The notes under the pieces were generated by a model. That model made no database searches, was not told where the DNA came from, and saw only the letters and a list, made by a program, of their open reading frames with translations. Of a stretch of DNA of 34,094 nt, positions 1 through 34,094 are shown piece after piece (positions within the stretch are counted from its first letter, which is position 1; the number at the start of each line of letters is the position of its first letter). Both the position numbers and the translations under genes were made by a program. Source of the stretch: Hyphomicrobiaceae bacterium (lineage in GTDB: Bacteria; Pseudomonadota; Alphaproteobacteria; Rhizobiales; HXMU1428-3). The DNA is taken from positions 1-34,094 of the forward strand of contig JAJFHF010000194.1 in the NCBI GenBank assembly GCA_021775775.1, given 5' to 3'.

Positions 1-284
1 TCAGAGCCGTCTTCTAATTTTAGCCGCTTAGATTTGCCATGCAAAGCGGCCGCTTTACCATGCACATAATCAATGCCCAAATTATTATAGTGATCTTTAT
101 CTTGTCGTAGATAAGTGCCATCTTCACCTACTTTTTCAATCAGGTAATAGGGAATGGCCATACGAGAATAGGGGGGTTCAGGTTCTCCGCCCAATAAAGT
201 TATTTTTGCATTTTTGTCATGTTTTCGAAGCGTTTCAGCTGCGGTGACACCGGCAGGTCCGGCACCAAGTACAAGATAATGCAT
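1..284 (-). CDS. FAD/NAD(P)-dependent oxidoreductase, N-terminal part (cut by window edge)
   Basis: Only the first 94 codons are present; the gene runs off the left edge. The start is the ATG at 284. The protein opens with a Rossmann dinucleotide-binding motif (LGAGPAGVTAAETL, residues 6-19), followed by an acidic-loop strand end (KITLLGGEPEPPYSRM) typical of the FAD-binding domain of pyridine-nucleotide disulfide and nitrite-reductase-like flavoproteins. It lies downstream of the AOR and ferredoxin genes on the same strand. In Aromatoleum-type AOR the third subunit is an FAD protein that passes electrons to NAD+, and that is the most likely role here. The 251-bp gap before it contains a hairpin terminator, so it may be transcribed separately or by read-through. 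A generic ferredoxin or rubredoxin reductase is the main alternative. Confidence 0.8.
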   Translation of the reverse strand, partial: MHYLVLGAGPAGVTAAETLRKHDKNAKITLLGGEPEPPYSRMAIPYYLIEKVGEDGTYLRQDKDHYNNLGIDYVHGKAAALHGKSKRLKLEDGS

Positions 285-500
285 GACGCAATCCCTCATT
301 CGTTACTTTGTTGATTTATTCAATTAGCAATAAAATTTCAAAAACACATCCACGTTCAAGCAACCCACATTTGTCTGCATGGTTTGTTTTGCATGTAACA
401 GATAAAACAAAGCCAAAGCCAAGATCAAACAGCAATTGCAAAGGGCATATTATTATAATTTATTGGCCCCGCGATGCAGGTCTATATCAAAAAATATAAA

Positions 501-527
501 TCGGCCCCTTAAATTTTAAGGGGCCGA
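501..527 (-). terminator. rho-independent terminator after the AOR gene
   Basis: Arms TCGGCCCCTTA (501-511) and TAAGGGGCCGA (517-527) are perfect inverted repeats with a 5-nt loop. It sits 8 bp beyond the AOR stop codon. Read on the minus strand, the hairpin is followed by a T-rich run (complement of 490-500). It should end or attenuate the ferredoxin-AOR transcript before the FAD gene. Confidence 0.8.
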
Positions 528-535
528 GATAATTA

Positions 536-2389
536 TTAAAGACCTAAACGAGCACGCGTTTCATCTGTTGGTGTCCCATCAGTAGACCAACCACGTAGCT
601 CATAATATTCAGGAAGCATCTTATCAAGACCAGCAACCAACCCTTGCGCAGGGCCAGTTTTGGCAGCTTCTTTCAACAAGCGATCGGGGAGGGTATCTTG
701 ATCCCCTTTGATGCCTGCCGCCATATTGAACTGACGCTCGAGGTTCCAAATGCGTTCGCCAACTTCCATTAGATTATCAACAGACCAATCCCCTTCACAA
801 GCAGCATTCACTTGTGGGGCGATATCTTCCATTGTCCAGGCAAAGGTGGTGAAAACGCAAATGCCAGCACTGTCAACAGCAGCCGTTGCATCTTGGAAAG
901 CTTTAACCAGGCCAGCTTTGCCCTCGGTCACCAAAGGATCTGTCTTTTCAGGGATCCCAAGGATTTCAGAAGACACAGTATAAGACCGCAAATGACAAGC
1001 CCCGCGATTTGAGGTAGCATAAGTCAGTCCCATGCCTTGAATGCCGCGTGGATCATAAGCTGGGAATTCTTGGCCCTTAACTGTCATAGATAGTTCAGGT
1101 CGTCCATATTTTGCACATAAACGAGCTGAGCCCATGCCTAGTTCAACACCAAAACCTTCAGCGGTACCAACGAGCTCACAAGCTTTGGTTAAGGCTTCTG
1201 CATTGCCAAATTTAAGCTCTAGCCCGCCGGTTGTATCTGAGTTGATAATCCCTTCTTCATATAAATCCATGGCTGCGCCAATTGTGGCCCCCAAAGTGAT
1301 AGGGTCAAGACCATGTTCATTACATAAGAAATTGGCATAGGTTAGGGCATCTAGATCATTCACACCAGTTGAGGCCCCAAGAGCCCATGCGGCTTCATAT
1401 TCAAGACCACCAGAATTGTGCTTGTAGCGATCTCTACCCTCTCCTTGCAGTGAAAAGTGTGTTGGATCGATTGTCGAAATCCGCCCACAAGCAATGGTAC
1501 AGCCAAAACAACCAACATTGGTTGTCAGATTCGCTTTGCCATCGGCACGGCGCGGTTCTGCCATAGCTTCAGCAGAAATATCATGCGCGCCATCAAACTG
1601 GACATCGCGCCCATTGCGCGTTGGTAGGGCGCCTGTTTCATTAATTACGTTCATTAGAACTTGAGTACCAAAAGCTGGCAGGCCTTCGCCTGTCACAGCA
1701 TTTTCCGCGAGCACTTTTTTGCCAGCGTCAGTGGCTGCAAAGAAAGCATCCGGGTTCTCAACATCAACACCATTTGAGCCGCGTGCGACAATTGCTTTTA
1801 GGTTTTTGGAACCCATAACGGCCCCAACCCCAGAGCGACCAGCAGCCCGGTGTTTGTTATTGACGATGCAGGCGTAAAGAACGCCTTTTTCACCCGAGGC
1901 ACCAATGGCCGCCACGTGTGCTAAAGGATCTTGCACTTCTGCTTTAATCTCATCATCAGTGTCCCAAACGCTTTTGCCCCATAAATGAGAGGCATCTCTG
2001 AGTTGAACATTGTCATTAAAGATTGAAAGATAAACAGGTTTTGGTGATTTTCCTTCCAGGATCACCATGTCATAGCCAGAAAACTTCAATTCTGGGCCAA
2101 AATAACCACCCGAATTTGAACAAGCAATGGCACCTGTTAGCGGCCCCTTGGTGATAACTGAATAACGACCACCAGTAGAGGCACATGTTCCTGTCAAAGG
2201 TCCTGTTGCGAAAATCATTTTATTTTCAGGAGAAAGAGGATCAACATTCGGATCCATTTCTTCTGATAAGTATTTTGTCGCTAACCCGCGTTGACCAAGA
2301 TATTTTTGAGCCCATTCCATATTCAAAGGCTCAGTTGTAATCTCACCAGCGGTAAGATTCACTCTTAAGATTTTACGTGTCCAAGACAT
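536..2389 (-). CDS. aldehyde:ferredoxin oxidoreductase, tungstopterin catalytic subunit
   Basis: AOR-family enzymes oxidise aldehydes to carboxylic acids, and some reduce acids, at a tungsten bis-pterin centre next to one [4Fe-4S] cluster. In the frame counted from a GTG at 2395 (619 residues), the cluster ligands are visible as C296-x2-C299-x3-C303 plus a distal Cys at 513. Conserved pterin-binding stretches are AGRSGVGAVMGSKNLKAI (about 185-202) and AYDPRG (446-451). I prefer the ATG at 2389, giving 617 residues, because it has AAGGAG 8 bp upstream; the GTG is only 2 bp from that site. Length is normal for the family. The ferredoxin gene lies 25 bp upstream and is surely co-transcribed. Substrate range cannot be read from sequence. 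Anaerobic E. coli YdhV-like enzymes are an alternative subfamily. Confidence 0.93.
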   Translation of the reverse strand: MSWTRKILRVNLTAGEITTEPLNMEWAQKYLGQRGLATKYLSEEMDPNVDPLSPENKMIFATGPLTGTCASTGGRYSVITKGPLTGAIACSNSGGYFGPELKFSGYDMVILEGKSPKPVYLSIFNDNVQLRDASHLWGKSVWDTDDEIKAEVQDPLAHVAAIGASGEKGVLYACIVNNKHRAAGRSGVGAVMGSKNLKAIVARGSNGVDVENPDAFFAATDAGKKVLAENAVTGEGLPAFGTQVLMNVINETGALPTRNGRDVQFDGAHDISAEAMAEPRRADGKANLTTNVGCFGCTIACGRISTIDPTHFSLQGEGRDRYKHNSGGLEYEAAWALGASTGVNDLDALTYANFLCNEHGLDPITLGATIGAAMDLYEEGIINSDTTGGLELKFGNAEALTKACELVGTAEGFGVELGMGSARLCAKYGRPELSMTVKGQEFPAYDPRGIQGMGLTYATSNRGACHLRSYTVSSEILGIPEKTDPLVTEGKAGLVKAFQDATAAVDSAGICVFTTFAWTMEDIAPQVNAACEGDWSVDNLMEVGERIWNLERQFNMAAGIKGDQDTLPDRLLKEAAKTGPAQGLVAGLDKMLPEYYELRGWSTDGTPTDETRARLGL

Positions 2390-2414
2390 GGGCACATCTC
2401 CTTTGATTAAATTA

Positions 2415-2891
2415 TTATGATGTTTGAGCAGCAGAATCTGTTTTTGCAGCCCATGCTCTCATTTTGTCAAACCCTTGTTGCTCTACATCTGTATATGTAA
2501 TCGCATCAGTTGGGCACGCTTTTGCACAAGCAGGATCGCCAGAGCAAAGATCACATTTGATCACTTTACCAGTGTCTGCATTGTAGTTAATGGTGCCAAA
2601 GGGGCAGGCAATGGTGCAAACCTTACAGCCAACACAAAGATTGTCATGTACCAGCTTTACGCCAGAGGCATGATCAGTGGTGATGGCGTTAACAGGGCAA
2701 GCCTGCTGGCACCATGCTTCATCACACTGTGTGCAAGTATAAGGGACAAAACGGCCTTCTTCGTGAAAGTCAAAAATCCGAATGCGGGATTTTGATGGGT
2801 TGAAAGTTTGTTCTTTCTCATAGGCGCATGCTAATTCACATTGCTTACAAGACGTACATTTACCAGGATCGATAACCAGCGCTAGCTGCAT
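2415..2891 (-). CDS. four-cluster ferredoxin-like electron-transfer subunit of AOR
   Basis: The 158-residue protein carries sixteen cysteines in four sets: C12/15/18/22, C53/56/61/65, C86/89/92/96 and C113/116/122/126. This fits four [4Fe-4S] clusters of the polyferredoxin type (DMSO reductase B, HycB and AorA-like). The start at 2891 is chosen over the upstream codon at 2906 because GAGGAGGGA lies 5 bp before it. There is no signal peptide, so it acts in the cytoplasm. It is the first gene of the operon, directly before AOR, as in the aorA-aorB order of Aromatoleum. Its likely job is to carry electrons between the tungsten subunit and the FAD subunit. Confidence 0.88.
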   Translation of the reverse strand: MQLALVIDPGKCTSCKQCELACAYEKEQTFNPSKSRIRIFDFHEEGRFVPYTCTQCDEAWCQQACPVNAITTDHASGVKLVHDNLCVGCKVCTIACPFGTINYNADTGKVIKCDLCSGDPACAKACPTDAITYTDVEQQGFDKMRAWAAKTDSAAQTS

Positions 2892-3333
2892 GAGTTCCCT
2901 CCTCAAATTATCTGTTGTTACGGCAATTAAAGCCCTTTGAGTATAGTTCTAATTTTTAACAAGGAGGTGGCAATTTCAAAATAGAAGCGACTGTCAAAAT
3001 AAATGACATCATCTAAAGTTTCGCCGTCCCTTATTCATTTTAGTTATTATTATCAAAGAACCTAAAAGAGATTTTGCCTAAAGTTAAAGCCAGGTGGCCC
3101 AACCGCCATATGGTAAACCTGAGAAAAAATCAAAGTTCATCGTTTTTGCAGCTTAGCACAAAATATTTTTTTCGGCGAGATGGGAAAACAGACTTTATCC
3201 GAAGGTATAGTATTTCGGGCTAGATTTAAAATATACTAGTATGAATTGCATATTATTGCATGAAAATGCTGAATGTATTGTTTGATGCATTCCAAAATGA
3301 CAAAACAAACGGGCAATTACTGAAGAAACTGAC
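2892..3333. other. 442-bp intergenic region upstream of the ferredoxin-AOR operon
   Basis: No convincing gene. It must hold the minus-strand promoter for the AOR operon, but I could not fix one. The ribosome-binding site of the ferredoxin gene is at about 2896-2905. AT-rich symmetrical elements occur near 3230-3295, for example ATACTAGTAT and GAATG...CATTC arms around TATTGTTTGATG. No clear terminator was found for the gene ending at 3334. Confidence 0.5.
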
Positions 3334-4071
3334 CTATTTTATCTCAATCTCAGGATAGCGATGTTTACCGCGATCGCCTTCAACCAAATCTTCGCCGCCA
3401 ATTGGGCGTTCATAGTCTGTCTTCGGTGGGACAGCCAATTCATTCATATCAGTTTCCCAGACGACGCCTTTAATAGAGCCATCAGCTTGGTACTTCATGC
3501 GATAATAAACCCCATTCCAAAAATTGATGCCATATTCAGCTTGAGCTTTGTGAATAAACAAAAATGCATATTCCAAATCCATAAGATTGTCTTTGGTGAT
3601 GATATCTTTGGTTTTATAAGGGTAGATAAGATGACAAACGGTTTGAATGCCATCAATACATTTAAAAGGGCGCATAGATAAAAAATGGTCACTAAATAAG
3701 GATCCATCCATATTCACTTTAAAATGCGTGCCTTCAGCAACTGGCGTAAATATAATTTCACCAATTTTCAAGTTCTTCCCACCGGCCCCTAGAAGTGTGA
3801 TGGACTTTACAGTTTTCTTTTTTGTAGCGGCAATTTTTATACTATTGGCAGATTTGCGATCACATGTGGTCGAGGGCAGGTTGTGACAACCGGTGCGCGC
3901 CATAGCCAGTGTTTGGCTCTTAGTTTTAAAATCACTGGCAATCGCCTTGGTATAGCCGTTGATGATTGAGTTCGCCTGGTCGCTGGTGACTGACAGAGGG
4001 AGGAAATAATAAAAAGCGGCACATAAAACGACCAAAGCAACTTTTAATAGTATTTTGGAGATGAAATCCAT
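3334..4071 (-). CDS. uncharacterised membrane-anchored periplasmic protein
   Basis: I do not recognise this 245-residue protein. Residues 1-6 are a short N-terminal segment before a hydrophobic stretch (about 7-26) that looks like an uncleaved signal anchor or signal peptide. The rest is hydrophilic and probably periplasmic. Four cysteines come in two pairs (C62/C70 and C138/C146) that could form disulfides. A predicted beta-rich centre (ITLLGAGGKNLKIGEIIFTP) precedes a helical part containing LEYAFLFIHKAQAEYG. The C-terminus is charged. RBS AGAGGG lies about 10 bp before the ATG. It follows the rhodanese-like gene on the same strand after about 175 bp, so they may form a transcription unit. 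No function is assigned. Confidence 0.7.
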   Translation of the reverse strand: MDFISKILLKVALVVLCAAFYYFLPLSVTSDQANSIINGYTKAIASDFKTKSQTLAMARTGCHNLPSTTCDRKSANSIKIAATKKKTVKSITLLGAGGKNLKIGEIIFTPVAEGTHFKVNMDGSLFSDHFLSMRPFKCIDGIQTVCHLIYPYKTKDIITKDNLMDLEYAFLFIHKAQAEYGINFWNGVYYRMKYQADGSIKGVVWETDMNELAVPPKTDYERPIGGEDLVEGDRGKHRYPEIEIK

Positions 4072-4245
4072 AGTTTCTATACCCTCTTAGAGCAACACTC
4101 GTTTTTATTTTGATATATGAGCAAAAAATCCAAGGTCATAAGGCCAAGTTATCTTTTGATAGTCTGTCAGCTTATTCAGTTCGAAACATGACGTCCAGAT
4201 CATATCGGGAGAATATATGTAAGAAATATTTCAGCACGTCATACA

Positions 4246-4890
4246 TTAGTCTGTAATTTGAACGCGAACAGGCACGGCGTTGACCAAAGGGTGTCCTTGA
4301 TCTCTCCACTCATCACTGCCCTCAGGAAACCAAAGTAAATTGGTATATCCCCATCGCGCCGCCCGGCGCACTGCATTCCATGCCATCCAGCAATCCGCCG
4401 TGCAATAAACAATAAGCGGTTTATTTTTGTCACCCATCGTTAGGGTTTCCAAATTGGATTTAAAATAAGTCTTTTGGGCGCTGGTTAATGTGCCTGTGCC
4501 CACATCAGCAAGCCAGGTGCTACCAGGTATATTGGCGCGAGGTTTTGCCAACCGCCAGTGTCCATCGATGGGATCAGGCCCAGTGCCTGTATGGGCCATG
4601 ACATCAAGAAATATCGCTGATTTATTTTGAAAATGAGAAAGGGCCTGCGCGACAGTTATCCGCGTCCCTCCGGGCACAGATTTCGGCAAAGCTGCGCGAT
4701 AATAGGCTGTGCGATAGCCTGTTTTTGAATCAATATATCGATATCGTTTATGCCAAATAATCTGATCTTGTTGGAGGGGCCGAGGCTTTGCTGCAACTGC
4801 ATTTGTCGAAGATTTTAACGATTGGGAACAGAGGCAGGTTAAAAATAGAACCATTACACAAACAAATGCAGTTAGATGATTATCTCTCAT
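4246..4890 (-). CDS. exported rhodanese-like protein, PQQ-associated CXXCW-motif family
   Basis: This 214-residue protein has an N-terminal signal sequence (hydrophobic 8-20) and a rhodanese fold: AIFLDVMAH (about 92-100) corresponds to the first core strand. The active loop reads C163-TAD-C167-W168, followed by MAWNAVRRA. That loop matches the signature of the 'PQQ-dependent catabolism-associated CXXCW motif' family, which usually sits next to quinoprotein alcohol dehydrogenases. No quinoprotein dehydrogenase is present in this window, so the usual partner must lie elsewhere or the protein has another role, perhaps periplasmic thiol chemistry. It diverges from the ABC importer operon across a 415-bp gap. 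Confidence 0.82.
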   Translation of the reverse strand: MRDNHLTAFVCVMVLFLTCLCSQSLKSSTNAVAAKPRPLQQDQIIWHKRYRYIDSKTGYRTAYYRAALPKSVPGGTRITVAQALSHFQNKSAIFLDVMAHTGTGPDPIDGHWRLAKPRANIPGSTWLADVGTGTLTSAQKTYFKSNLETLTMGDKNKPLIVYCTADCWMAWNAVRRAARWGYTNLLWFPEGSDEWRDQGHPLVNAVPVRVQITD

Positions 4891-5305
4891 GTCTTTCTCA
4901 AGTTCTATAGGCTAACATTTTATGCTCTGTTGGGTCACTATCTAGTCGATTTTCCTAATTTAGCTTAAAGGCAATACTAGTCAGAATGTTAAAAAACGTC
5001 TAGGAGCATTTGTTCATTAAATATATCTATATGGAGATCGTAACTTAAGTGAGACCCCAGATTATAAAAGAGTATATCAATGACAAAAAATTGTTATTGG
5101 TCTAACGAACACAAACACAAATAAAGCGGCCCCTTAACCGCGAATGGTACTTTGTTTCGTATTTCTATCTTGTTTAACATATATATCTTTGTTTAATGGG
5201 TTTTTGAATTGTTTGTTAAAAGGGTAACTTATAATTAAAAGCCCATCTATCAGTGAGCGAGTGCATCTTTGTTTCGAGTGCATCTTTGTTTAAAGGAAAA
5301 ATTAT
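4891..5305. other. 415-bp divergent intergenic region
   Basis: No gene seen. It separates the rhodanese-like gene (minus) from the ABC importer operon (plus) and should carry both promoters. The right half is rich in TTTGTTT-type words (near 5151, 5189 and 5206) and ends in a perfect 17-bp tandem duplication. A short GCGG/CCGC hairpin lies at 5126-5141. Confidence 0.5.
5258..5291 (+). repeat. perfect 17-bp tandem duplication in the ABC-operon leader
   Basis: CGAGTGCATCTTTGTTT occurs at 5258-5274 and again, without interruption, at 5275-5291. The second copy abuts the AAAGGA ribosome-binding site of the gene starting at 5306. Confidence 0.9.
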
Positions 5306-6319
5306 ATGAAAAAAGCTGTTGCAATCAGCTGCTATTTTTTCGTTTTGATTTTTATGGGATCCATCATTCCGCTAAAAGCGCAGGATAATGTGCGTGTTGC
5401 AGCCCTAAAATTTGGCACCGTGAACTGGGTGTTTGAAATAATCAAACGGCGCAAATTAGATGAGAAATATAAATTTGATATGTCCATTGTTCCTCTCGCG
5501 AGTGCCAATGGGTCTAAGATTGCTTTGCAAGGTGGCTCCGCTGACATAGTGGTGACAGATTGGATGTGGGTATCGCGTCGCCGTGCTGATGGCGCTCACT
5601 TTACGCTTGTTCCTTATAGTTCAGCCGCTGGTCACTTAATGGTTGCGGCCGATTCAGACATCAAAACACTTGAAGATTTGCGCGGCAAAAAAATCGGTGT
5701 GGCAGGCGGTCCTCTTGATAAGAGCTGGTTATTCTTTAGAGCCTATACAAAGAAAAAAATAGGTGTTGATATTGCTGAGATCGCAACCCCTGTATATGGG
5801 GCCCCTCCTTTGCTCGCAAATAAAATGCAGCGCGGTGAGTTTGATGCCATTTTGAATTTTTGGCATTACACGGCACGCTTAAAGGCAAAAGGGTTTCGAT
5901 CTTTGGTCTCTGTTAAAGATATGATGACAAATCTTGGTGCCTCAGGTCCAACGGTGACCATAGGGTTTGCATTTTCGCAAAAATGGGCCAGCGAAAATGA
6001 ACCGATGGTCAAAGGGTTTTTAGCTGCCATTCGCGAAGCTGTTGCCATATTAGATCAAGAGGATGAAGTCTGGCAAGAAATAAGACCCTTGATGAAAGTG
6101 AAAGATCAGGCGACTTTTGAGGCGTTGCGAACCTCTTTTCGTGCCGGCATTCTACGACGGCCTTTACTTTTGGAGCAGGCCGATGTGGGGCGCTTATATA
6201 GTGTGCTTGTCGAATTGGGCGGTAAAAAGTTAGTCGGTAAAGCAACAAAATTAAGCCCAGGGACTTTTTGGCTCGTCGGCGATGTTTCCCAGCCAGTGAC
6301 CCAAGATGAGGTCAACTAA
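5306..6319 (+). CDS. ABC importer periplasmic substrate-binding protein (NitT/TauT type)
   Basis: This 337-residue protein has a cleavable signal peptide (residues 1-25, likely cut at KA|Q). The mature part begins VRVAALKFGTVNWVFEII, the first strand and helix of NMT1/SsuA-like type II binding proteins. LEDLRGKKIGVAGGPLDKSW (about 118-137) is the domain-crossover segment of this family, which binds nitrate, taurine, sulfonates, thiamine precursors and similar small molecules. RBS AAAGGA lies 8 bp before the ATG. It is the first gene of a three-gene importer operon, with the permease starting 3 bp after its stop. The ligand is not predictable. Proximity to a PQQ-associated rhodanese gene hints at alcohol or quinoprotein metabolism, which is inference only. 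Confidence 0.88.
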   Translation: MKKAVAISCYFFVLIFMGSIIPLKAQDNVRVAALKFGTVNWVFEIIKRRKLDEKYKFDMSIVPLASANGSKIALQGGSADIVVTDWMWVSRRRADGAHFTLVPYSSAAGHLMVAADSDIKTLEDLRGKKIGVAGGPLDKSWLFFRAYTKKKIGVDIAEIATPVYGAPPLLANKMQRGEFDAILNFWHYTARLKAKGFRSLVSVKDMMTNLGASGPTVTIGFAFSQKWASENEPMVKGFLAAIREAVAILDQEDEVWQEIRPLMKVKDQATFEALRTSFRAGILRRPLLLEQADVGRLYSVLVELGGKKLVGKATKLSPGTFWLVGDVSQPVTQDEVN

Positions 6320-6322
6320 AGT

Positions 6323-7069
6323 ATGGCGCGTTTCTATCCAATTGTGTCGATTGTCGGTTTTATTATATTCTGGTTCGTTATGGCCTATGTGGTAAATGAC
6401 GTTTTGTTTCCAGGCCCGGTAAAAGTCATGGAAGTCTTGGCCAATGAAATTAATAATGGCTCATTAATTTGGCATTTGTTGATTACCCTTTGGCGCGTAA
6501 TGGCTAGCTTTTTAATCGCGATGTTTATTGGCACTGCTATTGGTTTGTTTATGGGGCGCAACCAGATTGCGAATGGTTTGTTTGACCCTTGGCTTGTGTT
6601 TTTCCTCAATGTCCCAGCTTTGGTCATTATCTTTTTATGCTATATCTGGGGCGGGCTTACTGAGTTTGCTGCCATTTTGGCTGTTGTGATCAATAAAGTG
6701 CCCAATGTCGCTGTCATGTTGCGCGAAGGGGCCCGCTCATTAAGTGTAGAACTTGAGGAAATGGCCGACACGTTCCGCTATACAACAAGCCAGCGCTATC
6801 GGCATATTATCTTACCTCAATTGCAGCCATTTATAGCCGCTGCTGGGCGCTCTGGCCTCTCCCTTATTTGGAAAATCGTGCTGGTCGTGGAGTTTCTTGG
6901 CCGCTCAGATGGGGTCGGCTTTCAACTTCATACCGCATTTCAACTGTTTGATGTGGCGGCGATCTTTGCCTATTCAGTGGCATTTATAGTGATAATGTTA
7001 TTAATTGAAATTTTATTCATTCAACCTTGGGAACAATATGCAACACGTTGGCGACAGGAGAGCCATTAA
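6323..7069 (+). CDS. ABC importer permease (BPD_transp_1 / SsuC type)
   Basis: A 248-residue inner-membrane protein with about six hydrophobic segments. The cytoplasmic coupling loop shows an EAA-type motif (EEMADTFRYTTSQRYRHIILP, about 148-168), the contact point for the ATPase in NitT/TauT-type importers. It starts 3 bp after the binding-protein stop, so the two are translationally linked, and its 3' end overlaps the ATPase reading frame. The length is typical of SsuC/TauC-like permeases. Confidence 0.9.
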   Translation: MARFYPIVSIVGFIIFWFVMAYVVNDVLFPGPVKVMEVLANEINNGSLIWHLLITLWRVMASFLIAMFIGTAIGLFMGRNQIANGLFDPWLVFFLNVPALVIIFLCYIWGGLTEFAAILAVVINKVPNVAVMLREGARSLSVELEEMADTFRYTTSQRYRHIILPQLQPFIAAAGRSGLSLIWKIVLVVEFLGRSDGVGFQLHTAFQLFDVAAIFAYSVAFIVIMLLIEILFIQPWEQYATRWRQESH

Positions 7070-7790
7070 GGTTCATATAAAAGAGAAAACCTATCAAGGT
7101 GCTAATGGGGGGCTGGTAACAGCCCTGCGTGACACACAGTTTTCTTTGTTAGAGAACAGCTTTACGGTGCTGTTCGGCCCCTCTGGTTGTGGGAAATCAA
7201 CAATTTTAAGAATCATGGCTGGCTTAGATCAGGATTATCAAGGCTCTCTTGATTGGCCCCATACCCCTAAAATTGGTTTTGTTTTTCAAGAGCCACGTTT
7301 GTTACCATGGCGCTCGGTTCAAGAAAATGTACAACTCAGCGCAGACCCCACTTTTACCAAGGCTGACTTTGATCGTTTGATGCATGTGATGGGGCTAGAA
7401 GAGCTGCTGGATAATTTCCCGAGCGAACTATCCTTAGGCCTTGCCCGGCGGGTCTCCATAGCGCGTGCTTTCGCCACCAAACCAACATTGTTGTTGCTCG
7501 ATGAACCATTCGTCTCTCTTGATGCCCCAACGGCCTCGCGCTTGCGAGAACTTGTGCGCACGGTTTGGACAGACAATCCTATCACGGCGGTGATGGTCAC
7601 TCATGACATGCGCGAAGCCGTGGAGTTGGGGCAGGAGGTTTTGTTGTTCACAGCCCGGCCGGGCCAGGTGCGTGAGCGCTTGAACATCCTCCCTTCAGAC
7701 AGGGAAAATGAGGCCGCAATAGAAGCCAAACGGGTGCAAGTAAAATCGCGCTATCCTGATTTATTTGAAGGTGCCGATTTGCAGGCCTAA
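7038..7790 (+). CDS. ABC importer ATPase (SsuB/TauB type) with atypical signature motif
   Basis: Counted from the ATG at 7038 (250 residues): Walker A GPSGCGKST (47-55), Q-loop VFQEPRLLPW (82-91), Walker B LLLLDEP with D155-E156, and an H-loop VTHD. The signature is LSLGLARR (131-138) instead of the usual LSGGxxxR, which is unusual but still followed by a normal VSIARAF. The start is uncertain. The ATG at 7038 overlaps the permease by 32 bp and lacks a good RBS. An AGGAG at 7056-7060 sits just before an in-frame ATT at 7065, which could be a rare start. Third gene of the importer operon; it powers uptake from the cytoplasmic face. Confidence 0.88.
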   Translation: MQHVGDRRAIKVHIKEKTYQGANGGLVTALRDTQFSLLENSFTVLFGPSGCGKSTILRIMAGLDQDYQGSLDWPHTPKIGFVFQEPRLLPWRSVQENVQLSADPTFTKADFDRLMHVMGLEELLDNFPSELSLGLARRVSIARAFATKPTLLLLDEPFVSLDAPTASRLRELVRTVWTDNPITAVMVTHDMREAVELGQEVLLFTARPGQVRERLNILPSDRENEAAIEAKRVQVKSRYPDLFEGADLQA

Positions 7791-7893
7791 CTGAATCTGT
7801 TGGTCGTCGTCATCTCTCATTTCATTTTTTGAACGCAAAGTTTGAATACCCATTTGATCAGACTTAAATAAAGTGCAAGACCGGCTGTGAAAA

Positions 7894-8643
7894 ATGAAAT
7901 CCCAAACAAAGATTTATTGGCATCTTGCCATATTGATTTTTAATCTAACATGGATCACACCTGTTTTAAGTCAGCAAGCACCTATTTTAAGTCAGCAAGC
8001 GAGTATTTGTTCCGGCACTACCAGCAAAGGTAGCCTCATAGATGGTGTTAAACTTCCCAAACGGGGGGGTAATTATCAATCTTACTCAGATGCCGCCTGG
8101 GCAATGGGCAGAACATATGTCCATTCCAAAGTATATGCGGTGATGCTAGAGGCTTATCGAGAGATCCAGATTGAAGCCCCAAAAAAAGTTTTTGTCTATG
8201 GCGAAACAGGATGGAAAGCTGGTGGCCGCTTTCGCCCTCACAAAACCCATCAAAATGGTTTGTCCGTGGATTTTATGGTTCCTGTGATCAATAAGCAAAA
8301 TATCTCTGTGCCACTTGCTTGCTCAGTCTTCAATAAGTTTTGCTATTCTATAGAATTCGATCAAAATGGAAAAAAAGACAATTTAAGAATTGATTTTGAG
8401 GCAATGGCCGAACATATCTATTGGCTTCACAAAAAGGCCATTGCTCATGGAATAGATATTTGGCGTGTTATCTTCGACCCAAAATTGCAACACAAATTAA
8501 ATAGCAGTCCCCATTGGCCTTATTTGAAAAAAAATATCCAGTTCTCTAAAAAAAGATCATGGGTTAGGCATGATGAGCATTACCATGTTGATTTTAAAGT
8601 AAAGTGCCTAGATCTTAAAGGGCGTCCCGCTCTTAAAAAGTAG
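7894..8643 (+). CDS. exported M74-family (MepA-like) murein endopeptidase homologue
   Basis: A 249-residue protein with an N-terminal signal sequence (hydrophobic about 9-25). Metal-site motifs of penicillin-insensitive murein endopeptidase are present: H116-KT-H119-QNGLSV-D126, and near the C-terminus H226-DE-H229-Y-H231. MepA cleaves D-alanyl-meso-diaminopimelate cross-links in peptidoglycan, so a periplasmic peptidoglycan-trimming role is likely. The C-terminal part is shorter than in E. coli MepA. The start ATG has no strong RBS. It begins 103 bp after the ABC operon and may be independent. Confidence 0.8.
   Translation: MKSQTKIYWHLAILIFNLTWITPVLSQQAPILSQQASICSGTTSKGSLIDGVKLPKRGGNYQSYSDAAWAMGRTYVHSKVYAVMLEAYREIQIEAPKKVFVYGETGWKAGGRFRPHKTHQNGLSVDFMVPVINKQNISVPLACSVFNKFCYSIEFDQNGKKDNLRIDFEAMAEHIYWLHKKAIAHGIDIWRVIFDPKLQHKLNSSPHWPYLKKNIQFSKKRSWVRHDEHYHVDFKVKCLDLKGRPALKK
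7960..8001 (+). repeat. in-frame 21-bp tandem duplication inside the M74 homologue
   Basis: Two consecutive 21-nt units (7960-7980 and 7981-8001) share the core TTTTAAGTCAGCAAGC and differ at two positions. They encode the repeated heptad PVLSQQA / PILSQQA at the predicted signal-peptide cleavage zone. Confidence 0.85.
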
Positions 8644-8720
8644 ACAAGAATGTTATAATCATTATGGATAACAAATGAGTGCCATTGAAACTGTGACGTT
8701 TATAGGAAAGGTTTAGGTCT

Positions 8721-9395
8721 ATGAGATATTATATCCACGCTCTGTCCCTTATATGGTTGGTCTTAAGCAGCCCGGTTTGCGCCGGCGAGGTCTCCACAAC
8801 GTTTCCCGATAAAATAATACCAGGTGACAAATATGTTTTTTATGTCCATGGCGGTAAGTATGATCAAACAAACAAAATCCCAGATCATGCGGTTTTTGGT
8901 AAATATGATTTGGAAGGCATAACGCAGGCCTTGCAAGATGATAGCTATCACTTAATCGCCATGCCAAGGCCCGTAAAAATGAAAAAACTCGGCGCCAGTG
9001 CCCGGCTAGCCAGTAATGTCGAGCAACTTATTTTAAATGGCGTTAATCCAAAAGATATCTCTCTTGTCGGTTTTTCTAGCGGGGCCATTATTGTTATTTT
9101 GGCCGCCTCTAAACTTGAAAAAGATCAAATCAATCTCGTTCTATTGGCCGGCTGCGCTGGGGTGGTTATGTGGGACAACAGCGTTAAAGTGTGGGGGCAT
9201 GTGCTCTCTTTATACGACAAAAAAGATGACTTTGTTGCCTCTTGTACGGTGCTAAAATCGCGTGGCGGCAGCGTCAGTTCTTTTGCCGAAACGGTGTTAA
9301 ATTCAGGCAAAGGTCATGGTGTGTTTTTTAACCCTGCACCTGAGTGGGTCGATCCTGTAAAACAGTGGATCAAAACGGATCACACAAAAAAATAA
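8721..9395 (+). CDS. secreted alpha/beta-hydrolase
   Basis: This 224-residue protein has a signal peptide (MRYYIHALSLIWLVLSSPVCA, cut near A21). The core begins YVFYVHGG (38-45), a strand and HG oxyanion loop. The nucleophile elbow is GFSSG with S119. Candidate acid residues are D166, D169 or D170, and the catalytic His is probably H199 in GKGHGVFF. This is the standard order of an alpha/beta-hydrolase triad. The protein is small, without an obvious lid. Substrate is unknown; a periplasmic esterase or lipase-like activity is the plain reading. RBS AGGAAAGG precedes the start. It converges with the next gene across 10 bp. Confidence 0.8.
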   Translation: MRYYIHALSLIWLVLSSPVCAGEVSTTFPDKIIPGDKYVFYVHGGKYDQTNKIPDHAVFGKYDLEGITQALQDDSYHLIAMPRPVKMKKLGASARLASNVEQLILNGVNPKDISLVGFSSGAIIVILAASKLEKDQINLVLLAGCAGVVMWDNSVKVWGHVLSLYDKKDDFVASCTVLKSRGGSVSSFAETVLNSGKGHGVFFNPAPEWVDPVKQWIKTDHTKK

Positions 9396-9405
9396 AACAA
9401 TAAAC

Positions 9406-9822
9406 CTATTTTCGTTTTAACTCAGCGCAGCCGGCTGTGGCTTTGGGGCCCGCTTCAATATAACACGCGCTAATCAGATCTTTGCCTAAGATGCGCCCGT
9501 GATTATAGCCATGGCTGTGGGTGCTGACCCAAGTAAAAGAGATGTTGTCAGGATAAATCACCCCTAAAAAGTTATAAATGGTTCCTGCATAGTTAAATTG
9601 CCCCTTAAACCGCCGTCCCTTTTGCTCAATAATTTGAATGGTCTTAGGGCGCGAGAGATATCCTTTTTTAGCAGATATTGAGTTGTTGGTCCCTATCCAC
9701 GTACCAACAAGATTAGGAGCATCTTCTTGTGCCCTCAATTGGGGCAGGGCAGGGCTTAGCAAGAGCGCCGCAAGCACAAGTGTAAAAAAACTAATTTTAA
9801 AATTTAAAGGGTGGTGGTCCAT
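9406..9822 (-). CDS. small secreted protein, possibly beta-barrel, unknown function
   Basis: A 138-residue protein with a signal peptide (hydrophobic about 11-27, likely cut after LRA at about 31). The mature part starts near DAPNLVGTWIGTNN and continues with alternating strands (TIQIIEQKGRRFKGQFNY, FLGVIYPDNISFTWV). The 'GTW-G' opening recalls small lipocalin or avidin-like barrels, but no family is recognised with certainty. Two Cys lie near the C-terminus (SACYIEAG, AGCAEL). RBS AAAAGG lies upstream. The stop is 10 bp from that of the convergent hydrolase gene. Confidence 0.65.
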   Translation of the reverse strand: MDHHPLNFKISFFTLVLAALLLSPALPQLRAQEDAPNLVGTWIGTNNSISAKKGYLSRPKTIQIIEQKGRRFKGQFNYAGTIYNFLGVIYPDNISFTWVSTHSHGYNHGRILGKDLISACYIEAGPKATAGCAELKRK

Positions 9823-10314
9823 GAAGGGTAAGCCTTTTCACTCATCTTTGCTTTGCATGAAAACAAATGCAAATGGTACAACTGCATTAAACTTACCCCA
9901 CTCAGGCTAATTATCTTAGTATTTTTTCGTTTTCAACTGTTTTTTGAGTTCAGCAATGCGTTCTTTTCAAGCTGCTTCAACAAGTTGGTGTTAATGTTTC
10001 ATGCGGTCGACAAGCCATTCTCGCGTCTTCTTGTTAAATTATAGATGATCATTAATTGCTTTGGCAAATATTCGAAGTCAATGTAAAAAATCTAGATTTT
10101 AAATGTGAGATTACGATCCGCATAGGGCATTCATGAATTTGCTCAATTGGTGTTATGAAGCACAAATCTTAGATATGTTTTAGACATTCTTGCTGCTCCG
10201 TCATCTGCGTGGGTACGAGCTGATGGAGCAGCGTTGATGTTGTGTCGATTTGGGACCGGTTAAGAGGCAGTCAAAACGGGGGCAAATGACACTTTATTGT
10301 TATTAAGTGCTTTT
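9823..10314. other. gene-poor region between convergent and minus-strand genes
   Basis: No intact gene. It contains the upstream region of the small secreted protein, a possible decayed coding remnant (9916-10080, listed separately), and a weak CACTT/AAGTG stem near 10290-10309 just past the enoyl-CoA hydratase stop. The rest looks unstructured. Confidence 0.45.
9916..10080 (-). pseudogene. possible decayed 3' end of a coding sequence
   Basis: One minus-strand frame reads protein-like segments: an upstream stretch IFAKAINDHL, then NKKTREWLVDRMKH, HQLVEAA and KERIAELKKQLKTKKY before a TAA at 9916-9918. It is broken by in-frame stops at 9967-9969, 9991-9993 and near 10039. The last segment looks like a charged coiled coil. 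The parent gene is not identified, and chance cannot be excluded. Confidence 0.3.
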
Positions 10315-11160
10315 CTAATTCACATCTTGGATTTTCACAAGCATATCTGACCAGGCGCGTTGATTGTCCATATCGAACTGGGCTCCTTGTTCATCTGCCC
10401 ATTTAAAACGTTTGAGAGCGGGCGTTTGGCTGGTTGCCTGATATAACCAATAAGCTTCTGAACGTAATGCTTCTTCAATTGGCCGATCGATAGACTCGTA
10501 AACAGCTTGTTTGGTTGCATTGATAGATTCAGATGGCCAAAGCGCAATTCGTTTTGCTAGATCTTCTACGAAAGGCCCGATCTCCTCTGCATCCAATGCA
10601 CGGTTTATGGTTCCGTAAAATTCAGCTCTGTCAGCGTCAAAATCACGAGCGCTCAAAACGATTTCAAGTGCGCGACCAAGGCCAACCTGACGTGCCATTC
10701 GAGAGGCCCCCCCGCCGCATGGTAAAATACCCATACCAACCTCCATTTGCATGAAACGGGCTTTGCCGCGTGCGGCAAAACGCATGTCACAAGCAAGCGC
10801 AAATTCGTGACCGCCACCACGTGCGAATCCCTCAATCTTGGCAATTGTCGCTTGGGGCAATTTACTGATCCGTTCCAGAACAACTTGGAGGTCCAGAAGC
10901 TTTACCTCGTCACGCGAGACCGCTTTGTCTGACATATCTTTTAAGAAATTTGTGTCTGCATGAGCCACGAAAATCTCTGGGTTGGCTGACTGGAACACCA
11001 CCACTTTTACAGTGCTGTCGGCTTCTAGTTTTTGTGCCAAACGGTTGAGGTCTGCCAACATTGGCAGGCCTTGAATGTTAACCGGGCCGTAGTCAAATGT
11101 GACCCAAGCAATGGCCTCTTTAATTGTGATGTCAAACGTGGTGAAATTGTCGTAATCCAT
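10315..11160 (-). CDS. enoyl-CoA hydratase/isomerase (crotonase) family protein
   Basis: A 281-residue crotonase-fold protein. The oxyanion-hole elements are visible as FVAHADTNFL and GFARGGGHEFALACDMRFAA. The segment MEVGMGILPCGGGASRMARQVG matches the helix carrying the catalytic Glu in hydratases, with a Glu kept. The family hydrates or isomerises acyl-CoA thioesters, but members vary widely. RBS AAGGAA precedes the ATG. It lies 236 bp downstream of the SDR gene on the same strand, so it may belong to the same regulated locus or be separate. Confidence 0.85.
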   Translation of the reverse strand: MDYDNFTTFDITIKEAIAWVTFDYGPVNIQGLPMLADLNRLAQKLEADSTVKVVVFQSANPEIFVAHADTNFLKDMSDKAVSRDEVKLLDLQVVLERISKLPQATIAKIEGFARGGGHEFALACDMRFAARGKARFMQMEVGMGILPCGGGASRMARQVGLGRALEIVLSARDFDADRAEFYGTINRALDAEEIGPFVEDLAKRIALWPSESINATKQAVYESIDRPIEEALRSEAYWLYQATSQTPALKRFKWADEQGAQFDMDNQRAWSDMLVKIQDVN

Positions 11161-11396
11161 TGAGAAGTTCCTTTTTATTGCTCAGTGGCCCTAGAGCCGC
11201 TAGTTGATTTGATAGTGAAAAATTGATCGCTTTGTGAGGTTACATAAACCTGCTGCGATACAGATAATTTTTATTTGCTCTTGATTGAAACGCTTACTTG
11301 CGTGCAAGAGGATGATGTTTCTTTCAACAAGCTGATTTGCATTTGCTATTTGTGGCGCCGTGAACGAGTTGATTGATTTTGCACCTGGTAAATGTG

Positions 11397-12206
11397 TTAG
11401 ACATTAATCTTTGCGAGCACTGCCTCAACAGCTTCGACAAGTTGTTCGTTTTTCTTCGTATCAAGCGCATCAGGATGAGGTTTTGCAAACTGCCCATGAT
11501 CATTGTCAAAGTACTGTCCAGATGCATTTGCAAATTCATCGCTTAAGGCGGCACGAACGAGAATGTCAGCGCCAACGCTAAGATCGCTTCCTTGAATGCC
11601 ATAAGCGTCTTTTACCATTTTACTGGCCAGGAGCGATGCTGGATTGACGGCAATGATTAACGGACCCTTTTGCCCAAGAGAGCGAGCCAGATGAAATGAC
11701 CACATTGTAATGGCAAGCTTGCTTTGGGCGTAAGCTGCCTGGTCATCTAATCGGACATTGGCGGCAAATGCTTTGAGGTCGGTGGGTGATTGTGCCGCCG
11801 ACGATAGATTGATGACGCGACCATCGGCGCGCAAAAGAGGCAAGAGGCGCTTCGTCAAAAGATAGGGTGCAATGGTATTGACGATGAAACGCAGATCAAA
11901 GCCCTCTTCTGTCACAGGATTTGGCACCTTATAAACGCCAGCGTTGTTAATTAGCACATCGAGATGTTCGTGTTTATTGCTGATCGCTTTGGCGAGCGCC
12001 TCGACATCCGACATTTTTGACAGATCAGCTTGATAGGTTTCTATGGTTCCGACACCTTCAACCTGACCTAGTTGTTTTTCAACGTCTGCCAGCTTTTGTG
12101 CGCTACGGCCATGTACCAATAGTGTGTGACCTTGCTGCGCCAACATTTTCGCCGTTTCAAGGCCAATGCCATCTGTTGATCCCGTGATTAGAATTATTTT
12201 TGTCAT
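11397..12206 (-). CDS. short-chain dehydrogenase/reductase (SDR)
   Basis: From the ATG at 12206 (269 residues), with GGAAG upstream: TGSTDGIG (8-15) is the NAD(P)-binding glycine motif, NNAG lies at 87-90, and the catalytic residues are S135/S136, Y159 and K163 (YAQSK). This is a classical SDR resembling the retinol-dehydrogenase/WWOX-like group. The reading frame extends upstream to 12308, but that extension overlaps the flavin monooxygenase gene, so I reject it. The monooxygenase stop is 10 bp upstream, implying an operon. The probable role is oxidation or reduction of a hydroxy or keto intermediate. Confidence 0.88.
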   Translation of the reverse strand: MTKIILITGSTDGIGLETAKMLAQQGHTLLVHGRSAQKLADVEKQLGQVEGVGTIETYQADLSKMSDVEALAKAISNKHEHLDVLINNAGVYKVPNPVTEEGFDLRFIVNTIAPYLLTKRLLPLLRADGRVINLSSAAQSPTDLKAFAANVRLDDQAAYAQSKLAITMWSFHLARSLGQKGPLIIAVNPASLLASKMVKDAYGIQGSDLSVGADILVRAALSDEFANASGQYFDNDHGQFAKPHPDALDTKKNEQLVEAVEAVLAKINV

Positions 12207-12216
12207 GATTGCTTCC

Positions 12217-13188
12217 TTAATTTGTAAAGTCTGGCAAAATTTCATCCGCCAATTTTTGAAGTGTTTCCTCACTATTCGCTTGGTTAAAGCGAAGATTGAG
12301 TGCGACATGATTGACGCCGATTTGTTCTCTTGATTTCAAATAGTCACGTAGTGGGTTGATCCCTAGATGCAATCCTAAATGGATTGGTCTGGGCGGGGCG
12401 TCGGGGTCTGGTGCTAGGTCAATATAGAGTGGTTCCATCACGGGTTTATCAAAGGTGTCACTTTTGTTAATTTGTGAGCGAAACTGGTTGATCAGCTGAG
12501 CTTGTGGAGCGGCAGGGCGTGGATATGACATCCAGCCATCCCCATTTGCTGCCACCCAGTCGGCAGATTGTTGAGAGGAACCTGTTACCAGCAAAGGGAG
12601 CTGTCCGCTCATTGGCTTTGGTAACATATCTATGCCGCCCGCTACGTGGCCAAATGTGTTCTCAAAGTTAGGCTTATCTTCGCTCATTGCGCGGATGTAT
12701 TCATAGCTTTCTCGAAACAATTCGCTGCGTTTTGCAAACGGTATATCAAGGGCTGGATATTCCTCTGGCCTGTCACCTGAAGCGATGCCAAGAATGAGCC
12801 TACCATCTGATAATACGTCTGCAGTCGCCGCCGCCTTTGCCACGTGAGCTGGATGACGAAGCGGTAAAACAATGCTTGCGACGCCAAGCGCTATGCGTGA
12901 TGTTTGAGCGGCGAGCGCGCCTAGATAAACGAATGGGTCAAATCCCTGGCCGGCATCGCCGAATGAGGGAACATTGAATGGCACATCACGCAACCAGATG
13001 GCTGAAAATGACAGCGCTTCAGCCATCTGTATGCGTTCAATATGATGCGCCATGGTTGGAATGGGCCCGCTCGAATAAGTCTCGATTGGGACAACCAAGC
13101 CAACTGATAACTTGCCAGGATTGAACACGCTGTTATATCCCGCGTTGATCGCTCTGAACGTATGTTTTTTTTCAACTTCTTTCAGCAT
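12217..13188 (-). CDS. LLM-class (luciferase-like) flavin-dependent oxidoreductase
   Basis: A 323-residue protein from the ATG at 13188, which has AAGGGA about 9 bp upstream. A longer frame to 13269 would overlap the preceding gene, so it is unlikely. The luciferase-like TIM-barrel is recognisable: HHIERIQMAEALSFSAIWLRD, GALAAQTSRIALGVASIVLPLRHPAHVAKAAATADVLSDGRLILGIASG and FRESYEYIRAM. These enzymes use FMNH2 or F420 and often oxygenate small substrates. It is the second gene of the operon led by the CmcJ-like oxygenase. Substrate unknown. Confidence 0.88.
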   Translation of the reverse strand: MLKEVEKKHTFRAINAGYNSVFNPGKLSVGLVVPIETYSSGPIPTMAHHIERIQMAEALSFSAIWLRDVPFNVPSFGDAGQGFDPFVYLGALAAQTSRIALGVASIVLPLRHPAHVAKAAATADVLSDGRLILGIASGDRPEEYPALDIPFAKRSELFRESYEYIRAMSEDKPNFENTFGHVAGGIDMLPKPMSGQLPLLVTGSSQQSADWVAANGDGWMSYPRPAAPQAQLINQFRSQINKSDTFDKPVMEPLYIDLAPDPDAPPRPIHLGLHLGINPLRDYLKSREQIGVNHVALNLRFNQANSEETLQKLADEILPDFTN

Positions 13189-13201
13189 TGCTTCACATCC
13201 C

Positions 13202-13984
13202 TTAGCTGTAGCGAACCAGAGTGCGGCTCTCGATGCTTTTACGAGGCGCCGGGGCATTTTCTCTATCATCCATATCTAAGGCGCTATGAGCAAGGTGTGG
13301 TCGCTCCTTATTGTCATAAATATTGAAAATTGCGACTTCATCTGGGGTCATTTGTGAGAGGTAGAACCAGTTGTGATCATCGTTCGCTGCGACCCCAAGA
13401 ATTTGCCCTACACGATCGGGGTAGATCAACTCAATGGTCATCCAATCTTGGGTTGTCATGGAACTGGGGCGAATGAACCCAAGTGGAGATGTTTTGATAA
13501 TGTTTTCAACTGGGCGCCAGACGTTGACGAAACCATAATGACCCTCTTGGTATGTGCGGGCCTGTTCTTCCCCTAAAATATCAACCAGTCGGCGTTCTGC
13601 CCCTTGGCGGCTGTAATCATTATGGACATTGCGTGCCGGTTTTCGTTCAGCGTTCGGGTCATCGATGCGTACTGTATGGTCAAATATAATCACATCTTGC
13701 GCGTTAATTTTATTTTTGAGTAAGTCGCTCAACTCGTCATCATAGGTTTTTTTCCAATCCGTTGATCCTTCAAAATCCGTTATCTGGCTGGCTTGATTTT
13801 CAAATGTGATGCCATCCTTATTAAAGTTGACTTTGGAGGCACCGTCTCGCAAATCCAAAACATTCACTTTGGTTGGGATAAGTTCTGGTGCCACCAAATT
13901 TCCAATAATGCCATCAACATCAAAATGAAATGCTTGGGTTTTTGTGCTTTTTTTATGATAATTCACTGTGGCAGATGCTTGCAT
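13202..13984 (-). CDS. CmcJ/NvfI-family oxidoreductase (putative Fe/2-oxoglutarate oxygenase fold)
   Basis: A 260-residue protein. Features of the CmcJ/AsaB/NvfI group are visible: FDHTVR (101-106), ARNVHNDYS with a metal-type H121-x-D123, VNVWRPVE (153-160) and SPLGFIRPSSM (166-176). A late strand YLSQMTPDEVAIFNIYDN leads to AHSALD with H233 as the likely distal metal ligand. Known relatives take part in cephamycin and fungal meroterpenoid biosynthesis or in gibberellin-type desaturation; bacterial members are mostly uncharacterised. It heads the operon facing the LysR gene, so it probably acts on the inducing substrate. Confidence 0.8.
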   Translation of the reverse strand: MQASATVNYHKKSTKTQAFHFDVDGIIGNLVAPELIPTKVNVLDLRDGASKVNFNKDGITFENQASQITDFEGSTDWKKTYDDELSDLLKNKINAQDVIIFDHTVRIDDPNAERKPARNVHNDYSRQGAERRLVDILGEEQARTYQEGHYGFVNVWRPVENIIKTSPLGFIRPSSMTTQDWMTIELIYPDRVGQILGVAANDDHNWFYLSQMTPDEVAIFNIYDNKERPHLAHSALDMDDRENAPAPRKSIESRTLVRYS

Positions 13985-14049
13985 TGATTTATCTCCGAAT
14001 TTTTTAAAAGGGCAATGGGCTCAATTTGTTCTTTCCGGATTCAATCTAT

Positions 14050-14073
14050 TGTTTTAAAATACAGTTTAAAACA
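14050..14073. promoter_or_regulatory. inverted repeat, candidate LysR-type operator
   Basis: Arms TGTTTTAAA (14050-14058) and TTTAAAACA (14065-14073) are a perfect 9+9 bp inverted repeat around ATACAG, and include T-N11-A spacing. It lies in the 130-bp gap between the LysR gene and the divergent oxygenase operon, the classic position for a LysR recognition site. Confidence 0.7.
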
Positions 14074-14083
14074 CCTTAAATCA

Positions 14084-14089
14084 TATAAT
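14084..14089 (+). promoter_or_regulatory. candidate -10 element (TATAAT) of the LysR gene
   Basis: A consensus TATAAT sits 26 bp before the LysR start codon. The matching -35 position (about 14061-14066) falls inside the inverted repeat, which would allow autorepression. A second TATAAT at 14107-14112 is too close to the ATG. Confidence 0.4.
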
Positions 14090-14114
14090 AGAATTCGGAT
14101 TTTGGATATAATAA

Positions 14115-15023
14115 ATGGACACTGAAGCTATGCGACTTTTTGTAATGGCTGCTGATTTGCTCAATATCAGTGCTGCGGGCCGTCAACTTGGGCTGGCCCC
14201 TGCTGTTGCGAGCGCGCGCCTTTCAAAGCTGGAAAACCAGGTTGGTGCGGACTTGCTTCATCGCTCGACAAGAAAAGTCGCCTTGTCGCTTGAAGGTGCC
14301 GAATTTCTTCCTTTTGCCAGGGAAATTTTAGCACAAGAAGATGCGGCGCTCGCCGCCTTGGGGCGCGGTAGTGCACAAGTTAGTGGAACGCTTCGGTTCG
14401 CTGCATCAAGTACATTCGCCCAACTTTTCATAGCGCCGATATTGCCAGAATTTCTTGAGCGATATCCTGGTGTGAACCTTGAGCTGAAACTGTCTGATAC
14501 GCGGACAAACCTGATTGAGGGCGGTTTTGATCTGGCTTTACGAAATTACGCCATTGAAGATAGTACTCTCAAAGCAAGAAAACTTGCAGAAGATAGGCGA
14601 ATTTTATGTGCGGCTCCTGACTATCTTGCCCGACAAGGTACGCCTCATAGCCCTGATGACTTAACTCACCATCAAATGCTGACCTTCATGGATGCACTGC
14701 CACGAAAACTGTTGTCGAACAAGGGAAAGCCGCCTTGCACATTTCCACCGCGCGGCGCACAAGAACGGATTGTTTGTGATGATGGTGCGAGCATGAGGAT
14801 TGCGACTATGGCGGGGGTTGGAATCTCGATGAATTCCTTATGGGGCGTTTATAAGGAAATCAAAAACGGCTCACTTGTGCGGGTTTTGCCTGATTATGAA
14901 GTTGAAGATCAATCAGCGATTTGGCTTGTCTATCCCAAATCGAACATTCTGACCGCAAAGGTACGGGTGTTTATCGATTTTCTTTTAGAAAAGATCGGTC
15001 AGCCACCAGCATGGGAGAGATAA
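14115..15023 (+). CDS. LysR-family transcriptional regulator
   Basis: A 302-residue protein with an N-terminal winged helix-turn-helix (residues 1-60: MRLFVMAADLLNISAAGRQL, then VASARLSKLENQVGADLLHRSTRK). The effector-binding domain starts at about 88 (SGTLRFAASSTFAQLFIAPIL). It is divergent from the CmcJ-LLM-SDR operon and probably controls it through the inverted repeat at 14050-14073. Length and domain order are normal. The inducer is unknown. Confidence 0.92.
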   Translation: MDTEAMRLFVMAADLLNISAAGRQLGLAPAVASARLSKLENQVGADLLHRSTRKVALSLEGAEFLPFAREILAQEDAALAALGRGSAQVSGTLRFAASSTFAQLFIAPILPEFLERYPGVNLELKLSDTRTNLIEGGFDLALRNYAIEDSTLKARKLAEDRRILCAAPDYLARQGTPHSPDDLTHHQMLTFMDALPRKLLSNKGKPPCTFPPRGAQERIVCDDGASMRIATMAGVGISMNSLWGVYKEIKNGSLVRVLPDYEVEDQSAIWLVYPKSNILTAKVRVFIDFLLEKIGQPPAWER

Positions 15024-15035
15024 GCTTAGAAGCTT
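15022..15035 (+). terminator. weak hairpin at the end of the LysR gene
   Basis: AAGCT and AGCTT arms around TAGA overlap the stop codon and are followed by GTTTGTTG. The stem is short and the T-run poor, so termination is doubtful. Confidence 0.25.
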
Positions 15036-15232
15036 GTTTGTTGTCTCCACTGGCAAACCTAAAGCGCTCGACTTTGTTAGAGGGGCTTCTTATTGACACC
15101 AACTTTTCAATAATATTTTCCCCTTTAACTTTATATCATTGTCGGCCTCTTCCTTGGGAAATCATGAACAAATTAGTTTGCGTATGTCTCTTTTTTCGCG
15201 CTTTTATGAGACATGTTTTGATGGAAGCTGAC

Positions 15233-15249
15233 TTTCCATGTGCTGGAAA
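15233..15249. promoter_or_regulatory. inverted repeat, candidate HupR upstream activator site
   Basis: TTTCCA-TGTGC-TGGAAA is a perfect 6+6 bp repeat with a 5-nt spacer, centred about 121 bp before the expected transcription start. This is a usual place for a sigma-54 activator to bind. The 5-nt spacing resembles the TTG-N5-CAA site reported for Rhodobacter HupR, though the arms differ. Confidence 0.5.
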
Positions 15250-15303
15250 TAACTGGTTGATGGGATTCCATAGATTGTTGGGTGTTGATCAGTACAAAAC
15301 ATG

Positions 15304-15316
15304 TAATTAATTGATT
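15304..15316 (-). promoter_or_regulatory. candidate IHF-binding site
   Basis: The complement reads AATCAATTAATTA, an exact match to WATCAANNNNTTR. It lies between the activator-like repeat and the -24 element, where IHF bends DNA at many sigma-54 promoters. IHF control of hupS is known in Rhodobacter capsulatus. Confidence 0.6.
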
Positions 15317-15335
15317 CTTAACGAAATATTCAAAG

Positions 15336-15350
15336 TGGCGCATTCCTTGC
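15336..15350 (+). promoter_or_regulatory. sigma-54 (-24/-12) promoter of hupS
   Basis: TGGCGCATTCCTTGC has GG at 15337-15338 and GC at 15349-15350 with the required 10-nt spacing, and matches the TGGCAC-N5-TTGC consensus but for one base. Transcription should start near 15362, about 66 bp before the hupS ATG. Confidence 0.85.
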
Positions 15351-15427
15351 TCTGTTCACTCATTAACAGCCGTTAGTTTTATAATTCTAGCGGTAAGGTT
15401 TTTATCAATGGTGGAGGGATAATAATA

Positions 15428-16504
15428 ATGCATGAGACCTTTTATGATGTTATGCGCCGACAGGGGATTACCCGTCGTAGCTTTTTAAAATATTGCAGCC
15501 TGGCAGCGGCTGCGTTGGGATTGGGACCAGAGTTTGCTCCTAAAATTGCCCATGCGATGGAGACCAAACCAAGGATACCAGTTTTATGGCTGCATGGTTT
15601 GGAATGTACTTGCTGTTCTGAAAGTTTTATTCGCTCAGCTCATCCTTTGGCGAAAGATGTTATTTTATCAATGATTTCTCTCGATTATGATGACACGATT
15701 ATGGCAGCAGCTGGTCATCAAGCTGAAGCGATTATTGAAGAGACAATCGAGAAATATGATGGCAATTTCATCTTGGCGGTTGAAGGCAATGCGCCTTTGA
15801 ATGAAGATGGCATGTATTGCATCATCGGTGGTAAACCGTTTGTTGAGCAACTTACACATGCTGCTAAACATGCAAAAGCTATTATTTCTTGGGGGTCATG
15901 TGCGTCTTGGGGCTGTGTTCAGGCCGCGCGGCCAAATCCAACCCGGGCTACGCCCACGCACAAAGTTCCTGGGATTGGGAACAAGCCGATTATTAAGGTG
16001 CCTGGTTGTCCGCCTATCTCTGAGGTGATGACTGCGGTGATTACCTATATGCTGACATTTGAAAAAATGCCATCACTCGATCGTCAGGGTCGTCCTAAGA
16101 TGTTTTATTCTCAGCGCATTCACGATAAATGCTATCGCCGTCCACACTTTGATGCTGGGCAGTTTGTTGAGAAATTTGATGATGAGGGTGCCAAAAAAGG
16201 GTACTGCCTCTACAAAGTTGGCTGTAAAGGCCCAACAACTTATAACGCTTGTTCCACCGTTCGTTGGAGCGGGGGGCTTTCGTTCCCAATTCAAGCTGGG
16301 CACCCATGTATTGGTTGTTCTGAAGATGGATTTTGGGACAAAGGCTCTTTCTATGATCGCTTAACCGATATTCACGGTTTTGGGGTTGAGGCAGATGCAG
16401 ATGAAATAGGAACAACAGCCGCCGTAATCGTTGGCGGAGCCGCCGCAATCCACGCCGGGGCTAGCGCCGTTAAACGTGCGACGCAGCAGGGAGATCAAGA
16501 ATAA
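15428..16504 (+). CDS. hupS: uptake [NiFe]-hydrogenase small subunit precursor, oxygen-tolerant type
   Basis: The 358-residue precursor carries the Fe-S clusters that take electrons from the NiFe site. A Tat signal with RRSFLK (16-21) ends at AHA|M (43). In mature numbering cysteines fall at 17, 19, 20, 115 and 120 (ECTCC and GSCASWGC) with a further one at 151 (PGCPP). This is the six-cysteine pattern that binds the [4Fe-3S] proximal cluster of oxygen-tolerant membrane-bound hydrogenases (E. coli Hyd-1, Cupriavidus MBH). Medial and distal cluster ligands follow ([30 protein letters not shown]). A C-terminal hydrophobic helix (about 327-350) anchors it in the membrane. Its stop overlaps the hupL start by one base. 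It is the first gene behind the sigma-54 promoter. Confidence 0.97.
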
Positions 16505-18303
16505 TGGCAATAATTAATACACCTAATGGATATAAACTGGATGATAGCGGCCAACGGGTTGTTGTTGATCCGGTAACGCGTATTGAAGGTCATATGCGCT
16601 GTGAAGTGAATCTGGATGCGGATAATTATATTCGTAATGCGGTTTCAACCGGCACTATGTGGCGCGGGCTAGAGGTTATTTTAAAGGGCCGTGATCCGCG
16701 CGATGCTTGGGCCTTTGTGCAACGTATTTGTGGTGTTTGCACAGGTACCCACGCTTTGACGTCTGTGCGCGCTGTTGAAGATGCCTTGAATATTGATATT
16801 CCTGAGAATGCGAATTCAATTCGTAATATCATGCAATTGTCTTTGCAAATTCATGATCACTTGGTTCACTTTTATCACCTGCATGCGCTTGATTGGGTTA
16901 ATCCGGTTAACGCTCTAAAGGCTGATCCTAAAGCGACATCTGAGTTGCAGCAAAAGGTTTCTCCGTCTCACCCTAAATCTTCGCCGGGTTATTTTAGAGA
17001 TATTCAAACGCGTATCCGCAAATTTATTGAAAGTGGTCAGCTTGGCCCTTTCAAGAATGGTTATTGGACAAACCCAGCCTATTTGTTGCCACCTGAAGCT
17101 GACTTGATGGCTGTGACACACTATCTGGAAGCGCTTGATTTTCAAAAAGAAATCATGACCACGCGGACGATATTTGGTGGTAAAGACATTCACCCTAACT
17201 GGCTGGTTGGCGGTGTGCCATGTGCTATCAATATGGATGGTGATTTGGCTGCTGGTGCTCCGATTAATATGGAACGGTTGAATTATGTGCGCGGTGTTGT
17301 GCAGCGTACCATTCGCTTTGTGAATGATGTTTATATTCCAGATATTTTGGCCATTGGTGGTTTTTACAAAGGCTGGCTATATGGGGGTGGTTTATCAGGT
17401 ACCAACGTATTGGCTTATGGTGACATCCCTGACAATGCTAACGATTATTCTCCTGCTAATCTTATGATGCCGCAAGGGGCTGTGATTAATGGTGATCTGA
17501 GTACGGTTCATCCAATTGATTTACGCAACCCTGATGAGATTCAGGAATTTGTCCCTCACTCTTGGTATAAATACCCTGATGAGGCAAAGGGTTTGCATCC
17601 TTGGGATGGTATTACCGAGCCTAATTATGAGCTGGGCCCGAATTTTGAAGGCACAAAAACTGACATCAAGAAGCTTGATGAAGGGGCTAAATATTCATGG
17701 ATTAAAGCACCTCGTTGGAAGGGGCACGCCATGGAAGTTGGGCCGCTTGCACGTTATGTGGTTGGTTATGCACAAGGGCATGAGTACTTTACAGAGCAAA
17801 TTAATTTTACTCTTAAAGCTCTTGATGTGCCTATTTCGGCTCTTTTCTCAACATTGGGAAGAACGGCTGCTCGTGCTTTGGAAGCAGCATGGGCTGCAGA
17901 CAAGCAACTCTATTTCCTAGATAAATTGGTCAATAATATCAAAAACGGTGATAGCACAACAGCGAACACCGAAAAATTTGACCCGAGCACTTGGCCTTCA
18001 GATATCAAAGGTCTTGGCTTTACTGAGGCGCCGCGCGGTGCCCTTGGTCACTGGGTTAAAATCAAAGATACCAAAATTGATAATTATCAATGTGTGGTTC
18101 CAACTACATGGAATGGTTCTCCGCGAGATAACCAAGGGAATATTGGTGCTTTTGAAGCTTCGCTTATGAACACAAAGGTTGAGGTTGCTGAAGAGCCGGT
18201 GGAAATATTGCGTACCATTCATAGTTTCGACCCGTGTCTTGCTTGTTCTACCCATGTGATGTCTGAAGATGGTGAAACACTGGCTGACGTTAAAGTCAGA
18301 TAG
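16504..18303 (+). CDS. hupL: uptake [NiFe]-hydrogenase large subunit precursor
   Basis: This 599-residue catalytic subunit oxidises H2 at the NiFe(CN)2CO centre. Nickel ligands are in RICGVC (C76, C79) and DPCLACSTH (C578, C581, H584). The 15 residues after H584 form the C-terminal extension that the HupD protease removes once nickel is inserted. The L1 region reads [15 protein letters not shown]. It has no signal peptide of its own and is exported with HupS by the Tat route. Length is typical of group 1 periplasmic-facing enzymes. An RBS GGGAGA lies inside the end of hupS. Confidence 0.97.
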
Positions 18304-18314
18304 GGAGAGCTGTT

Positions 18315-19013
18315 ATGAGTGTTGCAAAAATTCATACTGAAGAAGCCATTTATGTTTATGGGCCATGGATTAGGATTTGGCACTGGACGCAGGCTTTTGC
18401 TATTTTGGTATTGGGTGTTACCGGTTATTTGATCGGGGCTCCACCTGAATCAGTTTCCTCTGGCGAGGCTTCCGATCATTTTCAAATGGGCTATATTCGC
18501 TATTTTCACTTTTGCGCGGCTTATATTTTGATTATCGGTTTTGTCGTTCGCATATGGCGTGCCATTGTTGGGAACAGACATAATCGCGAAATATTTCTTC
18601 CGCCTGTGTGGAGGACATCATTTTGGAGTGAAGTTTGGCATGAAATAAAATGGTATGCCTTGGTCATTCCTGAGCCTAAAAAGTATGTTGGGCATAATCC
18701 GCTTGCGCTGCTTGCTATGCATATAATGTATGTTTGGACAACGATCTTTATGATCATTACCGGGCTTTCATTATATGGTGAAGGTACGGGAATGGGCACA
18801 TGGCAACATACATTCTTTACATCATGGGTGAACCCGTTATTTGGGCAAAGCCAAGATGTTCATACCTGGCATCATTTGGGAATGTGGATGCTGATCTGTT
18901 TCGTCATTACCCATGTCTATGTTGCTGTGCGTGAAGATATTATGTCACGCCAATCCATCATCAGCTCAATGATATCGGGTTGGAGAACATTTAAGGATAA
19001 TCGTTCCAATTGA
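18315..19013 (+). CDS. hupC: Ni/Fe-hydrogenase b-type cytochrome subunit
   Basis: A 232-residue membrane diheme cytochrome b that anchors HupSL and passes electrons to the quinone pool. Four hydrophobic helices are seen near 22-41, 62-82, 128-150 and 187-206. Candidate heme ligands include H23 (WIRIWHW) and H65 (YFHFC), plus His in the later helices (MHIMYVWTT, HTWHHLGMW). The start is 11 bp after the hupL stop, with GGGAG before it. A strong terminator follows, making it the last gene of the structural unit. Confidence 0.95.
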   Translation: MSVAKIHTEEAIYVYGPWIRIWHWTQAFAILVLGVTGYLIGAPPESVSSGEASDHFQMGYIRYFHFCAAYILIIGFVVRIWRAIVGNRHNREIFLPPVWRTSFWSEVWHEIKWYALVIPEPKKYVGHNPLALLAMHIMYVWTTIFMIITGLSLYGEGTGMGTWQHTFFTSWVNPLFGQSQDVHTWHHLGMWMLICFVITHVYVAVREDIMSRQSIISSMISGWRTFKDNRSN

Positions 19014-19050
19014 GGATGAATAAAAATAATAATTGTCCCACACTAACTGA

Positions 19051-19080
19051 AATGGCGCTCCTAGGAGCGCCATTTTTTTT
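19051..19080 (+). terminator. rho-independent terminator/attenuator after hupC
   Basis: Bases 19051-19074 form a perfect 24-bp palindrome (arm AATGGCGCTCCT and its complement) followed directly by eight T (19073-19080). It lies 38 bp past the hupC stop and should separate or damp expression of the downstream maturation genes relative to hupSLC. Confidence 0.92.
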
Positions 19081-19236
19081 CGTGGACCTGTTTTATATTC
19101 AGAAACGTCCGTATGAGGCGAAATTTATTAATATTAACGTATGAAAAATGACAAAAAGTAATAAAACTATCCATTTTTTTTTAAAATAGATAAGAAATCT
19201 TTCAATTATTGTTGCGTTGTGTTCATTTTTGATGTT

Positions 19237-19255
19237 GAATGCTTTGCATGCATTC
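19237..19255. repeat. short inverted repeat before hupD
   Basis: GAATGC (19237-19242) and GCATTC (19250-19255) are 6+6 bp arms around TTTGCAT, 27 bp upstream of the hupD start. It could be an operator for a hupD promoter or a leader hairpin; no clear -35/-10 pair was found in this gap. Confidence 0.4.
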
Positions 19256-19281
19256 GCGTTCAAATGCCAGTGGAGGGGCGT

Positions 19282-19974
19282 ATGAAAGATAAGAAAAACA
19301 TTTTGATAATGGGTATCGGTAACCTGCTTTGGGCCGATGAGGGTTTTGGTGTCAGAGCGATTGATGAGCTGCACCGGACCTATGAATTTGGTGATAATGT
19401 TGTTTTACTGGATGGGGGCACGCAAGGGATCTATTTGGTTCAGCATGTTCGTGATTGTGATGTTCTCATCGTCTTTGATGCCGTTGATTATAATTTACCG
19501 CCTGGCACTTTAAAGCGGGTGGAGGGGGAAGATGTCCCTAAATTTATGGGCGTCAAAAAAATCTCTTTGCATCAAACGGGCTTTCAAGAAGTTTTATCTA
19601 TGGCTGAGATGATGGGTGATCCTCCTGAGAAATTGTTGCTTGTCGGTGTGCAGCCTGTGGAGTTGGATGATTTTGGTGGCAGTCTTCGCCCGGAAGTGAA
19701 AGCTCAAATCAAGCCGGCAATTGATGTTGCTCTCGACTATATGGCGCAACTGGACATTGTCCCTAAAAAACGTGATGTTCCCCTCCCTGAAGATGAGACA
19801 CTGGCCTGTTCTGTGATGGTGCCTAGCCGATATGAAAGTGAGAGGCCTTCTGAAGATGAGGCTTGTCGACATGGTGATGTGAGGGTGATTTCAAATGATC
19901 GCTGGCGCGCGCCGGAAGATTTTGATCAGGAAATGGAAAATGTCTTGAACCAAATTCCTGAGGGAAAAAGCTGA
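19282..19974 (+). CDS. hupD: hydrogenase maturation endopeptidase
   Basis: This protease removes the C-terminal tail of HupL after nickel insertion. From the ATG at 19282 (GGAGGGG just upstream) it has 230 residues. Nickel-sensing ligands expected from HybD are present as E20 (LLWADEGFGV), D66 (VFDAVD) and H97 (ISLHQTG). The upstream frame to 19219 lacks an RBS. It is somewhat longer than usual, with a C-terminal tail rich in acidic residues and proline. It is the first gene after the terminator; its stop overlaps the hupF start by one base. Confidence 0.94.
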   Translation: MKDKKNILIMGIGNLLWADEGFGVRAIDELHRTYEFGDNVVLLDGGTQGIYLVQHVRDCDVLIVFDAVDYNLPPGTLKRVEGEDVPKFMGVKKISLHQTGFQEVLSMAEMMGDPPEKLLLVGVQPVELDDFGGSLRPEVKAQIKPAIDVALDYMAQLDIVPKKRDVPLPEDETLACSVMVPSRYESERPSEDEACRHGDVRVISNDRWRAPEDFDQEMENVLNQIPEGKS

Positions 19975-20258
19975 TGTGTATCGGCGTTCCGATGAAAATA
20001 ATTGAAACGGGTTTTGGGTTTGCGGTTTGTGACTCTAAGGGTGTGCGCCATGAAATTGATACCATGTTGATCGGCGATCAGCCGGTGGGGACATGGGTGC
20101 TCGTTTTTATTAATGCCGCTAGGCAAGTTATTGAACCAGAAGAAGCAATGAGGATCGTTTCAGCATTGGAAGCGCTCGAGAAGGTGATGGCTGGTGATAA
20201 CGAAATAGATCATTTATTTCCAGATTTAATCAGTGCCAACAAGATTTGTGACGTTTAA
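19974..20258 (+). CDS. hupF: HupF/HypC-family hydrogenase chaperone
   Basis: A 94-residue relative of HypC with the N-terminal MCIGVP motif, whose C2 binds the Fe(CN)2CO precursor or the large subunit. In Rhizobium HupF protects HupL during maturation at higher oxygen, alongside HypC. A separate, more canonical HypC is encoded at 24898. One-base overlap with hupD shows translational coupling. Confidence 0.92.
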   Translation: MCIGVPMKIIETGFGFAVCDSKGVRHEIDTMLIGDQPVGTWVLVFINAARQVIEPEEAMRIVSALEALEKVMAGDNEIDHLFPDLISANKICDV

Positions 20259-20275
20259 AGGGAGTTAATTAAATT

Positions 20276-20767
20276 ATGTTTTCACCTCTGATTGACGATA
20301 TTATAAAACGAGAAAATATCAGTGTTGTTAATGAAGGTAATGTTGATGAATTCGCGCAGAAAAACGGTGATGTGATCCTCTTTATTGGTGGTGACCCTGA
20401 TCGATTGGTTTTGGTCCATGATGTTGCTGTGATCCTTCCTGAATTGGTGAAGGCTTCTAATGGTGGCTTGAAACCAGCTATTTTAGAACGTGATAGTGAG
20501 CGCGCGCTGCAGAGGCGCTATCGCTTTTCTTCCTTTCCAAGCTTGGTGTTTTTAAGAGATGGGGAATATTTGGGGGTGATAAGCGGTGTGCTTGATTGGA
20601 CAGATTATGTTGTTCAAATCAATGAAATCTTAGCCAAGGAACCGAGCGAGCCTCCAGCCTTTAAAATGCCTGAGGGCTGCGATACGCCCGCGCCTAGCGT
20701 GGATGCGTCAGCCCAACAAGCGCCTATTGTAAACAAGTTAATTGAAAAAGGAGCGGATAATGTCTAA
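20276..20767 (+). CDS. hupG: HupG/HyaE-family hydrogenase assembly protein (thioredoxin fold)
   Basis: A 163-residue HyaE/HoxO-like protein. The middle shows a thioredoxin-like order (VILFIGGDPDRLVLVHDVAVILPEL, then FSSFPSLVFLRDGEYLGVISGVLDW) but no CxxC redox pair. HoxO/HyaE bind the Tat signal of the small subunit and hold it until maturation is complete. A Pro-rich C-terminal tail extends past the domain. The 3' end overlaps hupH by 8 bp. Confidence 0.9.
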   Translation: MFSPLIDDIIKRENISVVNEGNVDEFAQKNGDVILFIGGDPDRLVLVHDVAVILPELVKASNGGLKPAILERDSERALQRRYRFSSFPSLVFLRDGEYLGVISGVLDWTDYVVQINEILAKEPSEPPAFKMPEGCDTPAPSVDASAQQAPIVNKLIEKGADNV

Positions 20768-21611
20768 TTCATTAATTCCACCAGCATTTGGACCTGGGAG
20801 TCAATCTGAGGGTGATGATGGCGAAAAGCTTGAATATATGGAAATGCCACGAGAGATGGCTGTTTTTGATCGCCCGATCGCCCCTGAACCTGAAGACATT
20901 GTTGGTATGGAAGCGGGGAAACAAAAATTAGAAGACATTCTTGCCGCTTTGAAAAACTATAAGGTGGGCAGTTCACCGGTGGTGATTGAGCTTGGGGATT
21001 TAGGGGAAGTTGACCTGGGTTTGGTTAACCAAATTTTGGGTGAAGGTGAGGTCTCTATTGTTTGCGGGGCTGATGTCCAGGCGCAGGAATCTGTTTTGGC
21101 TGGCGTGTGGCGTGTGCTTCATTTTGGCGATGACGGTAATTTGTCGCGTGATACTGTTGAGATTGTCGATTATCCCGGCGCTGTACGTGAGCGCGTTTTT
21201 AAAAATGCCAGTGAGCGCGTGGGGGCTATTGATGCTCAGTTACCTGATGGTGTGTTCAATGCGCCGTCGTTGATATCGGAACTTGACGACAAGCAAAGCT
21301 CATACAAAGCTGGCGACCCACTGCACAATATCAACTTGTCTCTCTTGCCGCACACTGAAGAAGATCTTGTGTATTTGGCAGCCAAAACGGGTAAAGGGAG
21401 CACCGTTGTGTTGTCACGCGGTTATGGTAATTGTCGTATTTCAAGCACCGATACTAAGAATATTTGGTGGGTTCAATATTACAACTCCCAAGATGCTATG
21501 ATTTTAAATTCAATTGAAATTGTTGATGTGCCTGAGGTGGTTTGTGCCGCTCAAGAAGATTTGGAAGACAGTGCAGAACGGTTGCACGAAATTTTGGAAA
21601 TCTACAGATGA
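20760..21611 (+). CDS. hupH: HupH/HyaF-family hydrogenase expression protein
   Basis: A 283-residue protein from the ATG at 20760 (GGAG upstream; the in-frame codon at 20742 lies within hupG and lacks an RBS). Family landmarks are EIVDYPGAVRERVF, SLLPHTEEDLVYL and the C-terminal block GYGNCRISSTDTKNIWWVQYYNSQDAMILNSIEIVDVPEVV. HoxQ/HyaF works with HoxO/HyaE on small-subunit assembly. It overlaps hupI by 4 bp (ATGA). Confidence 0.92.
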   Translation: MSNSLIPPAFGPGSQSEGDDGEKLEYMEMPREMAVFDRPIAPEPEDIVGMEAGKQKLEDILAALKNYKVGSSPVVIELGDLGEVDLGLVNQILGEGEVSIVCGADVQAQESVLAGVWRVLHFGDDGNLSRDTVEIVDYPGAVRERVFKNASERVGAIDAQLPDGVFNAPSLISELDDKQSSYKAGDPLHNINLSLLPHTEEDLVYLAAKTGKGSTVVLSRGYGNCRISSTDTKNIWWVQYYNSQDAMILNSIEIVDVPEVVCAAQEDLEDSAERLHEILEIYR

Positions 21612-21838
21612 ACGAAATGAAGTCGTCTTTTTATAATGGGTCATTTGGCGGCGATGCTGATAAGCTCAATGATAACAGTTTGTTAGAGTGCAATATCTGT
21701 TGGCAGATATATGACCCGGCTGTAGGTGATGACTATTGGCAAATTCCAGCTGGTACGCCATTTTCAAAACTGCCTGACCATTGGACTTGCCCTAATTGTG
21801 ATGGTGATAAAGACGCGTTCATGGTGGTGAAAAAATAA
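21608..21838 (+). CDS. hupI: hydrogenase-associated rubredoxin
   Basis: A 76-residue rubredoxin from the ATG at 21608, which overlaps the hupH stop. Iron ligands are C28-x2-C31 (CNICWQIY) and C61-x2-C64 (CPNCDGDKDAF). HupI/HoxR is needed for Fe-S cluster integrity of the small subunit under oxygen. An N-terminal extension of about 20 residues precedes the rubredoxin fold. Confidence 0.95.
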   Translation: MNEMKSSFYNGSFGGDADKLNDNSLLECNICWQIYDPAVGDDYWQIPAGTPFSKLPDHWTCPNCDGDKDAFMVVKK

Positions 21839-21840
21839 CC

Positions 21841-22482
21841 ATGGATAAAACATGTGCAGATGAAATCGTTGAGCGTACAGGTGAAGACATTCGTAATCAG
21901 CTGATTGATCTGTTTCAGACAATCGAAGTTACGCGCATGGATGGTGTCCCTGTGTTGAATAAGAAATTGTCGGTTGATGCGATCGGTTTTGAGCCCTATG
22001 GCGATTTTTATCTGGGCGTTTTGCTTACTCCTTGGTTTATGAACTTAATGATGCTTCCCATGGCGGGGGATGCCAATGAGCTTGAAGGCAAAAAATTTGG
22101 GTCGAAACAATCGCATGCTTTGCCCAATGGTCAGTTTCAATTTATTGTTGGGCATGAGGAAGATATAGGGTTTTATCTGTCATGTTCATTGTTTTCCCCT
22201 GTGTTTGAATTTGCTGATCAGGAAAGCGCCCTGCAAACCGCAAGGGCGGCTTTGGATGAAGTTATGAGGGTGCGTGATGATGTCGATGAGCCTGACGAAG
22301 ATGAGGACATGAAAGAGATATGGGCCGGGCGTTTGCCTGTACCTGAAGATGAGGTGGGCCAGGCGCTAGAGGAACAGGTCAGTGAGGGGCCACCGCCTGA
22401 GCTGAGCCGGCGTGATGTTTTGAGGGGCTTTAGGCAATCACCAAATCCTCTTGATGACTCGGAAGCGGAAAATCAGGCATGA
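21841..22482 (+). CDS. hupJ: HupJ/HoxT, HybE-family hydrogenase assembly chaperone
   Basis: A 213-residue protein whose core (DAIGFEPYGDFYLGVLLTPWFMNLMMLPM, LPNGQFQFIVGHEEDIGFYLSCSLFSPVFEFAD) matches the HybE family. C-terminal LSRRDVLRGF is also usual for it. HybE/HoxT guide the Tat-bearing small subunit or protect its clusters during aerobic growth. An acidic linker (DDVDEPDEDEDMKE) sits before the tail. It overlaps hupK by 4 bp. Confidence 0.9.
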   Translation: MDKTCADEIVERTGEDIRNQLIDLFQTIEVTRMDGVPVLNKKLSVDAIGFEPYGDFYLGVLLTPWFMNLMMLPMAGDANELEGKKFGSKQSHALPNGQFQFIVGHEEDIGFYLSCSLFSPVFEFADQESALQTARAALDEVMRVRDDVDEPDEDEDMKEIWAGRLPVPEDEVGQALEEQVSEGPPPELSRRDVLRGFRQSPNPLDDSEAENQA

Positions 22483-23660
22483 GTATTGAGGGTGAAATCA
22501 GCGTATGGATTGAGCTGGGCCCGACCGGGACTGCCTTGACAGAGCCTGCTATGGAAGCAAATGGTGGTGTTAAAGATGTTTACATAAAGTCCAGCCGAAA
22601 AACTGATTTTGCGAGTTTCTTAAAGGGCAAGCCTCGCTCAAAGGCCGTCGAAATTTTACCCGTTCTTTTTAATGTCTGCGGCCAAGCGCATGCGCAGGCA
22701 AGTGCGAGTGCGTGTCGTCTTGTTCCTCGAACAAATGAGGATGTAACAGCTGGGGCATTGCTGGTTCTATGCGAAAATGCCCGAGAACATTTGCTGCGTA
22801 TTTTTACCGGATGGGATCTTGGTGCAAAACCGGATCTTGCTTCTGTTCCATTTCAAGATATTATTGGGTTGGTGGGTAAAATGAAAACGGCGGTAAGTGA
22901 TGGGGCAGGCGGCGTTCAAATTTCACAATGTGATACGCAAGCGGGTATCAGGCAAATCGCCAACCAATTGGATGAAATTCTAGGTCAGCATATTTTTAAC
23001 TGTTCGCCGAAAGAGTGGTTGGGGTTGCGTGATGATGATCAACTCGCTCGCTGGGCGGTGAGTGACACAACAGTGCCCGCAAATTATATCAACAGCCTCT
23101 ATCAAAATGAGTGGCAAGGGGTTGGTTGTACCGAACCTAATTTTCTGCCCGCGTTGTGCCCCGATGAATTGGTTCAGCAGATGCATGGGGACCAGGGCAA
23201 TGAGTTTATTTGTGAACCGGATTGGAATGGGACTTGTTATGAAACAGGCTCTTTTGCTAGAAATTACGACCACCCATTGGTGAGTGTTTTGATAGATCGT
23301 TATGGGGCTGGATTGTTGGCGCGCCAAGTTGCGCGGCTTGTTGAATTGGCCAGAATATCTGAACAAATTATTGGGCTGATTTCTTTTGAGTGTGAGACTG
23401 ATGACAGTGAGGTACGGCTGGGTTTTGGTCAGGTGGAGACAGCAAGAGGTCAGCTTACACATTCTGCTATTTTTAAAGGTGATGAAATTATTGACTATAA
23501 AATCCTGGCCCCGACCGAATGGAATTTTCACCCGCGCGGTGTGGTGTGTGATAGTTTGAAAAGTCTGGTGAATTCTGGGTGTGCAGACCAAGGGACATTG
23601 GCCCCTATGATTATTGAGGCAATTGACCCTTGTGTTCCTTATCAAGTGAGGATGAATTGA
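22479..23660 (+). CDS. hupK: HupK, scaffold-like relative of the hydrogenase large subunit
   Basis: A 393-residue HupK/HoxV-like protein. It resembles a degenerate large subunit: the C-terminus ends AIDPCVPYQVRMN, keeping DPC but losing the second Cys and the tail, as if already processed. HoxV/HupK is thought to carry the Fe(CN)2CO intermediate to HupL. The conserved block GARGQLTHSAI-like (ETARGQLTHSAIFKGDEIIDYKILAPTEWNFHPRGVV) matches the large-subunit region around the active site. It overlaps hypA by one base. Confidence 0.9.
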   Translation: MSIEGEISVWIELGPTGTALTEPAMEANGGVKDVYIKSSRKTDFASFLKGKPRSKAVEILPVLFNVCGQAHAQASASACRLVPRTNEDVTAGALLVLCENAREHLLRIFTGWDLGAKPDLASVPFQDIIGLVGKMKTAVSDGAGGVQISQCDTQAGIRQIANQLDEILGQHIFNCSPKEWLGLRDDDQLARWAVSDTTVPANYINSLYQNEWQGVGCTEPNFLPALCPDELVQQMHGDQGNEFICEPDWNGTCYETGSFARNYDHPLVSVLIDRYGAGLLARQVARLVELARISEQIIGLISFECETDDSEVRLGFGQVETARGQLTHSAIFKGDEIIDYKILAPTEWNFHPRGVVCDSLKSLVNSGCADQGTLAPMIIEAIDPCVPYQVRMN

Positions 23661-24001
23661 TGCATGAAATGTCGATTTGTGAAGGGATTTTGCAGGTCAT
23701 CGAAGATCAGGCCGTCGCCCAAGATTTTAAAGAAGTTAAACGTGTCAGGCTTGAGGTGGGGCCTATGGCAGGTGTTGAGCTTGAAGCTTTGCAGTTTAGC
23801 TATGATGTCGTGACCAGGGGCACGATTGCCGATCACTCAAAATTAGAAGTTATAAATTTACCAATTGATGCTTGGTGCATGCCTTGTGCACAAAAAGTGG
23901 TTGTTAAGGAAAGATTTGACGCTTGCCCTGATTGTGGGAGCCATCAAGTGCAGATCAATGGCGGTGATGAGCTGCGTATAAAAGATATGGAGGTTAACTG
24001 A
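23660..24001 (+). CDS. hypA: nickel metallochaperone HypA
   Basis: A 113-residue protein starting [10 protein letters not shown], where H2 is the nickel ligand. The zinc site is C73-x2-C76 and C89-x2-C92. HypA and HypB insert nickel into the large-subunit precursor. The start at 23660 (GAGG upstream) is chosen because MHEMS is universal in the family; the longer frame overlaps hupK. Confidence 0.96.
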
Positions 24002-24882
24002 TGTGTACCGTATGTGGATGTAGTGAAGGTGAAGTTAAAATTGAAGGCGGTAAAAAACACAATCATGAAACAAGCCAGTCTCATGATCACTCGCACAATC
24101 ATGAGCATCATCATGAAGATGGTTTGATTGATTTTGGGAGCGGCCCGGCGCACGCTCATGTGCCAGGGATGTCGCAGGCGCGGATGGTTCAAATTGAAAC
24201 TGATATTCTGGCTAAGAATAATGGTTATGCCAACGCGAACCGAAATTATTTTCGCGCTCATTCGATGTTGGCTCTTAACCTCGTTTCTAGCCCTGGGTCA
24301 GGCAAAACAACCTTGCTGACAAAAACCATTGAAGACCTCAAAGATGAGCTCGATATCGCCGTCATTGAAGGGGATCAGCAAACGGCAAATGACGCTGAAC
24401 GTATTCGTGCGACGGGTGTGCCTGCCATTCAGATTAATACGGGTAAGGGTTGCCATCTTGATGGCCATATGGTCGGACATGCGCTTGAAAATTTACAGCC
24501 CAAAGAGGGCAGTGTTTTGTTTATTGAGAATGTTGGTAATTTGGTTTGCCCCGCTCTTTTTGATTTGGGCGAGGCGCACAAGGTTGCCATTCTTTCTGTC
24601 ACTGAGGGAGAGGACAAACCGCTCAAATATCCTGACATGTTTCATGCCTCGGATTTGATGCTTTTAAACAAAATTGATCTTCTGCCGCATCTTAATTTTG
24701 ATGTCGATAAATGCATCTCATATGCACAGCAAGTGAATCCTAAGATCAAGGTCTTGCAGGTTTCGGCGACAAGTGGCGAGGGTATGGAGGGGTGGTATCA
24801 ATGGGTTAGAGCTAACCGCGCTATCTGCCAAATTGCTCCGTCTTCTACTATTCAAAAACCAGAAATAGCAACATCAGCTTAA
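24001..24882 (+). CDS. hypB: hydrogenase nickel-incorporation GTPase HypB, His-rich
   Basis: A 293-residue GTPase. The N-terminus has the high-affinity nickel motif MCTVCGC (C2, C5, C7), then a His-rich run (about 20-38) for nickel storage. P-loop SSPGSGKTT lies at 96-104, with IEGDQQT and NKIDLL as further GTPase motifs. The G-domain metal site is visible in GKGCHLDGH and NVGNLVCP. It overlaps hypA by one base. Confidence 0.96.
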
Positions 24883-24897
24883 AGGGAGGTTTTAAAA

Positions 24898-25146
24898 ATG
24901 TGTTTGGCATTACCAGCAGAAATAGTTGAACTGAAACCAGATAATGATAATGCAGTTGTTTCCTTGGAAGGGGTGAAGAAAGAAATTTCTTTGGCATTGG
25001 TTGAAGATGTTGATGTGGGAGATTTTGTCTTGGTGCATGTGGGCTATGCCTTGCACAAGGTGAGTGTTGAAGAAGCAAAAAGAACGCTCTCATTGATGGC
25101 TGAAGCTGGGGTTTTGGATGAAGAAGTTGCGGAGTTCTCACAATGA
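24898..25146 (+). CDS. hypC: hydrogenase maturation chaperone HypC
   Basis: An 82-residue protein with MCLALP at the start (C2) and the conserved His in VHVGYALHKV (H47). HypC with HypD holds the iron while CN and CO ligands are added, then delivers it to the large subunit. GGGAGG precedes the ATG. It overlaps hypD by 4 bp. Confidence 0.96.
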   Translation: MCLALPAEIVELKPDNDNAVVSLEGVKKEISLALVEDVDVGDFVLVHVGYALHKVSVEEAKRTLSLMAEAGVLDEEVAEFSQ

Positions 25147-26309
25147 AATATGTTGATGAATATAGACAAAAAGACTTAGCGAAAAAATTAAGCCTTGAAA
25201 TTGTGCGTCAGGCAGATACTGGGCGCCAGTATAATTTAATGGAATTTTGCGGTGGGCACACTCATGCGATTTTTAGATATGGTGTTCAAGATTTAATGCC
25301 TGAGAATGTGCATTTTGTTCATGGGCCGGGCTGTCCTGTTTGTGTGTTGCCCGTGCCGCGGATTGATAATGCGATTGAGCTGGCTGAGCGGCATGGGGCT
25401 ATTGTGTGTACCTATGGTGATATGATGCGGGTGCCTGCTAGTAAGAAAAAGAGTTTGATAAAATCAAAGGCTGCCGGCGCTGATATTCGCATGGTTTATT
25501 CTACACAAGATGCTCTGAAGATTGCGCGTGAAAACCCTAATAAACATGTTGTATTTTTTGCCATCGGGTTTGAGACCACAACGCCGCCCTCAGCTGTGAT
25601 CATTAAACAAGCACAGCGCGAGGGGGTGAAAAACTTTTCGGTATTTTGTAACCATGTTCTGACACCTGCCGCCATTCAGCATATTTTACAATCGCCCGAA
25701 GTTCGAGAAATTGGAAGCGTTTCTATTGATGGGTTTTTGGGGCCGTCTCATGTGAGCTCTGTGATTGGTAGTCAGCCTTATAATTTTTTTGCTGAAGAGT
25801 TTCAAAAGCCAGTGGTGATTGCTGGGTTTGAGCCTTTGGATGTTATGCAATCAACCTTGATGTTGATCCGCCAGATCAATGAGGGACGCTTTGAGGTTGA
25901 GAATGAATATACACGTGTTGTGACACCTGAAGGTAATCTTAAAGCGCAAAAAATCGTGAGTGAGGTTTTTGAATTGCGCCGTACATTTGAATGGCGCGGG
26001 CTTGGTGATGTTCCTTACAGTGCTTTGCAAATCAGGCCGGAATTTTCAGATTTTGATACAGAAAAACTGTTTGATATTACCAAAAGCACGGGCCGCGATG
26101 TTAAGGGGTGTGAATGCCCTTCCATTTTGCGCGGTGCAAAAAAACCAACTGATTGCAAATTGTTTGGCACCATCTGCACGCCAGAGAATCCACAAGGCTC
26201 TTGCATGGTTTCCTCAGAAGGGTCATGTGCTGCTTATTGGAGTTATGGACGGTTTAGAATTGATCAGGTGAGTAAACCGAAAAAACGACAAAAGGCGAAA
26301 GTCTCATGA
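25143..26309 (+). CDS. hypD: hydrogenase maturation protein HypD
   Basis: A 388-residue Fe-S scaffold on which the Fe(CN)2CO group is built. Motifs include C36-GGHTH, GPGCPVC (C64, C67), GFETTTP and the C-terminal [4Fe-4S] block GCECPSILRG...CKLFGTICTPENPQGSCMVSSEGSC. Length is normal. It lies between hypC and hypE with ATGA overlaps on both sides. Confidence 0.97.
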   Translation: MKYVDEYRQKDLAKKLSLEIVRQADTGRQYNLMEFCGGHTHAIFRYGVQDLMPENVHFVHGPGCPVCVLPVPRIDNAIELAERHGAIVCTYGDMMRVPASKKKSLIKSKAAGADIRMVYSTQDALKIARENPNKHVVFFAIGFETTTPPSAVIIKQAQREGVKNFSVFCNHVLTPAAIQHILQSPEVREIGSVSIDGFLGPSHVSSVIGSQPYNFFAEEFQKPVVIAGFEPLDVMQSTLMLIRQINEGRFEVENEYTRVVTPEGNLKAQKIVSEVFELRRTFEWRGLGDVPYSALQIRPEFSDFDTEKLFDITKSTGRDVKGCECPSILRGAKKPTDCKLFGTICTPENPQGSCMVSSEGSCAAYWSYGRFRIDQVSKPKKRQKAKVS

Positions 26310-27355
26310 ATAAAATGACCTCAAGGTTTCCGACGCGGATAAATATGCGCAAAGGCAAGGTTGATATGACACATGGCTCTGGGGGGCGGGCCATGGCGCA
26401 ATTAATAGAAGAATTGTTTGTAAAGCATTTTGATAATGATTTGCTCAGACAGGGGAATGATCAGGCTCTTTTTAATGTGGATCCTGGCCGGCTTGTTATG
26501 AGCACTGATGGGCATGTGGTATCACCGCTTTTCTTTCCCGGCGGTGATATCGGCTCATTATCTGTACATGGAACTATAAATGATGTGGCTATGTCGGGGG
26601 CCAAACCTTTGTACATTGCTGCTGGTTTTATTCTTGAAGAGGGGTTTGAATTATCAAAGCTTGAAGAGATTGTCATCTCTATGGCGGCCGCTTCAAAAGA
26701 TGCGGGTGTGCCGATTGTAACTGGGGATACCAAGGTTGTTGAAAAGGGCAAAGGTGATGGGGTTTTCATTACCACCACTGGGATTGGGCTTGTGCCTGAT
26801 GGGGTCAACATTGCCGGTAACTTGGCAAAACCTGGCGATGTTGTTTTGATCAATGGATTTTTGGGGGACCACGGTGTGGCGATCATGTCGTCTCGCGAGA
26901 ATTTAGAATTTGAAACCAAGATTGTATCTGATAGCGCCCCTTTGCATGACCTTGTTGCTAAGATGGTGGCGGCCGTGCCTGGCGTAAAATGTTTGCGTGA
27001 CCCAACACGCGGTGGTTTGGCGACCACTTTGAATGAAATTGCTCAGCAATCTGGTGTGGGTATGCAGTTGGAAGAAGACGCCATCCCTATGCGCAAAGAA
27101 GTTGTAGCCGCTTGTGAATTGCTTGGTCTAGACCCGCTCTATGTGGCCAATGAGGGCAAGCTTATTGCCATTTGTGCGCCTGAAGATGCAACTGTTTTGC
27201 TAGAGGCGATGAACCAACATCCTCTCGGAGAGAATGCCGCCATCATTGGATTGGTGACAGATGATAATATGGGGTTTGTAACCATGGAAACGGCCTTTGG
27301 TGGGAACCGCATTGTTGACTGGTTGGCTGGTGAACAGTTACCTAGAATTTGTTGA
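26306..27355 (+). CDS. hypE: hydrogenase maturation protein HypE (carbamoyl dehydratase)
   Basis: A 349-residue PurM-like ATPase. THGSGG (22-27) is the start of the ATP-binding region, and DPTRGGLATTLNEIA is highly conserved. The C-terminus is PRIC, with the terminal Cys that is carbamoylated by HypF and dehydrated to thiocyanate, the source of the CN ligands. It needs HypF, whose gene is not in this window. It overlaps hypD by 4 bp. Confidence 0.97.
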   Translation: MNKMTSRFPTRINMRKGKVDMTHGSGGRAMAQLIEELFVKHFDNDLLRQGNDQALFNVDPGRLVMSTDGHVVSPLFFPGGDIGSLSVHGTINDVAMSGAKPLYIAAGFILEEGFELSKLEEIVISMAAASKDAGVPIVTGDTKVVEKGKGDGVFITTTGIGLVPDGVNIAGNLAKPGDVVLINGFLGDHGVAIMSSRENLEFETKIVSDSAPLHDLVAKMVAAVPGVKCLRDPTRGGLATTLNEIAQQSGVGMQLEEDAIPMRKEVVAACELLGLDPLYVANEGKLIAICAPEDATVLLEAMNQHPLGENAAIIGLVTDDNMGFVTMETAFGGNRIVDWLAGEQLPRIC

Positions 27356-27364
27356 GGTGTTTTA

Positions 27365-28084
27365 ATGCTTAGTTTTCTTGTTCTTGGGTTTTTAATTGGT
27401 CTTAGTCATGCGCTTGAGGCTGACCATTTGGCAGCGGTTGGGGCTTTGTCTGTTTCGGGAAAGTCCTCCCCTAAGCGCTTGGCTTTTTTAGGCGCCTCTT
27501 GGGGTATGGGGCATGCCGCGACATTGTTCCTTTTAAGCTCAATCGTTATTGGTTTTGGTGTGGTTTTAAGTGATTTCGTTAGTGCGGGCTTTGAATTTTT
27601 TGTTGGGGTTCTGCTTGTTGCCCTTGGTGTGAATGTGTTTTGGAAATTGTATAAGTCAAAAACTCATTTTCATATTCATCAGCACGAAGATGGTAAAAAA
27701 CACATTCACGCGCATAGTCATGCGGGGGCAAAAGTTAAACATGAGGGAGATAGCCATGACCATAACCATGAAAATGGTTTTTCGCTTCGTGCTTTTTTGG
27801 TTGGTTTGATGCATGGCGCTGCGGGGTCTGCCGGGCTGATTGCATTGACGGCTGCTGCTACCAAAGATGTCGGCACAGCACTTGCCTATGTGCTTGTGTT
27901 TGGCATTGGCTCTATCGTTGGTATGGCTTTGCTTACCTATGCGGTTTCTTGGCCGGTTGGTTTGTCGGAAAAAAAGGCCGCGGGGGCGTTTAAATTTGTC
28001 CAAGGGTCTGTTGCCTGTATGGCCATCTATATTGGTGTTGGGGTTATGATGGAAAATGGTGCGATGGTATGGAGCGTTTTGTGA
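27365..28084 (+). CDS. nickel permease, NiCoT/UreH-like, with His-rich loop
   Basis: A 239-residue membrane protein with about six helices. H15-ALEA-D20-H21 is the HX4DH signature of nickel/cobalt transporters. GMGHAAT and LMHGAAGSAGLI are the second and third conserved blocks. A His-rich cytoplasmic-type loop (about 98-140: HFHIHQHEDGKKHIHAHSHA, HDHNHENG) could bind nickel. UreH and RcnA-like proteins share this plan; placement between hypE and hypX points to nickel supply for the hydrogenase rather than efflux. It starts 9 bp after hypE. Confidence 0.85.
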   Translation: MLSFLVLGFLIGLSHALEADHLAAVGALSVSGKSSPKRLAFLGASWGMGHAATLFLLSSIVIGFGVVLSDFVSAGFEFFVGVLLVALGVNVFWKLYKSKTHFHIHQHEDGKKHIHAHSHAGAKVKHEGDSHDHNHENGFSLRAFLVGLMHGAAGSAGLIALTAAATKDVGTALAYVLVFGIGSIVGMALLTYAVSWPVGLSEKKAAGAFKFVQGSVACMAIYIGVGVMMENGAMVWSVL

Positions 28085-28100
28085 TTTGGAGTGTGATGTA

Positions 28101-29813
28101 ATGCGGATCTTGTTGCTCATTCATGGGTTCAATGCGCTTTCTCAGCGTATATTTGTGGAACTGGAAGAGCGCGGCCATGAGGTCTCAATTGAATTTGACA
28201 TCAATGATGAAACGACATTATCGGCCGTTCAACTGTTTGCTCCTGATGTTATACTTTGTCCCTATCTGAAAAGAGCGATCCCAAAAAGTATTTGGGAAAA
28301 CCATTTATGTCTCATTGTTCACCCTGGTCCTATTGGAGATCGCGGGCCTTCATCAATTGATTGGTCCGTGCTAAAGGGCAAAGAGCAATGGGGGGTGAGT
28401 GTGTTGCAAGCGGTGGCTGAAATGGATGCTGGTCCGATATGGGATATGCAGACATTTGACCTGTCCAAAAACTCTAAATCTAGTATTTATCGTAATGAGG
28501 TGACAGAAGCGGCGGTCACGGCCGTTTTAAATAGCTTGGAAAAAATTTCAGTTGGTAATTTTACCCCACGGCCGCTCAATTATCACGATGAAGATGTGCA
28601 CGGGGAATGGCAATCGGCCATGAAGCAGAGTGATAGAAAAATTGATTGGCAAAATGATGCAACGGAGACGGTCCTTCGTAAAATACGCAGTGCCGATGGG
28701 GTGCCAGGTGTTTTAGATGAGATGTTTAACCGCAAACTCTATCTTTATGACGCTCACCGAGCACGTCATATGAACGGGGCGTGCGGCGCTGTGATTGCCT
28801 CTTGTGGTCCAGCGATTTGCCGGGCTACAAAAGATGGTGCTATTTGGATTGGACATGTAAGGGATAAACATAGTGATACACCCTTTAAGCTGCCAGCCAC
28901 ACAATTATTGAAACAAGAAATTGCTGGTTTGCCACAGATTGAGATTGATGATGAGCAGGGGTATCAGGAAATAAGTTATAGTGAGGCCGACGGGGTTGGT
29001 CATCTGCACTTTAATTTTTACAATGGGGCGATGTCGAGCGACCAGTGTGAGCGGTTATTAGTGGCTTATCGCCAAGCGGTTGTGCAAAATACAAAAATTA
29101 TTGTTTTGCATGGCGGCCGCGATTTTTGGTCGAACGGGATGCATCTTAATTTGATAGAAGCGAATGAAGACCCGGCGCAAGAATCATGTAGTAATATCAA
29201 TAAGATTGATGATTTGGCGCGTGAAATTATAACAACAACGGATAAAGTCACCATCGCGGCGTTAAATGGAAATGCAGGGGCTGGCGGCGTTTTTCTGGCA
29301 CGGGCGTGTGATCAGTTTTGGGCGCGTGACGGTGTTATTCTCAACCCGCATTATAAGGATATGGGAAATTTATATGGGTCTGAATATTGGTCGTATTTGT
29401 TACCGCGCTATGCGGGCCTTGATAATGCGAAGCGTATTTTAGAACAACGTTTGCCGATGGGCGTTAAGGGGGCCGCGGCGTTAGGGTTGGTTGATTTATG
29501 CCTGGATTATAAGCGGGAAGATTTTTATGATAGGGTGAAATCTCGCGCCGTTTTATTATCTAAGGGTGATACATTTAATCATATGGTTTCTTCAAAACAA
29601 CAACGACGTGAACGAGATGAAAAGATCAAACCATTAGAGAGCTATCGCCAAGAAGAACTTGAAATGATGAAAAAGAATTTTTTTGGCTTTGATCCTAGTT
29701 ATCATGTTGCTCGTTATAATTTTGTTCATAAAATTGCAAAATCTCGTACGCCGATTACGCTGGCCCGCCACCGTGATCAACGGTTTAAGTTTGAAGAAAG
29801 AAAAGCATCATGA
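28101..29813 (+). CDS. hypX: HypX/HoxX, CO-ligand-forming hydrogenase maturation protein
   Basis: A 570-residue protein from the ATG at 28101 (GGAG upstream; the frame extends to 28056 but that part overlaps the permease). Residues 1-260 form a formyl-transferase-like domain with HPGPIGDRGPSSIDW (74-88). About 295-520 form a crotonase-like domain with NGNAGAGGVFLARACD. The C-terminus contains IKPLESYRQEELEMM. HypX makes CO for the NiFe centre from the one-carbon pool under aerobic conditions. Its 3' end overlaps hupR by 4 bp. Confidence 0.95.
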   Translation: MRILLLIHGFNALSQRIFVELEERGHEVSIEFDINDETTLSAVQLFAPDVILCPYLKRAIPKSIWENHLCLIVHPGPIGDRGPSSIDWSVLKGKEQWGVSVLQAVAEMDAGPIWDMQTFDLSKNSKSSIYRNEVTEAAVTAVLNSLEKISVGNFTPRPLNYHDEDVHGEWQSAMKQSDRKIDWQNDATETVLRKIRSADGVPGVLDEMFNRKLYLYDAHRARHMNGACGAVIASCGPAICRATKDGAIWIGHVRDKHSDTPFKLPATQLLKQEIAGLPQIEIDDEQGYQEISYSEADGVGHLHFNFYNGAMSSDQCERLLVAYRQAVVQNTKIIVLHGGRDFWSNGMHLNLIEANEDPAQESCSNINKIDDLAREIITTTDKVTIAALNGNAGAGGVFLARACDQFWARDGVILNPHYKDMGNLYGSEYWSYLLPRYAGLDNAKRILEQRLPMGVKGAAALGLVDLCLDYKREDFYDRVKSRAVLLSKGDTFNHMVSSKQQRRERDEKIKPLESYRQEELEMMKKNFFGFDPSYHVARYNFVHKIAKSRTPITLARHRDQRFKFEERKAS

Positions 29814-31294
29814 ATGAGATAAAACCAACGATCCTCATTGTTGATGATGAAGTGCGCTCATTAGAGGCGCTGGAGCGCAATTTAAACGATGATTTTGATG
29901 TGAAAACTGCTCTTAGTGCACAAGAGGCAGAAGGAATACTTGAACAAGAGTGGGTCCAGATTATTTTATGCGATCAGCGCATGCCGGGGACCACGGGCGT
30001 GCAGTTCTTGCAGCAGGTTCGTGAAAAATGGCCAGAGATCATACGCATCATCATATCGGGATACACAGATGCGGAAGATATTATTACGGGTTTGAATGAA
30101 GCTGGGATTTATCAATATATAACCAAGCCATGGAAGCCTGAAGAGCTCATTCTTACTTTAACGAACGCGGCGAAACTTTTTGATCTGCAACGCCAAAATG
30201 AGCTGCTTGCTATTGAACTGCGGATGATACCCAAAAGTGCCGAGAGCACAGTTTCTAGCCGCAGGGCCAAACTAAAAGAGAGATATAATGATGACGATGG
30301 CATCATAAGGGCAACTGAGAGCCCTATGAATGATGTGTGTTCTTCCTTGCGCCAGATTGCAGCCTATGACATCTCGGTTTTGATCACGGGAGACTCTGGT
30401 ACAGGCAAAGAACTTGCCGCGCGATCGTTACACTATAATTCTTTGCGCTGGAACAAACCATTTGTTGTGGAAAATTGCGGCGCTTTGCCAGATGAACTTT
30501 TGGAAAGTGAATTGTTTGGGCACAAGAGAGGTGGGTTTACCGGCGCGGTTGAAGACCATATGGGTTTGTTTGAACGCGCGGATGGGGGCACTATTTTTCT
30601 TGATGAAATTGGTGAGGTCTCGCCAGCTTTTCAGGTTAAATTATTGCGCGTGTTACAAGAAGGTGAAATTAGGCCCGTTGGGTCAAATAAAACACGTAAG
30701 GTGGATGTTCGGGTTATCGCTGCGACAAACAGAGATCTTGATGAAGAAGTGCGCCTGGAGCGGTTTAGAAAAGATTTGTATTTTCGCATGGCGGGCATAA
30801 TTGTTAATATGCCAGCTGTGAGAGATCGCGCTGGTGACATCCCTGCATTGGCTGATTTTTTATTAAAACAGGCTACCAAGGAATTGGGTAAAAAAGCCCG
30901 CGGCTTTGCGCCAGAGGCTATGGAATGTATGAAGGCCTATCAATGGCCGGGCAATGTGCGAGAGATGCAAAATGAAATTCGGCGTATGTTGGTTATGGCA
31001 CCTGACAATAGTGTGCTTGGCTCACAGTTGCTTTCTCCTCGTGTGGTGATGGCGGCGCCTGAGGAAGATGAGGATCAATTGGCCATGTTGACGGGCTTTG
31101 ATGGATCTTTGAAAGATAGAATAGAGTCGCTGGAAGCTAAAATCTTGCATGAGACATTAATTAGGCATCGTTGGAATAAAAGTAAGGCGGCGAAAGAACT
31201 GGGCCTTTCAAGAGTTGGATTACGTGGTAAGCTAGAGAGATATGGACTAGAGAAAATTGAACAATTGGATGTCAAGGTAGATATCAAAAAATAA
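29810..31294 (+). CDS. hupR: HupR/HoxA, NtrC-family response regulator of hydrogenase
   Basis: A 494-residue activator. The receiver domain has the acidic pocket D12/D13, phospho-acceptor D55 (ILCDQRMPG) and K106. The AAA+ domain has Walker A GDSGTGKE (194-201) and Walker B GGTIFLDE (259-266). The sigma-54 contact loop reads GGFTGA (241-246), an A-to-G change from GAFTGA. A Fis-type helix-turn-helix closes the protein ([25 protein letters not shown]). It probably activates the sigma-54 promoter of hupS. In Rhodobacter and Cupriavidus the unphosphorylated form is active and HupT/HoxJ shuts it down; that mode is inferred here. Confidence 0.95.
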
Positions 31295-31306
31295 AGCACT
31301 GAATAA

Positions 31307-32713
31307 ATGGCCCCACAAATCAAATCTGATCATTTAAAAGAAAAAAAGGGAGAGCATCCTTCATTAATTGCTCAGGTGGGCGGCCAGGAAAATTTGGAAT
31401 TAAGCACGACGGGGGAAAGTGCTTGGATTGAAGTTATCCATAAAATGGATAGTGTGTATGCGGACCTGATTGAAAGTCAGGTTGAGCTTGAGAAAAAAAA
31501 TGTTGAACTTGAGGATGCTCAAAAGTTTATCTCTAGCGTTTTAAGTTCGATGACTGATGTGCTGATTGTGTGTGATACATATGGAAAAATTCAGCAAGTT
31601 AACGCGGCTCTTGAACATTTAACAGGATATAAAGAGCGCTCGCTTATAGGGCGCCATCTGGAATATATTTTCGCCATAGATCAAAAGAAGTTCGCTAGCA
31701 AGATGTCAGAGCAGTTGCTGGCCAAAGAACATATTGATGATTATGAAATGTCTGTCGTTGATGTTGACAATCATAATGTTCCTTTATCGATGAATTGTTC
31801 TTTGCGTTTTGACTATAAGGGCAAGGTTGTCGGGATCGTGTTGATAGGCCGCCCGATAGGGGAATTGCGCCGGGCCTATGAAAAACTTGATCAGGCACAC
31901 CACACTCTTAGAGAAGCGCAGCAACAACTTATTTTTTCAGAAAAGATGGCCGCGCTTGGTCGCTTGGTTGCCGGCGTTGCTCATGAGTTGAATAACCCGA
32001 TTAGTTTTGTATTTGGCAATATGCACGCCTTGAAAACCTATGGCGTAAAAATTACGCAATATCTAAAGGCGGTTGATGGCGACCTTGATGATGGACAGCT
32101 GGATAGACTGCGCCAGGAATTAAATATTGATAGAATTCTTGATGATATTTTGCCGTTGGTTGATGGCACCCTTGAGGGGGCTGAACGTGTTAGTGATATT
32201 GTTCAAGAATTAAGACAATTTTCCAGTAGCCAAGAAAATGCGGCTGAGCAATTTATGCTGCGCCCTATGGTGGAGACTGCTGTCAATTGGGTTTTAAGCA
32301 GCGCACCTCGTAAACCTAATGTGTCTTTGAATTGCTGCGCTGATTTGGAGGTGTTTGCTCGTAAAGGCTATGTTCACCAGATTATTATAAATTTGATGCA
32401 GAACGCTCTTGATGCGCTTTGTGATAAGCGCACACCTAAAATTTCAATTGATTGTAAGTGTGGCGATGAACAAATAATTATTTCAATTTCTGATAATGGA
32501 ACGGGAATTTCTGAACAAGATCTTAGTCATATTTTTGAACCTTTTTATACAACCAAGGATATTGGGCAGGGGACTGGATTGGGTTTATATGTGAGTTATA
32601 ATATGGCAGAAGAGCTCGGCGGTGATTTGATCGGTGGGAACAACCTTGACGATGGGGCCGTTTTTAGTTTGTGTTTGCCAATTGTTGTACCTAAGGGTGA
32701 GAATGACCAGTAA
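31307..32713 (+). CDS. hupT: HupT/HoxJ, PAS-domain histidine kinase
   Basis: A 468-residue soluble kinase without membrane segments. A coiled coil (about 50-75) leads to a PAS domain (about 75-185), then a second coiled coil. The H-box is GVAHELNNPISF with H226. ATP-binding boxes are N (NLMQNALDAL), G1 (SDNGTGISEQD) and G2 (GQGTGLGLYV). In relatives it binds the H2-sensing HupUV and phosphorylates HupR when H2 is absent. The ATG at 31307 has little RBS. The end overlaps hupU by 11 bp. Confidence 0.93.
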   Translation: MAPQIKSDHLKEKKGEHPSLIAQVGGQENLELSTTGESAWIEVIHKMDSVYADLIESQVELEKKNVELEDAQKFISSVLSSMTDVLIVCDTYGKIQQVNAALEHLTGYKERSLIGRHLEYIFAIDQKKFASKMSEQLLAKEHIDDYEMSVVDVDNHNVPLSMNCSLRFDYKGKVVGIVLIGRPIGELRRAYEKLDQAHHTLREAQQQLIFSEKMAALGRLVAGVAHELNNPISFVFGNMHALKTYGVKITQYLKAVDGDLDDGQLDRLRQELNIDRILDDILPLVDGTLEGAERVSDIVQELRQFSSSQENAAEQFMLRPMVETAVNWVLSSAPRKPNVSLNCCADLEVFARKGYVHQIIINLMQNALDALCDKRTPKISIDCKCGDEQIIISISDNGTGISEQDLSHIFEPFYTTKDIGQGTGLGLYVSYNMAEELGGDLIGGNNLDDGAVFSLCLPIVVPKGENDQ

Positions 32714-33728
32714 ATCCTCTAATATGAAAAATTTGTTGTGGTTGCAATCTGGTGGTTGTGGCGGTTGTACATTATCGCTCATTGGAGCAGAGGGCCCTGA
32801 TTTTATCACGGCGTTTGAAACGGCTGGTATTCATGTGCTTTGGCACCCTTCTCTTTCTAGCGAGACAGGGCGGCAAGTTGCGCAGATATATGATGATGTT
32901 TTGGAAGGCCGGGTTAAATTAGACATTTTGTGTTTGGAAGGATCTGTCATCCAGGGGCCAAATGGCACTGGTAAATTTCATATGTTAAGCGGCGGAGATG
33001 GTCGCTCGATGATGGATTTGATTAAATCTCTTAGTGAAATGGCGGACCAAGTTGTGGGTGTTGGAACGTGTGCTGCCTTTGGGGGGGTTACCGCTGGCGG
33101 GGGGAATCATGTTGAAGCTTGTGGGTTGGCATTTGATGGCCAGGAAAAAGGCGGTTTGTTGGGTGATGGGTTTGTCGCCAAAGGTGGTTTGCCTGTTATT
33201 AATATTCCCGGTTGCCCCGTCCATCCAGATTGGGTGACAGAAACATTTCTTCATTTAACGTCTGGGCAGATGGGTGTTGATGATCTTGATCATTTGGATC
33301 GGCCCATTGCGATCTCTGGTAATCTTGTTCACCATGGTTGCTCGAGAAATGAATTTTATGAATATAAGGCCAGCGCCGAAAAATTATGTCAGCTTGGGTG
33401 TATGATGGAAAATCTTGGCTGTAAAGGGACACAAGCTTCGGGTGATTGCAATAAACGTCCGTGGAATGGATCTGGCTCATGCATAACGGGGGGGTATCCT
33501 TGTATTGCTTGTACGGAGCCAGGCTTTGAGGAACCGGGGCACACCTTTGTTGAGACCCCTAAAATTGCAGGTATTCCTATTGGTCTACCAACTGATATGC
33601 CAAAGGCTTGGTTTGTGGCGTTGGCATCCTTGTCGAAGGCGGCAACGCCGGAGCGGCTTCGAGAGAATGCGGTTTCAGATTATTTAAAAGTTTTGCCAGC
33701 TAAAAAATTTAAAGGGAAAAAGAAATGA
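32703..33728 (+). CDS. hupU: H2-sensing regulatory hydrogenase small subunit
   Basis: A 341-residue protein from the ATG at 32703 (AAGGGTGAG upstream). Unlike HupS it has no Tat signal and starts directly at SGGCGGCTLS (C19, C22), so it stays in the cytoplasm. Other cluster ligands follow (GVGTCAAFGG, IPGCPVHP, HHGCSRNEFYE, CMMENLGCKG, YPCIACTEPGF). Only four proximal-cluster Cys are expected; the C19/C20 pair of HupS is not present. It forms the group 2b sensor with HupV and overlaps it by 4 bp. Confidence 0.95.
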   Translation: MTSKSSNMKNLLWLQSGGCGGCTLSLIGAEGPDFITAFETAGIHVLWHPSLSSETGRQVAQIYDDVLEGRVKLDILCLEGSVIQGPNGTGKFHMLSGGDGRSMMDLIKSLSEMADQVVGVGTCAAFGGVTAGGGNHVEACGLAFDGQEKGGLLGDGFVAKGGLPVINIPGCPVHPDWVTETFLHLTSGQMGVDDLDHLDRPIAISGNLVHHGCSRNEFYEYKASAEKLCQLGCMMENLGCKGTQASGDCNKRPWNGSGSCITGGYPCIACTEPGFEEPGHTFVETPKIAGIPIGLPTDMPKAWFVALASLSKAATPERLRENAVSDYLKVLPAKKFKGKKK

Positions 33729-34094
33729 GCCGCTTGATCGTAGGGCCGTTTAACCGGGTTGAGGGGGATCTTGAGGTTCAGCTTGATATAGCTGATGATG
33801 TGGTGGAACAGGCCAGAGTTGTCAGCCCTCTTTATCGAGGGTTTGAGAAAATTTTGGTTGGAAAAGACCCGCGTGATGCTTTGGTTTATGCGCCGCGTAT
33901 TTGTGGGATCTGTTCGGTTAGTCAATCAATGGCCGCCGCACTTGCATTGGCCGATATGCAAAATGTGGTAGCTCCAGCTAATGGACGTTTGGCTGGTAAT
34001 ATCATTTTGGCGGCTGAGAACATTGCGGATCACTTTACTCATTTTTATATGTTTTTCATGCCTGATTTTGCCAGAGAGATCTATTCAGATGAAC
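33725..34094 (+). CDS. hupV: H2-sensing regulatory hydrogenase large subunit, 5' part (cut by window end)
   Basis: The first 123 codons are present. The N-terminus MSRLIVGPFNRVEGDLEVQL is the L1 region. RICGICSVSQS (C60, C63) is the first nickel-ligand motif in the form typical of sensor hydrogenases. AENIADHFTHFYMFFMPDFARE follows as in HoxC. The C-terminal nickel motif lies beyond the window. Relatives lack the cleavable tail and need no protease; this could not be checked. Confidence 0.94.
   Translation, partial: MSRLIVGPFNRVEGDLEVQLDIADDVVEQARVVSPLYRGFEKILVGKDPRDALVYAPRICGICSVSQSMAAALALADMQNVVAPANGRLAGNIILAAENIADHFTHFYMFFMPDFAREIYSDE

Follow-up and report, generated by a model that had tools for sequence, protein, structure and literature searches.

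A tungsten aldehyde oxidoreductase of the AorABC type in a PQQ gene cluster, probably clearing aldehydes from PQQ-dependent dehydrogenases, with a putative ratio-setting hairpin after aorB

Introduction

What does a three-subunit tungsten aldehyde oxidoreductase (AOR) do in a bacterium whose AOR genes share a contig with an uptake [NiFe] hydrogenase, and what holds its subunits in proportion? The question has general weight, since a member of defined physiological role is given for only 5 of 92 clades of tungsten oxidoreductases in the excerpted text of PMC13328260. We analysed a window of 34,094 bases that comprises a whole contig (C106). The reading that we favour, at a probability of roughly 0.6, is that the locus encodes an NAD-linked tungsten AorABC within a pyrroloquinoline quinone (PQQ) cluster, that the enzyme clears aldehydes made by PQQ dehydrogenases, and that a hairpin after aorB sets the subunit ratio.

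Results

The window carries the following features, listed with the evidence for each.

1..284 (-): 5' part of aorC, NAD/FAD subunit, the rest lying on contig C119 (8c0z_E match)
501..527 (-): hairpin between aorB and aorC, 12 pairs and a loop of 3, then a T-rich tail (terminator-like scan, fold)
536..2389 (-): aorB, predicted tungsten-cofactor catalytic subunit, 617 aa (8c0z_A match, Pfam, tree)
2415..2891 (-): aorA, small subunit, four [4Fe-4S] cluster motifs and a C-terminal helix (8c0z_C match)
3334..4071 (-): unknown-family protein between the CXXCW gene and aorA (homologues in relatives)
4246..4890 (-): PQQ-dependent catabolism-associated CXXCW (rhodanese-like) protein (TIGR03865)
5306..6319 (+): PqqT-like periplasmic PQQ-binding protein of an ABC importer (PDB 9b1u/9b1v)
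6323..7069 (+): ABC permease of the PqqT-like importer (NCBIfam below cut-offs; position in relatives)
7038..7790 (+): ABC ATPase of the PqqT-like importer (NCBIfam below cut-offs; position in relatives)
15428..34093 (+): uptake [NiFe] hydrogenase cluster with hupSLC, maturation genes and hoxA/hupT/hupU-like genes (TIGR00391 and PF00374 above cut-off)

A reading made from the sequence alone had described an Aromatoleum-like minus-strand set of a polyferredoxin with 16 Cys, an AOR and an FAD protein, and each of the three products does find its best PDB match in a chain of 8c0z. The FAD gene, aorC, starts with an ATG at 284(-) and runs off base 1 of the window. Its remainder, sought beyond the left edge, was recovered on C119, whose first 141 bases are identical to the left end of C106 and thus provide an overlap joining the gene across the two contigs; reading through from C106 to C119 yields a 414-aa AorC that ends at base 1102 of L005 (C119). 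This join is supported by the unbroken order AorA-AorB-AorC on single contigs in five relatives.

The subunits, in the order small FeS, catalytic and FAD, resemble those of the Aromatoleum enzyme throughout. AorA (158 aa, 16 Cys; 8c0z_C, E 6.3e-69) is 66% identical to Aromatoleum AorA, with all 16/16 Cys aligned, and its C-terminal helix sequence is conserved (GFDKMRAWAAKT here, GLARMQAWAAKA in Aromatoleum), so that the helix that makes filaments in the Aromatoleum enzyme appears to be kept. AorB, which is 617 aa long from an ATG (the mechanical ORF opens 6 bases earlier at a GTG), matches 8c0z_A best (E 1.5e-286), contains the Pfam domains AFOR_N and AFOR_C and is 68.2% identical to Aromatoleum AorB. 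It retains 16/16 of the cofactor and active-site residues checked, these being the cofactor-binding or catalytic ones named in PMC10413684, with the guessed cluster ligands 294, 297 and 301 left out. A quick tree, in which YdhV, Pyrococcus AOR and 9mqx sit on long branches, groups it with Aromatoleum AorB, as the sequence-only reading had anticipated, and apart from YdhV and the archaeal Pyrococcus AOR. The 94-aa part of AorC in the window already matches an 8c0z chain best (E 2.5e-20), and the whole protein (8c0z_E, E 3.3e-121; 49.6% identity to Aromatoleum AorC) belongs to the AorC family rather than to an unrelated one; it keeps R41 and M42 and has Q at the position named Glu294 in PMC10413684. 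By homology, residues and tree, we assign the locus to the predicted AorABC-type (class III) tungsten aldehyde oxidoreductases.

MoaD/MoeA-like genes had been expected beyond the left edge: a single MoaD-like gene (ThiS family, ending in GG) lies at L005:2297-2548, 1.2 kb from aorC, and no second one was recognised among ORFs of at least 70 aa. In the excerpted Aromatoleum paper, aorD and aorE are both MoaD-like and not MoeA-like. A search for a tungstate transporter likewise produced a candidate, a TupA-like protein in the host genome whose PDB matches include tungstate-binding 3lr1, but which scores 246 bits against a cut-off of 400. We infer that tungsten is the metal at the AorB site.

Between aorB and aorC, the segment 470-545 folds at -28.9 kcal/mol (z -5.7 versus shuffles), and five relatives carry a hairpin at this place with different letters. 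Of 88 loci we kept 82; the other six did not yield both genes in the expected order. A strong hairpin 3' of aorB is present in 44/57 loci with a 40-450 nt spacer, a count that leaves out G018 and G168 (both among the 82) because they duplicate L045 and L056, and in 23/30 loci of a further set, one of whose genomes is the presumed A. aromaticum. As controls we took gene ends of ORFs for which another locus had a homologue; some of these ORFs may be false, and that would weaken the control. Searches at the Rfam gathering threshold returned no family for the hairpin in the window, L005 or L166, and our literature search for tungsten AOR together with a stem-loop found none. We regard the aorB hairpin as a new finding; a possible role is to hold AorAB at a surplus relative to AorC.

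One alternative is that the hairpin is an ordinary transcription terminator closing an aorAB unit, with aorC transcribed from its own promoter, a view that we regard as quite plausible at somewhat under even odds. A stem followed by a T-run, under a strict rule, occurs in 18/82 loci, the window among them, and the spacers within the genus (129-361 nt) leave room enough for a promoter. Against this, the strict rule fails in 64/82 loci, among them all 22 whose spacer, at under 40 nt, is too short for a hairpin (loci that also tell against our own reading), and a promoter scan returned no minus-strand site in window 285-500. The outcome, less AorC than AorAB, could be identical under a terminator. 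Single terminator-like sites prove nothing, since a scan gave 12 sites versus 5.1 expected in window 1-5400 but 4 versus 4.8 in L005 1000-7200. In the host itself, aorC and the OMP gene on C119 are also followed by hairpins (fold z -4.7 and -5.2), about as strong as that after aorB, which is distinctive only across loci; their strength argues against one single operon. An operon running from the CXXCW gene to pqqE was considered and is unsupported, because aorB, aorC and the OMP gene are each followed by a hairpin or a terminator-like site.

The nearest conserved context of the AOR genes, missed in the sequence-only reading, is PQQ synthesis and uptake. Throughout the genus, the aor set is embedded in a PQQ cluster with a PqqT-like importer, the CXXCW gene, moaD, 2-3 copies of pqqA, and pqqBCDE. 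The pqqB, pqqC, pqqD and pqqE genes and the CXXCW gene score above NCBIfam cut-offs (for the last, 179 bits with TIGR03865, cut-off 128). The PqqT-like protein matches 9b1u/9b1v best (E 2.5e-68), and 9B1V is reported as PqqT with bound PQQ (PMC12828617). The permease and ATPase have NCBIfam permease and ATPase matches, respectively, all below cut-offs, and both occupy the same position in G110, G033, G075 and G141. For the protein at 3334..4071, neither Pfam nor NCBIfam gave a match at E 0.001; homologues stand in the same place, flanked by the CXXCW gene and aorA, in G110, G033, G075 and G169, and another lies near PQQ genes in L113. The other six members of the genus share this block order over the stretch that their contigs cover (G110, G033 and G075 whole, G169 to pqqC, G141 to the OMP gene, G192 from aorC onward). 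Quinoprotein alcohol dehydrogenases above cut-off are encoded in the host on contigs other than those with aor (C239, C22 and C36). A conserved gene block can persist for reasons besides a common pathway, a consideration that counts against the PQQ reading.

Alternatively, the AOR could serve general detoxification of aldehydes from many sources, for example from amino-acid breakdown, with its adjacency to PQQ genes an inherited accident. Consistent with such a role, the PQQ genes searched for are absent from the examined flank in 73/80 other loci, and phenylalanine is reported to induce the Aromatoleum enzyme (PMC13328260). The remaining 7/80, with PQQ-catabolism genes near AOR, favour the PQQ reading. 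In the order outside the genus, moreover, pqqC is negatively associated with AOR (4/27 AOR genomes versus 60/165 others, p 0.03; order-level counts of AOR genomes, here and below, include AorB homologues at 36-58% identity), and the four AOR genomes with pqqC carry it on a contig other than that of AOR. The association is positive in the family of L124 (39/80 AOR genomes versus 16/119 others), PQQ linkage recurs on separate branches of the AorB tree (the host genus, a mainly gammaproteobacterial clade, and L113), and in L113 an alcohol dehydrogenase, a SoxYZ-like carrier and a metallohydrolase all lie at most 4 kb from aorC. L113 and L096 each have a quinoprotein dehydrogenase near AOR, 68% and 65% identical, respectively, to that on C239. 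Both loci belong to other classes than the host. General detoxification seems rather unlikely to us as the explanation for this locus. The notion that PQQ generally accompanies AOR was also considered and is rejected for the order outside the genus, despite the positive association in the L124 family.

The sequence-only reading had placed an uptake hydrogenase about 12 kb away, and the cluster indeed begins at 15428, 12.5 kb from aorA. It had also suggested a link to H2, for which genome content speaks and gene order does not. A [NiFe] hydrogenase occurs in 16/33 AOR genomes of the order versus 28/166 others (p 3e-4), in 11/27 versus 28/165 without the host genus (p 0.008), in 9/20 versus 30/172 when only close AorB are counted, again without the host genus (p 0.007), and in 62/80 versus 55/119 in the family of L124 (p 1e-5); counted by genus, the figures for the order are 9/19 versus 20/80 (p 0.09). 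All these counts are uncorrected for kinship and genome size. This co-occurrence by genome is a further point against the PQQ reading. By contrast, HupL/HupS were found near AOR in 0/80 other loci within the flanking sequence examined. Among the five other genus members with AorB, four (G033, G075, G110 and G169, the last an assembly of about 230 contigs) have the hydrogenase on a separate contig from AOR, and the fifth, G141, has no PF00374 hydrogenase match; nor does G192, the seventh genus member, in which aorC is present. No hydrogenase match turned up either in G298, the genome presumed to be that of A. aromaticum (its AorB shares 100% identity with the characterised enzyme), in line with the statement in the excerpted PMC9295118 that A. 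aromaticum has no hydrogenase. The local hydrogenase link is thus weak and the genome-level co-occurrence positive. Functional coupling by gene order is rejected, as relatives keep no shared neighbourhood, and the hydrogenase cluster is context that we do not judge part of the AOR unit. We consider it improbable that the AOR works in H2 metabolism, reducing acids or NAD+ either with H2 as its direct electron donor or from a pool of reductant common to it and the uptake hydrogenase. In favour of such a role, the Aromatoleum enzyme is reported to oxidise H2; the rate is about 10% of that with aldehydes, and the apparent Km is near 0.3 uM (PMC9295118).

Discussion

The homology, retained residues, gene order, PQQ context and hairpin enrichment observed here suggest how the favoured reading, an AorABC that clears aldehydes from PQQ dehydrogenases, might work; from them we infer its substrate and pathway. 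AorB would convert aldehyde to acid at a tungsten-bis-pterin site, and the electrons would travel along the [4Fe-4S] clusters in AorA, probably by way of a short AorAB filament, before reaching FAD in AorC and finally NAD+. The most likely job of the enzyme would be the cytoplasmic removal of aldehydes released by periplasmic PQQ-dependent alcohol dehydrogenases. The idea of AOR as the aldehyde step after PQQ dehydrogenases is not new: tungsten AOR has already been proposed to act on aldehydes or formaldehyde in alcohol oxidisers with PQQ dehydrogenases (PMC5023235, PMC12510462, as excerpted). In Methyloversatilis, the AOR transcript is reported to be higher on methanol than on methylamine, 2.6-fold in a table in which the row's last figure is 0.17 (PMC5023235).

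The hairpin after aorB would probably lower aorC output or protect aorAB mRNA. More AorAB than AorC would be needed for filament growth, and free AorAB is reported in preparations of the Aromatoleum enzyme, which is the basis for taking AorAB as the more abundant part (PMC10413684). In its fullest form, our proposal is that an aorB-aorC stem-loop conserved in structure and not in sequence, across alpha-, beta- and gammaproteobacterial loci and the presumed A. aromaticum, sets the AorAB:AorC ratio and hence nanowire length, and that alcohol oxidation by PQQ-dependent enzymes is what the nanowire supports in this genus. We offer this combined version tentatively, as somewhat less likely than not. 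The authors of the nanowire structure state, in the excerpted text of PMC10413684, that the in vivo oligomer size is not known to them. If the hairpin does control filament length, it would tie the structure of an mRNA to the way in which an enzyme filament that conducts electrons is assembled, and as a concrete genetic element it is testable in Aromatoleum itself. The PQQ context likewise defines a concrete pathway that is testable in relatives amenable to culture, Motiliproteus sediminis (L096) among them.

Three known systems offer points of comparison. The closest is AorABC of A. aromaticum EbN1 (PDB 8c0z; class III, clade 87), which has the same order aorA-aorB-aorC and shares the 16 checked AorB residues, the 16 Cys and C-terminal helix of AorA, the FAD contacts of AorC, a MoaD-like gene downstream and a hairpin between aorB and aorC. 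Unlike in Aromatoleum, aorC and moaD are 1.2 kb apart in the host and separated by an outer-membrane-like gene, PQQ genes come next, and the host also has an uptake hydrogenase. The second comparison is with the PQQ-dependent alcohol catabolism clusters, which comprise a CXXCW protein, a beta-propeller, a SoxYZ-like carrier, a metallohydrolase and a quinoprotein dehydrogenase. Here the CXXCW gene, the PqqT-like importer and pqqABCDE flank AOR, and L113 and L096 have the quinoprotein dehydrogenase as well, whereas the host's dehydrogenases are encoded elsewhere in its genome. Our literature search found no description of AOR inside such a cluster; in their excerpted texts, PMC5023235 and PMC12510462 propose AOR as a later step. 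Finally, the aor hairpin, recognised here by sequence and folding alone, unlike the ratio-setting stem-loops of cellulosome and ABC transporter operons, resembles those elements, described in excerpted accounts as acting through selective RNA processing and stabilisation, in being a stable stem-loop directly 3' of the gene for the putative excess subunit.

An AorABC-type aldehyde oxidoreductase

The sequence-only reading had recognized a three-gene tungsten aldehyde oxidoreductase (AOR) set at the left end of the window, and this was confirmed: aorA, aorB and aorC lie on the minus strand, and their top solved-structure matches are all chains of 8c0z, the aldehyde oxidoreductase of Aromatoleum aromaticum. 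The source genome comprises 2.7 Mb in 266 contigs, and the window is all of contig C106 (34,094 bases). The remainder of the FAD gene, predicted to lie beyond the left edge, was recovered from contig C119, whose start is identical to the left end of C106 over 141 bases; read across this join (L005), AorC is 414 aa long and matches 8c0z_E at 3.3e-121. Also beyond the edge, where MoaD- and MoeA-like genes had been suggested, a MoaD-like gene was found.

Genes of the AOR locus
Window 2415-2891, minus strand: aorA, small FeS subunit
Window 536-2389, minus strand: aorB, catalytic subunit
Window 1-284, minus strand: aorC, NAD/FAD subunit, first 284 bases
C119, after aorC: OMP gene, named from a weak outer-membrane barrel match that falls below cut-off
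C119, after the OMP gene: MoaD-like protein with C-terminal GG
C119, after the MoaD-like gene: pqqA, three copies
C119, after the pqqA copies: pqqB, C, D and E, all above the NCBIfam cut-off
C119, after pqqE: alr (putative name)

The proposed family assignment was also right. AorB is 68.2% identical to Aromatoleum AorB and retains 16/16 of the cofactor, catalytic and substrate residues listed in PMC10413684. AorA (66.0% identity) keeps 16/16 cysteines and the C-terminal helix that builds the AorAB filament in the Aromatoleum enzyme (PMC10413684), and AorC (49.6%) retains R41 and M42. A quick 114-row tree places AorB in one group with its Aromatoleum counterpart and further proteobacterial AorBs; outside this group fall Pyrococcus AOR, 9mqx and E. 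coli YdhV, all three flagged by the tree program as long branches. The window enzyme is of the AorABC kind, which PMC13328260 places in class III. The suggested search for a tungstate transporter gave a TupA-like protein on C105, which matches NF041772 (E 3.7e-73; 246 bits, below the cut-off of 400) and has tungstate-binding 3lr1 among its PDB matches. MoaA is above cut-off in the source genome, and a TupA homologue lies near the AOR in 2/80 AOR loci of other organisms.

Association with PQQ genes

The gene order of C106-C119 recurs on single contigs in three other members of the genus (G110, G033 and G075) and, to the limits of their contigs, in G169 and G141. A further member, G192, carries aorC-OMP-moaD-pqqA-pqqBCDE on a contig ending inside aorC, and a search of its genome found no aorB. 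Contigs thus end inside aorC both here (window:1) and in G192 (L164:10033); perhaps strains resemble one another too closely in aorC for short reads to assemble. The three pqqA copies are near-identical and in tandem ahead of pqqB (L005:2829-3753), and two copies each were found in G110, G033, G075 and G169. In 28/80 loci of other organisms, the MoaD-like gene is followed by one for a protein of ~100 aa (for example, L094:13411-13755), perhaps a further maturation factor.

Within the window, the CXXCW protein scores 179 bits against TIGR03865 (cut-off 128), and the top PDB matches of the binding protein at 5306-6319 are 9b1u and 9b1v (E 2.5e-68), 9B1V being PqqT with PQQ (PMC12828617). The CXXCW and pqqB, C, D and E assignments, all above cut-off, are firm. 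A secreted-looking protein (window:3334-4071) that matches no Pfam or NCBIfam family travels with the CXXCW and PqqT-like genes, including in L113, a locus outside the genus. Three quinoprotein alcohol dehydrogenases are above cut-off in the source genome, two with a D-Y-D motif and one with D-F-S:

L140:2023-5996: quinoprotein alcohol dehydrogenase
L142:3-1604: quinoprotein alcohol dehydrogenase
L141:1595-3499: quinoprotein alcohol dehydrogenase

The D-Y-D motif, typical of lanthanide-dependent enzymes, is present in the copies on C239 and C36. The C36 copy is cut by the contig end; that on C239 has as neighbors a SoxYZ-like carrier and a quinoprotein-system metallohydrolase, each scoring above cut-off.

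Outside the genus, PQQ-catabolism genes lie near the AOR in 7/80 loci (L076, L088, L096, L103, L113, L116 and L122), family models having been run on part of these and the remainder called by homology to them. Against TIGR03866, the L076 and L113 beta-propellers score above cut-off; against TIGR03863, the L076, L103 and L116 binding proteins give matches under the cut-off. The AOR of L113 is surrounded by CXXCW, a PqqT-like importer, a beta-propeller, a SoxYZ-like carrier, a metallohydrolase and a quinoprotein dehydrogenase; L096, from Motiliproteus sediminis, has a beta-propeller and a quinoprotein dehydrogenase. Together with those of the genus, these PQQ-linked AORs occupy at least three separate branches of the AorB tree.

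Counts across the order speak against a general link between AOR and PQQ: pqqC occurs there in 10/33 AOR genomes versus 61/166 others (p 0.55) and, minus the genus, in only 4/27 versus 60/165 (p 0.03), each of those 4 carrying it on a contig other than that of the AOR. AOR and pqqC are positively associated in the L124 family (39/80 versus 16/119). A search for pqqC in G298, taken as A. aromaticum from an AorB 100% identical to 8c0z, gave no match.

Relation to the hydrogenase

Of the suggested AOR-hydrogenase link, co-occurrence by genome was seen, but not a neighborhood kept in relatives. The hydrogenase cluster starts 12.5 kb from the AOR in the window; the two lie on different contigs in G110, G033, G075 and G169, with no hydrogenase genes within the 60 kb searched around the AOR in the first three. 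PF00374 has no match in G141 and G192, both carrying AOR genes, and HupL or HupS was found in 0/80 loci of other organisms (32 of at least 20 kb, 31 of 10-20 kb and 17 shorter). With AOR presence set at E 1e-50 or better, which admits homologues of 36-58% identity, and kinship ignored throughout, [NiFe] hydrogenase occurs in 16/33 AOR genomes of the order versus 28/166 others (p 3e-4); in 11/27 versus 28/165 minus the genus (p 0.008); in 9/20 versus 30/172 for close AorB only, minus the genus (p 0.007); in 9/19 versus 20/80 when counted by genus (p 0.09); and in 62/80 versus 55/119 in the family of L124 (p 1e-5). The AOR-hydrogen link is a genome-level correlation only. A hydrogenase search of the presumed A. 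aromaticum genome gave no match, as PMC9295118 also reports for that species, and its use of H2 thus needs no adjoining hydrogenase.

The source genome has further hydrogenase-like genes: small and large subunits, read by eye, behind an NtrC-like regulator on C208 (L162:3026-7539), and a large-subunit match on C145 (L145). The window cluster includes hypD, hypE and hoxX (window:24001-29813); in G110, G033 and G075, the 40 kb of hydrogenase region searched yielded none of the three.

A hairpin between aorB and aorC

A hairpin of 12 pairs with a T-rich tail lies between aorB and aorC (window 501-527), and one is present at this site in all six genus members with both genes (z -2.3 to -5.3). These hairpins differ in letters, with pairs 1, 2 and 7 changed on both sides and pairing kept, a description rather than a test, as the arms were chosen by hand. 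Because the ends of aorC (z -4.7) and the OMP gene (z -5.2) fold about as strongly in the source genome, the case for the aorB hairpin rests on comparison across loci.

Among 88 loci, 82 have aorB and aorC in order, with spacers of 0-717 nt (median 98.5; aorA-aorB median 18). A strict terminator rule picks out 18/82 aorB-aorC spacers and 0/82 aorA-aorB spacers, the latter mostly too short for one. Among 86 loci, 57 have an aorB-aorC spacer of 40-450 nt, and the best local fold has z < -2 in 44/57 of these (median -3.34), compared with 11/75 upstream of aorA (median -0.38) and 4/10 aorC-moaD intervals (median -1.35). At equal length (100 nt downstream of the stop codon), z < -2 was seen in 43/63 cases for aorB (median -2.61), 4/50 for aorA, 11/48 for aorC, 2/23 for moaD, 4/27 for the small gene following moaD, 12/68 for other co-directional genes and 11/109 for other gene ends. 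The 30 loci of the L124 family with the best matches to Aromatoleum AorB (80/199 genomes there have a match) served as a second set: all 30 spacers are 60-359 nt and 23/30 have z < -2, compared with 1/90 windows inside aorB and 6/30 upstream of aorA. In L166, the presumed A. aromaticum locus, the spacer is 115 nt long and holds a hairpin of -37 kcal/mol (z -5.0). The hairpin is common in structure, not sequence, across loci, and an Rfam search of the window, L005 and L166 matched no family. Spacers below 40 nt leave no room for it in 22/82 loci, 10 of them in records titled Gammaproteobacteria or Methylococcaceae.

Implications and comparison with known systems

Two results deserve follow-up, the PQQ context and the hairpin. 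The Aromatoleum enzyme oxidizes aldehydes with NAD+ (PMC10413684, PMC6365974), and we infer that the window enzyme may act on aldehydes from PQQ alcohol dehydrogenases. Others have already proposed that a tungsten AOR may act after alcohol dehydrogenases, on formaldehyde in the case of Methyloversatilis, in which an AOR transcript was 2.6-fold up on methanol versus methylamine (PMC5023235; the same row ends in 0.17, a figure whose column head was not seen), and for Cycloclasticus (PMC12510462). The Aromatoleum filament sets AorAB units on one AorC (PMC10413684, PMC6365974), and the hairpin could keep AorC below AorAB, through partial termination where a T-run follows it and through protection of the aorAB message where none does. 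Stem-loops that set ratios in this way are known from other operons. The structure authors describe much free AorAB and an in vivo oligomer size unknown to them (PMC10413684), which makes the hairpin idea directly testable.
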